This document shows positions 1 through 64,000 of a stretch of DNA of 64,000 bases, one piece after another. Location: NCBI RefSeq assembly GCF_900129645.1, contig NZ_FSQZ01000001.1:1-64000 (forward strand), given 5' to 3'. The notes below the pieces were generated by a model. It saw only the letters and a program-made list of their open reading frames with translations, had not been told where the DNA came from and ran no database searches. Positions within the stretch are counted from its first letter, which is position 1. The number at the start of each line of letters is the position of its first letter. This stretch comes from Acetomicrobium flavidum. GTDB taxonomy: Bacteria > Synergistota > Synergistia > Synergistales > Acetomicrobiaceae. The translations under genes were made by a program, and so were the position numbers.

Positions 1-161
1 AGCTGCCCTGCCACAGCCTTGCTAATCTGGCCTGTAAGGTCTAGGGTTACACCCCTTACATTTTTAGAAACTTCAAGGTATGAAATTATCCCGATGACCA
101 CAAATGATGCTACTACAACGGAAAGCACATAAACCAACATCTTTGTGCGTACAGACTTCAT
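1..161 (-). CDS. Methyl-accepting chemotaxis protein, N-terminal fragment (gene leaves the window)
   Basis: Read on the minus strand from ATG at 161, the frame stays open to base 1 and gives about 53 residues. It starts MKSVRTKML, followed by one hydrophobic membrane segment (roughly residues 9-27) and then EVSKNVRGVTLDLTGQ, running into a periplasmic or sensor region. This is the usual beginning of a membrane chemoreceptor: a short basic cytoplasmic tip, then TM1. A strong ribosome site (GGAGGATG, plus-strand 166-173) lies just ahead of the ATG. The signalling domain lies outside the window, so a membrane sensor kinase cannot be excluded. The family call is inference from a short N-terminus. 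Confidence 0.6.
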   Translation of the reverse strand, partial: MKSVRTKMLVYVLSVVVASFVVIGIISYLEVSKNVRGVTLDLTGQISKAVAGQ

Positions 162-316
162 GAAACATCCTCCTTATCCATGCTTAACTTAGGACTTACG
201 ATTGTTGTGCTTGTGAAGAAGACCAATTTGGTTACACACTGGGTTTATTGTAGTTTATCGACGATCAAAAAGAAAGGTACAGGTTAAATCGATTTCAAAA
301 TACCGGAGGATGCTAT

Positions 317-430
317 ATGATTCTCTCAAGCCAACTAAGTCGGCTGCTTGCTAAATTCGCATATCAAGGTTTTTGCCCTAGCTGCTATAATATCTTCGCC
401 GGCAGCAAAAGACAGTGCTTTTATGCCTGA
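317..430 (+). CDS. Possible 37-residue small ORF
   Basis: A short ATG ORF (MILSSQLSRLL...) is preceded at 305-309 by GGAGG with 7-base spacing, which is the only reason to list it. It contains three cysteines, two of them as CPSC, and has no recognisable domain. It sits in the gap between the divergent chemoreceptor gene and the ORF at 452. It may be a real small protein or decayed coding sequence. Confidence 0.22.
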   Translation: MILSSQLSRLLAKFAYQGFCPSCYNIFAGSKRQCFYA

Positions 431-451
431 TCTCAGGCAAGCGGGGGCGAA

Positions 452-652
452 ATGTTCATGACATTTCTTTCGAAGAAGTTAAGAGAAAAGCAAAAGGAGC
501 TGGTGAAGCTTCTCAACAGCAAGTTTTGCCTGACACCTCAGGAAGAAGAAAAGATATTCTCAGTTAATGATGAAGCGAAGCTGGATGCAGCGCTTGAGGC
601 CTTGATCGATGCTAAACTGAAGTCTGAGGTGTTAAAGGTGCTGGAATTTTAA
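452..652 (+). CDS. Small protein resembling the C-terminal tail of Rpn/PD-(D/E)XK transposase-like nucleases
   Basis: A 66-residue helical protein. The N-terminal half is very rich in Lys and Glu (KKLREKQKELVKLL). The C-terminal half (EEEKIFSVNDEAKLDAALEAL) resembles the short helical tail, DUF4351-like, that closes Rpn-family recombination-promoting nucleases. The catalytic nuclease domain is absent and nothing upstream to 180 resembles one. It is therefore best read as a leftover of a decayed gene, although an independent small protein is possible. The call is inference from composition and memory of the family tail. Confidence 0.38.
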   Translation: MFMTFLSKKLREKQKELVKLLNSKFCLTPQEEEKIFSVNDEAKLDAALEALIDAKLKSEVLKVLEF

Positions 653-701
653 CTTCAATGATAAATTGCAGTTTAATGAACAGATAGAATAGGAGAAGGA
701 C

Positions 702-977
702 ATGTATTACGGCGAGTTTAAGGCGCCAAAGGGAATTATAAAGGTTTCGCTTGAGCTTGACGGGACCGTCATATCGGATATCAACATAAGCGGGGATTTC
801 TTCATGTATCCCGAAGAGGCGCTCGACGACCTTGAGAGACTGTTGGTCGGCGCCAAGGCAGAAAGGGCAGAGTTATCCAAGCTGATTGAGCAGTTTTACG
901 AGCAAAGGCAGATCCAAGCGCCAATGCTTACGCCCGACTGCTTTGTTGAGGCCATAATAAGGGCCGTTAGGAGGTAA
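702..977 (+). CDS. lplB: Lipoate-protein ligase accessory (C-terminal) domain protein, LplB type
   Basis: A 91-residue stand-alone version of the C-terminal lipoate-ligase domain. In split ligases such as that of Thermoplasma acidophilum this separate subunit is needed for adenylation and transfer of lipoate or octanoate. Visible family features are the N-terminal YYGEFKAPKGIIKVSLEL strand pair, an ISGDFFMYPEEALDDLE segment and a C-terminal helical region. It starts at an ATG with AGGAGAAGG upstream and ends three bases before the ligase catalytic gene, so the two are almost certainly cotranscribed and form one enzyme. The identification rests on these motifs and on the neighbouring lplA. Confidence 0.82.
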   Translation: MYYGEFKAPKGIIKVSLELDGTVISDINISGDFFMYPEEALDDLERLLVGAKAERAELSKLIEQFYEQRQIQAPMLTPDCFVEAIIRAVRR

Positions 978-980
978 ATC

Positions 981-1739
981 ATGGAGGGCTGGAGGGTAAT
1001 TCCTTTAAGGATAGACGATCCCTTCTATAGCATGGCCATTGACGAGGCCATTTTAAAACTTAACTCAGAGGGCAGGTCTTTAAATACATTGCGATTTTGG
1101 AGGTGGCAGCCCTCGACCGTTTCGCTCGGGTATTTTCAAAGCCTGGAGCGCGAGGTCGACATGCAGTCCGCAGCCAAATACGGCATAGCCATCGTTAGGC
1201 GCTTAAGCGGCGGGGGTGCCGTGTTTCACGATCACGACGGCGAGCTTACCTACAGCGTCGTCTGCAGGCAGGAGGATTTACCCCGCGACATCATGGAGTC
1301 CTTCAGGGTGATCTGCGGTGGGCTGATTAAGGGGTTTGATCGCTTGGGCCTTGAAGCTCGCTTTGCCCCGTTAAACGATGTCGAGGTGGGCGGCAAAAAG
1401 ATCTCAGGCAGCGCACAGACAAGAAAGTGGGGAAGCGTCCTGCAGCACGGCACGATACTTGTTGACCCTGACATCCGATTGATGTTCGAGCTGTTAAAGG
1501 TAAGCCCTGAGAAGATCTCGGACAAGTTCATCGCATCCGTTTATGAGCGGGTAACGTCTCTTGCGCGAGAGCTAAAAAAGCGCCCAAGCTTTGAGGAGGT
1601 AAGAGATGCGATGTGTGCGGGTTTTGCCGATTCCTTGGGCGCATCTTTCGAGGAAGGCGACTTGATGCCCGAGGAAATAAACTTGGCAGAAGAGCTAAAG
1701 GCAAAATACGCCTCAAAAGAATGGCTCATGAAGCGGTAA
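981..1739 (+). CDS. lplA: Lipoate-protein ligase A, catalytic subunit
   Basis: A 252-residue member of the BPL/LPL catalytic family, which attaches lipoate or octanoate to lysines of GcvH and E2 proteins. Signatures are the RRLSGGGAVFHD substrate-binding loop (about residues 73-84), the NDVEVGGKKISGSAQTR block carrying the conserved Lys, and LQHGTIL. The length fits the catalytic domain alone; the accessory domain is supplied by the gene just upstream. It is the second gene of a compact run, with 13 bases before the first radical SAM gene. In this split form (called sLpl(AB) in recent work) the ligase probably loads octanoate or lipoate and the downstream radical SAM pair inserts the sulfurs. 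Confidence 0.9.
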   Translation: MEGWRVIPLRIDDPFYSMAIDEAILKLNSEGRSLNTLRFWRWQPSTVSLGYFQSLEREVDMQSAAKYGIAIVRRLSGGGAVFHDHDGELTYSVVCRQEDLPRDIMESFRVICGGLIKGFDRLGLEARFAPLNDVEVGGKKISGSAQTRKWGSVLQHGTILVDPDIRLMFELLKVSPEKISDKFIASVYERVTSLARELKKRPSFEEVRDAMCAGFADSLGASFEEGDLMPEEINLAEELKAKYASKEWLMKR

Positions 1740-1752
1740 GGGTGCAGGCGGA

Positions 1753-2634
1753 ATGAAAGAATACGAAACGACAGGCGACAACAAAAATAATTTTTACGCC
1801 TTCTACCCAAAACCCTTATTTCCCTCCCTTTCGATAACGGGAAATGCTTGCGCCATGCACTGCAAACACTGCGATCGCCACTACCTCGAACATATGATCC
1901 CCTGTAGCGATTCCGCAACCCTTTACCGAAAGTGCCTCGAATTCGACAAAAAAGGATACAAGGGAGTGCTTGTAAGCGGCGGTTACAACGAAAACGGGTG
2001 GGTGCCTTTGGAGGGCTTCGTCGACACATTGGCACGCATCAAGGGCGATACAAAGCTGGCGATAAACGTCCACTGCGGGCTCGTCCCCGAAGGTCTTGCC
2101 CGAAGCCTTGGCAACGCTGGCGTCGACGTCGTTTCCTTTGACCTGATAGGCGACGACGAAACGATAAGGGAAGTCACAGGTCTTGACAAATCTGTCGAGG
2201 ACTACGTCAGCACCCTGGATCATTTGCTTGAAAATGTCTCCTGCGTGGTGCCCCATATAACGATTGGCCTCCACGGGGGGCGCCTCAAAGGCGAAAAAAG
2301 GGCCGTTGAAATAGCGTGCTCAAGGAAAGTGAGCACCCTTGTCTTTTTGGTGTTGATACCCACAGGAGGCACGGCCTTCGAGGCAGTAAACCCTCCGTCG
2401 GCCGATGAGGTCGAGGACGTAATATCCTACGCCCGCAGCAAAATGGAAGAGGCAAACATTTTCCTTGGCTGCATGAGGCCCCGACAAACAGAATACGAGC
2501 TTCGGGCGCTCAAGGCGCGCGTAAACGGGATCGTGGTGCCGAAAAAAGAAACCTTGGAAGCGGCTAGAAATATGGGTTTAAAACTTCAAAAAATAGAGCT
2601 CTGCTGTGCCGTCCCAATGGAGATAGGAGGGTAA
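1753..2634 (+). CDS. Radical SAM protein, LipS1/LipS2-type lipoyl synthase component (first of pair)
   Basis: A 293-residue radical SAM protein with a C33-x3-C37-x2-C40 cluster motif (CAMHCKHC) after a short N-terminal region, a VSGGYNENG segment matching the SAM-binding GGE-type loop, and a C-terminal CCAVPMEIGG that could ligate a second cluster. It is not the standard LipA. Its place directly after a split lipoate ligase, and next to a second radical SAM protein, matches the two-protein lipoyl synthase (LipS1 plus LipS2) described in Thermococcus kodakarensis. Which partner is S1 and which S2 I cannot decide by eye. GTG or ATG starts further in are possible, but the ATG at 1753 fits the reading frame and spacing. 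Confidence 0.75.
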   Translation: MKEYETTGDNKNNFYAFYPKPLFPSLSITGNACAMHCKHCDRHYLEHMIPCSDSATLYRKCLEFDKKGYKGVLVSGGYNENGWVPLEGFVDTLARIKGDTKLAINVHCGLVPEGLARSLGNAGVDVVSFDLIGDDETIREVTGLDKSVEDYVSTLDHLLENVSCVVPHITIGLHGGRLKGEKRAVEIACSRKVSTLVFLVLIPTGGTAFEAVNPPSADEVEDVISYARSKMEEANIFLGCMRPRQTEYELRALKARVNGIVVPKKETLEAARNMGLKLQKIELCCAVPMEIGG

Positions 2635-2637
2635 AAG

Positions 2638-3618
2638 TTGGTCAAATATGTAAGGGTTGCGCTGGGCACCGCTGCTGTTTTAGGCTTTTGCAAGGTTAAA
2701 ATTGAAGTTGCCCCCACCACGGCCCATCTGCTGGTTTACAGCGAAAGCAAGTGCCTTGCCAACTGCATGTTTTGCCCTCAGGCAAGAGAAAGCCTCGCCG
2801 ACGGCGAGATGCTTTCCAGAGTGGAGTGGCCAAGGTTTTCGCTGGACGACGTCATCGAAGCGCTGCAGAAATCAACCCATGCTTTCAAAAGGGTATGCCT
2901 TCAGTCCGTAAATTACCCCGGCGTCGCAGATGACCTCGTCGAAATAGTTTCGTCGATAAAGAAAGCCTGCGATCTTCCCCTTTCCGTCGCCTGCCATCCG
3001 ATCTCGCCAAAGGACATAAAAAGGCTGACAGATGCAGGAGCAGAGCGCATAGGGATCGCTCTGGACGCCGCTACTCCCGAACTTTTCGAGAAAATAAAGG
3101 GCAAAGGAGCAAAATCTCCCTATCGCTGGGAGGCCCACTTAAAGGCCCTTGAGGAGGCAAAAAAGCTCATCGGCAGGGCGACGACCCACCTCGTCGTCGG
3201 CTTGGGAGAAAGCGAAGAGGAGATGATAAGGACAATCCAGATGCTCTACGACCGCGGTATAACGGTAGGGCTTTTTGCCTTTACTCCCGTCAAGGGAACC
3301 CCACTTGAAAAATGGGCGAGGCCTAAAGTTTCAAGCTACAGGAAAATCCAGATGGCACGCCACCTCATAGCAAGCGGCATCGCCAGAGCAGATGGCATGA
3401 AATTTCAAGGCGGACGCTTAGATGATTTTGGAGTTGACGGCGCTACGCTTGAGCTTGACGCGGACAGCGGCATTCCCTTCATGACGTCGGGATGTCCTAA
3501 TTGCAACAGGCCCTTCTACAACGAATCGCCCTTGGGCCCGATGTATAACTTTCCTCGAAAGCCCACAAAAGAGGAGATAGAATCCATCAAGAATGAGCTT
3601 GGCCTTGCGGGCAGATGA
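2638..3618 (+). CDS. Radical SAM protein, LipS1/LipS2-type lipoyl synthase component (second of pair)
   Basis: A 326-residue radical SAM protein that begins at TTG three bases after the preceding gene (GGAGG at 2626-2630). The cluster motif C39-x3-C43-x2-C46 (CLANCMFCPQ) is followed by a biotin-synthase/lipoyl-synthase-like barrel: LQSVNYPG, ACHPISP, GIALDAATPELF, HLVVGLGESEEEM. Near the C-terminus are MTSGCPNCNRPFYNESPLGPMYNFPR, whose CPNC is a likely auxiliary-cluster ligand pair. With the preceding gene it should form the two-protein lipoyl synthase that inserts two sulfurs into octanoyl groups. The last 32 bases overlap the convergent gene on the other strand. The enzyme assignment is from family context, not from an alignment. 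Confidence 0.75.
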   Translation: MVKYVRVALGTAAVLGFCKVKIEVAPTTAHLLVYSESKCLANCMFCPQARESLADGEMLSRVEWPRFSLDDVIEALQKSTHAFKRVCLQSVNYPGVADDLVEIVSSIKKACDLPLSVACHPISPKDIKRLTDAGAERIGIALDAATPELFEKIKGKGAKSPYRWEAHLKALEEAKKLIGRATTHLVVGLGESEEEMIRTIQMLYDRGITVGLFAFTPVKGTPLEKWARPKVSSYRKIQMARHLIASGIARADGMKFQGGRLDDFGVDGATLELDADSGIPFMTSGCPNCNRPFYNESPLGPMYNFPRKPTKEEIESIKNELGLAGR

Positions 3619-4501
3619 TGACTGAGGCTTTATCCTTCAAACTCATCTTTTTTCCGTCTTGAGGGATCAACTTCCACATAAAATCACCGGACAAGCCCAT
3701 ATAGCACGAAATGCCCTTCATGATGAAGTTGTCAAGCTTTACTGAAAAAGGTTCTACCTCAAACCTGGCAAAACCGTCGGAGTAAATATTTGTTACGTGC
3801 CCTATCTTTACACCGTCAATGTATACGGGATCGCCGATCTCTACCTTTCCGCGTGCCAGCACGCCTCCAAAGCCGTAATGCGGCAGACCCCCGTCTAAAA
3901 TCCCAATGCCTTTGCCAACTGTAACGGGCAGGCCGGAAAATAAGCCCATCCGGGCAATGGGGCCTTTAAGGAGCGTGTAATTCGGCCTTTGGACGATGAC
4001 TTTGCCCTGAAAGCTTGAAGCAGGAAGCATGCCGTAAAACTTTTCCCATTTCAAGGAAGCGTAAATCGGCATGCCTCCCCTTGCCCTGATCAGATTGTCG
4101 CGCGGCCTAATTTCGACGTGCATATGAAGATCGGTCCAGGAGTCGAAGTGCCCGTTTTTTACCATTTCCCCCAGGATCTGGCCGACCTTTACGCTGTCGC
4201 CCACCTTGACGATTGGTTTTACATGTAGGATGCGAACGAGGTACTCAGACGCCACCGGCGTTTCGATGGCGATCAGGTATTCCTTCGTGGGCATTTGAAA
4301 TTGCTTCGTCCTTGGAGCCGTAAATTCATAAATATACATAACCTTTCCCTCTACGGGAGAGGGGGCGTCATGAGAGAAAGGGTAGATGTCGACAGCTTTA
4401 TGCTCGAAGTGCGCAGGGTAGGGGCTGTTGAAAAAGGTCACCCTGTTTGACAGTTGCGCGTATATCTTTATCCCGCAGAAACTCGCGATCTCAACAGTCA
4501 A
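3587..4501 (-). CDS. M23 (LytM)-like duplicated hybrid motif protein
   Basis: A 304-residue protein with no signal peptide. In the first half it has HKAVDIYP (an HxxxD arrangement), SPVEGKV, a hammerhead-like VKVGDSVKVGQILGEMV stretch and LHMHVEIRPRD (the HxH motif). Together these are the zinc-ligand motifs of M23 peptidases. The second half (from about residue 180) is a different beta-rich domain with repeated GKGIGILDGG and RGKVEIGDPVYIDGVKIGHV segments. The lack of an export signal makes ordinary peptidoglycan hydrolysis doubtful; it may be an intracellular biotinyl/lipoyl-fold relative. It converges on the lipoate operon and overlaps its end by 32 bases. Function unknown. Confidence 0.7.
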   Translation of the reverse strand: MTVEIASFCGIKIYAQLSNRVTFFNSPYPAHFEHKAVDIYPFSHDAPSPVEGKVMYIYEFTAPRTKQFQMPTKEYLIAIETPVASEYLVRILHVKPIVKVGDSVKVGQILGEMVKNGHFDSWTDLHMHVEIRPRDNLIRARGGMPIYASLKWEKFYGMLPASSFQGKVIVQRPNYTLLKGPIARMGLFSGLPVTVGKGIGILDGGLPHYGFGGVLARGKVEIGDPVYIDGVKIGHVTNIYSDGFARFEVEPFSVKLDNFIMKGISCYMGLSGDFMWKLIPQDGKKMSLKDKASVIICPQGQAHS

Positions 4502-4649
4502 AAAATATCTCCCTTCCTTGAAATCCTTGAAAAAATCCGCAGCACAGATCGATTAAACACCAATTATACAACTCCTCCTATCTGTCGTGCCAATAGTATC
4601 TATCGTACTGCAAATATAACAATTTATCGCGGATATATAAATAGGGCGT

Positions 4650-4783
4650 TAAAATACAGCTGGTTTGTATTGACAACTTACATACAGGTATTTTAGTATG
4701 CGCGCAGCTTAAGTGGAGCTTAAATCTAGCAAAGAAAGGCTTCGTTTATTTACGCTTCAGGAATCACACCAACAAACCGAAGC
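4650..4783 (+). promoter_or_regulatory. Dyad, promoter-like boxes and hairpin ahead of uxuA
   Basis: The 4502-4859 gap is AT-rich and holds an 8-base inverted repeat, TAAAATAC (4650-4657) with GTATTTTA (4688-4695). It brackets TTGACA at 4670-4675, and TAGTAT lies 18 bases on (4694-4699). Downstream, GCTTCG (4739-4744) can pair with CGAAGC (4778-4783), and TATAAT occurs at 4797-4802. The dyad over the promoter is a reasonable operator for a sugar-acid-responsive repressor, but no repressor gene is nearby. Confidence 0.4.
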
Positions 4784-4859
4784 TTGTGTTTTTTCATATA
4801 ATATGATAGACAAGATCGCACCGGTCATCTAAGTGCGTAAACATGGAGGTAGATATGTC

Positions 4860-5954
4860 GTGAAGATGAGCTTTCGTTGGTTTGGAAAGGGATATGACCA
4901 TATAACGCTTGAGCAGATCAGGCAGATTCCCGGGATGGAGGTAGTTGTAACCAGCTTGCTTGACATACCGGTTGGCGAGGTGTGGCCATTAGAACGCCTC
5001 AAGGCCCTAAGGGAAGAGGTCGAAAGCTACGGCCTAAAGCTTGAAGTGATAGAAAGCGTAAACGTACATGAGGATATTAAGTTAGGGCTCGAAACACGGG
5101 ACAGTTACATAGAAAAATACATAAAGACCATGAAAAACCTCTCCCAAATAGGCGTGAAGGTGATCTGCTACAACTTCATGCCCGCTTTCGACTGGCTTAG
5201 GACGGAGTTGGAATACCAATTAGAAGATGGCTCCAGGACCATGGCATATAGGCACGATTTCGTCTCCAAGATAGATCCTGAAAACTTCGCCGAACAGTTT
5301 ATGGAACAGTCGAAGGATTCAGAGCTACCCGGTTGGGAGCCCGAAAGGCTTAAGGAAATCTCCAAGACCATAGAAAGATATAAGGATATGTCGGAGGACA
5401 AGTACTGGAAAAACATCAAATATTTCCTCGATAGCATAATACCTTCCGCAGAGGAGTGCGACATAAAGATGGCTATACACCCCGACGATCCTCCGTGGCC
5501 GGTGTTTGGCTTACCAAGGGTCATAACGGGAAGGGAGAACATACGCAAATTTCTGGACCTGAACAAAAGCAAGTATAACGGCATAACCGTTTGCACCGGT
5601 TCTCTGGGCGCTAACAGGCAAAACGACATCCCTGCCATCATTAGGGAGTTTGGCAAGGAAGGCAGGATCCATTTTGCGCACATCAGAAACCTTAAGTTCA
5701 CCTCCGACAGGGATTTCTACGAAAGCGCACACCTCTCCAAATGCGGATCCCTTGACATGTTTGAGATCGTAAAGGCCTTTTACGATGTGGGGTTTGACGG
5801 ATACATGAGGCCGGATCACGGCAGGATGATTTGGGGAGAAACAGGCCGCCCCGGTTATGGGTTATACGATAGGGCATTAGGTGCAGTTTACCTGCAGGGC
5901 CTGTGGGAAGCAATAGAAAAGATGGCAAATAAATATAGAACCCCAGCTTTTTAG
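4860..5954 (+). CDS. uxuA: D-mannonate dehydratase
   Basis: Dehydrates D-mannonate to 2-keto-3-deoxygluconate in glucuronate breakdown. It is a cytosolic, metal-dependent xylose-isomerase-like TIM barrel. Diagnostic stretches are MSFRWFGKGYDHITLEQI, DIPVGEVWPLERL, CYNFMPAFDWLRTELEY, MAIHPDDPPWPVFGLPR, FAHIRNLKF and MRPDHGRMIWGE, all typical of UxuA. The ORF is open from GTG 4833, but GGAGGT at 4845-4850 fits GTG 4860 or ATG 4866, and family members begin at the SFRW equivalent, so I take 4860. No other uronate genes are in the window. A cupin gene follows about 50 bases later and may be cotranscribed. Confidence 0.93.
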   Translation: MKMSFRWFGKGYDHITLEQIRQIPGMEVVVTSLLDIPVGEVWPLERLKALREEVESYGLKLEVIESVNVHEDIKLGLETRDSYIEKYIKTMKNLSQIGVKVICYNFMPAFDWLRTELEYQLEDGSRTMAYRHDFVSKIDPENFAEQFMEQSKDSELPGWEPERLKEISKTIERYKDMSEDKYWKNIKYFLDSIIPSAEECDIKMAIHPDDPPWPVFGLPRVITGRENIRKFLDLNKSKYNGITVCTGSLGANRQNDIPAIIREFGKEGRIHFAHIRNLKFTSDRDFYESAHLSKCGSLDMFEIVKAFYDVGFDGYMRPDHGRMIWGETGRPGYGLYDRALGAVYLQGLWEAIEKMANKYRTPAF

Positions 5955-6006
5955 CATTTAAAATATATTTTGGCCTAAATCTTGAATTTTCGCCCGATCT
6001 CAAAAA

Positions 6007-6351
6007 ATGGAGAGCGTACCTTTAATGAAAAAGAATGCGAATCTTTATGATCTATCATCGGCGTCGCTTAGCGAGGAAGTCACCGAAACCCTTTACGTCG
6101 ACGAATGGGTGCGGATAGAGCGCATCATTTCGACAGGCCAGGCATCTCCCGAGGGGTTTTGGTACGACCAAAAAGAGAATGAGTGGGTGTGCGTCCTCGA
6201 AGGACAGGGAGCTATCCAGTGGGAGGATGGCAGCACAAAAGTGCTCGATAGGGGAGAATGGGTCTTAATCCCCGCTCACGTCAGACACCGCGTCCTTTCG
6301 ACAAGCGCCACCCCTCCATGTATATGGCTTGCCTTTTTCTGGAGACGCTAA
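6007..6351 (+). CDS. Small cupin-domain protein
   Basis: A 114-residue single-domain cupin. The second half has WVCVLEGQGAIQWEDG, VLDRGEWVLIPAHVRHRVLS, the two conserved cupin motifs, but the first-motif histidines are replaced, so metal binding is uncertain. It lies about 50 bases after uxuA on the same strand, so it may be read from the same transcript. ATG 6025, with GGAGAG at 6009-6014 ten bases before it, is a slightly better start than 6007. A sugar isomerase or small-molecule binding role is typical of the fold; the substrate here is unknown. Confidence 0.72.
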   Translation: MESVPLMKKNANLYDLSSASLSEEVTETLYVDEWVRIERIISTGQASPEGFWYDQKENEWVCVLEGQGAIQWEDGSTKVLDRGEWVLIPAHVRHRVLSTSATPPCIWLAFFWRR

Positions 6352-6413
6352 TCCCTATCTAAAATCATGTTCACTTACAAATACCAGCAGCCCCATCAGC
6401 AGTAAATTCGCTT

Positions 6414-6473
6414 GGTAAACAATTTACCTTGTAACTGCTATAGCTATCCCCTTCGTGCCTTGAGGCATATAAT
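6414..6473 (+). promoter_or_regulatory. Dyad GGTAAA-CAA-TTTACC and -10-like box ahead of the flavodoxin-like gene
   Basis: A perfect 6-base inverted repeat with a 3-base centre spans 6414-6428, and TATAAT lies at 6468-6473. No good -35 box is found at the proper distance, so the promoter may need an activator or be weak. Nothing else is seen in the 6352-6548 gap. Confidence 0.35.
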
Positions 6474-6548
6474 TAAGGTACAAGTTCGAGTCGAAGCTTG
6501 ATTTACCTGACTGATCTAAAATTTCAATAGCATACGGGAGGCTAAACC

Positions 6549-7211
6549 ATGAAGATACTTTGCATATCGGGAAGCCCGAGGGGAAAGCAAAGCAATACCT
6601 TTAAACTTACGGAAGAGGCTTTGATCGAAATTAAATCGCAATATGCGGGCGCTGCAATTGAATGTGTGCATCTTAGCGATAAAGACGTCAAATATTGTAT
6701 TGGCTGTGGCTTGTGCCACAAAGATCTTCTTAAATGTCCTCTCAGGGACGACGTAAGAGATATCCTCCAAAAGATGCTGGAGGCGGACGTCATAATGTTC
6801 GCTTCGCCCGTTTATATAAACCATATCTCGGCTCAGCTTAAAGCGCTTTTGGATCGTTCAAGCCCCTTTATTCACTGCCAAATGCTTTTGGGCAAATACG
6901 GCGCCGCCTTTGCCACATCGGGAGGCGGGCCTCACGTGATGGTTTTGGATTACCTCGAAGATTACATGATAAGCTGTGGCATCCAGTATGTGGGTGGAGT
7001 CTCTGGACCGATGTCAGAATTTGATGCCCTAAAGGAAAGGGCCAGATCGCTCGGTGCTCAAATTGTCGAAGCTGTCAGGGAGGGCAAAAAATTTCCGGAT
7101 CAGTTGGCAATCATGGAAGTCAGGCGAAGGTTCTTTAAAGATGCAATCTCTTCAAGAAAAGAGCAGTGGGCAGGCGAGTATGGATATTGGAGGGAGAAAG
7201 GATGGCTTTAA
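6549..7211 (+). CDS. Flavodoxin-like NAD(P)H-dependent FMN reductase / iron-sulfur flavoprotein family
   Basis: 220 residues with the FMN phosphate-binding loop CISGSPRGKQSNT at residues 5-17, a CIGCGLCHKDLLKC cysteine cluster (about 55-68), and FASPVYINHISAQLKALLDRS, the standard signature of the NADPH-dependent FMN reductase/iron-sulfur flavoprotein group. The cysteine spacing resembles the compact Fe-S motif of archaeal-type iron-sulfur flavoproteins, so a [4Fe-4S] cluster is possible. The start has GGGAGG upstream. A dienelactone-hydrolase-like gene follows 37 bases later and probably belongs to the same transcript. The physiological electron partner is not evident. Confidence 0.8.
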   Translation: MKILCISGSPRGKQSNTFKLTEEALIEIKSQYAGAAIECVHLSDKDVKYCIGCGLCHKDLLKCPLRDDVRDILQKMLEADVIMFASPVYINHISAQLKALLDRSSPFIHCQMLLGKYGAAFATSGGGPHVMVLDYLEDYMISCGIQYVGGVSGPMSEFDALKERARSLGAQIVEAVREGKKFPDQLAIMEVRRRFFKDAISSRKEQWAGEYGYWREKGWL

Positions 7212-7248
7212 ATTTGATGAGATAAAGTCCAAAAGGAGGGCCAAGAGA

Positions 7249-7965
7249 ATGAGAGAGGAAATTTTTGAATATAGATGCGGGGATGTGGTTTGTGAGGGAT
7301 ACATAGTCTACGACGATAAGACGGAAAACAAGCGCCCCGGAGTGTTGGTGGTACACGAATGGACGGGACTGGGAGACTACGAGAAAAGACGGTCCAGACA
7401 ATTGGCTGAGCTTGGTTACGTCGCTTTGGCCGCCGATATCTACGGCAAAGGAGTAAGGGCAAAAACTACAGCAGAGGCAGCAGATCTTGCCGCCAAGTAT
7501 CGCTCGGATAGGGCCATGCTTCGGTCCCGTGCAAGTGCAGCGCTTGAGGCTCTAAAAGATCTCCCGTTTGTGGACTCGTCAAGGATAGCTGCCATCGGTT
7601 ACTGCTTTGGCGGTGGAACGGTGCTTGAGCTTGCAAGAAGTGGAGCCGAATTAAATGGCGTTGTGAGCTTTCACGGTAATCTAGACACACAAAACCCCTA
7701 CGAAGCTAAAAACATAAAGTGCAAGATTCTGGTATGTCACGGAGCAAACGATCCATTTATACCCAGGGAACATGTCCTTGCTTTCCAGGATGAGATGCGA
7801 AACGCAGGCGTTGACTGGCAAATGATATTTTATGGCGGTGCTGTGCACAGCTTTACCAACCCTGCCTCCGGAAACGATCCTTCCAAGGGCGCCGCTTACA
7901 ATGAGCTGGCGGACCGCAGGTCCTGGGAAGCAATGAGGGCTTTCTTTGCTGAAATATTAACATGA
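7249..7965 (+). CDS. Dienelactone hydrolase family protein
   Basis: An alpha/beta-hydrolase of 238 residues. It has VVHEWTGLGDYEKRRSRQLAELGYVALAADIYG at the N-terminal strand-loop, the nucleophile elbow GYCFGGG with Cys in place of Ser (as in true dienelactone hydrolases), and a HSFTNP segment carrying the catalytic His. GANDPFIP supplies the probable Asp. The open frame extends back to 7054 inside the previous gene, but GGAGG at 7234-7238 points to ATG 7249, which also matches the family N-terminus. The substrate is unknown; relatives hydrolyse lactones or small esters. Confidence 0.85.
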   Translation: MREEIFEYRCGDVVCEGYIVYDDKTENKRPGVLVVHEWTGLGDYEKRRSRQLAELGYVALAADIYGKGVRAKTTAEAADLAAKYRSDRAMLRSRASAALEALKDLPFVDSSRIAAIGYCFGGGTVLELARSGAELNGVVSFHGNLDTQNPYEAKNIKCKILVCHGANDPFIPREHVLAFQDEMRNAGVDWQMIFYGGAVHSFTNPASGNDPSKGAAYNELADRRSWEAMRAFFAEILT

Positions 7966-8025
7966 TTAGACCATATCTGTAATTTCAGTTTAAAGTTATC
8001 TGAGGACTATATGGAGTAACATTAT

Positions 8026-8082
8026 TTATAAAATAATCTTACAATAGCAATAGACATTATAAAATAAGAGGTGTTATAAAAT
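8026..8082 (+). repeat. Three direct repeats of TTATAAAAT(AA) before vapB
   Basis: TTATAAAATAA occurs exactly at 8026-8036 and 8057-8067, 31 bases apart (close to three helical turns). A shorter copy, TTATAAAAT, at 8074-8082 runs into the start codon. Repeats of this kind in front of a ribbon-helix-helix antitoxin are likely operators for autoregulation by the VapBC complex. The copies are also AT-rich promoter-like DNA, so chance similarity cannot be ruled out. Confidence 0.5.
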
Positions 8083-8326
8083 GCTGCGTAAACAGATTTA
8101 TCTCGATGATGACACCGAGGAAATTTTAAAAGAGATCTGTATTAGCATGGGCATTTCCCAATCGGAGGCCATTAGGAGGGCCTTACAGGAGTATGCTTTA
8201 AAGTTAAAGCAAAAAAAGGATAATAAAGAGAACCCTCTGTTAAAAATGATAGGCATAGCAAACAGCATTGTGTCGGATGCTAGCGAAAAACACGACGAAT
8301 ACCTTTACGGCAGGGAAAAATGCTAG
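8081..8326 (+). CDS. vapB: Ribbon-helix-helix antitoxin of a VapBC-type system
   Basis: An 81-residue CopG/Arc-like protein. KQIYLDDDTEEILKEI forms the DNA-binding strand and first helix and MGISQSEAIRRALQEYA the second helix. The tail (NPLLKMIGIANSIVSDASEKHDEYLYG) is the usual toxin-binding arm seen in PIN-associated antitoxins. It overlaps the toxin gene by 7 bases. AGAGGTG upstream at 8067-8073 is the ribosome site. It should neutralise the adjacent PIN nuclease and repress its own promoter through the repeats just upstream. Confidence 0.85.
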   Translation: MLRKQIYLDDDTEEILKEICISMGISQSEAIRRALQEYALKLKQKKDNKENPLLKMIGIANSIVSDASEKHDEYLYGREKC

Positions 8327-8730
8327 TATTTGTAGACACAAGTGCGTGGATTGCTGTTTGTATCGCTAACGACATCCATCACAACCCGGCTAGAGAAAAA
8401 CTGGATAGACTTGTAAAAGAAAAGGATGTATTGGTCACCTCAAATTATGTGCTCGATGAAACGTATACGAGACTTCGTTATGATGCGGGTTTGGAGGCAG
8501 CAATTACATTTCACAACCTTGTCATGGAATCTGCATTGAATGGAGATCTGTTGCTGGAACGCATTAATGAAAAGATTGAAGAGATAGCCTGGAACATTTT
8601 TGTATCCTATCAAGATCAAGATTTCTCCTATACTGACTGTACAAGCTTTGCCCTTTGTAGGGAGATAGGCATCAAAAGGGCATTCGCTTTTGATAAACAT
8701 TTTTCTGTTATGGGTTTTATCTTGATTTAA
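8320..8730 (+). CDS. vapC: PIN-domain ribonuclease toxin, VapC type
   Basis: 136 residues with the PIN acidic residues in place: D6 in FVDTSAWIA, the glutamate in VLDETYTRLR, the aspartate in SYTDCTSFALC and a final aspartate in AFAFDKHFSVMGF. VapC toxins cut tRNA or rRNA when freed from the antitoxin. It overlaps the antitoxin gene at 8320-8326, which couples their translation. The group of PIN proteins with an RHH antitoxin whose tail reads like IANSIVSD is common in thermophiles. The actual RNA target is not predictable. Confidence 0.88.
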   Translation: MLVFVDTSAWIAVCIANDIHHNPAREKLDRLVKEKDVLVTSNYVLDETYTRLRYDAGLEAAITFHNLVMESALNGDLLLERINEKIEEIAWNIFVSYQDQDFSYTDCTSFALCREIGIKRAFAFDKHFSVMGFILI

Positions 8731-8759
8731 ATGTCTGTTCTTTAAAAGGAGTGATGTCA

Positions 8760-9767
8760 TTGGATACGGTTTCTTTGCTTAAATGTCTTTCAAGCGCGGA
8801 CAGTCCCTCAGGTTATGAGGACGAAGCCCTAAAGGCCATCGAAGAAAACATCAAACCCTACGTCGATTCCATAAGAAAGCACAAGATGAACGCACTTATA
8901 GCCGTAAAAAATGGGCAAAACGGCAAAAAGCTTGGGATATTTGCTCATGCTGACGAGATAGGGTTCGTCGTCGCAAAGCTTGAAGAAAGAGGTTTTTTGA
9001 GGGTCGAGCCCATCGGCGGCATAGATCCGAAGGTGGTCATCTCCCAAAGGATAAAGATATTCACCAAACAAGGTGTCGCCACAGGAGTTGTAGGCTTTCT
9101 TCCTCCTCACCTCCAAAAAGATGATCAAAAAGATAAGGTCCCCGATTACAACGACATTTACGTCGACGTATCCTGTAGTCCCTTGAGCGAAGCCGTAAGC
9201 GTAGGAGACATTTGCGTCATCGAAGGAAGATGTACCTCGTTAGGCGACAGGTTCGCAGGTAAGGCCTTAGACAACAGGGCAAGCTGTGCTGCCCTCATCA
9301 TGGCTGCCAGCAAGCTTGAGATTATAAAAAACAGGGCTGACGTTTATTTCATCTTTTCAAGCCAGGAGGAGATCGCAGGCCCGGGAGCAGTCTCCGTCGC
9401 GTACGAGCTTGGGTTGGACGAGGCCATAGTGGTAGACGTCACCCATGGCAATGAACACGTGCCGCAGATGCCCCCGATTAAGATCTCGGAAGGCCCCGTA
9501 TTGGCAGTCGGGCCCGTAATAAACAGGGAGTTTTACAAGGCCTTATGTGACGTGGCAAAACGTCACGGCGTAAGGACGCAGATCGAGCCGACGCCCGGGA
9601 GGTCTCATACCGACACGGACGAGGTACAGCTTACGAGGTCGGGTATAAAGACGGCGCTGGTCTCCATACCGCTCATGTACATGCACACGCCCGTAGAATT
9701 GGTAGATCCCCGCGACGTGGAAGAGACCGCACGCCTGCTGGCATTGGCAAGCACCGTGAACCTGTGA
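8760..9767 (+). CDS. M42 family metallo-aminopeptidase (first of three)
   Basis: About 335 residues, the length of the M42/TET aminopeptidase family (FrvX/PepA type), which removes N-terminal residues from peptides inside a 12-subunit cage. Ligand motifs are FAHADEIGF, KALDNRASC, FSSQEEIAGPGA (catalytic and metal-binding Glu pair), VVDVTHG and MHTPVELVD. AAAAGGAG at 8743-8750 is too close to GTG 8751 and ATG 8754, so I prefer TTG 8760. It ends inside the start of the second M42 gene. Three paralogs in a row suggest differing specificities or mixed cages. Confidence 0.9.
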   Translation: MDTVSLLKCLSSADSPSGYEDEALKAIEENIKPYVDSIRKHKMNALIAVKNGQNGKKLGIFAHADEIGFVVAKLEERGFLRVEPIGGIDPKVVISQRIKIFTKQGVATGVVGFLPPHLQKDDQKDKVPDYNDIYVDVSCSPLSEAVSVGDICVIEGRCTSLGDRFAGKALDNRASCAALIMAASKLEIIKNRADVYFIFSSQEEIAGPGAVSVAYELGLDEAIVVDVTHGNEHVPQMPPIKISEGPVLAVGPVINREFYKALCDVAKRHGVRTQIEPTPGRSHTDTDEVQLTRSGIKTALVSIPLMYMHTPVELVDPRDVEETARLLALASTVNL

Positions 9768-10804
9768 TGAAAGAGGTGAAGGCGTTGTACTTAAAGGAGT
9801 TATCCGAACTTGACGGCGTCTCTGGAGACGAAGAACGCGTCAGAAATTTTATAGAAGAAAAGATCAAAGACAAGGTGGACAGCTTAAAGGTCGACGTGCT
9901 AGGCAATCTGATCGCCTTCAAGAAGGGGACCAGGTCGAACAGAAAGTTCGTCCTGGCTGCCCACATGGACGAGGTTGGCTTCATGGTGACAAACATAGAG
10001 GATGACGGAACTTTGTCATTTGGCCCCGTAGGGGGCGTCGATCCCCGGGTCGTCGTTGGAAAGCACGTCAGGATCAAGGGAGAGCTACCGGGCGTCATCG
10101 GTTACAAGGCCATACACCTTCAAAAGAAAGACGAGCTGCTGGCCTCGCCCAAATTCGAAAACCTTCGCGTACATATAGGTGCAAGGTCAAAGGAAGAAGC
10201 CTCACGTAAAGTGGAATTAGGAGACTACATCTCATTTGCGACGGATTTCAGGCAGGAAAACTCCAGGGCAACGGGCAAGGCCTTCGACGACAGGGCAGGT
10301 TGCGCCGTCTTGATGGAGGTAATAGAACAGGAACAACGTTACGAGGACGACCTGTACTTTGCCTTCCTGGTCCAGGAAGAGCCAGGCCTGCGGGGAAGCG
10401 CGGTGCTTTTTGAACAAGTTTGCCCAGATCTTGCCTTGGTCATCGAGGGGACCACGGCAGGAGACGATCCAGGGCTTCCGGAACATCAGTGGGCAACTCG
10501 CCTAGGAGACGGCCCGGCCATCACCTTCATGCACAGGGGCTACGTGGTAAATAAAAAGATCTATGAATCCATACTGCAGGTCGCCCAAAAATACGACATC
10601 AAACACCAGCCGAAAAGGAGGACCGCGGGCGGAACGGATGCCGCGCGCCTCGCCAAGACCGGCGGGGGAGTGCCGGCCGGGGTAATCTCCGTTCCTGCTC
10701 GATATATCCATAGCCCTTTGTCCATGATTGACCTGGGAGATTTTGAAAACACGGTCAAACTGGTCAGCAAAATCTTAGAAGAAGGAGAGGGTTTTGCAAG
10801 ATGA
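9767..10804 (+). CDS. M42 family metallo-aminopeptidase (second of three)
   Basis: About 345 residues. Motifs are AAHMDEVGFMV, KAFDDRAGCAVL, FLVQEEPGLRGS, VIEGTTAGD and IHSPLSMIDL. The substrate side differs from the first copy in having E-G-T-T in place of D-V-T-H around a metal position. The start is GTG 9764 or ATG 9767, both overlapping the end of the first gene with no ribosome site of their own, so translation is probably coupled. It overlaps the third gene by 4 bases. Of the three it is the most divergent and may have the most distinct specificity. Confidence 0.9.
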   Translation: MKEVKALYLKELSELDGVSGDEERVRNFIEEKIKDKVDSLKVDVLGNLIAFKKGTRSNRKFVLAAHMDEVGFMVTNIEDDGTLSFGPVGGVDPRVVVGKHVRIKGELPGVIGYKAIHLQKKDELLASPKFENLRVHIGARSKEEASRKVELGDYISFATDFRQENSRATGKAFDDRAGCAVLMEVIEQEQRYEDDLYFAFLVQEEPGLRGSAVLFEQVCPDLALVIEGTTAGDDPGLPEHQWATRLGDGPAITFMHRGYVVNKKIYESILQVAQKYDIKHQPKRRTAGGTDAARLAKTGGGVPAGVISVPARYIHSPLSMIDLGDFENTVKLVSKILEEGEGFAR

Positions 10805-11811
10805 TAGATTTAATCAAGGAACTGACAGAAAGTTACGGCCCCAGCGGCAGAGAAGAAGAGGTCCAAAAAGTCGTCCTTAAATACCTCGAAGGCCACATAG
10901 ACGGACACAAGTTCGACCCCGTGGGCAATTTACTCGTCTGGAAAAGGGGAAGAGATGACAAAGAGGTGCTTTTAGACGCCCATATAGACGAAATCGGGCT
11001 TGTGGTAACGAATATAGACGATAAGGGGTTCCTCAGGGTAGAACCGGTGGGCGGAGTTTCTCCCTATACCTACGTGGGCCACAGGGTCAGATTCCCCAAG
11101 GCCATAGGCGTAGTTTATTACGAAGGCGAGACGCCCGAGGAACAAAAGAAAAATTTATCCAACCTCACCTTCGACAACCTCTTCGTGGACATCGGCGCCG
11201 GCGACCGCAGTGAGGCCGAAAGCTTGGTCTCCATAGGCACCTTTGGCGTCTACGATTCCTATTTTTACAAAAACGGCAATTACCTCACATCGAAATCCAT
11301 GGACGACAGGATCGGCTGTGCCGTTTTAGTTGAAGTATTCAGGAATTTAAAGGATCCGCGCCATACGGTCATAGGATCTTTTTCCGTCCAGGAAGAAATT
11401 GGGCTTGTCGGAGCCTTTGTATCGGCATACAGCTTTTCTCCTCAAATTTGCGTAGCCGTTGACGTCACCGATTCGGCCGATCATCCGAAGGGGCTTAAAA
11501 GGCATGCCATGGCGTTGGGCAAAGGCCCTGCAATAAAGATCAAGGACAAGATGTCCATAAGTCACAGGAAGGTCGTCGAACTGCTGGAGCAGGCAGCACA
11601 AAAGGCGAATGTGCCTTACCAAAAGGAAGTCTTGACCTTCGGCGGCACTAACGCTGCCGCACTTCAAAGGACGAAGGAAGGCATCCCTTCCGCAACGCTT
11701 TCAATACCCACCAGATACGTCCATTCGCCAAGCGAGACGGTGAACCTAAACGACGTAGAAGGAGCGGTAAAATTGCTGGTGAGCTTCGTCGATTTGGAGA
11801 TAGAGCTTTAA
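10801..11811 (+). CDS. M42 family metallo-aminopeptidase (third of three)
   Basis: 336 residues. Motifs are LDAHIDEIGLVV, KSMDDRIGCAVLVE, FSVQEEIGLVGA, AVDVTDSAD and VHSPSETVNL. ATGA overlaps the previous stop, and AGAAGGAGAGG lies just upstream. A bidirectional terminator follows about 50 bases later, closing the operon. As for its neighbours the expected reaction is cobalt- or zinc-dependent removal of N-terminal residues from short peptides, which suits an organism living on amino acids. Confidence 0.9.
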   Translation: MIDLIKELTESYGPSGREEEVQKVVLKYLEGHIDGHKFDPVGNLLVWKRGRDDKEVLLDAHIDEIGLVVTNIDDKGFLRVEPVGGVSPYTYVGHRVRFPKAIGVVYYEGETPEEQKKNLSNLTFDNLFVDIGAGDRSEAESLVSIGTFGVYDSYFYKNGNYLTSKSMDDRIGCAVLVEVFRNLKDPRHTVIGSFSVQEEIGLVGAFVSAYSFSPQICVAVDVTDSADHPKGLKRHAMALGKGPAIKIKDKMSISHRKVVELLEQAAQKANVPYQKEVLTFGGTNAAALQRTKEGIPSATLSIPTRYVHSPSETVNLNDVEGAVKLLVSFVDLEIEL

Positions 11812-11859
11812 TGCCTTGAACGCTGATTTGTGGGGATAGCTTAACGTAAACAAAAAAGA

Positions 11860-11893
11860 CGAAAGGGTCGCTCGTGCGCAAGCGACCCTTTCG
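11860..11893. terminator. Bidirectional intrinsic terminator
   Basis: A perfect 13-base stem, CGAAAGGGTCGCT (11860-11872) with AGCGACCCTTTCG (11881-11893), and an 8-base loop. An A-run precedes it and a T/A-rich stretch follows, between two convergent transcripts. Confidence 0.85.
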
Positions 11894-11907
11894 TATAAAT
11901 TGTTCGG

Positions 11908-13713
11908 TTACTTTTTTATGGTGTTTTTCAGCAATCGTCCGTCTTCAAAGGCTATAAAAATCTCAAATTTCTCCGGTGCGACGCTTAAATTTCCGTTATC
12001 AGCCAGCCAGAGGTGCAGTTCCGTGCCACCTTCGACCTCCATGTTGAAAGACCCGTCCGTATTAGATAGTATTCCTCCAGACGCCGCGCGGGTTACTACT
12101 ATATTCCATATGCCGTTTCCCGGAATGGTGTCCCAGGTTCCGCTTTTGCCGTCCTTTGCCTTAATGGCTATGCTTTCTATGGTCCCCTTGGTATTAATGA
12201 GCTTGAGCAGCACGTGAACATCGGGGTTAGTGTCGGGCGTAGCAAGAAGAGATGAAACCTCCCCTTTTTTTAGGTAGTTCATCGGGCCCTTGCCCAGGTA
12301 AGTTGCCCTAATTTTGTCTGAAACCTGGGCAGTGGCAGAAGGAGCAGTAGTTTTTGAAGTTTGCTCTCCTTCAATGATGCGGAGGACCTCCTTTTCCAGG
12401 ATGCTTCCATCGCTCATGACCACGAGGACTTTATATTTCACGTCGCCTTCTGTGATGGTACCGTTATCGGTGAGCCATAAGTTGAAGTCCTTCTTCCCGG
12501 ACACGCTCAAAGAGACTGAGCCGTTGCTTTCGTTTAAGACGTTTCCGGAAGAATCCGTCACCGCTACCAGCCATTTTCCGTTTCCCGGTATCGTATCCCA
12601 TTCCGAGGCACCGTCATCGCCGCGGACGATGAAGTTGATGATCCTACCATCAGCTACCAGTTCAAGGGCGATCTTCCAGTCGGGCTTTCCGTCGCCCTTT
12701 AGGGCTTCGCTTCTTGACGTGAGATCTCCCTTTGCCGGCTCAATTAAGGCTGCCGAAAGAATCCCTTTATCCGGTATTGCCTTGGTCACCTCTTTGCGTT
12801 CGACTGCCTTGCGCAGGACCTTACCATCGTTGAACTTGACGATCACCTCATAACGGGTAGAGCCGGCTGCAATGGAGCCGTTGTCTGCGACCCAAAGGTC
12901 CAAGGTCGTATCGCCCTCTACGGCAAATTTTACGCTTCCATCCTCTCTGTTTCGCAGCTTGCCGTCGGTATAGACCGCTATGGCCCATGTTCCGTTGCCC
13001 GGGGCGGTGTCCCACGCCGAAGATGTGCCGTCCACGTTTCTTATCGAAATTTCTTCAACGACAGATATTGTGTTAAACCGAATCTGAAAGTGAGCGTCCC
13101 TTACGCCGTCGCTTTGGATCTTTTCCGACTTTCCTACGATGTCCTTGTCTCCAATCCCAAGCAGCACGGCCGAGAATTCCTCGCCCGCTGGCGGTTCGAC
13201 CTTTTCAGCCTCAGCCGTAAAAATATCGGGCATTCCCGGAACGGTCGTCTTTGCCTTTGCGGTACTCCCATCGATGAATGAGACAGCGACCTCATATTCA
13301 CGGGTTTTAGAGAAGGCAGTACCGTCATCGGCAACGTAAAGGTGAAGCGTAATTAGGGCAAGAAATGGTTTGGTTGAAAAGGACCCCGAAGCAGTTGTTA
13401 CATCCTCTCCCTTGCCGTCTTGTACGATCATTCCCCATTTCTGGTTGCCCGGTATCGTATCCCATGTCCTATCCGTTCCCAGAGCCTTAAGCTCTACGCC
13501 CGTGATAGCTCCAGCCCCTTTGACGGAAACTACGAAATGGGCATCCGGTTTGCCGTCAGGTTTCAAGGTCTCTTTCATCCCCAGGAGGTCCGTTTCGGTG
13601 CCCTTAAAGGTAAAGCTCTGGATTTCCCCCATGGCAGCGAAGGCAGAATTTACAAACAGCACCGAGGAAGTAATCAAGAAAAGTAGAAGGACTGCCCTTT
13701 TCATTGATTTCAT
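11908..13713 (-). CDS. Secreted protein of four related beta-rich repeats
   Basis: 601 residues. A signal peptide (KRAVLLLFLITSSVLFVNSAFA) is followed by four copies of a module of about 135-145 residues. Each copy contains a PDxH-type segment (DGKPDAHF, DGVRDAHF, DGKPDWKI, TNPDVHVL), a W-D-T-x-P-G-N-x-x-W motif, then LHLYVADDGT / LDLWVADNGS / FNLWLTDNGT / LHLWLADNGN, and a closing strand with F-x-D-G. No known enzyme residues stand out. Tandem immunoglobulin-like binding modules on the cell surface or in the periplasm are likely. The gene is alone between the terminator and the next promoter region. I do not recognise the family. Confidence 0.8.
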   Translation of the reverse strand: MKSMKRAVLLLFLITSSVLFVNSAFAAMGEIQSFTFKGTETDLLGMKETLKPDGKPDAHFVVSVKGAGAITGVELKALGTDRTWDTIPGNQKWGMIVQDGKGEDVTTASGSFSTKPFLALITLHLYVADDGTAFSKTREYEVAVSFIDGSTAKAKTTVPGMPDIFTAEAEKVEPPAGEEFSAVLLGIGDKDIVGKSEKIQSDGVRDAHFQIRFNTISVVEEISIRNVDGTSSAWDTAPGNGTWAIAVYTDGKLRNREDGSVKFAVEGDTTLDLWVADNGSIAAGSTRYEVIVKFNDGKVLRKAVERKEVTKAIPDKGILSAALIEPAKGDLTSRSEALKGDGKPDWKIALELVADGRIINFIVRGDDGASEWDTIPGNGKWLVAVTDSSGNVLNESNGSVSLSVSGKKDFNLWLTDNGTITEGDVKYKVLVVMSDGSILEKEVLRIIEGEQTSKTTAPSATAQVSDKIRATYLGKGPMNYLKKGEVSSLLATPDTNPDVHVLLKLINTKGTIESIAIKAKDGKSGTWDTIPGNGIWNIVVTRAASGGILSNTDGSFNMEVEGGTELHLWLADNGNLSVAPEKFEIFIAFEDGRLLKNTIKK

Positions 13714-13797
13714 GGCTCAATCCCCCTTATAAATTATTGATTTATATATTATTAGAATATTATAGCATGCCACAATGACGCATCGGTATTATTTGCG

Positions 13798-13880
13798 ATA
13801 ACGATCGATTCAAGGTTGACGAAAACACCAATAGAGTGGTATGGTTGGTAAACCGTTATAACGTACATATCGATCGTTAT
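13798..13880. promoter_or_regulatory. Long inverted repeat, candidate operator of the XRE-cupin regulator
   Basis: ATAACGATCGAT (13798-13809) is repeated exactly inverted as ATCGATCGTTAT (13869-13880). Between them lie a palindrome CGTTATAACG (13854-13863) and a TTGACG box at 13815-13820 that could serve as -35. The sites share the core AACGATCG/CGTTAT and flank the promoter in front of the regulator gene, as expected for autoregulation. Confidence 0.55.
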
Positions 13881-13906
13881 AATGAACAGGATGAGGGGAG
13901 TTGCCG

Positions 13907-14461
13907 ATGGAAAATATGCAACTGATTTTGGCTTCTAATCTCCGAAGGATTAGAGAGGAGCGCAGGCTCAGCCTCGATAAGGTATCGGAACTGACAGGCG
14001 TGAGCAAGAGCATGTTGGGCCAGATCGAGCGCGGAGAATCAAACCCCACTCTCCAGACAGTTTGGAAAATAGCAAATGGACTGCGAGTATCGCTCACGGA
14101 TCTTACCGAGGTTCCTAGGTCAGAAACGGTGGTCATCTCAAAAGAGGATATTTCTCCCATCATCAGCGATAACGGACTATTTCGGGTATATCCCGTTTTT
14201 CCTTTTGATGGGGAGACTAGATCTGAGATTTTGGCCATTGTCCTCGAGAAAGGAGCTTATTCTTGCTCCGAGGCCCACAACGCGAAAACTTTAGAATACG
14301 TTCTGGTCTTTGAGGGAGAGGTAACTATTATGGCAGGATCAGAAGAGTATGTCCTCAAAGCGGGGGAGGCCATCAAGTTCCGCGCGGATTGCACTCATTC
14401 CTACCATAATTCAGGTGATGGCGTAGCGCGATTTTGCAACGTGATGTTTTACCCGGAATAG
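13907..14461 (+). CDS. XRE-family transcriptional regulator with C-terminal cupin sensor domain
   Basis: About 184 residues. An N-terminal lambda-repressor-like helix-turn-helix (LRRIREERRLSLDKVSELTGVSKSMLGQIERGESNP) is followed by a cupin domain (LEYVLVFEGEVTIMAGSEEYVLKAGEAIKFRADCTHSYHN), the usual layout of small-molecule-responsive XRE regulators. ATG 13907 is chosen because GAGGGGAG (13893-13900) sits six bases before it; TTG 13901 abuts the ribosome site. It lies immediately before the glycyl radical enzyme gene (25 bases) and probably controls that gene and itself. The inducer is unknown. Confidence 0.88.
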   Translation: MENMQLILASNLRRIREERRLSLDKVSELTGVSKSMLGQIERGESNPTLQTVWKIANGLRVSLTDLTEVPRSETVVISKEDISPIISDNGLFRVYPVFPFDGETRSEILAIVLEKGAYSCSEAHNAKTLEYVLVFEGEVTIMAGSEEYVLKAGEAIKFRADCTHSYHNSGDGVARFCNVMFYPE

Positions 14462-14486
14462 CACTTAAAGCAGGGGAGGGAAAGAC

Positions 14487-16859
14487 GTGAGCATAAGCGA
14501 AAGAACGGAAAGGATTCGGCAGGAGTATTTGAACAATAAGCCGTCCATCAGCTGCCTCAGAGCTGAAATTTGGACAAAGTCCCACAAGGAGACGGAAGGA
14601 GAGCCCATCTGCATCCGTCGGGCGAAGGCCTTCGCAGAGGCCTGCGATCAACTTCCTGCGTTGATTTTCCCTGACGAGCTCATAGTTGGAACGGCGGGAG
14701 AATTTCGCCGTACCGCCATCTTGACACCCGAGTTTTCCTGGATGTGGGTGGATAAAGAGATGGACGCCTTCGATAAACGACCCCAAGACCCTTACGTCAT
14801 CACGGAAGAGCAGCGCAATTTTTTGCGGGAAGAAGTTTGGCCCTACTGGAAGGGAAATTCCCTGGAAGAAGCCTTTCTCAAGCGGGTTCCCGGGGAAACG
14901 GCAAAACTTTTAGTCGACACGGGAATTCTCGATAACGATTCAAAGTGGAGACAAGCCGTGGGCGAAATTACCCCTGACTACCAGGATGTCCTCTTCCCCA
15001 AGGGATTTAGAAAAATTCGGGAGGAGGCGAAAGTTAGGCGTGAGACTCTCAAGGCAGATTCGATTTCAAACATCGAAAAGATCGAATTTTACGAATCGGT
15101 AATCATTGCATGTGATGGAATTATGCGCCTGGCAAAGCGCTATTCGGATGCGGCCAAATCGCTTGCCGCCTGCGAGAAAGACGAGGGGCGAAAAGAAGAA
15201 CTCCTTGCCATTGCTCGCATATGCAGTCGCGTTCCCGCCGATCCGCCTCGCACGTTTCATGAAGCGTGTCAGTTCGTGTGGTTTGTTCAGCTGGGCGGCA
15301 TCATCTCGGAAAATCCCCTTGCCCTAAACCTCGGGCGCTTCGACCAATATATGCATCCCTTCTATGAAGCCGATGTAAAGGCTGGCCGTTTGGATCGCAA
15401 AAAGGCACAAGAGCTCGTGGAATGCCTCTGGCTTAAGCTTTCAGAGTGGGTGTGGACCATCTCCTCTAACACGGCCAATTACTTTGCCGGATATAACCAG
15501 TTTCAAAATCTAACCGTGGGTGGCCGAAAACGAGACGGAAGCGACGGCACCAATGAGTTATCTTATATTTGCCTGAAGGCCACGGAGAGCGTCAAGACCC
15601 ATCAGCCGGGCTTGAGCGTACGAATTCATCCCGATTGCCCAGATGAATTCCTCATGGCCGTGGCCGAACTCGTGAGCAAGGGGTTGGGGTTTCCCGCCAT
15701 CCATAGCGACAGAGCAGGATATGAGATGTTGTTGCAGATGGGGTACGATCCTGAAGATGCAAGGGATTGGAGCAATTGTGGTTGTGTCGTTCCCCATTTC
15801 AGAAAGACGGGAGAATGGACTTCCGCCGTTAACGTCAACTTTGGAGCAGCCTTAGAGTATGCATTAAATCAAGGGAGGAGTCGTCTGTCGGGCAAGCTTA
15901 TGGGGTTACCGGAAAAACCTATAGAGGAGTTTGCCCATTTTGAGGAAGTGAAGGAAGCCTTTTTTAGACAACTTTCTAATTTAATAGAACATGCCGTGAT
16001 AGGAACGGTCGTAGCCCAAAAAATTCATATGGAAATGGTCCCGCGCCCCTTTTTGTCAGCCTGCGTAGATGGATGTCTGAAAAAGGGAGCAGATCTCAGT
16101 AAGGGTGGGGCAAATTATAACATGGGGCCCGTGCTTACCGGGATCGGCCTTGGGGTAGTGGCCAATTCTCTGGCCGCAATAAAGAAACTTGTCTTTGAGG
16201 ACAAAATTACATCTCTGGGAGAGCTCAACCTTGCCCTAGATAAAAATTGGGAGGGTTTCGAAGAATTGCGCAAGCAGGCTCTTGGCGTCCCTAAGTATGG
16301 AAATGACGATGATTATGTCGATTCTTTGGCTAGGGAAATTTCTGACTTTTATTTTAAAGAGACGCGAAAATACAAAGACGTCTTTGGTTCGCCCTTCAAT
16401 ACTGCCTTTATGGGCATATCAAACTACGTTCCCACAGGAAAAATTGTGGGGGCCCTTCCATGCGGCAGAAGGGCAAGGGAGCCTCTTTCGGAAGGGGTCT
16501 CTCCTTTTGCGGGAAGCGATGTGTCCACGCCCCTTGCAGTTATGCGCTCTGCTGCAAAAGTGAACCACGATCTTCATAGCGGCGGAACCCTTCTTAACCT
16601 CAGGCTTAATAAATCGTTGGTCGATACCCCAAGGGGACGCAGAAATTTAGCGGCCATGATCCAGGCATACTTTTCCCTCGGTGCTTTTCACGTTCAGTTT
16701 AACACCGTCTCCACGGAGGTGTTGAGGAAGGCACAGGCTCATCCGGAACAGTATCGGGATCTTCTCGTTCGAGTGGCAGGGTACAGCACCCAGTTTGTCA
16801 ATCTCTCTCGAGAGATGCAGGATGCCATCATAGCCCGAACGGAGCATGGCTCCTATTAA
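14487..16859 (+). CDS. Glycyl radical enzyme of unknown substrate (PFL/GRE superfamily)
   Basis: 790 residues starting at GTG with GGGGAGGG upstream. The C-terminus carries the radical motif RVAGYSTQFVNLS with the radical glycine at about residue 765. The active-site loop reads WSNCGCVVPHF, placing the thiyl cysteine at C433. Diol-dehydratase and decarboxylase GREs have Cys-x-Glu here; this protein has Val at the Glu position, so it is unlikely to be a choline lyase, glycerol dehydratase or hydroxyphenylacetate decarboxylase. Its reaction is unknown; X-succinate synthases are one GRE group that I recall lacking this glutamate. The flanking regulator and activase support a self-contained, inducible catabolic module. 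Confidence 0.85.
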   Translation: MSISERTERIRQEYLNNKPSISCLRAEIWTKSHKETEGEPICIRRAKAFAEACDQLPALIFPDELIVGTAGEFRRTAILTPEFSWMWVDKEMDAFDKRPQDPYVITEEQRNFLREEVWPYWKGNSLEEAFLKRVPGETAKLLVDTGILDNDSKWRQAVGEITPDYQDVLFPKGFRKIREEAKVRRETLKADSISNIEKIEFYESVIIACDGIMRLAKRYSDAAKSLAACEKDEGRKEELLAIARICSRVPADPPRTFHEACQFVWFVQLGGIISENPLALNLGRFDQYMHPFYEADVKAGRLDRKKAQELVECLWLKLSEWVWTISSNTANYFAGYNQFQNLTVGGRKRDGSDGTNELSYICLKATESVKTHQPGLSVRIHPDCPDEFLMAVAELVSKGLGFPAIHSDRAGYEMLLQMGYDPEDARDWSNCGCVVPHFRKTGEWTSAVNVNFGAALEYALNQGRSRLSGKLMGLPEKPIEEFAHFEEVKEAFFRQLSNLIEHAVIGTVVAQKIHMEMVPRPFLSACVDGCLKKGADLSKGGANYNMGPVLTGIGLGVVANSLAAIKKLVFEDKITSLGELNLALDKNWEGFEELRKQALGVPKYGNDDDYVDSLAREISDFYFKETRKYKDVFGSPFNTAFMGISNYVPTGKIVGALPCGRRAREPLSEGVSPFAGSDVSTPLAVMRSAAKVNHDLHSGGTLLNLRLNKSLVDTPRGRRNLAAMIQAYFSLGAFHVQFNTVSTEVLRKAQAHPEQYRDLLVRVAGYSTQFVNLSREMQDAIIARTEHGSY

Positions 16860-16867
16860 TTTTTAAG

Positions 16868-17650
16868 ATGAAAGACAAAGAAATCTGCGTATCGCAGATA
16901 CTTCATTTTACCATGAACGATGGAGAGGGCATCCGCTCCACGGTTTTCCTGAGCGGATGTCCTTTGCGGTGCCTTTGGTGTTGCAATCCCGAGACATGGA
17001 CACCAGTTCCCAAGGAAAGCATGCTGCCTTCAGGGAAGCGCGAGATGATGGGTCGTTTTATGACGGTGGAAGAAATTGCTCGAGAACTTAAGCGCTATTT
17101 TATTTTCTATAGAGCTTCAGGCGGGGGCGTTACGTGGTCTGGGGGTGAACCGTTCTTTTTCCCCGAGTCGTTGCGCCTCTTAGTAAACGCCCTTTCACGC
17201 TTCGGCATTTCCCAGGCGGTAGAGACTTCCTGCTTTTTCAATTTGGAAGAGGTGGCAGATATAGTGGCAAAGCTGGACTTTATATTTGCTGACATTAAGC
17301 ATATGGACTGCCTTGAACATAAGCGGCTTACGGGAGTGGAAAACAGCGTTATTCTCGACAATATCAGGCGCATTGGCGCTACGGGGATTGAGACGGTCAT
17401 CCGCGTTCCCCTTATCAAAGACGTCAACGATAGCGAGGAAAATATAAGGCGCACTGCACGGTTTGTTTACCAACACATGACATGGAAGAAAATGGAGATG
17501 CTGCCGTACCATAATCTCGGGACGTTTAAGTATAGCTTGCTTGGGCTTGAGGAGTTTCGACATGATTTCAAGGCACCCTCTAAAGAGCATATACGCAGAC
17601 TCGAAGAGATCATTGCCGAAGAAGGAGTGGAGGTTGTCCGCTTTAAATAA
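16868..17650 (+). CDS. Glycyl radical enzyme activating enzyme (radical SAM)
   Basis: 260 residues. C31-x3-C35-x2-C38 (CPLRCLWCC) binds the [4Fe-4S] cluster, preceded by NDGEGIRSTVFLSG and followed by VTWSGGEPFFFPE and DIKHMD, the standard activase blocks. It abstracts hydrogen from the glycine of the adjacent GRE. It lacks the ferredoxin-like insert with extra Fe-S clusters found in activases of most non-PFL GREs, making it a minimal PflA-like form. No clear ribosome site precedes ATG 16868, only eight bases from the previous stop, so translation is probably coupled. Confidence 0.9.
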   Translation: MKDKEICVSQILHFTMNDGEGIRSTVFLSGCPLRCLWCCNPETWTPVPKESMLPSGKREMMGRFMTVEEIARELKRYFIFYRASGGGVTWSGGEPFFFPESLRLLVNALSRFGISQAVETSCFFNLEEVADIVAKLDFIFADIKHMDCLEHKRLTGVENSVILDNIRRIGATGIETVIRVPLIKDVNDSEENIRRTARFVYQHMTWKKMEMLPYHNLGTFKYSLLGLEEFRHDFKAPSKEHIRRLEEIIAEEGVEVVRFK

Positions 17651-17862
17651 AATACGAAGACTGCCGAAAAAACAAATATACATAAAGAACACTTGATGTA
17701 GCTCATTTTTGTTCAGCCCCTATTTAAACTATAGTTTATTTACGGGAGATTCAGAGATTTTTTAAGCAGCCTCATATTTATTCTAAAAACCAAAGATAGG
17801 TTAAAGCTCGACAGTCGCTGTTTGAACGTTATCGGAGAATATAGATCGCTTTCTCTGTCGTT

Positions 17863-17890
17863 TTGTCATCAATCCTGTTATTGCTATAAT
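17863..17890 (+). promoter_or_regulatory. Promoter of the EamA transporter gene
   Basis: TTGTCA (17863-17868), a 16-base spacer and TATAAT (17885-17890), about 58 bases before the start codon. The rest of the 17651-17947 gap is AT-rich and shows no other structure that I can defend. Confidence 0.6.
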
Positions 17891-17947
17891 AATCTAGATT
17901 ATCCATCAGGTGAGTCTCAATAATTTAATAAATGAGGTTTACTGTCC

Positions 17948-18841
17948 ATGAAAGACGTGGCAGGACACTATAAAGGCTACAAAGGTGCCGCCTTCGTCTT
18001 GTTATCCGCCTTCTTGTTCGGGCTTATCCCTATCCTTGCCCTCTTTGTCTATAAAAGTCGCGTCAGCGTTATGTCCCTTCACTTTGTGCGATTCACGATC
18101 GCATCTGTTGCGCTTTGCTTCTTGCTTTATATGCAAAGAGGAAAAGCAGCTCTGCAGGTGGGCAAAAGAAATTTACTTAAGTTATTTGTTCTTGGCGGCA
18201 TCATGTTTACCCTAACGAGCTTTGGCTACTTCTCAAGCATTAAATATATACCGGCCTCGGTGGCAGCCCTCATCTTTTATTCGTATCCCGCTTTGGTGTC
18301 CGTCGGATCGTCCTTTGTCAACAAGGAACGTCTTTCGAGGCCTATTATCCTATCAATAATAATTTCCTTCCTTGGTCTTGTTTTTCTTTCCGGAAAGACT
18401 GCCATTTCCGTCAGCATGAAGGGCGTCTTGCTCGCCGGCTTGGCAGCTTTATCATATACATCTTATATCCTTTACGGAAATTTCATAATCAGGGATATCC
18501 CGTACCAGGTGACTGTGGCTTATGTCTGCCTGTTTTCTGCAGTGTCGTTCCTCATCCTCGGAATAGGTACACATAACTTGACCCTTCCGGGTGCTTGCTC
18601 TGCATGGATGTTGCTCTGCGTGATAGCCTTCGTCTCCCTTTTTGGCTTTCTATCCTTTTTCCTCGGGGTCATGCTGACCTCCCCGTCGATAGCTGCCATC
18701 TTAAGCATGGCAGAACCTCTCGTGACCGTCATCCTCTCGCTTTTAATATTCAAAGAAAGCTTAAGTGTGGCCCAATGTTTCGGAGGGCTTCTCGTGCTTA
18801 TCGGGTCATTTCTGGCCCTAAAAGCCTCGGCCTCGCGGTAA
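17948..18841 (+). CDS. EamA/DMT-family membrane transporter
   Basis: 297 residues with about ten hydrophobic segments in two homologous halves, the drug/metabolite transporter layout. Typical features are the conserved SIKYIPASVAALIFYSYPALVS end of the first half and LTSPSIAAILSMAEPLVTVILSLLIFKE in the second. EamA proteins usually export amino acids or metabolites. It has its own promoter, but its position after the GRE genes makes export of a product of that pathway possible. The substrate is unknown. Confidence 0.88.
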   Translation: MKDVAGHYKGYKGAAFVLLSAFLFGLIPILALFVYKSRVSVMSLHFVRFTIASVALCFLLYMQRGKAALQVGKRNLLKLFVLGGIMFTLTSFGYFSSIKYIPASVAALIFYSYPALVSVGSSFVNKERLSRPIILSIIISFLGLVFLSGKTAISVSMKGVLLAGLAALSYTSYILYGNFIIRDIPYQVTVAYVCLFSAVSFLILGIGTHNLTLPGACSAWMLLCVIAFVSLFGFLSFFLGVMLTSPSIAAILSMAEPLVTVILSLLIFKESLSVAQCFGGLLVLIGSFLALKASASR

Positions 18842-19042
18842 ATTATCATCGTCAAAAGCTTGAAAGCTATACGAATGCTAAAATCTGGGTCTTATATAGA
18901 TTCCGAAAAATCCTTTATTTCAAGACACCCCCCAGAAGATCGATAGTTACATCCTTGTTGCCAAATATAAACAGTGTCGTAACATGCGCATCTTATACTT
19001 ATTTCGGCAACACAAATTCGGTTTCAGGGGAGGTTAGGTTCG

Positions 19043-20125
19043 GTGAGAAAAGCAGTTACGGCAAGAAGGATTTTACTAAGCATGATCGTTTGTATGATAT
19101 TGGCCATTCTAGTCATGCCTGCCAGAGCAAATGCCCAGCAGCTTAGCCTGAAGGAAATAGAGGAGCGCGCAAGGAAGGAAGGCATGATCGTAAGCGTTGG
19201 CATGCCCGATGCATGGGCTAACTGGAAGGATACGTGGCGCGATCTGGAGGTTAAATACGGCCTGAAGCATATCGACACCGACATGTCGAGCGCCGAGGAA
19301 ATAGCCAAGTTCGATGCGGAAAAGAATAACCCTACAGCTGACATAGGAGACGTGGGCATGGCCTTTGGGCCGGTTGCAGTCGAGCGGAAAGTTACGCAAC
19401 CTTACAAGACATCTTACTGGAAGGAAATACCAGATTGGGCCAAGGACAAAGATGGACACTGGATCGTGGGATATCTCGGTACTATGGCCGTCATCACGGA
19501 CAAGTCCCAGGTTAAAAATCCCCCCAGGTCTTTCGAGGACATTAAAAGGGGAGATTACAAAGTCGCCATCGGAGATGTAACCAAGGCTGCCCAGGCTCAG
19601 ATGGCGGTGCTTGCCACTGCGATTGCCCTTGGCGGAGATGAGAGCAATATTAAACCTGCAATAGACTTTTTTGCGTCGCTTGCCAAAGAGGGAAGGTTAT
19701 TGCTTACCGACGTATTGCCGGCCAATTTCGAAAAGGGAGAGATACCCGTGGGATTTCTGTGGGACTTCAACGCCTTGGGTTATAGGGACCAAATAGACCC
19801 CAATCGGTTTGAGGTCAACATCCCCAAAGAAGGAAGCGTAGCGAGCGGTTACGCCACTATAATCAACAAATACGCCCCCCATCCTTTCGCAGCCATGCTC
19901 ACCAGGGAATACATCTTAAGCGATGCCGGGCAGATCAACCTTGCAAAGGGCTACGCACGTCCGATAAGAAGCAGTGTAAAGCTTCCCGAGGAAGTGGCAA
20001 AAAAGATGATTCCCATGGAACAGTACGCAAAAGCGAGGCCTATTAAAGACTTCAAGGCATGGGAAAAGACGGCGAAGATGCTGCCTCAAATCTGGCAGGA
20101 ACAAGTGTTGGTGTATCTTAGATAG
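19043..20125 (+). CDS. ABC transporter substrate-binding protein (family 1 type)
   Basis: 360 residues starting at GTG with GGGGAGG upstream. The N-terminus is a signal peptide (ILLSMIVCMILAILVMPARANA) without a lipobox cysteine. The mature part has the periplasmic binding fold: GMPDAWANWKDTWRDLEVKYG, DIGDVGMAFGPVAV, FLWDFNALG and a C-terminal TREYILSDAGQINLAKGYARPIR. These resemble binding proteins of the iron/thiamine/2-aminoethylphosphonate group. It starts an operon with a phosphodiesterase-like enzyme, two permeases and an ATPase. The ligand may be a phosphorus-containing compound, but this is inferred only from the enzyme next door. Confidence 0.85.
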   Translation: MRKAVTARRILLSMIVCMILAILVMPARANAQQLSLKEIEERARKEGMIVSVGMPDAWANWKDTWRDLEVKYGLKHIDTDMSSAEEIAKFDAEKNNPTADIGDVGMAFGPVAVERKVTQPYKTSYWKEIPDWAKDKDGHWIVGYLGTMAVITDKSQVKNPPRSFEDIKRGDYKVAIGDVTKAAQAQMAVLATAIALGGDESNIKPAIDFFASLAKEGRLLLTDVLPANFEKGEIPVGFLWDFNALGYRDQIDPNRFEVNIPKEGSVASGYATIINKYAPHPFAAMLTREYILSDAGQINLAKGYARPIRSSVKLPEEVAKKMIPMEQYAKARPIKDFKAWEKTAKMLPQIWQEQVLVYLR

Positions 20126-20130
20126 CAGCC

Positions 20131-20946
20131 ATGAATAAGGTAATTCTCGTAATAATAGACGGACTCAGGTGCGATGTGGCCTTTAAGGAAATGCGCTATA
20201 TGGTCCGTTTGAGCAGGGAAGGCTTGGCAGCCAGATTTACCCTAAAGGCTGAAATGCCAAGCCTTTCCAAACCCTTATACGAGACGCTGCTTACGGGGAT
20301 TCCTCCTTATATAAGCGGCGTGACCTCTAACGAATTTAAAGGAAGGTCGACTCAAAAAAGCATATTTCATCTGACTAAAGAAAAAGGGCTCATCAACGCG
20401 GCAGCGGCTTATTACTGGATCAGCGAGCTTTACAACTGCTATCCCTTCGATCCGCCGCTTCACCGCGAACAGGAGAAGGAAGATATGCCAATTCAATTCG
20501 GGAGGTTCTACTTTGAGGACGACTATCCCGATTCCCACCTCTTTGTCGATGGTGAAATACTTCGAAGAAAGTATAAGCCCGACTTTTTGCTGATACATCC
20601 CATGGGGGTCGATTACTTCGGGCATCTCTACGGAGGTTCATCAAGAGAGTATGCCAAAAAGACGTCGGAAACGGATGGGCTTTTAAGCAAGTACATTCCC
20701 TTATGGCTGGACGACGGCTATCAGGTGATCGTGACGGCCGATCACGGGATGGATGACTTCGGGAACCACGGAGGAGAAAGCAGCGAGGAGCGGGACGTGC
20801 CTCTTTTTCTCGTTGGCGACCGATTTACGTCGGTATGCTACGAACCTCCTTCGCAGCTTGGGATAGCGCCCTTGATCTGCAGGCTGCTTAAGATAAATCC
20901 GAGTAAGGCGATGAACTCTATCACTTCGCCGGCAACCATGGGGTGA
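20131..20946 (+). CDS. Alkaline phosphatase superfamily phosphodiesterase/nucleotide pyrophosphatase-like protein
   Basis: 271 residues with no signal peptide. Metal ligands are visible: D in VIIDGLRCD, a Ser/Thr nucleophile region in MPSLSKPLYETLLTG, HPMGVDYFGH, the TADHGMDD pair and FGNHGG. This is the type-I phosphodiesterase/nucleotide pyrophosphatase layout, also used by phosphonoacetate hydrolases. It lies five bases after the binding-protein gene and overlaps the next permease, so it should act on the imported solute inside the cell, hydrolysing a phosphodiester or phosphonate. The substrate is not proven. Confidence 0.82.
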   Translation: MNKVILVIIDGLRCDVAFKEMRYMVRLSREGLAARFTLKAEMPSLSKPLYETLLTGIPPYISGVTSNEFKGRSTQKSIFHLTKEKGLINAAAAYYWISELYNCYPFDPPLHREQEKEDMPIQFGRFYFEDDYPDSHLFVDGEILRRKYKPDFLLIHPMGVDYFGHLYGGSSREYAKKTSETDGLLSKYIPLWLDDGYQVIVTADHGMDDFGNHGGESSEERDVPLFLVGDRFTSVCYEPPSQLGIAPLICRLLKINPSKAMNSITSPATMG

Positions 20947-21815
20947 TTGTCGTGAGGGCGACGTGGGCGCAGATCAGTAAAAACCTCTGGCTTGCAGGCG
21001 CGCTTCTTCCATTGGCAGCAATGATCTTCGGATTCGAGCTGCTGCCAATTATGGGGATGCTCATTGACAGCTTTAGGGCAGACGACGGTAATGTTTGGAC
21101 TTTGGGACAATATATCACCGCCTTAAAAAATCCATACTATCTGGTCGCCATCAAAAACAGCCTGCTCATATCGCTTCTTTCAAGTTTCATTGCAATAGTC
21201 GCAGCAGCCTTCGTCGCTTATTTCATAACGCGCCTTAAGCCGAAATCCCAGGAGGCGGTATTGACTTACGTAAATCTCACGGCAAATTTCGCAGGCGTCC
21301 CACTTGCCTTTGCCTACATAATCATGCTCGGCAACAGCGGTCTTTTTACGATCCTATTCCAAAGGTGGGGGTTGGATATATTTTCGGAATTCGACCTCTA
21401 CAGCTGGAGCGGCTTGGTCCTAGTTTACGTTTATTTTCAGCTGCCCTTAGCCATACTTCTGCTTTATCCGATCTACTTCGAGATAAAAGAGCAATGGCGG
21501 GAGGCCGCACATCTGCTTGGGGCTTCAGATATGCAGTTCTGGCTTCAGGTTGGCCTTCCCGTCATTATGCCGGGGCTTGTCGGGACCTTTAGCATCCTCT
21601 TTGCCAACGCCATGGGAGCCTATGCCACGGCCTACGCCTTGGTCGGAGGCAATTACAACCTCCTTTCCGTCAGGATTGGCGCGCTGATATCGGGAGATGT
21701 ATACGCACGCCCTCATCTTGCAAGCGCGCTGGCCATGCTTCTCGCCTTGAGCCTCATCGCAGCCATGCTTACAAACGAATACATGATGAGGCGGGTCAGG
21801 AGGGATTTAAAATGA
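20943..21815 (+). CDS. ABC transporter permease (first)
   Basis: 290 residues, six to seven membrane segments, with the EAA-type loop REAAHLLGASDMQFWLQVGLPVIMPGLVG that contacts the ATPase. The start is GTG 20943, overlapping the phosphodiesterase stop; GTG 20952 is an alternative. It overlaps the second permease by 4 bases. It forms the membrane channel with its partner. Confidence 0.88.
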   Translation: MIVVRATWAQISKNLWLAGALLPLAAMIFGFELLPIMGMLIDSFRADDGNVWTLGQYITALKNPYYLVAIKNSLLISLLSSFIAIVAAAFVAYFITRLKPKSQEAVLTYVNLTANFAGVPLAFAYIIMLGNSGLFTILFQRWGLDIFSEFDLYSWSGLVLVYVYFQLPLAILLLYPIYFEIKEQWREAAHLLGASDMQFWLQVGLPVIMPGLVGTFSILFANAMGAYATAYALVGGNYNLLSVRIGALISGDVYARPHLASALAMLLALSLIAAMLTNEYMMRRVRRDLK

Positions 21816-22648
21816 AGGAAAAGAAAGCACTTCATCGCTTCGCCATAGCTTTGATGTTTCTATATTTGTTCATGCCTTTGATAGCAACCTTCCTATATTC
21901 GATTGCCACCGACTGGTACGATACCGTCCTGCCCAAGGGGTTGACTTTCTCTTGGTATGTGAAACTCTTCCAGGATGTACGTTTCGTAGCGGCTTTGGGG
22001 CGAACGCTCTTTGCCTGCTCCGTCGCGGTAGGTTTAAACATTGCCGTGATGGTCGTATCTCTTTTCATCGTCTCTCTTTATCTTCCAAAGTTAGAGCGAT
22101 TCCTTCAGGCTTTCGTCATGCTTCCCTACGCCATACCTGGAGTAATTGGTGCCGTAGGGCTGATCAAGGTCTATTCCTCCGGACCTTTGGCAATTTCCGG
22201 GACAGTCTGGTTATTGATAGGAGCCTACTTCGTCGTCATACTTCCCTATACATATCAGGGGACGAGAAACAGCATGAGGACGGTAGACCTTCCTCAACTC
22301 GTCAGCGCAGCCGAGCTTTTGGGGGCTTCCAAGCCTAAAGCCTTCTTTAAGGTTGTACTGCCAAATATACTTCCAGGGGTCATGGTATCCGCCCTCCTTT
22401 CTTTCTCCGTGCTTTTCGGCGAGTTCGTTTTGACAAACCTCTTGGTAGGCGGATACTACGAAACCGTCCAGATATACCTGATGAGGCGAATGAGGGAAAG
22501 CGGCCATCTGTCCAGTGCCGTCGTGATAAGCTACTACCTTTTCGTCTTCTGCCTTTCATGGATTGCGTTAAAGTTGGGCCAAAACTTCAAAAACGGCAAT
22601 TTTGATAACTTAAGGGGGAAGAAATATGAGTTACCTCATTATAGATAA
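21812..22648 (+). CDS. ABC transporter permease (second)
   Basis: 278 residues, about six membrane segments. The coupling loop reads SAAELLGASKPKAFFKVVLPNILPGVM. ATGA overlap with the first permease gene and a 23-base overlap with the ATPase gene indicate tight translational coupling. It pairs with the preceding permease as a heterodimeric channel. Confidence 0.88.
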   Translation: MKEKKALHRFAIALMFLYLFMPLIATFLYSIATDWYDTVLPKGLTFSWYVKLFQDVRFVAALGRTLFACSVAVGLNIAVMVVSLFIVSLYLPKLERFLQAFVMLPYAIPGVIGAVGLIKVYSSGPLAISGTVWLLIGAYFVVILPYTYQGTRNSMRTVDLPQLVSAAELLGASKPKAFFKVVLPNILPGVMVSALLSFSVLFGEFVLTNLLVGGYYETVQIYLMRRMRESGHLSSAVVISYYLFVFCLSWIALKLGQNFKNGNFDNLRGKKYELPHYR

Positions 22649-23654
22649 AGTTACAAAGAAATTCGACGGAATGGTAGTCTTGGACGAGATAAGCCTAGCC
22701 GTCGAAAGGGGAGAGCTGGTAACACTGCTGGGGCCTTCGGGCTGCGGCAAGAGCACGTTGCTTCGCTGCATCGCAGGGTTAAATGAGGTCGATGGCGGTC
22801 GCATACTTTTAAACGACAGGGATATCACCTACCTTGCACCGAGAAAGAGAGGAGTGGGAATGGTATTTCAGTCCTACGCCCTTTTTCCGAACATGACCGT
22901 CTATGAAAATATAGCATTTGGGCTAAAAATGCAGGGCCTTAAAGGCGACCGTATTGCAGCAAGAGTTAGGGAGATGATCGACCTCGTGGGGTTGGCCGGC
23001 AAAGAGGGATCTTATCCAAGAGAGCTTTCCGGCGGCCAGCAACAGAGGGTAGCCCTCGCTAGGTCAATGATCGTGGAGCCCGACGTGCTGCTTCTTGACG
23101 AGCCCTTCAACGCACTGGATGCCAAGATAAGAAAGACGCTCCAGATGGAGCTTAAAAATATACAGAAAAAATCCGGCATGACCATGATCTTTGTCACCCA
23201 TGACCAGGAAGAGGCTTTGACGATTTCAGACAGGATATTCGTGATAAACGAAGGTAGGGTGGCGCAATCCGGCAAGCCTTTGGAGATATACAGCCAACCA
23301 GCAAACGAGTTCGTGGCGAGGTTCATAGGAAACTTCAACGTCCTTAAAGGGGAGGAATTTGAACAACTCGTAGGAGAACCCCTTTTCACCGGCAAGAGCT
23401 TAGCTATAAGGCCGGAGGTGATCAAGCTTTCCTTGAATGGCGAAAACGGAAAAGGCCATAATGGCTCCTGGAGAATTAAAGGCAAGGTCGTCGGCGTCTT
23501 TCTCAAAGGAAATATACTGCGCTATCGGGTTAGATCGAAAGATTCCATCCTAGACGTAGACGTCTTAAATAACAGCATGGACTGTAGTATAAATTACGAT
23601 ACATGGGTAGATCTTGTTATTCCAAAGGACGAAGTTAAGGTTCTTAACCTATAA
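22626..23654 (+). CDS. ABC transporter ATP-binding protein
   Basis: 342 residues. Walker A GPSGCGKST, signature LSGGQQQR, Walker B VLLLDEPFNALD, and switch His in FVTHDQEEAL, with a C-terminal TOBE-like regulatory domain (from about residue 235). This is the PotA/PhnT/FbpC type of importer ATPase. AGGGGGAAG precedes ATG 22626 inside the upstream gene. It is the last gene of the importer operon; the convergent IrrE-like gene begins six bases later on the other strand. Confidence 0.92.
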   Translation: MSYLIIDKVTKKFDGMVVLDEISLAVERGELVTLLGPSGCGKSTLLRCIAGLNEVDGGRILLNDRDITYLAPRKRGVGMVFQSYALFPNMTVYENIAFGLKMQGLKGDRIAARVREMIDLVGLAGKEGSYPRELSGGQQQRVALARSMIVEPDVLLLDEPFNALDAKIRKTLQMELKNIQKKSGMTMIFVTHDQEEALTISDRIFVINEGRVAQSGKPLEIYSQPANEFVARFIGNFNVLKGEEFEQLVGEPLFTGKSLAIRPEVIKLSLNGENGKGHNGSWRIKGKVVGVFLKGNILRYRVRSKDSILDVDVLNNSMDCSINYDTWVDLVIPKDEVKVLNL

Positions 23655-23659
23655 AATAT

Positions 23660-24103
23660 TTATTTAGGCCAGGGATCTCTGAGGCGCCTTTTTGCCCACT
23701 GGTCGGCTCTTGCTTCGCGTTCCAGAATGAGCTTTTGCCAATCTTCCTTGGTACGTATGTCCTTAGGGATACTTTCTCTGTCATGTCCCAGCTTTAAATG
23801 AGCTATCTCATGAAGAAGCAGGAACCTGAAAAGCTCAGCCGGCGCGATGTCGCGGTTTCCCCAACGTCTGTAGTAATCTTCGGGATCGAAACTTTGAAGC
23901 ATCTCCACCCAAGCTTCGCCGTCTGAAGTTATGGTGACCCGCGCGAACATATCGGCGCCAAGGTATTCCCTAAAGATGAGCTTTACCCCCCAGCTATGAG
24001 CAAGTTTTTCAAGCCAGGCCCTTTCACTCGAATCCAGCCTTAGCATGCTTTTCTCTCGCCTGCCGTATCGCTCAAAGACATTTACGATCGCTCCCGTCGG
24101 CAC
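23660..24103 (-). CDS. ImmA/IrrE-like zinc metalloprotease-family protein
   Basis: 147 residues from GTG 24103, or about 128 if ATG 24046 is used; neither has a strong ribosome site. It contains the zincin motif HEIAHLKLGH and, 20-odd residues on, REARADQWAKRR, where the glutamate is the third metal ligand. This is the compact ImmA/IrrE protease layout, which often cleaves an XRE repressor. No partner repressor is adjacent. It is read convergently with the ABC importer operon. The target is unknown. Confidence 0.72.
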   Translation of the reverse strand: MPTGAIVNVFERYGRREKSMLRLDSSERAWLEKLAHSWGVKLIFREYLGADMFARVTITSDGEAWVEMLQSFDPEDYYRRWGNRDIAPAELFRFLLLHEIAHLKLGHDRESIPKDIRTKEDWQKLILEREARADQWAKRRLRDPWPK

Positions 24104-24361
24104 AGGTTTTGTTCATTAATTATATTACCACCACTCTGTCGGTCACAAGGTGTCGCTATAATATATTATTAGCATAAAAGGCTGGTCAGCTGTAATTACG
24201 TCGACGAGATAATATTGTGGGTACCCGGTTACAGCTAGCTGAGAAGATACGCATTTGTCACATATTTACAACATGTATAACAAATTTCGCAATTTGTAAT
24301 GATGTATAATACACTACGAATCGCAAATGTTCATACATGTGCTATAGGAGGATATGTCAAC

Positions 24362-25192
24362 TTGAAAACCTTTTATCGTTCGGTATTTATTTCCGATACG
24401 CACCTGGGAAGCAGGTGGTGTCAGGCGCAAAAATTGGTTTCCTTTCTTAAAAATGTTAGGTGCGAGCGCCTTTACCTAGTTGGCGACCTTCTTGAAAGCA
24501 AAAAAGCAATGAAGACGTCTTCCTGGTCAAGCTCTCAAATCGAGGTTTTCAATCAAATACACTTGAAATCGCTTGAGGGACGTGTAGTTTACGTCCCAGG
24601 TAATCACGATTACTGCATGAGGGATTTCATAGGGCGTCAATTTGGCAACCTGGAAGTTCAGCCTCATGCAGTTCATAGGACCGCGGATGGTAAGCGCATG
24701 CTGGTCCTTCATGGCGACCAATTCGATAAAGCCGTGAGCTTAAGCCCCTGGGTTACCAGGCTGGGAGATTTGGCTTACAACGGAGCGCTTTGGCTTAATT
24801 TATGGGTAAATAAATTGCGCCATTGGCTTGGGATGAGCTATTGGCCAATCTCGCAGTTTTTGAAACACGAGGTAAAGACCTTCATACAGATGCTTTCGGC
24901 ATTCGAAAAGCTGTTACAGAGGGAAGCTAAAAGGCACCGCTGTGACGGCGTAATTTGCGGTCATATCCATAGACCGGCCATCAACCATATGGGTGATGTG
25001 CTCTACGTAAATTGTGGCGACTGGGTAGAGAGCTGCTCTGCAGTAGTCGAACATGAAGACGGCAGCTTCGAGATCTTATATCGACGCGACGTCAAAAAGC
25101 CCTCATTTGAAGCAAAAGCTCCATTTAAGGTGACATATCCTGCCTTCAGCGAGCCTATCCCGCTGGGCCTCGTGTCCATGCTCGCAGAATAA
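24362..25192 (+). CDS. Calcineurin-like metallophosphoesterase, LpxH-like
   Basis: About 276 residues. Metal-binding motifs in order are FISDTHLGS, LVGDLLES, VPGNHDY, VLHGDQFD and GHIHRP, the order found in UDP-2,3-diacylglucosamine pyrophosphatases (LpxH/LpxI-like group) of lipid A synthesis. GGAGG (24347-24351) with 10-base spacing and the family N-terminus favour TTG 24362 over the ATG at 24299. A membrane-associated region (WLNLWVNKLRHWLGM) lies in the middle. The exact substrate within this family is not certain. The upstream 24104-24361 gap is AT-rich, with several -10-like boxes. Confidence 0.82.
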   Translation: MKTFYRSVFISDTHLGSRWCQAQKLVSFLKNVRCERLYLVGDLLESKKAMKTSSWSSSQIEVFNQIHLKSLEGRVVYVPGNHDYCMRDFIGRQFGNLEVQPHAVHRTADGKRMLVLHGDQFDKAVSLSPWVTRLGDLAYNGALWLNLWVNKLRHWLGMSYWPISQFLKHEVKTFIQMLSAFEKLLQREAKRHRCDGVICGHIHRPAINHMGDVLYVNCGDWVESCSAVVEHEDGSFEILYRRDVKKPSFEAKAPFKVTYPAFSEPIPLGLVSMLAE

Positions 25193-25213
25193 GCGCATGC
25201 CAGGACGTCTTGA

Positions 25214-25242
25214 TTGACATCTAATGGCCCCCTCTTTATAAT
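25214..25242 (+). promoter_or_regulatory. Consensus promoter of carB
   Basis: TTGACA (25214-25219), exactly 17 bases, TATAAT (25237-25242): a full sigma-70 consensus. Transcription should begin near 25249, leaving a leader of about 120 bases before carB. Confidence 0.8.
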
Positions 25243-25313
25243 TGACTGCAAAATAAACCTAGGGTTAATTTTATTCTTTGCTGAAACCTTTGTTAATGAT
25301 CTCTTAGGAGGAT

Positions 25314-25367
25314 ATGTGCGCTATGCGAAGGAAGGGTTGCGGCAGAGATAGGGAGGGAGAAGTGTAA
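25314..25367 (+). CDS. Possible 17-residue arginine-rich leader peptide of carB
   Basis: ATG 25314 with TAGGAGGAT directly upstream (25305-25312) opens a frame reading MCAMRRKGCGRDREGEV and stopping at 25365-25367, one base before the carB GTG. Four of 17 codons are arginine. The carB ribosome site (AGGGAGGGAG, 25350-25358) lies inside it. It could couple carB translation to arginine supply or simply be a relic. It is too short for statistical support. Confidence 0.4.
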   Translation: MCAMRRKGCGRDREGEV

Positions 25368-25368
25368 G

Positions 25369-28300
25369 GTGACCATCAAAAGCATACTTGTCTTGGGCTC
25401 TGGCCCCATAAAGATAGGCCAGGCTGCGGAGTTCGACTATGCGGGAAGCCAGGCCTGCAAGGCACTTCACGAGGAAGGTTACCGCGTGATACTGCTCAAC
25501 AGCAACCCCGCTACAATACAAACCGACACTGCGATGGCCGACATCGTTTACATAAAACCACTTACGGCCAAAACCGTGGAGGCCATAGTCAAAGAGCATC
25601 ACCCCAAAGGAGTCATAGCAACATTGGGCGGGCAAACCGCCCTTAATTTATGCGTAGAGTGCGAAGAGAAGGGTATATGGCGTGAATTTGGCGTCAAGGT
25701 CCTGGGCACCCCGACATCCGCTATAAAGACCGCTGAGGGGCGCGAGAGCTTTAAGGAGCTCATGAAAAAAATCGGCCAGCCCGTTCCTGCAAGTGTTTCC
25801 GCATCTTCCGTAGATGAAGCGTTGGGGTTTGCCGGCAGCAATCGATATCCATTGATAATCCGGCCAGATTATACCTTGGGCGGCACCGGCGGAGGTGTGG
25901 CAAAAAAAGAGGAAGAGCTGAAAATCAAGGCAAAGGAAGGCCTTGAGGCTTCACCAGTCCATAAAATTCTGGTGGAGGAGTACCTGTCGGGGTGGAGGGA
26001 GTTCGAGTTCGAGGTCATGAGGGATAGCGCCGGAAATGCCCTATGTGTCTGCGGCATGGAAAACGTCGATCCCATGGGAATTCACACGGGAGACAGCATC
26101 GTCGTCTCTCCCATCGTGACACTTTCAGACTTCCAACGAAACCGCTTGCGCTCTGCCGCTTTGGCGATAGTTGAGGCTTTGGACGTACGCGGTGCCTGCA
26201 ACGTGCAGTTTGCCCTTTCACCCGACGGCGATTCCTATTACGTCATAGAGGTAAACCCCCGCGCCAGCAGGTCAAGCGCCCTGGCAAGCAAGGCCACGGG
26301 ATACCCCATAGCGAGGATAGCTGCAAAGATTGCCGTGGGCAAAGGCCTGGCGGAACTTCCAAACCCCATCACGGGAAAGGGCAACGCCTTGTCGGAGCCC
26401 AAGCTTGATTATATCGTAGTCAAGTACCCCCGCTGGCCCTTTGAAAAGTTTCCAACCGCCAATATACAACTTGGGACGCAGATGAAGTCCACCGGTGAGG
26501 TCATGGCAATAGGAAGTTCCTTTATACATGCCCTTCTTAAGGCCTTCCGTTCATTGGATGCACCTTCGCCCCTCACCGACAAATGCTTTAAAAAGGCCAC
26601 GAAAGACGAGCTGTGGCAGCACTGCACACTTCCCACCCACAGGCGCATGGGCGCTATCCTGGAACTTTTAAGGCGGGGCAAAAAGGCAGAGGAAATTTCG
26701 GGCGCTACGGCAATACATCCCTATTTTATAAAACAGCTTCAACAGATCATCTCGATAGAAAAAAGGCTAAAAACCGGACTTACCCGAGATGTCTTGACAG
26801 AAGCCAAAGGTGCGGGATTTAGCGACGAGGATATCGCCTGCATCTGCGAAAAACCGACCGGAGAAATAGCGGGCCTGCGCCAGGGCTACAACATCGAGAT
26901 AAAGCACAGAAAGGTGGGAGGAGAGGCCTCCCTATCGGGATATTTCTATGGCGTTTACGAAGATGATGTCCCTCCAGTCGCTTCTCCGGCGAAAGCTCGT
27001 TCAATCATCGTTTTAGGTTCAGGCCCCATTAGGATAGCCCAAGGGGTTGAGTTTGATTATTGCTGCGTAAAGGCCGTTGAAAGCCTGCGGCGCAGGGGCT
27101 TTAGGGCCGTAATGGCAAATAATAACCCCGAGACGGTCAGCACCGATCACGATATTTCGGACGCCCTCTACTTTGAGCCCCTTCACGTCGAAGACGTTAG
27201 GGCCATTCTGAAGCGCGAAAGGGCCGAAGGGTTTTTCTGCTCCTTCGGAGGACAGACGTCGCTGAAGTTGGGCCTTTCCTTGGCCGAAGAAGGCTATAAC
27301 ATGTTTGGCACCGGCGCCTCGGCGATCGTGGAGGCCGAGGATAGGGGGCGTTTTTGCGATATACTGCACAAGCTTGACATACCCTATCCCCCTGGAGAGG
27401 CTGCGAGGGATTTGAAGGAGGCCGTGGATATCGCCGAAGGGTTGGGCTTTCCGGTGATGATAAGGCCAAGTTTCGTCATAGGCGGAGTCGATATGCAGGT
27501 GGTTTACGAAATGGATGACTTTAGAAGGCTTGCCTCCCTTGCCTTTTCCCATGCCCCCGGCGTCGCCCTTTTGATCGATCGTTTCCTTCAGGGCAAGGAG
27601 TTCGAGGCCGATGCCGTCTGCGACGGAAAGGACGTGCTAATCCCAGGCATCTTCGAACACTTGGACCCAGCCGGTGTGCATTCCGGCGATTCCATAGCCC
27701 TTTTTCCTGATTTTTCCCTTTTGCCGCAGGAAAAAGGCGAGGTGCTTCATATAGTTTCAGCCCTTTCTGAAGCATTAAGCGTCAAGGGGCTCTTTAACGT
27801 ACAATTCGTCCGCCACGACGGCAAGCTTTTCGTAATAGAGGCAAACCCGCGTGCCAGCCGAACCGTCCCCATAGCAAGCAAACTGACGGAAATTCCAATG
27901 GTAGACCTGGCCGTCGGCGTTGCCTTGGGAGAAAGCCTTAAAGACGCTGGTTACGGGCTTGGCATTTTGGATTACAAAGGCCCGCTGGGGGTAAAGGTCC
28001 CGGTCTTTTCCACTGAGAAGCTCCCAGGAGCAGACAGCAGGCTCGGTCCGCAGATGCAGTCGACGGGAGAGTCTTTAGGCGTTGGGGAGACCTTTGCCGA
28101 GGCTTTAAGGGAAGCCCTGCAGGGCGCAGGATGGAAGATACCGGAGAAGGGCAACATCCTTTTCAGCGTCAGAGATGACCAAAAGTCCTTACTTGCTCCT
28201 GTAGCCTCGATATTTTACAATCTCGGATGGGAAATTTACGCTACACCAGGCACGGCAGCGGCGCTAAAGAAATGGGGGTTGCCCTCAAGAGAAGTACCCA

Positions 28301-28497
28301 AGGGAGCGGAGCTTATCTCGGCCATTCGTTCTAACATGTTCGACGTCATAGTAAACATCCCCTCCCTCCGGGCAAATACGCTGAAGGACGGCTATGCCAT
28401 GAGAAGGGCGGCCATTGAATCTCAAGTGCTTTGCCTTCATACGCTGGAGGCAGCTCAGGCCGTAGGCTCATCGCTTACGGGCAGAAACCATACTTAA
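25369..28497 (+). CDS. carB: Carbamoyl-phosphate synthase large subunit
   Basis: 1042 residues, close to the usual 1050-1070. Makes carbamoyl phosphate from ammonia, bicarbonate and two ATP for arginine and pyrimidine synthesis. Two homologous ATP-grasp halves are visible: VLGSGPIKIGQAAEFDYAG at the start and VLGSGPIRIAQGVEFDYC near residue 546, each followed by NNNPET-type, GGQT and EVNPRASRSS/EANPRASRT blocks. A C-terminal allosteric MGS-like domain ends the protein (NLGWEIYATPGTAAAL). Start is GTG. carA, normally adjacent, is not upstream or downstream here. Confidence 0.96.
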   Translation: MTIKSILVLGSGPIKIGQAAEFDYAGSQACKALHEEGYRVILLNSNPATIQTDTAMADIVYIKPLTAKTVEAIVKEHHPKGVIATLGGQTALNLCVECEEKGIWREFGVKVLGTPTSAIKTAEGRESFKELMKKIGQPVPASVSASSVDEALGFAGSNRYPLIIRPDYTLGGTGGGVAKKEEELKIKAKEGLEASPVHKILVEEYLSGWREFEFEVMRDSAGNALCVCGMENVDPMGIHTGDSIVVSPIVTLSDFQRNRLRSAALAIVEALDVRGACNVQFALSPDGDSYYVIEVNPRASRSSALASKATGYPIARIAAKIAVGKGLAELPNPITGKGNALSEPKLDYIVVKYPRWPFEKFPTANIQLGTQMKSTGEVMAIGSSFIHALLKAFRSLDAPSPLTDKCFKKATKDELWQHCTLPTHRRMGAILELLRRGKKAEEISGATAIHPYFIKQLQQIISIEKRLKTGLTRDVLTEAKGAGFSDEDIACICEKPTGEIAGLRQGYNIEIKHRKVGGEASLSGYFYGVYEDDVPPVASPAKARSIIVLGSGPIRIAQGVEFDYCCVKAVESLRRRGFRAVMANNNPETVSTDHDISDALYFEPLHVEDVRAILKRERAEGFFCSFGGQTSLKLGLSLAEEGYNMFGTGASAIVEAEDRGRFCDILHKLDIPYPPGEAARDLKEAVDIAEGLGFPVMIRPSFVIGGVDMQVVYEMDDFRRLASLAFSHAPGVALLIDRFLQGKEFEADAVCDGKDVLIPGIFEHLDPAGVHSGDSIALFPDFSLLPQEKGEVLHIVSALSEALSVKGLFNVQFVRHDGKLFVIEANPRASRTVPIASKLTEIPMVDLAVGVALGESLKDAGYGLGILDYKGPLGVKVPVFSTEKLPGADSRLGPQMQSTGESLGVGETFAEALREALQGAGWKIPEKGNILFSVRDDQKSLLAPVASIFYNLGWEIYATPGTAAALKKWGLPSREVPKGAELISAIRSNMFDVIVNIPSLRANTLKDGYAMRRAAIESQVLCLHTLEAAQAVGSSLTGRNHT

Positions 28498-28522
28498 CTT
28501 AATATATGCCGATAGATTATCG

Positions 28523-29488
28523 TTAGTCACATAGGCGCGATATCTTCTTATACAAACAGCTGTATTCGTAGGTCATCTTCTTTAAAGCCAAGGCGGGAAA
28601 GATATCGCGCAGCGGTATGTCCTTATCGGCAGTGCCCTCTGTCTTCCAATCAACGACGATGATCTTGTCTCCCTTGGACTTGCTTTGGCGCACCAAAAAG
28701 TTTGCCGGGTTGGCCCAGTCGTAGATCACCAGTTTGTGGCTTACGAGAAAATCGTAAAGTTCCCTTAAAAGTTCAAGGGCATGCCTTGCCTTGTCCGGGT
28801 TTTCTTTGACGAAAACGTCGATCGGTTTAGAAAACGAACCGTCCTCGTTGCAGACGCGCTCGACCACCAGCCCCGGCCCCAGGTTTGTCATCGCTATGCC
28901 AAAACATCTTGGGGCGTGCTCGTAAAAAGCTTCTCCTATTCTGAGTGCCGTAGAACGGTATACCCTTGCCTCTTCGCGGTTTGACCAAAAATCAATGAGC
29001 CAGGGCATTAAAATCCTCTCCAAGCGCTTCCTTGGAGAAACGCGATAGCCTTCTTTCCAGAGCCTATCGATTTTGATGCAAAGGCGGGGATCCTTGGGAT
29101 GAACGAAGGTGTCCCTCTTGCTTCCGCTGTGAATTAAAAGGTCAGAGCTTAAGCGTATGATCTCTTTTGGAAAAAAGCGCGGTTGCAGGGGCTTTCTTTT
29201 AAAAAGAAACGGCAAAAGATCGGCAAAAAAGTACTTATAGCTATCCTTGGGGAGAAAGGCGTTCATCCAAATCTTGAGCGCTTTCCTGCGGATCTTTTTT
29301 ACCTTGCTGTATTGACCTTCCGCTTCATAAATTCCTGCCAAAAGATCCAAGTATACGACCAAATCGGGGTGGTTGCGGCCAAGCTCTTTTGTTGCCCTAT
29401 ACAGGGCCTTTTCGGCTTCGGACAAGGCTTTATCATATTTGCAGTTTTGGATCAATTTAACGACGTTTGCGACTTCATCGGAATACAC
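28523..29488 (-). CDS. TPR-containing protein fused to a YrbL-like kinase-fold domain
   Basis: 321 residues from GTG 29488 with GGGAAGGGG upstream. Residues 1-75 form one or two TPR units (DKALSEAEKALYRATKELGRNHPDL, LDLLAGIYEAEGQYSKVKKIRRKAL). From about 120 on it resembles the PhoP-regulatory-network protein YrbL: DTFVHPKDPRLCIKI (Lys), EARVYRSTALRIG, NLGPGLVVERV, and VIYDWANPANFLV (a catalytic-loop-like D...N) with VVDWKTEG as the DFG-equivalent. Kinase activity is inferred from these. It converges on carB. The role is unknown. Confidence 0.65.
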   Translation of the reverse strand: MYSDEVANVVKLIQNCKYDKALSEAEKALYRATKELGRNHPDLVVYLDLLAGIYEAEGQYSKVKKIRRKALKIWMNAFLPKDSYKYFFADLLPFLFKRKPLQPRFFPKEIIRLSSDLLIHSGSKRDTFVHPKDPRLCIKIDRLWKEGYRVSPRKRLERILMPWLIDFWSNREEARVYRSTALRIGEAFYEHAPRCFGIAMTNLGPGLVVERVCNEDGSFSKPIDVFVKENPDKARHALELLRELYDFLVSHKLVIYDWANPANFLVRQSKSKGDKIIVVDWKTEGTADKDIPLRDIFPALALKKMTYEYSCLYKKISRLCD

Positions 29489-29624
29489 TTACCCCTTCCC
29501 CCCTGAACCTACAAATGCGTCTCATAGGGCCATGATGGTACTGCGCCAGCTTAAGTATAATATCAAAATAGACTTAATATGTCTCACGTATTCCATTTCA
29601 TTAAGCGGCCCCCTCACGAAAAGC

Positions 29625-29653
29625 TTGACTTGAAGTGGACTCAAAGTGATAAG
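29625..29653 (+). promoter_or_regulatory. Probable promoter of the aldo/keto reductase gene
   Basis: TTGACT (29625-29630) followed by TGATAA (29647-29652), with a 16-base spacer, lies about 47 bases ahead of the start codon. Confidence 0.5.
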
Positions 29654-29699
29654 CTATTTAAAATAATATAAAAATTACGAGAGCAGGAGGAAAAGGTAT

Positions 29700-30815
29700 A
29701 TGAAAAAACTCGGCTTTGGACTAATGAGACTGCCCCTGATTGATCCCGAGAACCCCGAGAGCATAGATCAGGATCAGTTGAATAGGATGGTAGATATCTT
29801 CCTTGAGAGGGGATTTACCTACTTCGATACAGCCTATCTTTACCATCAGGGAAAAAGCGAAGTAGCAATAAGAAAGGCATTGGTTGAAAGGTATACCAGG
29901 GACAGCTTCACTTTAACCGACAAACTGCCCACCTGGATTGCCACTAAATACGAGGATTACGAGGCTATTTTTGAGGAGCAGCTCGAAAGGTGCGGTGTAA
30001 CATATTTCGATTACTATCTCCTTCACAGCCTGGACGTAAAACGCTATGCCGAGACTTCGGAGCTTGGCGGGTTTGAATTCGTAAAAAAGCTTAAAGAGCA
30101 GGGCAAGATCAGGCACATCGGCATCTCCTTTCACGATAAGGCTACCCTGCTGGACCAGATACTAATGGAGCATCCCGAGATAGAATACGTGCAGCTTCAG
30201 ATAAACTATCTGGATTGGGATAGCGAACTCATACAGTCGGGCAAATGTTACGAGGTGGCAACCAGGCACAAAAAGCCCGTTATAGTTATGGAGCCCGTCA
30301 AGGGAGGATATCTTGCCAACGTACCTGCCGAGGCAGTTAAGCTGTTTAAGGGCTACCATCCCGACCTAAGCGTCGCCTCCTGGGCAATACGGTTTGCCGC
30401 TTCCCTAGAAAACGTCTTCATGGTCTTAAGCGGCATGAGCAGCTTCGAGCAAATGGTAGACAACGTAAGCGTCATGGAAAACTTTGTACCATTGAACGAT
30501 GATGAAAAAAGGATCATAAAAGAGGCCGTAGAGATAATACGAAAGAACGTCGTCATACCCTGCACGGCATGCAGATATTGCGTCGACGGCTGTCCCAGGC
30601 ATATAGCAATACCGGAGTACTTTGCCATATATAACGAGCGCAAGACCTTTGGACCTACGCCCGTACAGGTATCCTATTACAACAATCTAACCAAGGAACA
30701 TGGCAAGGCCTCAGACTGCATAGCCTGCGGCCAGTGCGAGGAGCATTGCCCTCAACACATAAAGATTATCGATGCCCTAAAAGACGTTTGCAAGGAACTT
30801 GAGGCGGAAGATTGA
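29700..30815 (+). CDS. Aldo/keto reductase with C-terminal 4Fe-4S domain
   Basis: 371 residues. The AKR barrel is shown by LGFGLMRLPL, YFDTAYLYHQGKSE (catalytic Asp/Tyr), a KLPTW segment (catalytic Lys), YYLLHSLD and IRHIGISFH. From about residue 280 a ferredoxin-like domain follows, with CTACRYCVDGCPRHIAIP and CIACGQCEEHCPQHIKI, giving eight cysteines for two clusters. Proteins of this combined type are common in anaerobes and may couple carbonyl reduction to ferredoxin-linked electrons. The substrate is unknown. It is a single gene closed by a terminator. Confidence 0.9.
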   Translation: MKKLGFGLMRLPLIDPENPESIDQDQLNRMVDIFLERGFTYFDTAYLYHQGKSEVAIRKALVERYTRDSFTLTDKLPTWIATKYEDYEAIFEEQLERCGVTYFDYYLLHSLDVKRYAETSELGGFEFVKKLKEQGKIRHIGISFHDKATLLDQILMEHPEIEYVQLQINYLDWDSELIQSGKCYEVATRHKKPVIVMEPVKGGYLANVPAEAVKLFKGYHPDLSVASWAIRFAASLENVFMVLSGMSSFEQMVDNVSVMENFVPLNDDEKRIIKEAVEIIRKNVVIPCTACRYCVDGCPRHIAIPEYFAIYNERKTFGPTPVQVSYYNNLTKEHGKASDCIACGQCEEHCPQHIKIIDALKDVCKELEAED

Positions 30816-30825
30816 CAATCTTAAC

Positions 30826-30852
30826 ATAGCGGTGTTCACGTAACACCGCTAT
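30826..30852 (+). terminator. Intrinsic terminator after the aldo/keto reductase
   Basis: An 11-base stem ATAGCGGTGTT (30826-30836) with AACACCGCTAT (30842-30852), a 5-base loop and a T/A-rich tail. Confidence 0.8.
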
Positions 30853-30901
30853 TTATTATTTATAAATTTTGCTTTATCAAGCAATTTCAACAAATAATTG
30901 G

Positions 30902-32242
30902 TTATCCTGTCCCGAAAAGCTCGGGTTTAAGTTTTTTTAGGAAATACAGCGATACCAAAAAGGCGAAACCCGAAGAGACCGGCTGGCACCACCAGATGCC
31001 GTTAATCCCGAAGATGCTGTTTAAAAGCACTGCCAACGGGTAACGAATCAAGATGTTTCTGATTACCTGGGTGAATAAATTGTAGTGGGTATGGCCTGCC
31101 CCTTGAAACAGGCCTCCTATGACGATGGTCAGGGCAATTACTGGGTATGCGGTCGTCGAGGCTCGAATGGAAGCGGTGGAGTAAGCTAAAGTGAGCGCCT
31201 CAGGCTTGAAAACCGCAAGAAAAACGTAGGGGAAAAGGTATAATACAATACCTACGGCAGACATCAGGATAAAGGACCACTTGGCTGTGAATATAAAGCC
31301 CTCCTTTACCCTGTCATATGCACCTCTGCCCAGGTTGTAGGCCACAAAGGGAACTAAGGCTGTATTAAATCCAAAGACGAACAAAAAGGCTATGTCCTCT
31401 ATTCGGTTGCCAAGCGTCCATCCGCTTATGGCAGCCTCTCCGTACTTGGCAAGCATCCTGTTTAGCAGCGCAGCCCCCACGGAAAAGCTTATCTGAGAAA
31501 GCGAAAGCGGAAGCCCTATTGTAATTACGCTGCGCCATGTAGGAATGGTGTTTCTTGTGATATTAAACTTGGGTTTTATCTGGCTGTACTGCCTCAATTT
31601 GGCTACGGAATAAATTAGCGTCAACGACCTTCCGATCAACGTGGCAAGCGAAGCCCCTCCTATCGCCATCCCGAACGTGAACATGAGCAGGGGATCTAAA
31701 AAAATATTGGCGAGGTTTCCTATGAGCAAGGCGTACATCGGTACCGTAGCATTGCCCTGGCTCCTGTAGACTGCGTCCAACACCAACGTCCAGGCGGCCA
31801 CCGGAAACGACCAGACCTGCCAAAATAGGTACTTATCTATATGGACCAAGGCTTCGGGACTTGCCCCCATATATGAAAAAAACAAGGTCTTTACGCTTGG
31901 GACAAGCAGGGCACAGGGAAGAAGGGAGAGCAAAAAAACCAGCGAAAGAGTTGCATTGGCGAGATAGCGGCCTCTGTGAAGCCTCCCCATCCCCAAATTT
32001 CTGCTTATCAGGGTAGTCGCTCCAATGGTACATCCGCTCATGAGGGCATACTCGACGAAGATGACGGGAAGCATCAGCGACATCCCTGCCAAGGGAACTG
32101 TCCCTAGCCAGGCGATGAACATGGTATCGACTATGTGAAAGACCGTATGAGCAAACATTGTGATAACAGAGGGTATAGCCAGGCTCCAGAGCACCTTTGA
32201 AACGGGGTCGTGGCCCATATCTACTGTCTTTGTCATCTTCAT
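30902..32242 (-). CDS. MATE family efflux transporter
   Basis: 446 residues with twelve predicted membrane segments, starting KTVDMGHDPVSKVLWSLAIPSVITMFAHTVFHIVDTMFIAWLG, the characteristic MATE N-terminus, and AVYRSQGNATVPMYA before the second half. MATE proteins export drugs or metabolites using Na+ or H+. It lies four bases after an XRE regulator gene on the same strand and is probably controlled by it. Confidence 0.9.
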   Translation of the reverse strand: MKMTKTVDMGHDPVSKVLWSLAIPSVITMFAHTVFHIVDTMFIAWLGTVPLAGMSLMLPVIFVEYALMSGCTIGATTLISRNLGMGRLHRGRYLANATLSLVFLLSLLPCALLVPSVKTLFFSYMGASPEALVHIDKYLFWQVWSFPVAAWTLVLDAVYRSQGNATVPMYALLIGNLANIFLDPLLMFTFGMAIGGASLATLIGRSLTLIYSVAKLRQYSQIKPKFNITRNTIPTWRSVITIGLPLSLSQISFSVGAALLNRMLAKYGEAAISGWTLGNRIEDIAFLFVFGFNTALVPFVAYNLGRGAYDRVKEGFIFTAKWSFILMSAVGIVLYLFPYVFLAVFKPEALTLAYSTASIRASTTAYPVIALTIVIGGLFQGAGHTHYNLFTQVIRNILIRYPLAVLLNSIFGINGIWWCQPVSSGFAFLVSLYFLKKLKPELFGTG

Positions 32243-32246
32243 ATTT

Positions 32247-32591
32247 TTATTCTCCTAGGCGGTGCTCCAGGATGGCGTCGAGTATCCTCGCGAGCATCGC
32301 TGTGTCGCGCGGATCGAGCTTTCGTCCTTTGTACCAAATTTCCGTCCCTTCATCCGATAACAGGTCGTCGAGATAGACCTTGGATTGTTTTCTTTGTGCC
32401 TCATCAAGCAACGAAGAAAGGTCAGTACCCAAAGCATCGGCCAGCTTTCTCATCAATTCAAGTGAGCCTGTTCTTTTGTTGCTCTCCAATGCCTGTATGT
32501 AGCCGGGACTCACCCCGACCATCGTGGCAAGCTCACGTTGCGTCAAACCACGTAAATGCCTCAGCCTTTTTATCCTCACGCCCAAACTCAT
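32247..32591 (-). CDS. XRE-family helix-turn-helix regulator
   Basis: 114 residues. The N-terminal HTH reads IKRLRHLRGLTQRELATMVGVSPGYIQALESNKRTGS; the C-terminal 45 residues (KVYLDDLLSDEG...LDAILEHRLGE) form a short helical extension without known ligand motifs. It begins the two-gene operon with the MATE transporter and probably represses it. Confidence 0.82.
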   Translation of the reverse strand: MSLGVRIKRLRHLRGLTQRELATMVGVSPGYIQALESNKRTGSLELMRKLADALGTDLSSLLDEAQRKQSKVYLDDLLSDEGTEIWYKGRKLDPRDTAMLARILDAILEHRLGE

Positions 32592-32608
32592 CCATATTCG
32601 CTCCTCGT

Positions 32609-32636
32609 AGTATATATGCCTTTATAATAGCATCAA
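32609..32636 (-). promoter_or_regulatory. Promoter of the XRE-MATE operon
   Basis: On the minus strand TTGATG (complement of 32631-32636), 16 bases, TATACT (complement of 32609-32614), 17 bases before the start codon. The transcript would have a very short leader. Confidence 0.55.
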
Positions 32637-32702
32637 CGGTATGCCTCATGCCAAGGTGCATGATGTTGTATGCAACGACAAATTTTACACACCCTGTCAG
32701 CC

Positions 32703-32731
32703 TTGACTAATTGCCGTATATTGCTCATAAT
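32703..32731 (+). promoter_or_regulatory. Promoter of the DtxR-type regulator gene
   Basis: TTGACT (32703-32708), 17 bases, CATAAT (32726-32731), some 30 bases before the start. Confidence 0.6.
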
Positions 32732-32762
32732 TATTTTAAGCTAAAAAAGATAGGTGATGCTA

Positions 32763-33260
32763 ATGTCAGGCTTAACGCCAAGAAAAGAAGATTATTTAAA
32801 GACAATATTTAAGCTTAGCGAAAGAAACAAGGCCGTCCGCGTTAAAGACATCGCTCAGGTCATGGGCGTGAGGGCACCAACCGTAGTTGGCATCATCGCC
32901 ATGTTAAAAGAAGATGGCTACGTCAATCAAGAACCTTACGGCTACCTTGAGCTGACGGATATGGGCAGGGAGAAGGCCAAGGCTTTAATCCAAAGGGAGC
33001 AGCTCATAAACAGATTCTTTGAATACGTACTTGAACTTCCCAGCAAGGAAGCCAAGGAGAACGCATGCGCCATCGAACATTACATATCGCCCAGCTGCCT
33101 TGATCGCTTCGTAGCCTTTATCGAGTTTCTGCACACATGCCCTTACGACAAACCCAAGTTTTTGGAACACTTCAGACAGTTCGTGAGCACAGGCAATGGC
33201 TCTGCATGTGTGACCTGTTGTTCCTGTGATATGTATAAAAAAGACGAGGGCTCGAATTAG
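32763..33260 (+). CDS. DtxR/MntR-family metal-dependent regulator
   Basis: About 165 residues. The winged-helix segment is LTPRKEDYLKTIFKLSERNKAVRVKDIAQVMGVRAPTVVGIIAMLKEDGYV, followed by a dimerisation domain (ENACAIEHYISPSCLDRFVAFIEFL) with the His/Glu/Cys ligands of iron- or manganese-responsive repressors. An unusual C-terminal cysteine cluster, CVTCCSCDMYKK, follows. AGGTG at 32752-32756 favours ATG 32763. No transporter gene for iron or manganese is adjacent, so its targets are elsewhere. Confidence 0.82.
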   Translation: MSGLTPRKEDYLKTIFKLSERNKAVRVKDIAQVMGVRAPTVVGIIAMLKEDGYVNQEPYGYLELTDMGREKAKALIQREQLINRFFEYVLELPSKEAKENACAIEHYISPSCLDRFVAFIEFLHTCPYDKPKFLEHFRQFVSTGNGSACVTCCSCDMYKKDEGSN

Positions 33261-33355
33261 CCTCCTTTCCCAGGTGTAATTCCCTTTTGTTTTCATTTTG
33301 CAGTCATGTGTATTATACTAATGTCGAACATTGCCCAAGGAAAGGAGATCGGTTT

Positions 33356-35320
33356 TTGCGAAAATTTCTTCCCTTAATTGTGATCATGTCGTTCATCCTC
33401 GTCAGCGCTGGTTTTTTTAGCATCAAGGCATCGACACAGGACGTAGATAATTTGTTTGCCGCAAAGCAATGGAAGGCCCTGGACGAATACTTCAAGACGC
33501 ACGGCAATTCCCTTTCACCCAGAGAGTTATCGGTTTACGCCAATGCACTGTGGTTTCAAAACAGGTACGATGAAGCCCTGCAAATTCTGCTCAAGATACA
33601 GGATAAATTCCCTCCCTCCGTAAAGCCCTATGGCGAATTTTACACGGCGTTAGCCTTCGAACGGACCAACAAAAAAGAGGAAGCAAGGACGTTGCTTTAC
33701 AAGCTGTGGCCCGTGTCTCCTCAGTTGCTTCGTTTCTACGTGTCCTACGGGCTGTTTAGGACCGAAGCAGGTGAAGAAAGGGAAAAGTGGGCAAGGGCCA
33801 TGCTGTCATCTGCCATGGACGACAGCCAAAAGCTTCAGGCCCTTACTGCTTTGTTCTCTTTAAATTCTGCAGGCATAGATGAAGCATGCACGCTGCTCGA
33901 CATAAAGCCCCTACATCAGGATGCCTTGAAGCTGCTAAAAAACCTTCCCCTTGACAGCGATCCTCGCATACCCTTCTACTTGGGGTATGCGGCCTTTTTA
34001 AACGGAAACTACAGGGAAGCCGACGCGCTACTCAAGAAAATCAGCCAAAACTCGCCTCACTGGCAGAAGGCTTACTACTACAGGGCTTATTCAAATTACA
34101 AGCTTAAAAACTACGACACGGCGGCCATGCTTTGGGGAAAGCTCGCGTCGGATAACACCAGCTTTTCCGTTTCCTCCGTCGGTAGGCTTGCCACCTTGGC
34201 CGATAATGGCAACGTGCTGGCGTTGGACATCTTGAAGGAAGTGGCTGGTTCAAAGAGCAAATCGGCTAGAGCGGCACTTTATCATTTGATGCGTTACTAT
34301 GAAAATATAGGCGACAGTGCAACAGCTCAAGCCCTGTCCGCACGCATCCTGTCCGAAGAAAACGACATTTATTCTACGAAGATCCTGTGGCAAATGGGGT
34401 GGAAGGCCTGGAAGCAAAAGGATGCACCGCAAGCGGCTGAATATTTTATGCGCGCAGCCACCGGCGTCGAAGATGATCTGTGGGCCTCAAGGACCCTTTA
34501 TTGGGCATCCCGAGCTTACGATCAGGCAGGTGATACAAAGCAGGCCGAGGCCTTGAAAAACAAGCTAAAGATAAATTATCCCCTTACATATTACGGCTTA
34601 CTTGTAAATGATCTGGGCGGCAAAATACAGGGCGACCTCCCCAAGGCTTTCAAGAGCAAGCCAAGCCAGATGGAGGAATGGGGCTTCGTGTTTTGGGAAA
34701 GCAGGATATTGTCCCAAAGGCCCGATCCTTCCTCTCGCTATAGGGCATCGCAGCTTCTCAGGTGGCTTGGGAACTATGACATGGCCTACAATGTCGCCAG
34801 GCCACTTGAATCGTATATCAGGGGGGACAAATCCATATCGAGAAAGCTTTTGGAGACCTTATACCCTAGGCCCTACGAGCCCGAGGTGCGCCGCTCGTGC
34901 AAGGAGTTTGAAGTCGATCCCCATGTGGTGTGGGCAATAATGAGACAGGAAAGCGCCTTTAATTCCAACGCGACAAGCTGGGTAGGGGCAAGCGGATTGA
35001 TGCAGCTCATGCCTGCGACGGCCAAAGACGAGGCAAATAAGTTAAAGCTCAAGGATTTCGACCTATATTCCCCCGAGACCAACATACGGCTGGGCGTCGC
35101 TCACTTTTCATGGCTTTTGGGGAGGCTAAAGAGGCTGCCCCTTGCGCTTGCTGCTTATAACGCCGGAATTGGGAACGTATCGCGGTGGTTGCCCAACGAA
35201 GACAACTTTGACATTACGGAATGGATCGAAGAGATACCTTTCAATGAAACCCTGACTTACGTGCGAAAGGTCCTGGCCAACTACGAGGTCTACAGCGCTT
35301 TATACGGCGACAAAATATGA
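33356..35320 (+). CDS. slt: Soluble lytic murein transglycosylase (Slt70-like)
   Basis: About 654 residues. An N-terminal signal sequence (LPLIVIMSFILVSAGFFSIKA) is followed by a long alpha-superhelical region with TPR-like repeats (LAFERTNKKEEARTLLYKLW, AAFLNGNYREADALLKKISQ). The C-terminal SLT domain contains the catalytic Glu in VWAIMRQESAFN, then GASGLMQLMPATA, DLYSPETNIRLG and LAAYNAGIGNVSRWL. It cleaves the glycan strand of peptidoglycan in the periplasm. AAAGGAGAT with 8-base spacing supports TTG 33356 rather than the ORF's first ATG. It overlaps the next gene by four bases. Confidence 0.93.
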   Translation: MRKFLPLIVIMSFILVSAGFFSIKASTQDVDNLFAAKQWKALDEYFKTHGNSLSPRELSVYANALWFQNRYDEALQILLKIQDKFPPSVKPYGEFYTALAFERTNKKEEARTLLYKLWPVSPQLLRFYVSYGLFRTEAGEEREKWARAMLSSAMDDSQKLQALTALFSLNSAGIDEACTLLDIKPLHQDALKLLKNLPLDSDPRIPFYLGYAAFLNGNYREADALLKKISQNSPHWQKAYYYRAYSNYKLKNYDTAAMLWGKLASDNTSFSVSSVGRLATLADNGNVLALDILKEVAGSKSKSARAALYHLMRYYENIGDSATAQALSARILSEENDIYSTKILWQMGWKAWKQKDAPQAAEYFMRAATGVEDDLWASRTLYWASRAYDQAGDTKQAEALKNKLKINYPLTYYGLLVNDLGGKIQGDLPKAFKSKPSQMEEWGFVFWESRILSQRPDPSSRYRASQLLRWLGNYDMAYNVARPLESYIRGDKSISRKLLETLYPRPYEPEVRRSCKEFEVDPHVVWAIMRQESAFNSNATSWVGASGLMQLMPATAKDEANKLKLKDFDLYSPETNIRLGVAHFSWLLGRLKRLPLALAAYNAGIGNVSRWLPNEDNFDITEWIEEIPFNETLTYVRKVLANYEVYSALYGDKI

Positions 35321-35337
35321 AGAGGAGTTGTGGAAGG

Positions 35338-35826
35338 ATGAGCTGTGATCGGCATTACACCAGTGAAGTTCAGAAGGTATGGGAAACGTTAAAAAGCTTG
35401 GGGTATGGCGGTCAAATATTGGTGAGCGATCAGACGATCTTTACGGTCGAAGATGCTTCTAAGGCCATAGGAGTCCCCGAGGAACAAATACTTAAAAGCC
35501 TTATCTTCTTGGTGGACGACGAGCCGGTGTTGGTGCTCATGAGCGGATCCAACAAGGTCGACATAAAAAAGGTTAAAAAGGCCTTGGGGGCACGAAAGGT
35601 CAAGATGGCCGGTCCGGAGTACATCGAGGAAAACTTCGGCTATAAGGTCGGAGGCGTGCCTCCTGTTGGTTACGATACTAAGATGAGGGCATTGATCGAC
35701 GAAGATGTCCGAAAGTACGAAATCCTCTGGGCTGCTGCCGGCAACGATCATGCCTTCTTTCCCGTATCGCCGGATGAACTTGTAGCGCTTACGGGCGGTT
35801 TAGTCTGCGACCTCAAAAAGCAGTGA
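35338..35826 (+). CDS. YbaK/EbsC-family aminoacyl-tRNA deacylase
   Basis: About 162 residues. The deacylase fold shows FTVEDASKAIGVPEEQILKSLIFL with the conserved lysine, VLVLMSGSNKVDIKKVKKALG, and GYKVGGVPPVGY with the GGxxP loop. Members hydrolyse misacylated tRNAs such as Cys-tRNA(Pro) or Ala-tRNA(Pro). ATG 35317 overlaps the upstream stop; ATG 35338 has AGGAG and GAAGG upstream and matches the family start. It is probably cotranscribed with slt. Confidence 0.87.
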   Translation: MSCDRHYTSEVQKVWETLKSLGYGGQILVSDQTIFTVEDASKAIGVPEEQILKSLIFLVDDEPVLVLMSGSNKVDIKKVKKALGARKVKMAGPEYIEENFGYKVGGVPPVGYDTKMRALIDEDVRKYEILWAAAGNDHAFFPVSPDELVALTGGLVCDLKKQ

Positions 35827-35967
35827 GCTGCGTTGGATCCTAAAGCCCAGGTCTTAAAATTCCTCCGAAACTTGAGAAATCATGAAATATACGGAGAAAG
35901 ACGCCATAAAATATGGTATTATTGTTAGCAGGTTAGATTAGTTGCCGCCAAATTTCATTGAAATTAT

Positions 35968-35995
35968 TTGAACTAAACGGCTTTTTTGGTACAAT
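35968..35995 (+). promoter_or_regulatory. Promoter of the hsp20 gene
   Basis: TTGAAC (35968-35973), 16 bases, TACAAT (35990-35995), 45 bases ahead of the start codon. No CIRCE-like inverted repeat is visible in the 35827-36040 gap. Confidence 0.55.
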
Positions 35996-36040
35996 GAAAT
36001 CGAAGGTCAAGAAAGATCAAAAATGAGGAGGTGACCTGTC

Positions 36041-36520
36041 ATGAGGAGGTCAGATTTACCCGAAAGAAGAGAGCGTGGACCTTGGTGGAATCCCTGGTGG
36101 ATGGGCATAGATAAATTACAGGAGGAGATAAGCAGAGTGTTTGACGAATTTTCCAACAGATTTATGCCGCCCGTGTTGGGTGGAGGCGCAATTTCGGTTG
36201 ACGTGTATCGCAAGGACGGAAACGTCATAGTGGAAGCCGAGCTGCCCGGCTTGGATCCTAAGGATGTCGATATAAAGGTTTACGAGGATAAAGTGATCTT
36301 AAGGGCGGAGAAGGGCGCAAGCCGCGAGGTAGAATCCGAGGAAGTCATTAGGTCCGAGCGCTACTACGGGAAGATATCCAGGATCATCTCGCTTCCCGTG
36401 GAGGTAATACCTGAAAAGGCAAAGGCCAAATTCAAAAACGGGCTTCTGACGATCACCATACCTGAAAAGGAACCTGAAGAGGAAGGCGGCTATCGCATTA
36501 ACATCGAGATGGAAGATTAG
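36041..36520 (+). CDS. Hsp20/alpha-crystallin family small heat-shock protein
   Basis: 159 residues. An N-terminal arm (ERGPWWNPWWMGIDKLQEEI) leads to an alpha-crystallin domain: DVYRKDGNVIVEAELPGLDPKDVDIKVYEDKVILRAEKG ... FKNGLLTITIPEKEPEE. The A-x-x-x-x-G-L-L-T-I-T-I segment and the following acidic tail are standard. A strong GAGGAGGTG ribosome site precedes it. It prevents protein aggregation as a large oligomer. A monocistronic unit. Confidence 0.92.
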   Translation: MRRSDLPERRERGPWWNPWWMGIDKLQEEISRVFDEFSNRFMPPVLGGGAISVDVYRKDGNVIVEAELPGLDPKDVDIKVYEDKVILRAEKGASREVESEEVIRSERYYGKISRIISLPVEVIPEKAKAKFKNGLLTITIPEKEPEEEGGYRINIEMED

Positions 36521-36574
36521 GAAAGAGCAATAAGGGGAAACTTTTCCTTAAATAAGATCATCAAGTAAGCAATA

Positions 36575-36629
36575 ACCCCCCTTCGCCCTCAGTTTTAAAG
36601 ATATGATCAAGAGGGTGGAGGGGGTTCTT
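36575..36629 (+). terminator. Weak G/C-rich hairpin downstream of hsp20
   Basis: CCCCCCTTCGCCCTC near 36575-36590 can pair with GAGGGTGGAGGGGG near 36611-36626 with internal mismatches, about 60 bases after the hsp20 stop. A short T-rich stretch follows. It is the only structure seen in the 36521-36747 gap. Confidence 0.35.
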
Positions 36630-36747
36630 CATGCCTTAAGAGATAAACCATGTTCGTTAAGCTGGCTGAGAATGTTGTTATTAATTATTAATTGAGATGA
36701 TAATAGACATGCAAGAATACCATCGCCTTAATCTAAATTGCTGTAAG

Positions 36748-37569
36748 CTAATCACTCAACTTATCTTTATAGGCCAAATAGTAAAACACGGCCACAAATA
36801 AAACTCCCCCTACGATATTTCCCAAAGTGACGGGGATGATGTTGTTCATAAATCCCTTTAAGGACAATACGTTTAAGGCTTGATCGGTTAAACCGGCTTG
36901 AGCGATCAGCGCCTCGTTATGTCGAAGCAGGATGCCGATCGTCATGAAATACATGTTTGCGATGCTGTGCTCGAACCCCGAGGCCACGAAGGCCATTATG
37001 GGGAAAAATATCGAAAATATTTTGCTCGCTACATCTTCTGCCGCCATGGACATCCACACTGCCAACACCACAAGCCAGTTGCAGAGTATTCCCCTAAAAA
37101 GGGCAGGACCAAACGCTAAGGCCATCTTATTCGAGGCGATCTTCAAGGCATTTGCCCCCACAAGCTCGCTTGCCAGCCCTGAATAAAAGATTAAGTAGGC
37201 AAGAAGGATCGAGCCGATGAGGTTGGAAAAATATACAAAGATCCAATTTTTTGCCACCGCCCCAGGCGTGACGCACCCTTTCATGATTCCTATCGGTATA
37301 AGGCAATTGCCCGTAAAGAGCTCGCCCCCGGCTATGACTACAAGCATTAACCCGACCGTAAAAGATGCACCGCCCAGCAACTTAGACAGGCCAATCCCTG
37401 CATATTTGCTTAAGTCCTGTGTTACGACGGTATAAAGAAATCCGCCAATGCCTATATAGGCACCTGCTAAAATTCCAAGCAAAAGCATTTGGTAGAACTT
37501 TAAGCTGCACTTTGCCACTGCTACGGAACAGGCACTGTTTGTTACCTCAGCCGGCGACTTGAAGCTCAT
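36748..37569 (-). CDS. Formate/nitrite transporter family protein
   Basis: 273 residues with six membrane segments. Typical FocA/NirC blocks are LGILAGAYIGIGGFLYTV, GGASFTVGLMLVVIAGGELFTGN, NWIFVYFSNLIGSILLAYL and FFPIMAFVASGFEHSIANMYF. Moves formate or another small anion across the membrane. The promoter on the minus strand is TCGACA (complement of 37631-37636), 17 bases, TATAAA (complement of 37608-37613). A formate-producing PFL-like enzyme is not next to it, but the organism also encodes a GRE at 14.5 kb whose product is unknown. Confidence 0.9.
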   Translation of the reverse strand: MSFKSPAEVTNSACSVAVAKCSLKFYQMLLLGILAGAYIGIGGFLYTVVTQDLSKYAGIGLSKLLGGASFTVGLMLVVIAGGELFTGNCLIPIGIMKGCVTPGAVAKNWIFVYFSNLIGSILLAYLIFYSGLASELVGANALKIASNKMALAFGPALFRGILCNWLVVLAVWMSMAAEDVASKIFSIFFPIMAFVASGFEHSIANMYFMTIGILLRHNEALIAQAGLTDQALNVLSLKGFMNNIIPVTLGNIVGGVLFVAVFYYLAYKDKLSD

Positions 37570-37607
37570 GGAAAATCCCCCTTTATTCGAAATTTCTTGC
37601 TTTAAAA

Positions 37608-37636
37608 TTTATAGCATCTCTAAAGGGCATTGTCGA
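37608..37636 (-). promoter_or_regulatory. Promoter of the formate/nitrite transporter gene
   Basis: Minus-strand TCGACA, 17 bases, TATAAA, about 40 bases before the ATG at 37569. A TATAAT on the plus strand at 37656-37661 may serve the divergent queT gene. Confidence 0.5.
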
Positions 37637-37697
37637 TCCTGCCTCGGAAAGGCTGTATAATCATTGGGCGATTCGTTTTGGGAGGGATATCGTTAGG

Positions 37698-38306
37698 ATG
37701 GTTAGCGACAAGTTGCTATGCTGGCAGATCGTGTTCATTACGTCGCTGGTGATCTCAAACGTGGTATCGGGCAAGCTTGTGTTGCTCTTTGACGTCTTTT
37801 TGGTCCCATCGGCAGTTATAGCTTACTCCATAACATTTCTGTCGACGGATATCATTAACGAGCTGTACGGGCAAAGGGAAGCTCAAAAGATAGTGAGATA
37901 CGGACTGATGGCTCAGATATTGGCGTGCATCTTGATATATATTGCGATGATCTTGCCCGTGGCTCCTTTCATGCCGGACATGCAAAAGGCCTTCGAGGCA
38001 TTGCTGGGCCAAAACATAAGGTTTGTCATTGCCAGTCTGACTGCTTACTACATCTCGCAGACCAACGACATATATTCGTTTAACTGGCTCAAGAAACTAA
38101 CTGGGAAAAAATATAAGTGGATCAGAAACAGCGTATCGACTGTATTGTCTCAAATATTGGATACTGCCATTTTCATAACCATATCCTTTTATGGAGTGGT
38201 TCCCAATATATGGCAGATGATAGTGTCGCAATACACCGTAAAGGTGATAATCACGATCATTGACATTCCGTTCTTTTATTATTTTACACGAGAAAAGGGG
38301 AGATGA
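37698..38306 (+). CDS. Queuosine precursor transporter (VUT/YhhQ family)
   Basis: 202 residues, six membrane segments. Signature regions are SNVVSGKLVLLFDVFLVPSAVIAYSITFLSTDIINELYGQREA, and YYISQTNDIYSFNWLKKLTGKKYKWIRNSVSTVLSQILDTAIF. This DUF165 family imports queuosine precursors (preQ0 or preQ1). It is followed four bases later by queF, which confirms the role. No preQ1 riboswitch is recognisable upstream. Confidence 0.88.
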   Translation: MVSDKLLCWQIVFITSLVISNVVSGKLVLLFDVFLVPSAVIAYSITFLSTDIINELYGQREAQKIVRYGLMAQILACILIYIAMILPVAPFMPDMQKAFEALLGQNIRFVIASLTAYYISQTNDIYSFNWLKKLTGKKYKWIRNSVSTVLSQILDTAIFITISFYGVVPNIWQMIVSQYTVKVIITIIDIPFFYYFTREKGR

Positions 38307-38310
38307 TGTT

Positions 38311-38703
38311 TTGGAGAAGGAATTTAAGGCACTAGGTAAACCCATAAGGACGCCGCTAAGGGAGCTTGATACTTTCCCTAAACCACCGGACGTCGATATG
38401 GTCGTCATGGAAAGCGACGAGGTCACAAGCTTGTGTCCCATTACAGGGCAACCTGACTTTGAGACAGTGATAATAGAATACAAGCCAGACAAGCTCTGCA
38501 TAGAAAGTAAAAGCCTGAAGTTATATTTTTGGAGCTTTAGAGAAGAAGGCCACTTCTGCGAGGCCTTGGCCTCCAAGATCTTACACGATGTGCAAAAGGC
38601 ATGTAGCCCCCTGTGGTGCAAGGTAACGGTTATCCAAAAACCTCGTGGCGGCATAAAGATAAAAGCCGAGGCCGTGGCAGGTGAAATGCCCAGGCAGTGC
38701 TAA
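38311..38703 (+). CDS. queF: NADPH-dependent 7-cyano-7-deazaguanine (preQ0) reductase
   Basis: About 130 residues, the single-domain type. Contains the catalytic cysteine in SLCPITGQPDFETV, ESKSLKLYFWSFREEGHFCEA and the NADPH-side motif. It reduces preQ0 to preQ1 in queuosine synthesis. The ORF is open from 38260 inside queT, but GGGGAG (38297-38302) with 8-base spacing indicates TTG 38311. The transporter-reductase pair, without queC, D or E in sight, suggests salvage of preQ0. Confidence 0.93.
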   Translation: MEKEFKALGKPIRTPLRELDTFPKPPDVDMVVMESDEVTSLCPITGQPDFETVIIEYKPDKLCIESKSLKLYFWSFREEGHFCEALASKILHDVQKACSPLWCKVTVIQKPRGGIKIKAEAVAGEMPRQC

Positions 38704-38803
38704 AAGGAGTAACAATCATAACAACCTTAATATGATTACCCTGTTAGGTCAATTAATCCTGCTCTGCTATGATCGTGAGCTTTGGTCTTTTTAACTCTAA
38801 ACC

Positions 38804-38868
38804 CAATTGCCGTGCAAGCCTTTCAGCTTTAAGGTTAACACGGCAATTGAGTTCTTATAAAATTGCCG
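38804..38868 (+). promoter_or_regulatory. Three-arm inverted repeat (alternative hairpins) in the LD-carboxypeptidase leader
   Basis: CAATTGCCGTG (38804-38814) pairs perfectly with CACGGCAATTG (38839-38849). The second arm can instead pair with AATTGCCG at 38861-38868, two bases before the ribosome site (AGGATG, 38870-38875) of the next gene. The first hairpin would free, and the second crowd, the ribosome site. Whether transcription crosses this region or it is an operator is not known. Confidence 0.5.
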
Positions 38869-38880
38869 CAGGATGTGAGG

Positions 38881-39822
38881 ATGATGAGGAAGGTTAAGGC
38901 ACTACATCAAGGCGATACGGTGGGGTTAATCGCGCCTTCAAGCCCAGCCCCTCTGGAAGACTTGGAGAAAGCCGTTGCGGCCGTGACGGAACTGGGCTTT
39001 AACGTTAAGGTTGGTAAAAGTTGCTATGAATCCTACGGTTACATGGCGGGCCCTGAAGAAATTCGAGCCCGAGATATCCATGCAATGTTCGGCGACCCAA
39101 AAATAAACGGGATATTTTGCGTTAGAGGCGGTAACGGTGCCATCCGCCTGCCAAGGCTCATCAATATGAAGCTCATATACAAGAATCCCAAGGTCTTTTT
39201 GGGATACAGCGACATCACCATCCTTCATTTGATGTTTAATTTACACGGCCAATTTTGCACATTCCATGGTCCCATGCCATCGACGGACATGATAAAGGAT
39301 CTCTTCCCCGGTTACGAGAAAGACCACCTTTTAAGGGCAATATGTGACGATGAGCCAATAGGGGAACTAAGACCTTACGATGGCGCCCTTCCCATGCAAA
39401 CCCTCGTCGAAGGATCAGCTGAAGGGGAAATAATAGGAGGAAACTTAAGCCTTGTTTGCGCACTGATGGGAACGCCATGGGAGATAGACACTAAGGACCG
39501 CATTCTGATACTTGAAGACGTAGACGAACCCGTTTACAAGATAGACCGCATGCTGAGCCAACTGTTGCTGGCGGGCAAACTCGAAGCGGCCTCGGGGATA
39601 GTGCTGGGACAGTTTACGAACATAACCCACAAAGACCCAAGCAGGACTTTTGCTTTAGAAAAGGTATTTGAAGACGTAGTGGCCAAGGCAGGCAGGCCTA
39701 CGTTGATAAACGGATATTTCGGTCACGGCGAGAAAAAGGTCACCATACCCTTAGGTGTTCGTGCAGTGATAGATGGCTCTGATTCTACATTTACTATAAT
39801 TGAATCTGGCGTAGTAAAGTAA
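38881..39822 (+). CDS. LD-carboxypeptidase (peptidase family S66, LdcA/MccF-like)
   Basis: About 313 residues. Family signatures are VGLIAPSSP, MAGPEEIRARDIHAMFGDP, FCVRGGNGAIRLP, GYSDIT with the nucleophile serine, TFHGPMPSTDM, GEIIGGNLSLVCALMGTPWEID and a catalytic His near YFGHGEKK. It trims the terminal D-Ala from murein tetrapeptides in recycling, or detoxifies peptide-nucleotide antibiotics. ATG 38881 or 38884 is the likely start; TTG 38863 lies in the hairpin region. No other murein recycling gene is adjacent. Confidence 0.9.
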   Translation: MMRKVKALHQGDTVGLIAPSSPAPLEDLEKAVAAVTELGFNVKVGKSCYESYGYMAGPEEIRARDIHAMFGDPKINGIFCVRGGNGAIRLPRLINMKLIYKNPKVFLGYSDITILHLMFNLHGQFCTFHGPMPSTDMIKDLFPGYEKDHLLRAICDDEPIGELRPYDGALPMQTLVEGSAEGEIIGGNLSLVCALMGTPWEIDTKDRILILEDVDEPVYKIDRMLSQLLLAGKLEAASGIVLGQFTNITHKDPSRTFALEKVFEDVVAKAGRPTLINGYFGHGEKKVTIPLGVRAVIDGSDSTFTIIESGVVK

Positions 39823-39877
39823 TAACAAATACGAATAAAAATTAACCGTCATGTCTTTGTTATACATCTCCTTACAA

Positions 39878-39906
39878 TTGGTTCGGTCGTCATTTCCATG
39901 TATAAT
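39878..39906 (+). promoter_or_regulatory. Promoter of glyA
   Basis: TTGGTT (39878-39883), 17 bases, TATAAT (39901-39906), 35 bases before the start codon. AGGAGG follows at 39928-39933. Confidence 0.65.
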
Positions 39907-39940
39907 TAGTTGAAATTGAATTAATTAGGAGGAATATCTC

Positions 39941-41212
39941 ATGGACCTCATCCACTTCATTGATCCGGAGTTAGCTGCGGCAATAGAAGGGGAAAAGGAA
40001 CGGCAAAATCTGACGATTGAGCTAATTGCCTCGGAGAACTTCGTTCCCGAAGTGATACTTGAGGCTCAAGGGTCGCTGCTGACCAACAAGTACGCCGAAG
40101 GCTACCCGGGCAAGCGCTATCACGGAGGTTGTCAGTTCATCGACGTCGTAGAAAGCCTCGCGATCGAGCGTGCCAAAAAGTTGTTTGGTGCTGAGCATGC
40201 TAACGTACAACCCCATTCGGGCGTCAACGCAAACCTTGCTGTATTCATGGCAGTGCTTAATCCCGGCGATAAAATACTTGGCATGGACCTAAGCCACGGA
40301 GGACATCTATCTCACGGAGCTTCCGTCAGCATCTCAGGTAAGTTTTTCGAGGCCCACAGCTACGGCGTAGACAAAGAAACCGGGTTAATAGATTACGACG
40401 AGGTAGAGCGTATCGCCTGCGAGGTAAAACCAAAGCTAATAATCGCAGGAGCAAGCGCCTACTCCAGGATCATAGACTTCAAGCGCTTCTTTGAGATCGC
40501 AAAAAAGGTTGGAGCTTACCTCATGGTGGACATGGCCCACATAGCTGGGCTTGTTGCAGGCGGAGTCCATCCTTCCCCAATTCCTTACGCCGATTTCGTC
40601 ACATTTACTACTACTAAGACGCTGCGTGGAGCACGCGGCGGAAACATACTGTGTAAAAAGGAATTTGCTCAAGGCATAGACAAGGCCATCTTCCCGGGGA
40701 TCCAGGGAGGGCCCATACCTCAGATAATCGCTGCCAAGGCATTGACGTTTAAACTGGCCATGACGGAAGAGTTCAAGGCTTACGGTGCCCAGGTCGTAAA
40801 AAACGCCAGGGTAATGGCAGATGTGTTAAAGAATAACGGATTTGATATAGTCTCAGGGGGCACGGATAACCACCTCATGCTTGTAGACCTCGGGAGCAAG
40901 AAGATGACGGGCGCTCAAGCTGAAAAGAAGCTCGAAGAGGTAGGCATAACAGTCAACAAAAACATGATACCCTATGACCCCGAAAAGCCGACGGTCACCA
41001 GCGGCATTCGCATAGGGCTTGCTGCCGTCACCAGCAGGGGTTTTGACGAATGCGACACCAAAGAAGTGGCAGAACTTGTCGTAAGGGTCCTTGAAAACGA
41101 GGATGAATCGAATATCCACGGCTTTAAACGAGAAGTACGTGATATATGCCTGAGGCATCCCCTTTACATGACCAAGGCTGAGCTTGCTTTGCGGACAGGC
41201 AAAGGGCAATAA
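39941..41212 (+). CDS. glyA: Serine hydroxymethyltransferase
   Basis: 423 residues, normal length. Converts serine and tetrahydrofolate to glycine and 5,10-methylene-tetrahydrofolate using PLP. Diagnostic are [51 protein letters not shown], and the PLP lysine in [14 protein letters not shown]. In this organism glycine from glyA could feed either glycine cleavage or the one-carbon pool. It is followed 14 bases later by an M20 amidohydrolase, so the two may be cotranscribed. Confidence 0.97.
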
Positions 41213-41226
41213 AAGGAGGAATTGGC

Positions 41227-42423
41227 ATGTATTCAGATGAAGTGATGAAACTTAGCAAGTCCATGTCAGAGGAGCTAAGGACTTTACGAAGGGATTTCCA
41301 TCAATTTCCCGAGCTTAGCTTTAAGGAGTTCGAGACGGCGAGGAAGATCGCCATTTATATGAAGGAATTGGGCTATGAAGTCAAAGAAAACGTGGGCAAA
41401 ACAGGCGTGGTCGCCTTACTGAAAGGGGCAAAAGAAAACCCAACCGTCGCGCTTAGGGCGGACATGGATGCACTGCCTGTAAAGGAGATGACCGGCCTTT
41501 CTTATGCCTCTAAAAACGATGGAGTGATGCACGCTTGCGGCCATGATATACACGTCACTTGCGCCTTAGGAGCTGCAAAAATTTTAGCTTCTCTTAAAGA
41601 TGGACTTCAAGGAAGCGTCAAATTTATCTTTCAGCCGGCAGAGGAGATAAACGCAGGGGCAAAGGCCATGATCGATGATGGCGTGCTCGAAAACCCCAAT
41701 GTTTCCATGATCTTTGGTTTGCACAACAATCCCGAGATACCGGTAGGCAAAGTAGGATTAAAGGAAGGCCCTTTAATGGCAGCTGTGGACTCCACCTTTA
41801 TAACCGTTATAGGGCAGGGAGGACACGCTGCCTATCCCCATAGGGTAATTGATCCTATAGTATGCGCTTCTTCCATAGTCATGAACCTGCAGACTATCGT
41901 AAGCAGAAACGTCGATCCCCAAAAGTCGGCCGTCATTAGCTTTGGAAGCATCAATGGGGGAATGGCCAACAACGTAATCCCCGATGAGGTAAAGCTTGCC
42001 GGCACAGTGCGTACCTTTGACGAGGGCCTTCGCGATTCCATTGAAGGCTGGATGAAAAGAACCGTGGAAAATACAGCTTCAGGCTTAGGGTGTAAGGTCG
42101 AATTTAACTATCGCAGAGATCTTCCTCCCGTCGTAAATCATCCGGAGGCAACGAAGATAGCTTTGTGGGCAGCTCAAAAAGTATTCGGCGAAGACGGCAT
42201 CATTCTGCCGACTCCTTCTATGGGAGGAGAGGATTTCGCATTATATCAAAAAAAGGTCCCCGGGTGTTATTTCTGGCTTGGCGTGGGTAACCCCGATATC
42301 GATGCCGTACATCCATGGCATAGCCCGTACTTTAAGGCCGACGAAGAGGCCTTCCCGCTTGGAGCAGCACTTTTAGCTTTATCTGCTTTAATTGCCTGTG
42401 ACAAATTCATACAGGCAACTTAA
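41227..42423 (+). CDS. M20-family amidohydrolase (N-acyl-amino-acid hydrolase type)
   Basis: 398 residues. Metal ligands and motifs: LRADMDALPV, HACGHDIHVTCALG, FQPAEEINAGA (catalytic Glu pair), GLHNNPEIPVG and the late histidine in GGEDFALYQKKVPG. These are typical of IAA-amino-acid/hippurate hydrolases and aminobenzoyl-glutamate utilisation proteins. AAAAGGAGG precedes it. The two membrane proteins that follow could import its substrate. Confidence 0.92.
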   Translation: MYSDEVMKLSKSMSEELRTLRRDFHQFPELSFKEFETARKIAIYMKELGYEVKENVGKTGVVALLKGAKENPTVALRADMDALPVKEMTGLSYASKNDGVMHACGHDIHVTCALGAAKILASLKDGLQGSVKFIFQPAEEINAGAKAMIDDGVLENPNVSMIFGLHNNPEIPVGKVGLKEGPLMAAVDSTFITVIGQGGHAAYPHRVIDPIVCASSIVMNLQTIVSRNVDPQKSAVISFGSINGGMANNVIPDEVKLAGTVRTFDEGLRDSIEGWMKRTVENTASGLGCKVEFNYRRDLPPVVNHPEATKIALWAAQKVFGEDGIILPTPSMGGEDFALYQKKVPGCYFWLGVGNPDIDAVHPWHSPYFKADEEAFPLGAALLALSALIACDKFIQAT

Positions 42424-42457
42424 GGGCACGATCAATTTAAGACAGGGGGATAGGTGT

Positions 42458-43027
42458 ATGATTGAGGCGATCAAAAATTGGAAGCTCCATATATTGGTTT
42501 TAATTTTTGTGATCGTAGCCGAGTGGATCGGCGCTTTTTCGTTTCCCATAGGCCCGGGCAAAGTGGTCCTGCTGCCAATGCTTTATGCGCTCATCATGGG
42601 AATCTTTTCAGGACCCAAGTTTCTTAAGCTTGCTAATCATAAGGACATGATTGATGCCGGCAGTCTAATTGGGGTTACTTTGATGCTCTTGATGGCAAAG
42701 TACGGAACAACTGTGGGGCCAAACATTCCAATGATATTAAGGACAAGTCCAGCCTTGATATTGCAGGAATTTGGCAATCTAGGCACGGTCATCATTGGTG
42801 TGCCCGTGGCGGTGTACTTGGGACTTAGACGAGAAACCATAGGGGCAGCCCATTCGATCGCCAGAGAGCCTAATGTGGCTTTGATAGGTGACATCTACGG
42901 CTTGGATACTCCCGAAGGTCAAGGAGTCATGGGTGTCTACATCTGCGGCACCGTTTTTGGGACGATTTTTTTGGTCTTATGGCGACGTTTACGGCAGCGT
43001 TGGGAATCTTTCATCCCCTCGCTTTAG
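42458..43027 (+). CDS. DUF3100-like membrane protein, N-terminal part before a frame change
   Basis: From ATG 42458 (GGGGGATAGGTG upstream) the frame encodes a membrane protein whose first 170 residues (EAIKNWKLHILVLIFVIVAEWIG, FPIGPGKVVLLPMLYALIMG, GRRETIGAAHSIAREPNVALI) look like a complete DUF3100-type N-terminus. After GTVFGTIF the frame turns into a basic, non-membrane tail ending at 43027. The natural continuation is in the -1 frame beginning at 42979. A run of seven T (42966-42972) containing T-TTT-TTG lies at the junction. It is either a real slip site, a mutation, or a sequencing error. Confidence 0.75.
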   Translation: MIEAIKNWKLHILVLIFVIVAEWIGAFSFPIGPGKVVLLPMLYALIMGIFSGPKFLKLANHKDMIDAGSLIGVTLMLLMAKYGTTVGPNIPMILRTSPALILQEFGNLGTVIIGVPVAVYLGLRRETIGAAHSIAREPNVALIGDIYGLDTPEGQGVMGVYICGTVFGTIFLVLWRRLRQRWESFIPSL

Positions 43028-43272
43028 CCATGGCCTCCGGAGTGGGAAGTGCCAGCATGATGACTGCCTCCGTTGGTGCTTTGAGCGCTATGTTTCCTGA
43101 AATAGCCGATAAAATTCAGGCCCTGGGAGCGGCAAGCAACATGTTAAGCGGCCTGGACGGGGTTTATATGTCCCTCTGGATGGCCTTGCCTATGACAGAA
43201 TGGCTGTATAGAAAGTTCTATAAAATGAAATATGGCACATATCCAAGTCAATCTGCCGTTAGGGAGGGCTAA
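42979..43272 (+). CDS. DUF3100-like membrane protein, C-terminal part in the -1 frame
   Basis: 97 residues that complete the preceding protein: MATFTAALGIFHPLALAMASGVGSASMM, then two further membrane segments and a basic end. With one extra T, or a -1 slip, the upstream protein reads through into this one as GTIF[F/L]GLMATF, giving a single protein of about 270 residues. It has an ATG but no good ribosome site, since the sequence upstream encodes the same protein. It runs to three bases before the next gene. Confidence 0.72.
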   Translation: MATFTAALGIFHPLALAMASGVGSASMMTASVGALSAMFPEIADKIQALGAASNMLSGLDGVYMSLWMALPMTEWLYRKFYKMKYGTYPSQSAVREG

Positions 43273-43275
43273 TCG

Positions 43276-43722
43276 ATGAAGATCAGGGAAGTTCTTGCTG
43301 TTCTTATAATTATCGGCATCATTACTTTGGTCGGCAACTTCGTTGGAGCAAATATCCCGATGATCGATGCCATCCCTGGCATGATTTTTTTAATCGCCAT
43401 CAGTATTCTTGGGGTAATATTCGCAAAAGTCATCCCGGTCAGGATTCCTGCTGTAGCCTACATCGTTACAATCGGATGCATAGTAACTATTCCCGGATTT
43501 CCTGGTGCAACAATTTTTAATGCCTGGGCGCAAAAAGTAAACTTTTTAGCCCTCACAACGCCAATTCTCGCCTATGCCGGGATCTCAATTGGGAAAGACC
43601 TTGGTGTGCTTAAAAAGACCGGATGGAGGATCTTGATCGTATCCTTTGTGGTATTCATAGGAACATACATAGGCTCTACCATCATTGCGCAAATTGTATT
43701 AAAGCTCATCGGAGAAATTTAA
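43276..43722 (+). CDS. Small integral membrane protein, partner of the DUF3100-like protein
   Basis: 148 residues, about five hydrophobic segments (VLAVLIIIGIITLVGNFVG, AIPGMIFLIAISILGVIFAK, IPAVAYIVTIGCIVTIPGF, ILIVSFVVFIGTYIGSTIIAQIVLK). I do not recognise a named family. GGGAGGG precedes the start, three bases after the DUF3100-like protein. Its position suggests that the two form a membrane complex or transporter working with the upstream M20 amidohydrolase. This is inference from gene order. Confidence 0.75.
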   Translation: MKIREVLAVLIIIGIITLVGNFVGANIPMIDAIPGMIFLIAISILGVIFAKVIPVRIPAVAYIVTIGCIVTIPGFPGATIFNAWAQKVNFLALTTPILAYAGISIGKDLGVLKKTGWRILIVSFVVFIGTYIGSTIIAQIVLKLIGEI

Positions 43723-43788
43723 AACTTACTTATTTACCTCACAGATTAGAAGCTTAATAGCTTTAATTCTTTCATATAATTAGTTAAA

Positions 43789-43816
43789 GGGCCTTCGTCA
43801 TTTCAGGCGAAGGCCC
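43789..43816 (+). terminator. Hairpin terminator after the amidohydrolase operon
   Basis: GGGCCTTCG (43789-43797) pairs with CGAAGGCCC (43808-43816), a 9-base G/C-rich stem with a 10-base loop. The tail is AT-rich rather than T-only. Confidence 0.65.
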
Positions 43817-43919
43817 TAATAATAGATTATCTCTCTATGAAGCAATGAGAGTTACGCTATGATTTTGGTGCGACATCGATCCAATTTTACTCGAGTTTTA
43901 TACATGATAACTCATTCAG

Positions 43920-43948
43920 TTGACATTTGTTTCTATATTTAGTATGAT
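43920..43948 (+). promoter_or_regulatory. Promoter of the aldehyde oxidoreductase cluster
   Basis: TTGACA (43920-43925), 17 bases, TATGAT (43943-43948). Transcription from about 43955 would run through the riboswitch and terminator before the first gene. Confidence 0.75.
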
Positions 43949-43982
43949 TTAAAATAGTAATAATAAAGTTGTATTTATATAA

Positions 43983-44075
43983 CCTCCGAGTCAATGGTTC
44001 TAAGGGTAATTGCCTATGAACGTTGACCGATAGGGTCTTTTCGGAAACGAAAGGGCCTCCCGTCTGGAAAGGAGG
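43983..44075 (+). ncRNA. Moco-type riboswitch (molybdenum/tungsten cofactor RNA motif)
   Basis: A compact structured leader. The outer stem is CCTCC (43983-43987) with GGAGG (44071-44075). GTCAA pairs with TTGAC, GTTC with GAAC, and the inner segment GGTAATTGCC can fold on itself. Then CTTTTCG-GAAA-CGAAAGG forms a GNRA-capped stem, followed by GCCTCCC. This architecture and the GAAAGGGCCTCC segment agree with my memory of the Moco RNA motif, which senses molybdenum cofactor. The first downstream gene is a molybdenum hydroxylase, as expected. Confidence 0.75.
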
Positions 44076-44089
44076 AAGCGATATTGTTG

Positions 44090-44122
44090 CCCCTCTTCCC
44101 GGAAGGAAGGGGGTTGTTTTTT
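44090..44122 (+). terminator. Intrinsic terminator controlled by the riboswitch
   Basis: CCCC(T)CTTCC (44090-44099) pairs with GGAAGGGGG (44105-44113) around a five-base loop, followed by TTGTTTTTTT (44114-44123). It lies about 320 bases before the structural gene. Its CCTCTTCC arm could compete for the GGAAAGGAGG closing strand of the riboswitch, so control by alternative pairing is plausible. The rest of the leader (44124-44432) is AT-rich. A weak second hairpin, AGTATG (44124-44129) with CATACT (44155-44160), is followed by a T-run. Confidence 0.75.
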
Positions 44123-44438
44123 TAGTATGGGTATCCGTAATATCCTGCGAGAAGCATACTTTTTTATATATCCTTATATCTCACACGCACGCCAGTGCTT
44201 CGATATTTCACTAATTTCAATGGCCACATATTATATTCACAAAAGAGGTGATGGCAAAAATACTTTAATGATTACTAAGTTATATAGGATCGTCAATCGT
44301 TATGAATTCTTCTTTAATTTCATGCGAGTGTAGACACCCCAAATGGTGAGAGAAAACTAGGTGCCAAAAATTACCATATGTTTCTATTTAGATGGGATGA
44401 GATGGCGCCGCGTAATGAAAGAGAAGGAGTGATATGAG

Positions 44439-47171
44439 ATGATCCAAAGGCATTTTTTTGTCAACGGAATAGAACGCAACATTCCTATAGTAGATGGCAA
44501 TGACTCATTGGCAAAGGTTTTGCGCGAACAACTGGGTCTGACGGGCACGAAAGTCGGTTGCGGACAAGGGCAGTGTGGCGCCTGTAATGTTATCTTAAAT
44601 GGCAAACTCGTTCGATCGTGCACATTTAGGATCGACAAGGTTAACGACGGGGACTCCATAACCACCATCGAAGGAATTGGAACACCCCAAAAGATGCATC
44701 CCCTCCAGAAAGCCTTCGTTAAGCACGGAGTAACCCAATGCGGTTTCTGCAATCCTGGTTTCATAATCTCGGCTAAGGTCCTTTTAGACAGCAACCCATC
44801 TCCAACACGCGAAGAAGTTAGGGAGTGGTTCCACAAGAACCGCAATGCATGTCGTTGCACAGGATACATCCCCATAATCAACGCCGTCATGGATGCAGCT
44901 AAAGTCCTTAGGGGAGAGATGGACGAGTCGGAGCTGGAGTTCAAGATGCCCGAAGACGGCAAAATTTGGGGCACAACCTACCCAAGACCCACTGCCGTGG
45001 CCAAAGCCACAGGTACGCTGGATTACGGTGCTGACCTTGGGCTTAAGATGCCAAAGGGCACGCTACAACTGGCGCTTGTACAGGCAACGGTGAGCCATGC
45101 CAATATTAAAAACATTGACACCTCCGAGGCCGAAAAGATGCCCGGCGTCTACAAGGTAGTCACACACAAGGATATTAAGGGCAGAAATCGCATAACAGGG
45201 CTCATCACATTCCCGACCAATAAGGGAGACGGATGGGATCGCCCGATACTTTGCGATGAAAAGGTCTTCCAGTTTGGAGATGCCATAGCGATCGTCTGTG
45301 CTGATACCTACGAAAACGCCTGTGCTGCTGCAGAAAAAGTAAAGGTCGACCTAGAAGTGCTTCCTGCCTACATGAGCGCTCCGGCAGCCATGGCCGAAGA
45401 CGCCCTTGAGATCCACCCAGGCACGCCAAACGTCTACTACGTCCAAAACCTGGAGAAGGGCGAGCCCACGACCCCCATCTTTGAGAAGGCCCCATACGTT
45501 GTGGAAGACGACTTTTACGTGCAAAGGCAACCCCATATGACGATTGAACCAGACGTTGGTTTCGCCTACATTGACGACAACGGCGTTCTAAAGATTCATT
45601 CCAAGACTATCGGCGCTCATCTGCATTTACTGATGATCGCTCCCGGTCTTGGTGTAGAGCCCGATAAAATTGCGCTCGTATCGAACCCCATGGGCGGCAC
45701 CTTTGGATATAAGTTCTGCCCGACCATGGAGGGATTGGTCGGAGCGGCAGCCCTGGCGACGGGCAAGCCCTGTTTCCTCAGGTACAACTACTTCCAGCAC
45801 ATGACCTACACGGGGAAGCGATCTCCCTTTTTTGTGAACATCAAGTTCGCTGCCGACGATGAAGGCAAAATTCTTGCCATGGAAACGGACTACATTGTGG
45901 ATCACGGGCCTTACTCGGAGTTTGGGGATTTGCTCACGCTCAGAGGCGCCCAGTTCATGGGAGCAGGCTACAATATCCCCAACATCAGGGGAAGAGGACA
46001 GACGGTCTGCACCAATCACGTATGGGGTTCTCCCTTCAGAGCTTACGGCTCTCCGCAATCCCTTTACTCTTCCGAGCTCCTCATGGACGAGCTGGCTGAG
46101 AAGATCGGCATGGACCCATGGGAGATACGCTACAAAAATTGCTATCGTCCGGGTTCCACAAATCCGAGCGGGCAGGAACCTGAGGTCTTCAGCTATCCCG
46201 AGATGCTTGAAGCCATCAAGCCAAGGTATGAGGAGGCAAAGGAAAGGGCCAAGAAAGAATCCACCGATAAGATCAAAAAAGGCGTCGGACTTTCAATGGC
46301 CGTTTACGGCTGTGGGATCGACGGTCCAGACAGTTCCGAGGTATGGGCAGTTTTGAATCCCGACGATACCGTCACAGTCGTAGCTGCCTGGGAGGACCAC
46401 GGCCAAGGCGCCGATATGGGCATGGTGGGGACAGCTCACGAGGCGCTTCGTCCCATGGGCATTACGCCTGACAGAATAAGATTTACCTGGCCCGATACGT
46501 CTAAAACCCCCAACTCGGGGCCTTCCGGCGGATCGCGTCAGCAGGTGTTGACCGGCAGCGCAATCAGGATCGCCTGTTCTGAAATGCTCAAATCCCTACG
46601 GAAGCCCGACGGGACGTATATGAACTACGCCGAAGCCGTCAGTGCTGGTAAACCGTTGAAGTACGTTGGTAAATATACCGTTCCAGGCGTTCCCTGCGAC
46701 GAAAAGGGACAGGGAAGGCCCTTCGTCGTCTATATGTATGGAGTCTTTCTTGCCGAGGTTTCGGTTAATACCGAAACAGGCAAGGTTGCCGTGGACAAGA
46801 TGACCTTGATGGCTGATATCGGAAAAGTCAATAACCGCCTGGTGACCGATGGCCAGATTTACGGAGGGATCGCCCAGGGAATCGGGCTTGCCCTATCGGA
46901 GGACTTTGAGGATATTAAAAGGCATTCTTCCCTCATCGGGGGAGGGTTCCCCTACGCTAAGGATCTCCCAGATGCCATAGAGATAGTCTACTTCGAAAAT
47001 TACCCCCGGGAGCTTGGTCCCTTTGGTGCTGCTGGAGTAGGAGAGCTGCCGCTTTCCAGCCCACATGCAGCCATTGGAAACGCTATTTACCATGCCTGTG
47101 GTGTTAGGGTTCATCGTCTGCCAGCTACACCCGAAAAGGTCCTCGCCGGTCTCAGGGGAGAACGCGTCTAG
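44439..47171 (+). CDS. Single-chain molybdenum hydroxylase, aldehyde oxidoreductase (Mop) type
   Basis: 910 residues, nearly the length of the Desulfovibrio gigas enzyme. N-terminal [2Fe-2S] domain with GCGQGQCGACNV and CTF; a second [2Fe-2S] domain with QCGFCNPGFI and NACRCTGYIPI; then the molybdopterin part with RPTAVAKATGTLDYGADL, a PEDVGFAYID-like block, GGTFGYKF, ASPFRAYG-like GSPFRAYGSPQ and AAGVGELPLSSPH. It has no FAD domain, so electrons pass through the two clusters. Oxidises aldehydes to acids in this family. It is the first gene of the riboswitch-controlled cluster. Confidence 0.93.
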   Translation: MIQRHFFVNGIERNIPIVDGNDSLAKVLREQLGLTGTKVGCGQGQCGACNVILNGKLVRSCTFRIDKVNDGDSITTIEGIGTPQKMHPLQKAFVKHGVTQCGFCNPGFIISAKVLLDSNPSPTREEVREWFHKNRNACRCTGYIPIINAVMDAAKVLRGEMDESELEFKMPEDGKIWGTTYPRPTAVAKATGTLDYGADLGLKMPKGTLQLALVQATVSHANIKNIDTSEAEKMPGVYKVVTHKDIKGRNRITGLITFPTNKGDGWDRPILCDEKVFQFGDAIAIVCADTYENACAAAEKVKVDLEVLPAYMSAPAAMAEDALEIHPGTPNVYYVQNLEKGEPTTPIFEKAPYVVEDDFYVQRQPHMTIEPDVGFAYIDDNGVLKIHSKTIGAHLHLLMIAPGLGVEPDKIALVSNPMGGTFGYKFCPTMEGLVGAAALATGKPCFLRYNYFQHMTYTGKRSPFFVNIKFAADDEGKILAMETDYIVDHGPYSEFGDLLTLRGAQFMGAGYNIPNIRGRGQTVCTNHVWGSPFRAYGSPQSLYSSELLMDELAEKIGMDPWEIRYKNCYRPGSTNPSGQEPEVFSYPEMLEAIKPRYEEAKERAKKESTDKIKKGVGLSMAVYGCGIDGPDSSEVWAVLNPDDTVTVVAAWEDHGQGADMGMVGTAHEALRPMGITPDRIRFTWPDTSKTPNSGPSGGSRQQVLTGSAIRIACSEMLKSLRKPDGTYMNYAEAVSAGKPLKYVGKYTVPGVPCDEKGQGRPFVVYMYGVFLAEVSVNTETGKVAVDKMTLMADIGKVNNRLVTDGQIYGGIAQGIGLALSEDFEDIKRHSSLIGGGFPYAKDLPDAIEIVYFENYPRELGPFGAAGVGELPLSSPHAAIGNAIYHACGVRVHRLPATPEKVLAGLRGERV

Positions 47172-47181
47172 AAATGCCCTA

Positions 47182-47223
47182 TAACGCCTGCCCTTGACTG
47201 CTTAAATTCGGGGGCGGGCGTTA
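47182..47223 (+). terminator. Hairpin between the aldehyde oxidoreductase and the next gene
   Basis: TAACGCCTGCCC (47182-47193) pairs with GGGCGGGCGTTA (47212-47223), 12 pairs with one G-U. The tail has no T-run, so partial termination or mRNA processing may separate expression of the enzyme from the accessory genes. Confidence 0.5.
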
Positions 47224-47353
47224 TTAAAAAGATAACCGACATGGATCTTTATACTTTTCTTTTGATCGAATCCCCTGAAAGCGTCAATTTCCTGGCAAAC
47301 CTGGTTAATCTGGTTATGTGATCTCATTGTGAGATATTCGGGAGGAAGTATTA

Positions 47354-49564
47354 ATGGAGCGCTATAAACTCGATGACTTTGAGCAACGCTGCATTCAAGA
47401 TGAGCTTCCCTACTGTCAGGCGGCATGTCCTCTAAAAGTCGACGCAAAGGCCTTTTGTGCAGCCATGGCACAGAAACGCTTTGATGAAGCAAGAAAAATT
47501 TTATCAAAGACAATGCCACTGCCGGACATCATCGGCCGAATCTGCGATCACCCCTGTCAGGATGCCTGTATCTTGTCCCAAAAGGGCGGCGCCATTTTAA
47601 TAGGAAAGCTTGAAAGGGCTTGCCTAGAACAAACTAAAGATACGGGGCTGCCCCTGCGCCTTCCCCCAAAGGGGTTGTCCGTGACTATTTACGGCGGAGG
47701 CCTTTCTTCGTTGACTTGTGCCTTTGAACTGGCAAAAAAGGGCTACCAAGTATGTATGGTCTTTAATGATGAGACCCCCGGTGGCAGGCTTTTGACACTT
47801 ACACAAGAAGTTTTGCCCCAGGAAGTGCTTGTCACTGCCTGGCAGAACCTGCAACGATTGGGCGTAACAAGGTCATCCGGAAAAGATCCCATCCGCGACT
47901 GCTTGAAAGAAGGTAATGTCGCCTACGTGGGTATCGATGACCCCGAATGGACTCATCTGATCAATGGAAATGATATCGATCCAATCACTTACGAGACTTT
48001 CACAAAGGGGCTTTTCGCCGGAGGCTATCTTCGAAACAACAAGCCTTCACCCTCATGGGAGTCTGCCGATGGCAAGCGTGCCGCCAACTCCATCGACCGT
48101 TATTTTCAGGGTGCGTCACTGACGTCGGGAAGAGAGAAAGAATTCTCGCTTGATACGAAGCTTTACACTTCCATTGAAGGCGTTCCAACCCTCTCGCCCA
48201 AGGATGACCCGATAGAGGAGGCCAAACGCTGCATTCAATGCGAATGTCGATGCTGCGTGCGCGAATGTGTCTTTCTTGAAAAGTACAAGGGATATCCAAA
48301 GATTTACGTTCGACAGATCTACAACAATTTCGCCATAGTCAGAGGCTCTCACAGCGCCAATAAAATGATAAATTCCTGTTCGCTTTGCGGGCTTTGCGAG
48401 GTCCTTTGTCCAAACGATTTTTCAATGGCTGAACTGTGCAGATTTGCACGGGAAGAGATGGTTGAGCGAAACATCATGCCGCCATCGGTACATGAGTTTG
48501 CCCTCCTTGACATGGAACATGCCAACTCTCCAAGATCGTCCGGATTTAGAAGCGGAGCAAAGACTACTGAGGCCATCTTCTTTCCGGGTTGTCAATTGAG
48601 CGGTGCCATGCCCGACCAGACCGAAAGGGTCGCAAACTTCCTTGGCAAGATGTTTGATGGCAAGATGGGCATAATGCTTGGATGCTGCGGTGCACCTGCC
48701 TGGTGGGCTGGCCGGCAAGACAAGCTCAATGAGGTCATCAAAAACATCGAGAAAACCGTAGAATCCGCAGGAAACCCCACCCTGATCCTGGCTTGTTCTT
48801 CTTGCAACGAGGTGTTTAAAAACTTCATGCCTAATTTGTCAAGGGTCTCTTTATGGCAAGTGTTGCTTGAAAAGGGGTTACCTGAAACAAGGCCCGCTAC
48901 AGAAACGCTTGCTCTGCATGACCCTTGCACGACCCGCCACGAACCGGAGTGGAGACAGTCGGTGCGAAAGATACTTCAAATCCTTGGGCAACCTTACGAA
49001 GAGCTTGTCTTTGGCGGTGAAGCCACGCGCTGCTGCGGTTACGGCGGCTTACAATCCATGGCCGACCCCGACCTTGCCCGCGAGGGCGTCTCGCGAAGGC
49101 TTCAAGAAAGCAAAAACGATTTTCTGACCTATTGTGCCATGTGCCGCGAAAGCCTTTCCGGGTCAGAAAAAACGGTCTTACATCTGCTGGACATCCTATT
49201 TCCTCCTCCTGCAGAAAAGAAACGTGCAGGCTTTTCCAAACGTCAGCAAAATAGGGAATTGCTTCGCGTAAAGCTTCTTGGTCCTTGCGACCTTGCTCCC
49301 AATCCATGGGATGATTTACTTATATCGATACCCGACGCGGTGCGCGAAAAACTTGAAGACCGCCACATCTTAGACAGCGATATCAGACAAACTCTGTGGG
49401 AAGCTTCTTCTACGGGAAGGTATCTCATCTCTCCCGATGGCACCAGGCTTGCTTCTTCAAGGATAGGAAATGTCACCTTTTGGGTGGAATATCGCGAGGA
49501 TTATCATTCTTTTACGATCGTCAACGCCTGGAGCCACAGGATGATCATGGAGTTGATGTCATGA
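47354..49564 (+). CDS. Fused FAD/NAD-binding, 4Fe-4S and CCG-domain redox protein of the Mop cluster
   Basis: 736 residues. The N-terminus is a GltD-like Fe-S helix domain (QDELPYCQAACPLKVDAKAF, ICDHPCQDAC), then a Rossmann FAD segment (VTIYGGGLSSLTCAFELAKKGYQV). A second Fe-S region follows (CIQCECRCCVRECVFLE, CSLCGLCEVLCPNDF), then two CCG domains of HdrB/GlcF type (FFPGCQLSG, GCCGAPAWWAG, LALHDPCTTRHE, RCCGYGGLQ). The layout matches the 'pyridine nucleotide-disulfide oxidoreductase/dicluster-binding' protein beside Mop in Desulfovibrio (DVU_1558 in my memory). Likely an electron acceptor or cofactor maturase for the hydroxylase. Confidence 0.82.
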   Translation: MERYKLDDFEQRCIQDELPYCQAACPLKVDAKAFCAAMAQKRFDEARKILSKTMPLPDIIGRICDHPCQDACILSQKGGAILIGKLERACLEQTKDTGLPLRLPPKGLSVTIYGGGLSSLTCAFELAKKGYQVCMVFNDETPGGRLLTLTQEVLPQEVLVTAWQNLQRLGVTRSSGKDPIRDCLKEGNVAYVGIDDPEWTHLINGNDIDPITYETFTKGLFAGGYLRNNKPSPSWESADGKRAANSIDRYFQGASLTSGREKEFSLDTKLYTSIEGVPTLSPKDDPIEEAKRCIQCECRCCVRECVFLEKYKGYPKIYVRQIYNNFAIVRGSHSANKMINSCSLCGLCEVLCPNDFSMAELCRFAREEMVERNIMPPSVHEFALLDMEHANSPRSSGFRSGAKTTEAIFFPGCQLSGAMPDQTERVANFLGKMFDGKMGIMLGCCGAPAWWAGRQDKLNEVIKNIEKTVESAGNPTLILACSSCNEVFKNFMPNLSRVSLWQVLLEKGLPETRPATETLALHDPCTTRHEPEWRQSVRKILQILGQPYEELVFGGEATRCCGYGGLQSMADPDLAREGVSRRLQESKNDFLTYCAMCRESLSGSEKTVLHLLDILFPPPAEKKRAGFSKRQQNRELLRVKLLGPCDLAPNPWDDLLISIPDAVREKLEDRHILDSDIRQTLWEASSTGRYLISPDGTRLASSRIGNVTFWVEYREDYHSFTIVNAWSHRMIMELMS

Positions 49565-49776
49565 GCAAGGAAAGTGATCTCGGTTTTCACGAACAGACTG
49601 TCTGGAGGTGCAGCTGTGGCGGAGAACTTACGCCGCACAAGGTCGCGGCGCTTTATCTTGGCAATCGCTTCGAGATAGAGCTTCCCGCCTGCTCCCGATG
49701 CGGCTTTATTCTTGTGCCTGAGTCTTTAGCGGTGGGCAAGATGCTCGAGGTCGAGAAGATATTGGAGGACAAATGA
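49561..49776 (+). CDS. Small zinc-ribbon/rubredoxin-like redox protein (DVU_1557-like)
   Basis: 71 residues from ATG 49561, which overlaps the stop of the previous gene (ATGA). Two cysteine pairs, C17-x-C19 (RCSCGG) and C44-x2-C47 (CSRCG), form a zinc ribbon or a rubredoxin-like iron site. The remainder is a short KVAALYLGNRFEIELP strand region and a C-terminal helix. It also overlaps the following gene by 4 bases, so it is translationally coupled on both sides. It resembles the small redox protein that sits between the dicluster protein and methyltransferase in Desulfovibrio. Function unknown. Confidence 0.78.
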   Translation: MSKESDLGFHEQTVWRCSCGGELTPHKVAALYLGNRFEIELPACSRCGFILVPESLAVGKMLEVEKILEDK

Positions 49777-50477
49777 TGTCCTTGCCCTATGAACATCCAA
49801 GGTGGCACAGGGTTATGGGCGAAGCGCTTCACCCGGGAGGGGAAGCGCTATCAAGAAGGCTTATACACCTGTGCAACTTTCCCCCAAAGGCCAAGGTGCT
49901 TGATGCAGGCTGTGGTGCAGGCGCAACAGTAGGACTTTTGATTGAAGAGGGTTTTGATGCCGTCGGATTTGACAAGTCTTACGACTTGCTTTCGAAGGCA
50001 AAGCAAAAGGGTCCGGCAATACATGGAGATTTGCGTAGTATGCCCTTCGAAGACGGCAGTTTTGACGGCGCGATTTGTGAGTGCGTCCTCTCGCAGCAAA
50101 AGGAGCTTTCACCAGCCTTGTCAGAGCTTGCAAGAGTCTTAAAAAACGGAGGAATTTTGGGGGTAACCGACATCTTCTCCCTCAATCGCAGTTACGACAG
50201 TCAAGGCTGGGACGGTTCATGTGCAAGCGGGGCCAGATCCGCCCTTGAACTGCACGAAGCATTCACGATCCATGGATTTGGGGCGTTTTTCTTTGAAGCC
50301 TATCCTAGGTTGCTTCGGGAATGTACTGCCCAACTAGTGTGGGCAGGTATCATCGAAGCACCCATAAAGACATGTTGTAGCCTGAGTTACGGCCTTTGGT
50401 TGTGTAGAAAGTTGGGCGATGAGGGTTCATTAAAAGAGCGATACGAAATTGAAGGCGCCGAAAAAGCGGCAGGTTAA
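49773..50477 (+). CDS. SAM-dependent methyltransferase of the Mop cluster (DVU_1556-like)
   Basis: 234 residues, class I Rossmann fold: VLDAGCGAGATVGLLIEEGFDAVGFDKS (SAM loop), GDLRSMPFEDGSFDGAICECVL (motif II), LARVLKNGGILGVTDIFS (motif III). The C-terminal part is unusual and contains two pairs of cysteines (APIKTCCSLSYGLWLC). ATG 49773 overlaps the previous stop. The substrate is unknown; conserved linkage with the Mo hydroxylase and a radical SAM protein points to cofactor or product modification, which is inference. Confidence 0.82.
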   Translation: MMSLPYEHPRWHRVMGEALHPGGEALSRRLIHLCNFPPKAKVLDAGCGAGATVGLLIEEGFDAVGFDKSYDLLSKAKQKGPAIHGDLRSMPFEDGSFDGAICECVLSQQKELSPALSELARVLKNGGILGVTDIFSLNRSYDSQGWDGSCASGARSALELHEAFTIHGFGAFFFEAYPRLLRECTAQLVWAGIIEAPIKTCCSLSYGLWLCRKLGDEGSLKERYEIEGAEKAAG

Positions 50478-50503
50478 CCAGGAAGATTGAAGGAGAGGTT
50501 GAG

Positions 50504-50962
50504 ATGAAAGACCTAAATACTGCAGTCATGCAATGGGGGCAGGAAGGTTTTTGCTGTTCGCAGATCATGATACTGACAGGATTGGCGCTTACTGGAAAGG
50601 AAAATAAGGACCTGACGGCGGCCATGAATGGCCTTTGTAAAGGCACTTTCTCACCTGTATGTACGTGCGGGGCATTGACCGGTGCCTGTTGCCTTTTGGG
50701 GTTTTATGCCGGCAAAGGAGCGCCGCTGGAAGATAAAGATCCTAGACTGCCCGAAATGATCGGGCGCCTTCACGAATGGTTTCAAGGCAAGTGGGGATCA
50801 GGCGGGCGCGTCAACTGTGGGGATATCCTGGGCTTTGAACCAATTGCTGATCCGAAGCAATGTTTTCAAAAATGTTTTCCTATGATAATGGAAACGTTGG
50901 AAAAGACCTTAGAGCTTCTCGAAACGCACGGCTTTGATATACGGGAAGGGCGGCCCCTTTAA
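50504..50962 (+). CDS. C-GCAxxG-C-C family protein (DVU_1555-like)
   Basis: 152 residues. It has the family's cysteine pattern: C17-C18 near the N-terminus (GFCCSQI), the C53-x-C55-GALTG-A-C62-C63 core, and two more in NCGDILGF and CFQKCFP. Such proteins are thought to bind a metal or redox cofactor; none is well characterised. GGAGAGG precedes the ATG. Its stop overlaps the start of the radical SAM gene by one base, so the two are coupled. Confidence 0.85.
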   Translation: MKDLNTAVMQWGQEGFCCSQIMILTGLALTGKENKDLTAAMNGLCKGTFSPVCTCGALTGACCLLGFYAGKGAPLEDKDPRLPEMIGRLHEWFQGKWGSGGRVNCGDILGFEPIADPKQCFQKCFPMIMETLEKTLELLETHGFDIREGRPL

Positions 50963-52311
50963 TGACGATTTTACGACACACCAACAGTGTATGTCCCATC
51001 TGCCTAAAGCAAGTACCAGCATTCCTGGAAGAGGAAGAAAATGACGTTTTCATGCGGAAACATTGTCCCGATCATGGAGAGTTTTCCTGCCTGGTATGGG
51101 AAGGGAAGCCAAGCCTTGACGCTTGGACTTCGGGCCGTTTTACCCTCGCAAGACCTGAAGATAGACCACCGAAATCTTGCCCCGAAGGGTGCGGGCTATG
51201 CGCGGATCACCTGCAAAAAAGCTGCACAGTGGTCGTCGAGGTTACCGAAAGGTGTCAGCTCAAGTGTCCTGTATGTTTTGCAAGCGCGGGAGACGACTTT
51301 GAGCCCGATTTTTATGTTTTGGAGAAGTTGTTACATGACGTACATCGTAAGGCACCAGGTGCCATCCTGCAATTTTCAGGGGGAGAACCCACGCTTAGAG
51401 ACGATTTGACAGATCTTATTCGATTGGCTTCAAGCCTCAAATTTCCAGGAATTCAGTTAAATACCAATGGCCTTAAGCTGGCTCAAGAATCCAGGTACGG
51501 GCAAAGATTAAAGGAAGCAGGACTGAGCTGGGTATTTCTGCAATTCGACGGCCTTCGCGAAGCGACCTACCAGGCCCTACGGGGAAAGCCGCTTCTGACC
51601 GACAAAATACGGGCAATCGATGCCTGCAAAGAGGCCGGCCTTGGGGTAGTCCTTGTTCCCACGCTCGTAAAGGGGGTCAACGATGACGAGATGGGAGATA
51701 TCGTCCATTTCGGACTTTCTCGCTTTCCAGTCGTTAGAGGAGTCCATTTTCAGCCCATCAGCTATTTCGGCCGTTTCCCCGAACCGCCACGCAACGATAA
51801 ACGTCTGACGCTTCCAAGGATCATGAGAGATCTGGCAGAACAGGCTGACGAGATGATCGATTTATCCCATTTTCGCCCGTCTCGGTGTGAGCATGAACGA
51901 TGTTCCTTTCGGGCGATTTACCTTGTCGATTCCCCTGACAAAATCATTCCCCTGACAAGTGGGCCATGTTGCTGTAACGGTCGGTCCTCCGATGAAGGAT
52001 TTCAAAGCTCCGTCGAAAGCATCGGCCGCCGATGGGGGGCCGACATCACCCCAAAAAACTGCAAAAAGCAGGAGAAAGCTCCTCAGGAAATGGATGCCCA
52101 GGCCGGAGAGGCCTTTGATAGGTTTATCCGCATTTACGAAAGGGGAAGCTTCAGCATAAGCGCAATGGCCTTTCAAGACGGTGAAAACCTTGACCTCGAA
52201 CGGCTGCGCTTCTGCTGCATCCACGTGGCAGCACCCGATGGAAGATTTGTACCTTTTTGTGCCTGGAACCTTACCGCAAGGAACGGCCGGGCCTTGCATC
52301 GTAAACGATGA
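50962..52311 (+). CDS. Radical SAM protein of the Mop cluster (TrsS-like, DVU_1554-like)
   Basis: 449 residues. An N-terminal cysteine-rich region (CPIC at 11-14, C35, C43, CPEGCGLC at 73-80) probably carries auxiliary clusters. The radical SAM motif is C98-x3-C102-x2-C105 (CQLKCPVC), followed by LQFSGGEPTLRDDL and LVPTLVKGVNDDE. Further cysteines occur in CEHERCSF and CCCNG. This multi-domain layout resembles the MoaA-like radical SAM protein that NCBI names TrsS, some versions of which carry selenocysteine; here all positions are Cys. No substrate has been established. It may modify or build a cofactor for the hydroxylase. Confidence 0.8.
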   Translation: MTILRHTNSVCPICLKQVPAFLEEEENDVFMRKHCPDHGEFSCLVWEGKPSLDAWTSGRFTLARPEDRPPKSCPEGCGLCADHLQKSCTVVVEVTERCQLKCPVCFASAGDDFEPDFYVLEKLLHDVHRKAPGAILQFSGGEPTLRDDLTDLIRLASSLKFPGIQLNTNGLKLAQESRYGQRLKEAGLSWVFLQFDGLREATYQALRGKPLLTDKIRAIDACKEAGLGVVLVPTLVKGVNDDEMGDIVHFGLSRFPVVRGVHFQPISYFGRFPEPPRNDKRLTLPRIMRDLAEQADEMIDLSHFRPSRCEHERCSFRAIYLVDSPDKIIPLTSGPCCCNGRSSDEGFQSSVESIGRRWGADITPKNCKKQEKAPQEMDAQAGEAFDRFIRIYERGSFSISAMAFQDGENLDLERLRFCCIHVAAPDGRFVPFCAWNLTARNGRALHRKR

Positions 52312-53588
52312 AAATTCCAATCACCCCCTTAGACCCATGGATCGCAGGCCGCCTCATCAATGAGTTTCCCCGATATGCGGCCGCAGAAAAACAGGCCAGG
52401 ATCGAAGATCGCAGCGAGATAGAAAGGGCCCAAAAACACCTTTTAAGCCGTACAATTGAAGATGCTTCACTTTATTCTCCCTTTTACCGTGACCGCCTTG
52501 GCCCCGTAAGGGGCGTGCCCTTCAATGAACTTCCCTTTACTTTCCCGTCGGATCTCGCTGAATCGGGATTGCGTTTCCTAACCGTCTCTCAGTCGGAGAT
52601 ACGGCGCATCGTTACTTTGAGCACATCGGGTACGTCAGCTCCTCCCAAGAGAGTCTTTTTCACCGAAGAAGATCTCAAAGCAACTGAGGATTTTTTCATG
52701 TGCGGGATGACGACGTTTACGCCCCCCGAAAGCATAGTTTTAGTCTTCATGGAGGGGCCTTCACCCGACAGCATAGGACAAATCCTTAAACGTGCATTGC
52801 AGCGCCTTGGGTGCGAAACGCTTGTCTTGGGGCTTATCCGTGATCCAAGGGATGCAATTCGTGCCATAGATGATTACCATCCCAATGTCGTAGTCGGCCT
52901 TTCCGCCCAGATGGCAAGGATCGCAGGAAAGACTGAGCATAAGCCCCACTATGTTTTGCTTAGCGCCGACATGGCGCCTGTTTCAATAAGACAGCGGATA
53001 GAAAAATTATGGGGATGTACGACTTTCAACCATTATGGCCTCACCGAAACGGGTTGGGGCTGCGCCGTTGAATGTCGTGCAAGGCAGGGCTGTCACGTCA
53101 GAGAGCTTGACCTCTACGTTGAGATCGTAGACGAAAACGGGCAAGTCCTTCCTGACGGCAAGTGGGGAGAGATGGTCATCACCACACTTAGTCGAAGGTC
53201 TTTTCCGTTGATCAGATATAGAACGGGCGACGAAGGTCGCATCCTTCAGGACGTTTGTCCTTGCGGTTCGCCCTTAAAACGCATAGAAGTCCTCGGGCGC
53301 CTACCCAGAAAAGGCGCAGGTGGCGTCCCACTTCGCCTTTATGACGTGGAAGACGCCCTTTGGAGATTGCCCTGGATTGAAGACTTTAAAGTATCCTTGC
53401 AGAATACGGGAGACATCCCCGAAAAGTTATCTTTGACCATAGCCGTGGCGGAAGGCAAACAGGAGTATGTCGACAAAGCAGTTGAGGTTTTAAGGCAAGT
53501 CCCCGGCGTTCCCCGCAATATCATCGTAAAAAAAGTAAGCCCTTCCTCGATTCGACATCAAAGCCCAAAGATGGACTGGGAAGACTGA
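52308..53588 (+). CDS. AMP-dependent CoA ligase of the Mop cluster (DVU_1553-like)
   Basis: 426 residues of the phenylacetate-CoA ligase (PaaK) type. Motifs include LSTSGTSAPPKRVFFTEEDL (ATP loop), the NHYGLTETGWGCAVEC core and IRYRTGDEGRI. It lacks a canonical signal and is shorter at the C-terminus than typical acyl-CoA ligases. It overlaps the radical SAM gene by four bases. It could activate the acid formed by the aldehyde oxidoreductase to an acyl-CoA, or activate a carboxylate as part of cofactor chemistry. This gene closes the cluster. Confidence 0.82.
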   Translation: MKIPITPLDPWIAGRLINEFPRYAAAEKQARIEDRSEIERAQKHLLSRTIEDASLYSPFYRDRLGPVRGVPFNELPFTFPSDLAESGLRFLTVSQSEIRRIVTLSTSGTSAPPKRVFFTEEDLKATEDFFMCGMTTFTPPESIVLVFMEGPSPDSIGQILKRALQRLGCETLVLGLIRDPRDAIRAIDDYHPNVVVGLSAQMARIAGKTEHKPHYVLLSADMAPVSIRQRIEKLWGCTTFNHYGLTETGWGCAVECRARQGCHVRELDLYVEIVDENGQVLPDGKWGEMVITTLSRRSFPLIRYRTGDEGRILQDVCPCGSPLKRIEVLGRLPRKGAGGVPLRLYDVEDALWRLPWIEDFKVSLQNTGDIPEKLSLTIAVAEGKQEYVDKAVEVLRQVPGVPRNIIVKKVSPSSIRHQSPKMDWED

Positions 53589-53613
53589 GCAATTGTCAAA
53601 GATCGTATAATAT

Positions 53614-54774
53614 ATGTTAAGCACATTCGCGAAGGCAGTGACGCAAATGAAGGAGATACCTTATGGGGATTTCTCAAAAAATGACTTGGACGACAAGGTT
53701 GCAGCCATAAACCGCAAGCTCTTTTACAGGATATTTGACCCGATCGCCTTGTATCAGGTCTCATACGACGAAGAGGGCAATACTGCAAATGTGATCTTCA
53801 TGGACATCAACCCAGCCTACGAACGCGTCATGGGAGTAAGACGCAAGGACATTATAGGAAAGACCTTTGCCGAAGTTTGGCCCTCTGCGGAAAGGCAGTG
53901 GCACCAGCTCGTCATCGACGTAGCTCGAAGCGGACGCTCCAAGCACTACGAAGGAGAAAGCCATGACACGGGAAAATACCTCTACGCGCTCGGATTCAGC
54001 CCGGTCAAAGGCCAAGTAGCCGTTATTTTTTTAGACATGACTGAGTGGAAAAGGTCGCAGGAAGCCCTGCAGAAAAGCGAGTCTCAGCTTATCCGTTACC
54101 GCGAAAAGCTGAGAGATTTGGTCGCAAAGCTTTCCCTTGCCGAGGAGGAGACACGTCGAGACATCGCAATAAAGCTTCATGATAAGGTGGGTTATTCCCT
54201 CGCCATGATAATGCATCGCCTTCAGCACCTCTACAGCGAAACTGACAAAGAAGGCAGTCGTCAAAAGATAAATGAGATCATGGAGATGCTGAGCGACGTC
54301 ATTCAGGACACTAGGAATATGACCTTTGAAATAAGCTCTCCTTTGCTTTACGAAGTTGGGCTGCCTGCCGCCTTGGAATCCCTTGCCGAACAAATCCTAA
54401 AACCTCACGATATCGCTGTGGATTTCAAGGCAATCGGTTCGCCCGACAACAAGCTTGGCAGGGACATCAACGTGCTTTTATATCAGATGACCAGGGAACT
54501 TCTCATAAACGTCGTAAAGCATGCCGAGGCGACCCGCGTATCCATCCGCGTGCATTTCGGCAAAAATAAGGTCCGCATAGTGGTAGAAGACGACGGAAGG
54601 GGTTTTGACGACCAAAAGAAACGAGATAGCAAATGCAGGGGATTTGGGCTTTTCAGCATAAAGGAAAGGCTTTATTCCATCGGTGGTTCGATCCAAATAA
54701 TATCAGAACCCGGCAGAGGCACGATCGTGTCCCTGGTCGCGCCGACGGGAAAGGACAACGGGGATGCAGGATAG
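53614..54774 (+). CDS. PAS-domain sensor histidine kinase, NarX/LiaS (HisKA_3) type
   Basis: About 386 residues with no membrane segment. An N-terminal PAS domain (YRIFDPIALYQVSYDEEGN ... IFMDINPAYERVMGVRRKDIIGKTFAEVWPS) is followed by a HisKA_3 helix pair with the phospho-histidine in RRDIAIKLHDKVGYSLAMIMHRLQ. The ATPase domain has ELLINVVKHAEATRV, VEDDGRGFD and GFGLFSIKERLYSIGG. ATG 53614 lacks a ribosome site; ATG 53647 is an alternative. It overlaps its response-regulator gene by 11 bases. As a cytosolic sensor it may respond to a metabolite of the neighbouring pathways. Confidence 0.88.
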   Translation: MLSTFAKAVTQMKEIPYGDFSKNDLDDKVAAINRKLFYRIFDPIALYQVSYDEEGNTANVIFMDINPAYERVMGVRRKDIIGKTFAEVWPSAERQWHQLVIDVARSGRSKHYEGESHDTGKYLYALGFSPVKGQVAVIFLDMTEWKRSQEALQKSESQLIRYREKLRDLVAKLSLAEEETRRDIAIKLHDKVGYSLAMIMHRLQHLYSETDKEGSRQKINEIMEMLSDVIQDTRNMTFEISSPLLYEVGLPAALESLAEQILKPHDIAVDFKAIGSPDNKLGRDINVLLYQMTRELLINVVKHAEATRVSIRVHFGKNKVRIVVEDDGRGFDDQKKRDSKCRGFGLFSIKERLYSIGGSIQIISEPGRGTIVSLVAPTGKDNGDAG

Positions 54775-55426
54775 TGTTAAAGTTCTTTTAGCAGATGATC
54801 ATAAGATCTTTTTGGACGGCCTGGAAGAGCTTTTGAGCAAAGAGGGAGGGTTTCTCGTCGTAGGCAAGGCCTCAAGCGGGCGAGAGACCTTGGACCTGCT
54901 TTCGACATGCAAGCCGGATATAGTCGTCATGGACATATCAATGCCCGATGTAAATGGGATAGAAGCCACCAAAATCATCGTCAAAAACTACCCCGACGTA
55001 AAGGTTTTAGCCCTTTCCATGCACTTGGACAAGGGCATGATATCGGGAGTCCTGCAAGCCGGCGCTCGCGGATATATTTTAAAGGAATGTAGCGTGGATG
55101 AATTCGTAAGAGGCATAAAAGCCGTGACGGACGGACAGGTTTACCTTACCCCAAAGGTAGCCGCGATCGTGCTCGATGATTACCTAGCTTTAAAGGAAGG
55201 CAACGCCCAAGCAGCAGAGCACAAGCTAACGCCCAGGGAAATGCAAGTTTTAAAGCTCCTGGTCAAGGGAGAACACACCAAGTCCATTGCCTCCAAACTA
55301 TCCATAAGCAAAAGTACGGTGGATACCCACAGGAGAAACATCATGGAAAAGCTGGATTGCAACAACATGGCAGATCTCACTCGCTACGTCCTACGGGAAG
55401 GGCTAATCGACCTAGACGACGACTAG
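54764..55426 (+). CDS. NarL/LuxR-family response regulator
   Basis: 220 residues. The receiver domain has [25 protein letters not shown] with the phospho-Asp, ALSMH and the conserved lysine in [11 protein letters not shown]. The C-terminal HTH domain is [43 protein letters not shown]. It pairs with the PAS kinase just upstream. Its targets may be the Mop cluster upstream or the reductase operon that starts 150 bases downstream, which the sequence alone does not settle. Confidence 0.93.
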
Positions 55427-55577
55427 CACATTTCATGATGAAAAGATCGCACTTTTGATAATTGTCCCTCATACGGCTTCCTTCCTAAACTATGGTCAAG
55501 TTGCAGGCGCATTTTTAGAAGCTTGCAGGACCAAAAGTGAAATAGTTCCCAAAATAGGGAAGGAAGGAGGGTGTAAC

Positions 55578-56051
55578 ATGGCTTTTGAGGGCAAAAAGTT
55601 CATTTTGCTCGGCGAAAGGGACGGCATCCCCGGACCCGTGATGGAAGAAGTCTTAAAATCCCTCGGTTGTGAAGTTGCCTTTGCCGTGACGGAATGCTTC
55701 GTCTGAACCGCGGCAGGGGCGATGGACCTGCAAAACCAGCAGCGCGTTAAGGAAATAGCTGAAAAGTACGGACCGGAAAACGTGGTGGTCGTACTTGGAA
55801 GCTCTGACGCGGAAGGCGCGTCGATTTACGCGGAGACTGTAACAGCTGGTGATCCCACCTTTGCAGGGCCATTAGCCGGAGTCCCGTTGGGGCTCGCTGT
55901 TTATCACATCTTTGATCCCCTTTTCAAGGAAAAAGTCGACCCGAACCTTTGGGAAGAACAGCTCGGCATGATGGAAATGGTCCTAGACGTTGACGGTCTG
56001 GTCAATGCTGTTGCCGAAATGCGCAAGGAGCACAGCAAATATGTGCTCTGA
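55578..56051 (+). CDS. grdA: Glycine/sarcosine/betaine reductase selenoprotein A
   Basis: 158 codons including one in-frame TGA at 55704-55706 (residue 43) in TECFV-U-TAAGAMD, the hallmark of GrdA. Start is ATG 55578 after GGAAGGAGGGTG. GrdA passes electrons from thioredoxin to the B complex and carries the carboxymethyl-selenoether intermediate. Ordinary ORF callers would split it at 55706. A candidate SECIS hairpin follows the TGA directly. It is first in a four-gene operon with the substrate-specific subunits and a BCCT transporter. Confidence 0.95.
55704..55731 (+). promoter_or_regulatory. Selenocysteine codon and SECIS hairpin of grdA
   Basis: TGA at 55704-55706 with a stem GCAGG (55713-55717) and CCTGC (55727-55731), loop GGCGATGGA, six bases downstream, consistent with a bacterial SECIS element read by SelB. 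Confidence 0.75.
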
Positions 56052-56114
56052 TGTCTCCTGCTGCAGCGGCACGGCAAAGGATACGGTAATTTTAATGAAA
56101 GGAAGTGTTGATTT

Positions 56115-57425
56115 ATGAAATTAGAAATAGGCAACTTTTTCGTAAAGGACATCGTCTTCGGCGACAGGACCTTCTACGAAAGAGGCGTATTAACGGTCAA
56201 CAAAAAAGAGGCTTTAGACGTCGTCTTCGAGGACTCTCACATCACCGAGGCCGAGCTTTATATCGTTAGGCCGGGAGACGAGGTAAGGCTCGTTCCCGTA
56301 AAGGAAGCCTACGAGATGCGTTGCAAGGTATCGGGAGGTCAGTCCGTATATCCGGGCTGCACGGCACCTGTGGCACCAGTCGGGTCAGGAAGGACACATG
56401 CGCTAAAAGGGTGCTCACTTTTAGTGGTGGGAAAACATTGGGGATCCTTTCAGGACGGCCTCATCGACATGAGCGGGCCGGCACAGAGAAACACCATCTT
56501 TGGCTCCATGCCCAACCTGGTATTAGTCGGGGATACCGACGAGGAATTCGAAAGACACGAGCAGCAGAAGAAAAACCGCGCTCTTCGTTGGGCAGGTATG
56601 AGGTTATCCGAATACGTCGGGAAATGCGTCAAAGACTTGGAACCTGAAGAGATAGAGACGTGGGAGCTTGAGCCCGTAAACGAAAGGGCGTCTGATGTAA
56701 GAAATCTTCCATCAGTCGTCTACGTGCCTCAAATTCAAACGCAGATGGAGGCCCTGGGCTACAACGCCCTGGTCTACGGCTGGGACGGCAACCGCATGCT
56801 ACCTACATACCTTCATCCCAACGAAATCCTTGACGGAGCCATAATATCGGGAAGCTTCATGCCCTGCTCGTCAAAGATTTCCACCTACGAGTGGGTAAAT
56901 AACCCCATGATAAAGCGCCTCATGAGAGAACACGGAAGGACGATAAACTTCTTAGGCGTCGTACTGTCCAACCTCAACGTAGTAATGGAAGAAAAGGCTA
57001 GATCTGCCATGATGGTGGCAAACATCGCAAAAGCTCTGGGCGCAGACGGTGCCATAGTTGCCGAGGAAGGCTACGGGAATCCCGACGTAGACTACATCCT
57101 TACCATCGTGGAGCTTGAAAAGGCGGGTATCAAGACTGTGGGCATGACGAACGAATGCACGGGACGCGACGGAACTTCTCAACCCCTGGTTGCGCTGGAC
57201 GAGAGGGCAAATGCGCTCGTGTCAACCGGAAACGTCTCCGAGCTTTACGAGCTTCCTCCCATGAAGACGGTATTGGGGGAGCTTGAATCCCTTGCCAGGG
57301 ACGGGCTATCCGGCGGATGGGAAGGCTGCGTCAGGGAGGACGGATCGGTCATTATGGAAAATAACGCCTTCTTTTGCTCCGATCACATAAGCGGGTTTTC
57401 GCTGAAGACCTGCGCTGAGTTTTAA
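56115..57425 (+). CDS. Glycine/sarcosine/betaine reductase component B alpha/beta proprotein (GrdE/G/I family)
   Basis: 436 residues, family length. Conserved parts include the N-terminal MKLEIGNFFVKDIVFGDRT, GGSQSVYPGC-like GGQSVYPGCTAPV, KHWGSFQDGLIDMSGP, NLPSVVYVPQIQTQMEALGYN and MTNECTGRDG. In this family a cysteine near residue 242 in the clostridial protein is cleaved autocatalytically to give a pyruvoyl group; C251 in FMPCSSK is at the equivalent place. Glycine, sarcosine and betaine paralogs cannot be separated by eye; the BCCT transporter downstream favours betaine (GrdI). Confidence 0.9.
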   Translation: MKLEIGNFFVKDIVFGDRTFYERGVLTVNKKEALDVVFEDSHITEAELYIVRPGDEVRLVPVKEAYEMRCKVSGGQSVYPGCTAPVAPVGSGRTHALKGCSLLVVGKHWGSFQDGLIDMSGPAQRNTIFGSMPNLVLVGDTDEEFERHEQQKKNRALRWAGMRLSEYVGKCVKDLEPEEIETWELEPVNERASDVRNLPSVVYVPQIQTQMEALGYNALVYGWDGNRMLPTYLHPNEILDGAIISGSFMPCSSKISTYEWVNNPMIKRLMREHGRTINFLGVVLSNLNVVMEEKARSAMMVANIAKALGADGAIVAEEGYGNPDVDYILTIVELEKAGIKTVGMTNECTGRDGTSQPLVALDERANALVSTGNVSELYELPPMKTVLGELESLARDGLSGGWEGCVREDGSVIMENNAFFCSDHISGFSLKTCAEF

Positions 57426-57444
57426 GAAATGAGGGGATGATTTT

Positions 57445-58770
57445 ATGTTAAAGGCCGTTCATTACATAAACCAGTTCTTCGGACAGGTGGGAGGAGAAGA
57501 AAGCGCCGATTTTGAGCCTGTATTGCAGGAAGGTCCGGTCGGGCCAGGGCTTCTTTTAAATGAAGCCATGAAGGAAGTAAAGATCACCCATACCGTGATA
57601 TGCGGGGACAACTTCATGGCATCTCATCCTGAGGAAGCAGTCGCTCGGATTTTAAAGATCCTTGAGGGATTGAAGTTCGACATCTTCCTGGCAGGTCCTG
57701 CCTTCAATGCAGGTCGCTACGGCGTAGCCTGCGGAACGATCTGCAAGGCCGTAAAGGAAAAGTTCGGCGTCCCAGTCATCACCTCCATGAACGAGGAAAA
57801 CCCTGCGGTGGAGATGTTTAAATCCAACATGTACATATTTAAAGGCGGACGTCGTGCAACCTATATGAAGCAGGACGTCGAAAAGATGGCCGCCTTTGCC
57901 GATAAAATAGCGCGTGGAGATAAACTGCTTCCTGCCTCAATGGAAGGCTACTTTCCAAGAGGCATACGTCATGAGGTCTTCCTTGAGGACATTGGCCTGG
58001 AGCCTAAATGTGCAGCCGACAGGGCATTTGATATGCTCCTTAAAAAGCTCAAGGGCGAGCCCTACGAGACCGAACTTCCCATACCAAAACAGGAAAGGGT
58101 GCCTATAGCACCAGCAGTAAAGGATCTTCGGAAGGTAAAGATCGCACTTGTTACTTCCGGTGGCATCGTCCCTAAGGATAACCCCGACAGGATACAGTCA
58201 TGTTCGGCGACGAAATGGGGCGCCTACGACATTTCCAAGCTCGATCGCCTGATGGCTCCGGATTTTAAGACGATCCATGCCGGTTACGACCCCGAGCAGG
58301 CCAACAAAAATCCAAATGTCGTCCTTCCCCTTGACGCCATACGACAGTATCAAAAGGAAGGGCGCATCGGCGAGGTGGACGATCACTACTACGTCACCGT
58401 TGGCACCGGCACCACGCAGGCTGAGGCCGCCAGGATGGGCCGTGAGATAGCCCAAAGGCTCAAGGAAAGAAACGTAGGAGCAGTAGTTTTAACGGCGACC
58501 TGAGGAACGTGTACTCGTTGCGGGTCAACGATCGCAAAGGAAATCGAACGCACGGGCATTCCCGTGGTAGTGATATGCAATCTCGTTAACATTGCAAAGA
58601 CAGTAGGCGTAAACCGCATCGTCCCGGGCGTTGCAGTTCCTTACCCCCTGGGCAATCCGAACCTCTCTCCGGAAGACGAATGGAAATTGCGCTATCATCG
58701 CGTTGGCGTGGCGCTTGATGCTCTGGAGACGGACATCAAGGAACAGACTGTATTTACCGTGAAGATATAG
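57445..58770 (+). CDS. Glycine/sarcosine/betaine reductase selenoprotein B (GrdB/F/H family)
   Basis: 441 residues if the in-frame TGA at 58501-58503 (residue 353) is read as selenocysteine, giving ATUGTCTRCG, the U-x-x-C-x-x-C redox motif of the family. The first part (AVHYINQFFGQVGGEESADFEPVL) is typical. The C-terminal part after the UGA carries KEIERTGIPVVVICN and ends GVAVPYPLGNP, matching the family. It binds the substrate amine through the selenol. By context it is probably the betaine form, GrdH. Confidence 0.92.
58501..58530 (+). promoter_or_regulatory. Selenocysteine codon and SECIS hairpin of the GrdB/F/H gene
   Basis: TGA at 58501-58503 followed by CGTTG (58516-58520) pairing with CAACG (58526-58530) around CGGGT, a short apical stem at the right distance from the codon. 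Confidence 0.7.
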
Positions 58771-58783
58771 CTTAAACCACTTT

Positions 58784-58810
58784 GGGGAGAAGTCAAACGT
58801 ACTTCTCCCC
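58784..58810 (+). terminator. G/C hairpin between the reductase and transporter genes
   Basis: GGGGAGAAGT (58784-58793) pairs exactly with ACTTCTCCCC (58801-58810), a 10-base stem with a seven-base loop and no T-run. It may lower transporter expression or stabilise the upstream mRNA. Confidence 0.6.
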
Positions 58811-58837
58811 CCATCGGACAGCAGAGGGGGTAGTAAC

Positions 58838-60358
58838 GTGAGTGCAAAAGAGAAGAAAGACAACTCGGTATATGTTATCTCCATGGTCATAATGCTTTTG
58901 GCCGTAGGTTGGGGATTTTTATCCCCAGCAAGCTTTGGAGCCGCAGCCAACAATCTTTTTAACTTCCTAATTCAAAATTTCGGTTGGGGTTACATGCTCT
59001 TTATGACCTTTTTCGTGATCTTCCCGATTGGGCTTGCCATCAGCAAGTACGGCAAGCTTAAACTGGGGCCTGCCGATTCAAAGCCGGAGTTTAGGGACAT
59101 CTCCTGGTTTGCCATGCTTTTTTCCGCAGGCATGGGTGTGGGACTGGTATTTTACGGAGTGGGAGAGCCGTTGTTTCATTTTCTTAATCCGCCCTTCGGA
59201 GCCGAGCCGGGCTCCGTAAAGGCCGCTACTGACGCCATGAGGATATCGTTCTTTCATTGGGGGCTTCACCCCTGGGCAGGCTATACCGTGATTGCTTTGC
59301 CTCTGGCGTATTTTCAGTTCAGAAAGAACGGGTCGGGCTTGATAAGCACGCTGTTTACTCCGTTGTTGGGCGAAGAGGGAGTAAGAGGCCCCATAGGCAA
59401 GGCCATTGATATACTGGCCATATTCGCTACGGCAGCCGGAATCGCGACATCGCTGGGATTGGGTACCCTTCAGATCAACAGCGGCCTTAAGTACCTGTTT
59501 GGGGTCCCACAGACTGTTACGGTTCAGTTTATGATCATCTTTGTATTGTGTCTGATATACACCGTCTCAGCCATTTCGGGTCTCGAAAAAGGCATCAAAG
59601 CAATATCCGACTTAAACTTATTTTTAGCAACCCTGCTTTGTGTAGCTCTCTTCTTGCTTGGACCGACAATTTCAATACTGGACTCGCTATTGACTGGCAT
59701 AGGGGAGTATTTATCCAACCTGGTGTCCGAAAGTCTGACCTTAGCCCCCTATGGCGGCCCCTTTAAAAAATGGCTCGGCAGTTGGACGCTTTTTTACTGG
59801 GCGTGGTGGATTGCATGGGCGCCCTTTGTCGGCTCATTCATAGCAAGGATCTCAAGAGGGAGGACCGTTCGCCAGTTCGTGACATGCGTTTTGATTGTAC
59901 CTGCCCTCGGGAGCTTTACCTGGTTTGCCGTGTTTGGTACGTCAGGACTTTACCTGCAGCTGAACGGAATAGCCGACATCGCTTCAAAGGTGAGCGCCGA
60001 CATATCGACTGGAGTTTTTGAGATGTATATGCATTACCCCTTGGGGATGGCGATGTCAGTCGTCATGGTGGTGCTGATCTCGACGTTTTTCATAACGTCA
60101 GCGAATTCGGCAACGTTTGTGCTTTCAATGTATTCGACCCAAGGCGACTTAAACCCGCCAAAGTCCAAGATGGCCATATGGGGAGTGCTTCAGGCTGCAT
60201 TGGCCTTCGTCCTTTTGATGAGCGGTGGGCTGCAGGCCCTTCAGATAGCTTCCATAGCCGCAGCAGCGCCTTTTGCCGTGATCATGGCTTTAGCCTGTTA
60301 TTCCTTGATGAAAGCCTTGAAGAGCGACGAGGAGGTATCAAGAGAGATCAATAATTGA
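58838..60358 (+). CDS. BCCT-family betaine/carnitine/choline transporter
   Basis: 506 residues with twelve membrane segments starting at GTG with GAGGGGG upstream. The signature around TM8, SWTLFYWAWWIAWAPFVGSFIARISRGRT, and GVGEPLFHFLNPP identify it. It imports glycine betaine, choline or carnitine with Na+ or H+. Its position after the reductase subunits indicates that it supplies the substrate of that enzyme, most simply betaine, which is reduced to trimethylamine and acetyl phosphate. Confidence 0.94.
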   Translation: MSAKEKKDNSVYVISMVIMLLAVGWGFLSPASFGAAANNLFNFLIQNFGWGYMLFMTFFVIFPIGLAISKYGKLKLGPADSKPEFRDISWFAMLFSAGMGVGLVFYGVGEPLFHFLNPPFGAEPGSVKAATDAMRISFFHWGLHPWAGYTVIALPLAYFQFRKNGSGLISTLFTPLLGEEGVRGPIGKAIDILAIFATAAGIATSLGLGTLQINSGLKYLFGVPQTVTVQFMIIFVLCLIYTVSAISGLEKGIKAISDLNLFLATLLCVALFLLGPTISILDSLLTGIGEYLSNLVSESLTLAPYGGPFKKWLGSWTLFYWAWWIAWAPFVGSFIARISRGRTVRQFVTCVLIVPALGSFTWFAVFGTSGLYLQLNGIADIASKVSADISTGVFEMYMHYPLGMAMSVVMVVLISTFFITSANSATFVLSMYSTQGDLNPPKSKMAIWGVLQAALAFVLLMSGGLQALQIASIAAAAPFAVIMALACYSLMKALKSDEEVSREINN

Positions 60359-60394
60359 TATTAGCAGTATATTGAGGCAATATTTTGCTAATAT
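60358..60394. terminator. Long imperfect hairpin after the BCCT gene
   Basis: ATATTAGCA (60358-60366) pairs with TGCTAATAT (60386-60394), with an inner ATATTG/CAATAT stem and a three-base loop. It could end the reductase operon, though no T-run follows. Confidence 0.5.
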
Positions 60395-60420
60395 GTTGTG
60401 CGCAAAGATCAAAGATAATC

Positions 60421-60449
60421 TTGATAAACCAGGAAATTTTTTATATACT
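60421..60449 (+). promoter_or_regulatory. Promoter of glmS
   Basis: TTGATA (60421-60426), 17 bases, TATACT (60444-60449). The transcript carries about 140 bases of leader before the ribozyme cleavage point, including an ACGAAGA/TCTTCGT hairpin near 60458-60483 and an unused-looking AAGGAGGTG at 60531-60539. Confidence 0.65.
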
Positions 60450-60595
60450 CACTTTAAACGAAGAGAAAGGCGTTTTCTTCGTGTATGGAAGGGGAAAGCG
60501 CCTATCTCTTTCATTATGGCCTTTGAGGATAAGGAGGTGTGACAACTGATTTAGCTGCAACGTCAAGTCTTTAGATTTAATATGGTCTGTGGTTA

Positions 60596-60745
60596 AGCGC
60601 CTGGACTGGTCGCAAGCCAGTTGACGAGGTCGGGGGAGGATCGAAGCTATCGGCGGATGCCCCCGGGCCCCGGAAGATGGGCCAATCAGTCGTCCTACAA
60701 AGCCGCGGAGCGATCTGCGGGACAAAGGGGACGACGATCTTCCGT
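60596..60745 (+). ncRNA. glmS ribozyme
   Basis: The sequence contains the hallmark blocks of the glucosamine-6-phosphate-activated ribozyme in order: A-GCGCC at 60596-60601 (expected cleavage after A60596), CTGG...CCAGTTGACGAGG (60601-60629), GGGGGAGGATCGA, ATCGGCGGATGCCCCC (60649-60664), and a long closing P3-type stem in which GGAAGAT (60672-60678) pairs with ATCTTCC (60737-60743) and GTCGTCC (60689-60695) with GGACGAC (60729-60735). It lies 30 bases ahead of glmS, so cleavage by the end product lowers glmS expression. Confidence 0.93.
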
Positions 60746-60775
60746 TTGTCGGGAAATAGAAAGGATGAAGCAGCA

Positions 60776-62602
60776 GTGTGCGGTATAGTCGGTTATATTG
60801 GCTATCGAAATGTTTGTGATGTGCTTTTAGACGGATTGAAAAGGCTGGAGTATAGGGGATATGATTCTGCAGGAATTGCCATTAACGACGGCAATGAGAT
60901 AGAGATCATAAAGGAAGTCGGGAAAGTTTCAGATCTGGAGCGCATCGTCGCGAACGTGGCGCCCAAGGGAAAACAGGGGATCGGACATACCCGCTGGGCC
61001 ACTCACGGAGGAGTTACGACAGTAAATGCACATCCTCACTCTGACGAATACAAGCGATTTGTCCTTGCCCATAACGGGATAATTGAAAACTACCACGAAC
61101 TTAAGGAAGCACTTGCCGCTGAAGGGTTTACCTTCATATCGCAGACTGATACCGAGGTTATAGCTCACCTGCTTTCTAAAATTTACGACGGCGACATGTT
61201 AAAAGCTCTCACATCGCTACAGGACCAATTAAGGGGTTCTTACGCTTTGGCCATAATGGATCGTGAGGACAAAAACCACATCTATTGCATGCGCAAGGGG
61301 TCACCCTTGGTATTGGGAATAGGGGAGGGAGAGTCGCTTTGCGCATCGGACATACCTGCAATCCTCCCATATACGCGTAAGGTCATGTACATGGACGACG
61401 GTGAGATCGCTCAGTTGTCGTCTCAGGGCATAAAGGTCTGGGACGCTAAGGGAACGCCTATTCAAAAGAAAAGCTTCTTTATTGACTGGGACCTGTCCAT
61501 GGCAGAAAGGGGCGGATATCCTCACTTCATGCTCAAGGAAATCCATGAGCAAGGCGGCGTTTGCAGGTCCACCCTTAAGGGCAGGATATCCGGCGGCAGC
61601 GTCGATCTATCCGGGGAGCTTTCAATGGATGAGCATACCATGATAAGCTTCAGGGCGGTTCACCTCATTGCCTGCGGAACATCTTATTATGCATCCCTGA
61701 TTGCCGAAAGGATATTTGAGCGTTGGACGGACCTGGACGTTAAGGTCGATATTGCATCGGAATACCGATATCGCGACAGCAAAATTACGCCCGATACGCT
61801 GGTCGTATTCGTATCCCAATCCGGGGAGACCGCCGATACGCTTGCCGCTCAAAGGAAGGCGCGTGCCTGTGGGGCATACTGCTTGGCTGTAACGAACGTG
61901 CAAGGGTCCACCCTGGCCCGCTGCTGCGACGACGTACTGCTCCTTAAGGCTGGCCCGGAGATAGGGGTAGCGGCGACCAAGACTTTCATGGGCCAAATAA
62001 CCGCCCTGTACCTTCTTGCCATGTACATCGCCAAGGTGAGGGGAACATTTCCGATCGAGCGGGAAAGTGAGTTAATAGATGAGCTCTTGCAAATTCCCTA
62101 CAAGATAGAGACCGTCTTAGAAAGGGAACACCTCATTGAAGAGTTGGCCTCTAAGTTTGCCTTTAGCCAAAACTTCCTATACCTTGGAAGGGGCATATCA
62201 TTCCCGGTGGCCTTGGAGGGCGCCCTTAAATTAAAGGAGATATCCTACATTCACGCCGAAGCTTACGCCGCAGGCGAGATGAAACACGGTCCAATCGCAT
62301 TGATCGATCCAAACGTTCCCGTGGTAGTCGTTGCACCTAAAGACAGCCTTTACGAGAAAACTTTGTCCAATATTCAGGAGGCAAAGGCAAGGCACGCCCC
62401 TATAATTGCAGTGGGTTTCGATGGCGACGAGCGACTGGCGAGTGACGCGGACCACGTCTTATGTGTTCCGCCAACCTTGGAGGAATTTTCGCCCTTTGTC
62501 ACGGTCGTGCCCTTGCAGCTTTTTGCCTACCACGTGGCCAAAAAGCGGGGATGCGAGATAGACAAGCCCAGGAACTTAGCTAAGAGCGTAACGGTAGAAT
62601 AA
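60776..62602 (+). CDS. glmS: Glutamine-fructose-6-phosphate aminotransferase (isomerizing)
   Basis: 608 residues. The start is GTG 60776 followed directly by Cys (VCGIVGYIG): the cysteine becomes the N-terminal nucleophile of the glutaminase domain, with GHTRWATHG and HNGIIENYHEL. An upstream ORF start at 60677 would fall inside the ribozyme and is rejected. Two SIS domains follow (HLIACGTSYYASLIAER, VFVSQSGETADTLAA) and the C-terminus KPRNLAKSVTVE is canonical. It makes glucosamine-6-phosphate for peptidoglycan and LPS. Regulated by the ribozyme upstream. Confidence 0.97.
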   Translation: MCGIVGYIGYRNVCDVLLDGLKRLEYRGYDSAGIAINDGNEIEIIKEVGKVSDLERIVANVAPKGKQGIGHTRWATHGGVTTVNAHPHSDEYKRFVLAHNGIIENYHELKEALAAEGFTFISQTDTEVIAHLLSKIYDGDMLKALTSLQDQLRGSYALAIMDREDKNHIYCMRKGSPLVLGIGEGESLCASDIPAILPYTRKVMYMDDGEIAQLSSQGIKVWDAKGTPIQKKSFFIDWDLSMAERGGYPHFMLKEIHEQGGVCRSTLKGRISGGSVDLSGELSMDEHTMISFRAVHLIACGTSYYASLIAERIFERWTDLDVKVDIASEYRYRDSKITPDTLVVFVSQSGETADTLAAQRKARACGAYCLAVTNVQGSTLARCCDDVLLLKAGPEIGVAATKTFMGQITALYLLAMYIAKVRGTFPIERESELIDELLQIPYKIETVLEREHLIEELASKFAFSQNFLYLGRGISFPVALEGALKLKEISYIHAEAYAAGEMKHGPIALIDPNVPVVVVAPKDSLYEKTLSNIQEAKARHAPIIAVGFDGDERLASDADHVLCVPPTLEEFSPFVTVVPLQLFAYHVAKKRGCEIDKPRNLAKSVTVE

Positions 62603-62610
62603 AAAAAAAT

Positions 62611-62648
62611 GATATGGCGCCGAAAACTCCAAGCTTCGGCGCCATATC
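62611..62648. terminator. Bidirectional terminator between glmS and the convergent gene
   Basis: GATATGGCGCCGAA (62611-62624) pairs exactly with TTCGGCGCCATATC (62635-62648), a 14-base stem with a 10-base loop. The A-run at 62601-62609 is a T-run for minus-strand transcription. Confidence 0.85.
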
Positions 62649-62659
62649 TAATATATTAA

Positions 62660-63256
62660 TTACGCGGTCACAATAAAACGCCTTAATAGCTCCGAAATAT
62701 CGCCACGACCAATCCTTAACCTCGCATAATAGGCGTTTTCTTCCACATTGGCAGCCAGGAGTTCTACGGAAGAAGGATCTTCGAGTTGAGACATGATCTT
62801 CGTCAAAAAATCGATCTCTTCTTTGCTATCATAGCGCCTTTCGACGACAACCCCTTTTAATTCTATTTCATCTTTAAAGGAAACCTTAGAGATGTCTTTG
62901 ATTTTTCCTATGGCTATATGAGCTTTCCCTTTAAGTTTTCTTTTGGGATAGATCAATATATAAACCCTGTCCCTTCGCCCCAAAAGAAGGGAAATGGGGA
63001 AATAAAGCAAGCTGTGATGGGGCAAGAGAGAAATTGTCCCCTTGACCTTTTCGTAAATCTCGTGCTTTAAATCATATTCGGCCACTACGCCGACATACCC
63101 GCCTATCCAAGTGTAATTTTTGTTTACAGGTTGAAGAGCTTCTTCCATCTGCCTTGAAAGCTCCCTGATTAAGGTTAAGTTCAACCTCCTGCCGCGCCAG
63201 TACTGAAGGCTTGCCGCCAATCCCAAAATGACCAATAAAGTTACGCCCGCGTTCAC
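62660..63256 (-). CDS. Membrane-anchored protein of unknown function beside the ArsA-like ATPase
   Basis: 198 residues. An N-terminal hydrophobic anchor (VTLLVILGLAASLQYW) is followed by a soluble region with no motif that I recognise: it has a beta-rich middle (RDRVYILIYPKRKLKGKAHIAIGKI) and a helical end. It overlaps the upstream ArsA-like gene by four bases (ATGA), so the two are translated together. Its acidic-basic alternating sequence and single anchor suggest a partner that tethers or senses the ATPase at the membrane; that is inference. Confidence 0.75.
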   Translation of the reverse strand: MNAGVTLLVILGLAASLQYWRGRRLNLTLIRELSRQMEEALQPVNKNYTWIGGYVGVVAEYDLKHEIYEKVKGTISLLPHHSLLYFPISLLLGRRDRVYILIYPKRKLKGKAHIAIGKIKDISKVSFKDEIELKGVVVERRYDSKEEIDFLTKIMSQLEDPSSVELLAANVEENAYYARLRIGRGDISELLRRFIVTA

Positions 63257-64000
63257 CTTGCATCACCTGCATCGAGGAAACCGCAAATTACATCGCCAAG
63301 GTCAAGCAAACTTTGAGGGTCGGATATATCGCTTCCAAGGTCGGGTAATTCTATCCACGGTATCTCGTCGTAAAGTTCCATCAAGTTCGATAACCCGCAA
63401 GAATCATAGAGGAAAGCGCGCCCTTCTCCTTTCGAAGCCCTGTTTATAAAACAGGCGCCTATTCGATAACCGTTGCTGTCGAGTTTTCTGATGGTCCTTT
63501 CCGTCTCTGATACCGATAGCTTATCGGCCTGAAGCACCAAAAATATAAAGGAGCCTTCGCCAAGCAAGAAGCTTCTGGTCGCCTCAATTTCGATCTTGTA
63601 CCTGCGAAGCTCAGCCATTACTATGTCATCGCCAGGATCTGTTTCGAGATCGGTTCTTTCGATATTTTGAATGTAAGCGCGCCTGTCTAAAATTTTAGAG
63701 CGTAATTTCACTAGTTCAGCTACCCAAAGAAGGGTTATATCTGGAAGGGACAAGACCCTCACGGTCATGCCAGTTGGAGGAGTATCAAGTACCACTGCAT
63801 TGCACTTTTCTGCAAAAGCAGATATTTCTCCTATGGCTTCAAGGATGGCAAACTCCTCCATGCCCGGAGATTGCTTGAGGGCATCTAAGATTTTGTCTGC
63901 ATTAAATATCTGTAAATTGCCGTAAAGGGGGCGCATTTGGCGTAACTTTTCTTCTACGAACCGTTGTACCTGTTCATCCAAATCCAATTCAAAGGCGGCC
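63253..64000 (-). CDS. ArsA/Get3-family ATPase, C-terminal part (5' end outside the window)
   Basis: About 249 residues remain; the frame is open through base 64000, so the P-loop lies beyond the edge. Conserved blocks are VVLDTPPTGMTVRVLSLPD (family switch motif DTAPTGHT-like) and, further on, FIFLVLQADKLSVSETERTIRKLDSNGYRIGACFINR, matching the VxxPExLSxxET region of ArsA and Get3. The family includes arsenite pumps, tail-anchored protein carriers and uncharacterised bacterial members. No arsenic genes are visible, and the neighbouring anchored protein argues for a membrane-linked role. Confidence 0.78.
   Translation of the reverse strand, partial: AAFELDLDEQVQRFVEEKLRQMRPLYGNLQIFNADKILDALKQSPGMEEFAILEAIGEISAFAEKCNAVVLDTPPTGMTVRVLSLPDITLLWVAELVKLRSKILDRRAYIQNIERTDLETDPGDDIVMAELRRYKIEIEATRSFLLGEGSFIFLVLQADKLSVSETERTIRKLDSNGYRIGACFINRASKGEGRAFLYDSCGLSNLMELYDEIPWIELPDLGSDISDPQSLLDLGDVICGFLDAGDAR

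Follow-up and report, generated by a model that had tools for sequence, protein, structure and literature searches.

The molybdenum hydroxylase MOP of Desulfovibrio gigas gave the xanthine oxidase family its first crystal structure and has served as a model enzyme for about 30 years. The protein (DgAOR) carries an ordinary pyranopterin cytosine dinucleotide cofactor and no FAD (PMC10223205, PMC3877041), and acts on a broad range of aldehydes (PMC3877041). Models of its flavin partner, termed a 'missing link', have used flavodoxin (PMC10223205, PMC3877041), which takes electrons from DgAOR in vitro (PMC10223205). MOP (PDB 1SIJ/1VLB) and the D. desulfuricans aldehyde oxidoreductase (1DGJ) are the closest known systems to a hydroxylase encoded by Acetomicrobium flavidum in the stretch of DNA analysed here (the window; 64,000 nucleotides), where the following features were located:

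43972..44090, + strand: Moco/Tuco-class riboswitch aptamer RF01055, 77.4 bits (gathering 36), stem P3 absent
44092..44123, + strand: intrinsic terminator, CCCCTCTTCCCGGAAGGAAGGGGG, then a T run
44439..47171, + strand: AOR, single-chain Mo hydroxylase of the D. gigas MOP family (NF045668, 1633.5 bits, cut-off 1100)
47354..49564, + strand: DIC, FAD/dicluster protein (NF045663, 905.7 bits, cut-off 530)
49561..49776, + strand: Z1557, DVU_1557-family small Cys-rich, zinc-ribbon-like protein (PF24292/DUF7479; NF045645, 89.9 bits, cut-off 60)
49773..50477, + strand: MT, DVU_1556-family class I SAM-dependent methyltransferase (NF045667, 189.9 bits, cut-off 155)
50504..50962, + strand: CGCA, DVU_1555-family C-GCAxxG-C-C protein (NF045669, 147.3 bits, cut-off 103)
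50962..52311, + strand: TrsS, radical SAM protein (NF045646, 583.1 bits, cut-off 490)
52308..53588, + strand: COAL, the ligase, DVU_1553-family PaaK-like AMP-forming acyl-CoA ligase (NF045666, 380.6 bits, cut-off 300)

All seven genes lie on the + strand where the first-pass annotation had placed them, with the start of Z1557 re-set to the ATG at 49561, and in profile searches each protein scored above its curated NCBIfam cut-off. AOR and DIC are separated by a 182-bp gap; the last six genes mostly overlap by 1-4 bases, as had been described, with 4-bp overlaps at DIC/Z1557, Z1557/MT and TrsS/ligase, a 1-bp overlap at CGCA/TrsS and a 26-bp gap between MT and CGCA. The gene order that the annotation gave for D. 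vulgaris (DVU_1559 down to DVU_1553) fits the four families that bear a DVU number in their NCBI names. The cluster is not wholly unknown, in that NCBI names exist for all seven families, and TrsS is listed (PMC13188914) with a 2025 publication by Haft and Tolstoy. That work lay outside the literature searched, in which no functional account of the cluster was found: the D. vulgaris transposon paper holds no text on DVU1553-1559, and a search on DVU1553 to DVU1558 returned a single incidental mention. The ligase is related to PaaK and is not itself PaaK, scoring below the cut-offs of both PaaK equivalogs (112 of 700 bits for NF041878 and 89 of 646 bits for TIGR02155).

The window AOR contains two [2Fe-2S] and two Mo-binding domains in one chain and no FAD domain, as assigned by Pfam, and is ~69% identical to D. 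gigas MOP, with the same domain plan and active-site residues; the catalytic Glu869 is conserved in all aligned AORs. Against the Se_dep_XDH model (TIGR03311) it scores 454.5 bits, under the cut-off of 830. The MOP encoded in the D. gigas genome is identical to PDB 1SIJ at 906/906 residues and is followed by DIC, Z1557, MT, CGCA, TrsS and the ligase in that order, so that MOP is the first gene in a complete copy of the seven-gene cluster. Because the hydroxylase is of the D. gigas MOP type, which the first-pass annotation had not recognised, the undescribed system that it proposed becomes an undescribed operon of a textbook enzyme.

Across genomes, the six accessory genes form a dedicated companion set of the hydroxylase. 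In Desulfovibrionales, the hydroxylase occurs in 134/136 TrsS-positive genomes versus 6/73 TrsS-negative ones (p = 7e-45; odds ratio about 750), and in Synergistota AOR is present in 12/12 TrsS-positive genomes. The first-pass annotation took accessory genes often found apart from a Mo hydroxylase as grounds to refute its proposal; a search for them did not refute it, recovering the intact six-gene set without AOR in assembly-edge cases only: in G219 the contig begins just ahead of DIC, and in G261 a tandem TrsS pair lies ~1.1 kb from a contig end, in the direction in which AOR is expected. Conversely, five genomes with AOR and without TrsS were rejected as true exceptions, since DIC or the ligase is present on broken contigs (G150, G152 and G278), or the start of DIC (G154) or AOR itself (G274) falls at a contig end. 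At least one exception looks genuine: G077 has a clustered-type AOR (L119) and no above-cut-off match to DIC, TrsS or the ligase, which counts against the electron-transfer reading set out below. G396 carries a second clustered-type AOR copy (L122) away from the accessory set, and in one split genome TrsS adjoins a hydroxylase while the remaining accessory genes lie elsewhere (L103, L136). Gene order is conserved over two phyla, DIC lies immediately 3' of AOR at every locus that has both, and DIC and ligase proteins scoring above cut-off are nearly confined to cluster genomes. In G063, G064 and G071, MT and the ligase are off-locus, having moved together and been retained in the genome. The cluster is patchy even within the genus (3/6 genomes), and neighbours beyond it are mostly not conserved outside Desulfovibrio. 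Mirror-tree correlations are little informative because they are high for all gene pairs.

The protein directly downstream of AOR combines features of two redox families. At its N-terminus DIC matches NfnB, GltD and dihydropyrimidine dehydrogenase, and at its C-terminus EtfD, a CCG protein, which gives a layout of a predicted NfnB/GltD-type Fe-S and FAD module, a ferredoxin-type dicluster and two CCG (HdrB/EtfD-type) domains. No dicluster or CCG cysteine varies among 29 sequences, and both CCG motifs are complete (Cys413, 444, 445, 481, 484 and Cys525, 560, 561, 594, 597). The structural model (pLDDT 90) has one Rossmann domain, and Gly114 is invariant, in keeping with a putative FAD dinucleotide-binding domain; strands 189-193 and 220-223 of the model enclose ~27 residues in place of the NAD(P) domain of NfnB-type proteins. 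DIC is a strong candidate for the natural electron partner of MOP, and would supply the missing flavin.

TrsS is homologous to the tetraether lipid synthase Tes (PDB 7TOL), to which it aligns along its length, and retains the Tes metal sites Cys11/14/35-His38, Cys73/77/80-His83 and Cys98/102/105 (PMC9433317), the last being the invariant CX3CX2C radical SAM motif. Met402, the equivalent of the labile Tes Met439, is kept together with C-terminal cysteines (PMC9433317), the ligands of the C-terminal cluster being assigned by alignment alone. Position 309 is Cys in the window protein, not selenocysteine; UGA occurs at this codon only in G017, G025 and G048, and Cys members of the family are allowed because the NCBI name reads '(seleno)protein'. 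CGCA has four invariant cysteines (18, 55, 105 and 124) and a confident, all-helical model (pLDDT 92.6), for which a fold search of the PDB returned no match.

Our preferred reading is that the MOP operon passes electrons from AOR through DIC to a disulfide or quinone-like acceptor, with TrsS, MT and the ligase as an attached synthetic branch; because the sequence tests between the rival readings conflict, we hold it tentatively, at a probability of roughly 0.45. AOR would oxidise an aldehyde in the cytoplasm to its acid; as the enzyme has no flavin domain, its two [2Fe-2S] clusters would hand the electrons to DIC. DIC would provide the flavin and conduct the electrons via [4Fe-4S] clusters to its two CCG domains, at which the acceptor would be reduced, the four-cysteine CGCA being the nearest candidate for this role. 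TrsS, MT and the ligase may tailor a small molecule that the redox module either uses or makes, with MT and the ligase probably acting as one sub-unit of the branch. Two further observations weigh on DIC as the partner. Flavodoxin accepts DgAOR electrons in vitro, so an acceptor other than DIC is conceivable. In addition, clustered and standalone (class B) AORs differ consistently at 33 sites, all of them in the Mo domains; that the Fe-S domains, the expected docking surface of a dedicated acceptor, show no such site argues against DIC.

The position of these fixed differences, which include the glycine-rich loop 694-697, bears also on maturation. The generic form of this idea, cofactor maturation as raised in the first-pass annotation, does not hold for the six genes, because XdhC, MocA-type and MoCF-domain genes also lie near a standalone Synergistota AOR paralogue where the six are absent; moreover, the crystallised D. 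gigas enzyme, itself from the cluster, carries the ordinary cofactor (PMC3877041, PMC10223205). Maturation in a narrower sense is possible, though somewhat unlikely: TrsS, CGCA, Z1557, DIC and MT would install or protect a labile Mo-site or Fe-S feature, confined to the clustered AOR subgroup and on top of XdhC and MocA. Such a role fits the Mo-domain differences, the split genome in which TrsS alone of the accessory set adjoins a hydroxylase, and the suitability of Cys- and Sec-containing accessory proteins for chalcogen handling. It also fits the missing sulfido ligand of DgAOR, despite XdhC in its operon (PMC3877041); a feature lost at purification could explain the oxo ligand found instead, which is odd in the family. 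However, DgAOR kinetics are equal for enzyme as isolated and from dissolved crystals, with no sulfido ligand (PMC3877041), and no modification of DgAOR has been reported. The CoA ligase has no obvious role in such a process, and the clustered-type AORs of G077 and G396 that lie away from the set do not favour it.

A short catabolic pathway from aldehyde to acyl-CoA, as previously suggested, appears doubtful. Here the ligase would convert the acid made by AOR to an acyl-CoA, with MT and TrsS acting before or after on the same unusual skeleton. At positions that we take, from the D. gigas structure, to line the substrate pocket, clustered AORs share one hydrophobic set (Phe425, Phe494, Leu497, Arg501 and Leu626), differing from most standalone class B AORs (mostly Val, Ser, Asp, Lys and Asp). 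The ligase is PaaK-like and is kept even after relocation, which speaks for the proposal. Against a substrate-specific pathway of this kind, TrsS stands beside a divergent, different-pocket AOR in two genomes (L096, L103), one of which keeps the whole accessory set, and DgAOR has its broad aldehyde range (PMC3877041). The A/B/C comparison of AORs counts against the pure pathway and dedicated-acceptor readings alike.

We consider it improbable that the product of TrsS, MT and the ligase is a new redox-active small molecule, a cofactor or carrier (Tes-type radical chemistry might, for example, build a thiol or something lipid-like), reduced at the CCG domains of DIC by electrons from the aldehyde. 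Were this so, MOP would act as the dehydrogenase part of an aldehyde:disulfide oxidoreductase that has a dedicated cofactor. That the genes merely hitch-hike in one operon and share no function, for which the patchiness within the genus and the capacity of neighbours to co-travel by horizontal transfer might be cited, is hard to credit against an order conserved in two phyla, the odds ratio given above and the retention of relocated MT and ligase genes.

The control region departs from what had been annotated. The RNA about 350 nt upstream of the AOR start does match RF01055, as the annotated Moco-type riboswitch required, but the columns of stem P3, the mark of the Moco-sensing type, are deleted in its alignment. 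Moco RNAs lacking P3 have been proposed to bind the tungsten cofactor (Regulski et al. 2008, PMC2408646), and we assign the aptamer to this class on that account. The 5' arm of the terminator is able to pair alternatively with the 3' strand of stem P1 in the aptamer, forming an antiterminator, and the riboswitch should turn the operon off, presumably when the tungsten cofactor is abundant. P3-less aptamers also lie upstream of the clustered AOR at L095, L097 and L101 and of the AOR paralogue in the window's own genome (L137); the Desulfovibrio loci that were examined yielded no such riboswitch. Syntrophomonas wolfei offers a similar exception, with a P3-less RNA ahead of a presumed Mo enzyme (PMC2408646). 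The window aptamer resembles the described P3-lacking RNAs in its match to RF01055, and differs in being conserved ahead of both Mo aldehyde oxidoreductase paralogues. The genome has four full-length tungsten-type AFOR genes, and the P3-less RNA with its terminator suggests a riboswitch choosing between tungsten and molybdenum aldehyde oxidoreductases.

That MOP heads a conserved seven-gene operon, almost always accompanied by six little-studied proteins, names a concrete partner candidate in DIC and five further proteins to consider. Compared with Pao/Xdh operons, in which XdhC and MocA represent generic maturation in the xanthine oxidase family, the Desulfovibrio cluster copies likewise precede XdhC and MocA-like genes, and the six genes are additional. 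In D. gigas and other Desulfovibrio loci, XdhC follows the cluster and is itself followed by a MocA-like NTP transferase with an HD domain and/or a CobC-like phosphatase, whereas XdhC is not linked to the cluster in the window genome. DIC resembles NfnABC/StnABC and the NfnB/GltD flavoproteins in its predicted N-terminal Fe-S and FAD module, and EtfD/HdrB proteins in its two complete CCG motifs; unlike these systems, it joins the two halves in a single polypeptide, has no NAD(P)-binding domain of the NfnB/GltD kind and adds a C-terminal domain of its own. TrsS is likewise not Tes: it scores 345.2 bits against the Tes model (cut-off 450), Tyr459, strictly conserved in the archaeal enzymes (Tes/GDGT-MAS, MJ0619), is replaced by Val422, and Cys/Sec309 stands where a weak alignment places Ser in Tes. 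TrsS, which is bacterial and pairs the Tes metal sites with an altered active site, likely catalyses a new radical reaction.

The seven-gene molybdenum-hydroxylase cluster described in the first-pass annotation was borne out by the ORF listing and by NCBIfam, with each gene exceeding its curated cut-off. It comprises a molybdenum aldehyde oxidoreductase (AOR), a flavin/[4Fe-4S]/CCG protein (DIC), a DVU_1557-family zinc-ribbon-like protein (Z1557), a DVU_1556-family methyltransferase (MT), a DVU_1555-family C-GCAxxG-C-C protein (CGCA), a radical SAM protein (TrsS) and a DVU_1553-family acyl-CoA ligase (COAL). The last six genes mostly overlap by 1-4 bases, as had been described; the DIC-to-COAL junctions comprise overlaps of 4, 4, 1 and 4 bases and a single 26-base gap. 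Features in and around the cluster in this 2.02 Mb genome are:

41227-43722, CpsA-type amidohydrolase and DUF3100 membrane genes, upstream of the cluster (placed likewise in loci L011 and L106)
43972-44090, Moco-class RNA (RF01055)
44439-53588, + strand, the seven genes from AOR to COAL
53614-55426, PAS histidine kinase and LuxR-type response regulator, beginning 25 bp past COAL (the pair also adjoins the cluster in A. hydrogeniformans, L011:12620-14438, and is absent from the other loci viewed)
58504-58541, SECIS_4 element, downstream
60585-60745, glmS ribozyme, downstream

The nearest solved structures to the window AOR are the aldehyde oxidoreductases of D. gigas (MOP; 1SIJ/1VLB) and D. desulfuricans (1DGJ). 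When 348 Desulfovibrionales genomes were searched with the D. gigas sequence, G166 alone was found to encode MOP at 100% identity (906/906 residues), followed by DIC, Z1557, MT, CGCA, TrsS and COAL in the order of the window. The crystallised MOP is therefore the first gene of this cluster. The passages located in the D. gigas genome paper and in the enzyme's historical review make no mention of such an operon, and the word 'operon' appears nowhere in the review. The full order recurs in 24 loci, including a few duplicate views of one genome, from Synergistota, Desulfovibrionales and other deltaproteobacteria. Variants include three termite-gut Desulfovibrio (G063, G064 and G071), in which the run omits MT and COAL, both retained elsewhere as an adjacent pair; G061, with AOR-DIC-TrsS-COAL only; and G055, split between two contigs, the first with AOR-DIC-Z1557-CGCA-COAL and the second with TrsS and a divergent AOR.

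Counting accessory genes with and without the hydroxylase, as had been proposed, upheld their association. Among 219 Desulfovibrionales genomes, AOR was present in 134 of the 136 with TrsS above cut-off, versus 6 of the 73 in which TrsS had no match at all (Fisher p = 7e-45); both exceptions of the former kind are situated at contig ends, and G077 is the sole likely genuine case of the latter. Among 61 Synergistota genomes, AOR was found in all 12 possessing TrsS, and in 18 further genomes lacking it; those inspected carry a standalone paralogue (class B) that shares about 52% identity with the AORs of the clusters (class A). Above-cut-off DIC and COAL are distributed like TrsS, except that DIC deviates in two Synergistota genomes: G002, an 80% complete genome with DIC and MT on one contig and TrsS not found, and G003, where the match is a distant paralogue. 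This 870-aa paralogue (about 544 bits) occurs in two genomes of the window's genus (G003:C4:87704-89530; G005:C1:462846-464672), of which G003 is without TrsS.

Three readings of the accessory set are live, of which DIC as electron partner of AOR ranks first. MOP lacks an FAD domain, and its flavin partner has been sought in the literature using flavodoxin (PMC10223205). The dicluster and CCG cysteines of DIC are invariant across 29 sequences, and its AlphaFold model (pLDDT 90) contains one Rossmann domain, the NAD(P) domain being missing. We infer that DIC is the obvious genetic candidate for the flavin partner of MOP. The AOR sequences themselves point elsewhere: the class A pocket shares Phe425, Phe494, Leu497, Arg501 and Leu626, where class B has mostly Val, Ser, Asp, Lys and Asp, and none of the 33 fixed differences between the classes falls within the Fe-S domains, which favours an effect on the substrate or the Mo site rather than a dedicated acceptor. 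Yet a third, divergent class (C) in L096 and L103 has a different pocket again and still lies beside TrsS, in L096 with the whole set. Sequence tests between the rival readings give conflicting answers. Class C is about 43% identical to class A and adjoins TrsS also in L107 (G050), where it and a class A AOR are placed back to back. The window genome's second AOR (G000:C1:144204-146969; L137:10198-12978) is of class B with a polar pocket, flanked by LysX/LysW-type and DapA/DapB/DapD lysine-pathway genes.

Besides the electron-partner reading, enzyme-specific maturation and a short catabolic pathway are live. D. gigas MOP structures contain the ordinary pyranopterin cytosine dinucleotide, and the active enzyme is without a sulfido ligand, which is unusual within the family (PMC3877041, PMC10223205). 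In Desulfovibrio, a MoCF-domain gene lies upstream of the cluster and an XdhC-family factor (NF045664) downstream, in some joined by the DVU_1551 MocA-like NTP transferase with HD domain and a CobC-like phosphatase. Cofactor maturation, as suggested earlier, is rejected in its generic sense: in Synergistota, MocA-like, XdhC-like and MoCF genes lie close to class B AORs having 0/6 accessory genes, and the window genome's one XdhC is unlinked to the cluster. The role of the six genes therefore goes beyond usual maturation.

The previously annotated Moco-type riboswitch was recovered as a Moco-class match, with a qualification of type: P3 is absent from the aptamers of the window, of three other Synergistota clusters and of the window genome's second AOR, which has its own RNA, and the absence of P3 from such RNAs correlates with use of the tungsten cofactor (PMC2408646). 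Each of the five has a terminator-like hairpin on its 3' side, the one in L101 with a weaker U run. In the window, an antiterminator formed by the P1 3' strand and the terminator 5' arm competes with P1 and the terminator; thus, ligand binding by the predicted riboswitch should stop transcription. The window genome has four full-length AFOR-type genes, and a simple reading would be putative control in which the tungsten cofactor shuts off molybdenum enzymes. In Desulfovibrio, where the D. gigas locus and one other were searched (L118, L126), no such RNA was detected.

The cluster is not wholly unknown. All seven families are already named by NCBI, and TrsS was published in 2025 by Haft and Tolstoy, as cited in PMC13188914; leaving aside the content of that work, our literature search turned up no description of what DVU1553-1558 do. 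As far as checked, the link to MOP, the numbers on co-occurrence, the distinction from generic maturation, the candidacy of DIC as flavin partner and the type of riboswitch are new.

Four cysteines of CGCA are invariant, and its structure, modelled with confidence, is helical; a fold search of the PDB found no relative of the model. COAL is related to phenylacetate-CoA ligase, yet an assignment as PaaK was rejected. DIC resembles NfnB, GltD and dihydropyrimidine dehydrogenase in its N-terminal third, which corresponds to their Fe-S/FAD module; beyond it come a dicluster of the ferredoxin type and two CCG motifs, both complete, as in EtfD and HdrB. In G261, a tandem pair of TrsS genes (L124:9666-12238) comprises one copy without the N-terminal [4Fe-4S] ligands Cys73/Cys80/His83 and another without Cys309/His311, as if functions were divided between them. 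The alignment with tetraether lipid synthase (Tes, PDB 7TOL; metal sites from PMC9433317) spans the length of TrsS, which matches the rubredoxin-type site with identical spacing (Cys11/14/35-His38) and retains Cys73/77/80-His83, the radical SAM Cys98/102/105 and the C-terminal cluster region, where Met402 stands for the labile Met439. In contrast, Tes Tyr459 is replaced by Val422, and Cys309, encoded by in-frame UGA in three relatives (G017, G025 and G048; L098/L102, L064-L066), is an addition, so that TrsS should perform radical chemistry related to that of Tes on a different substrate.
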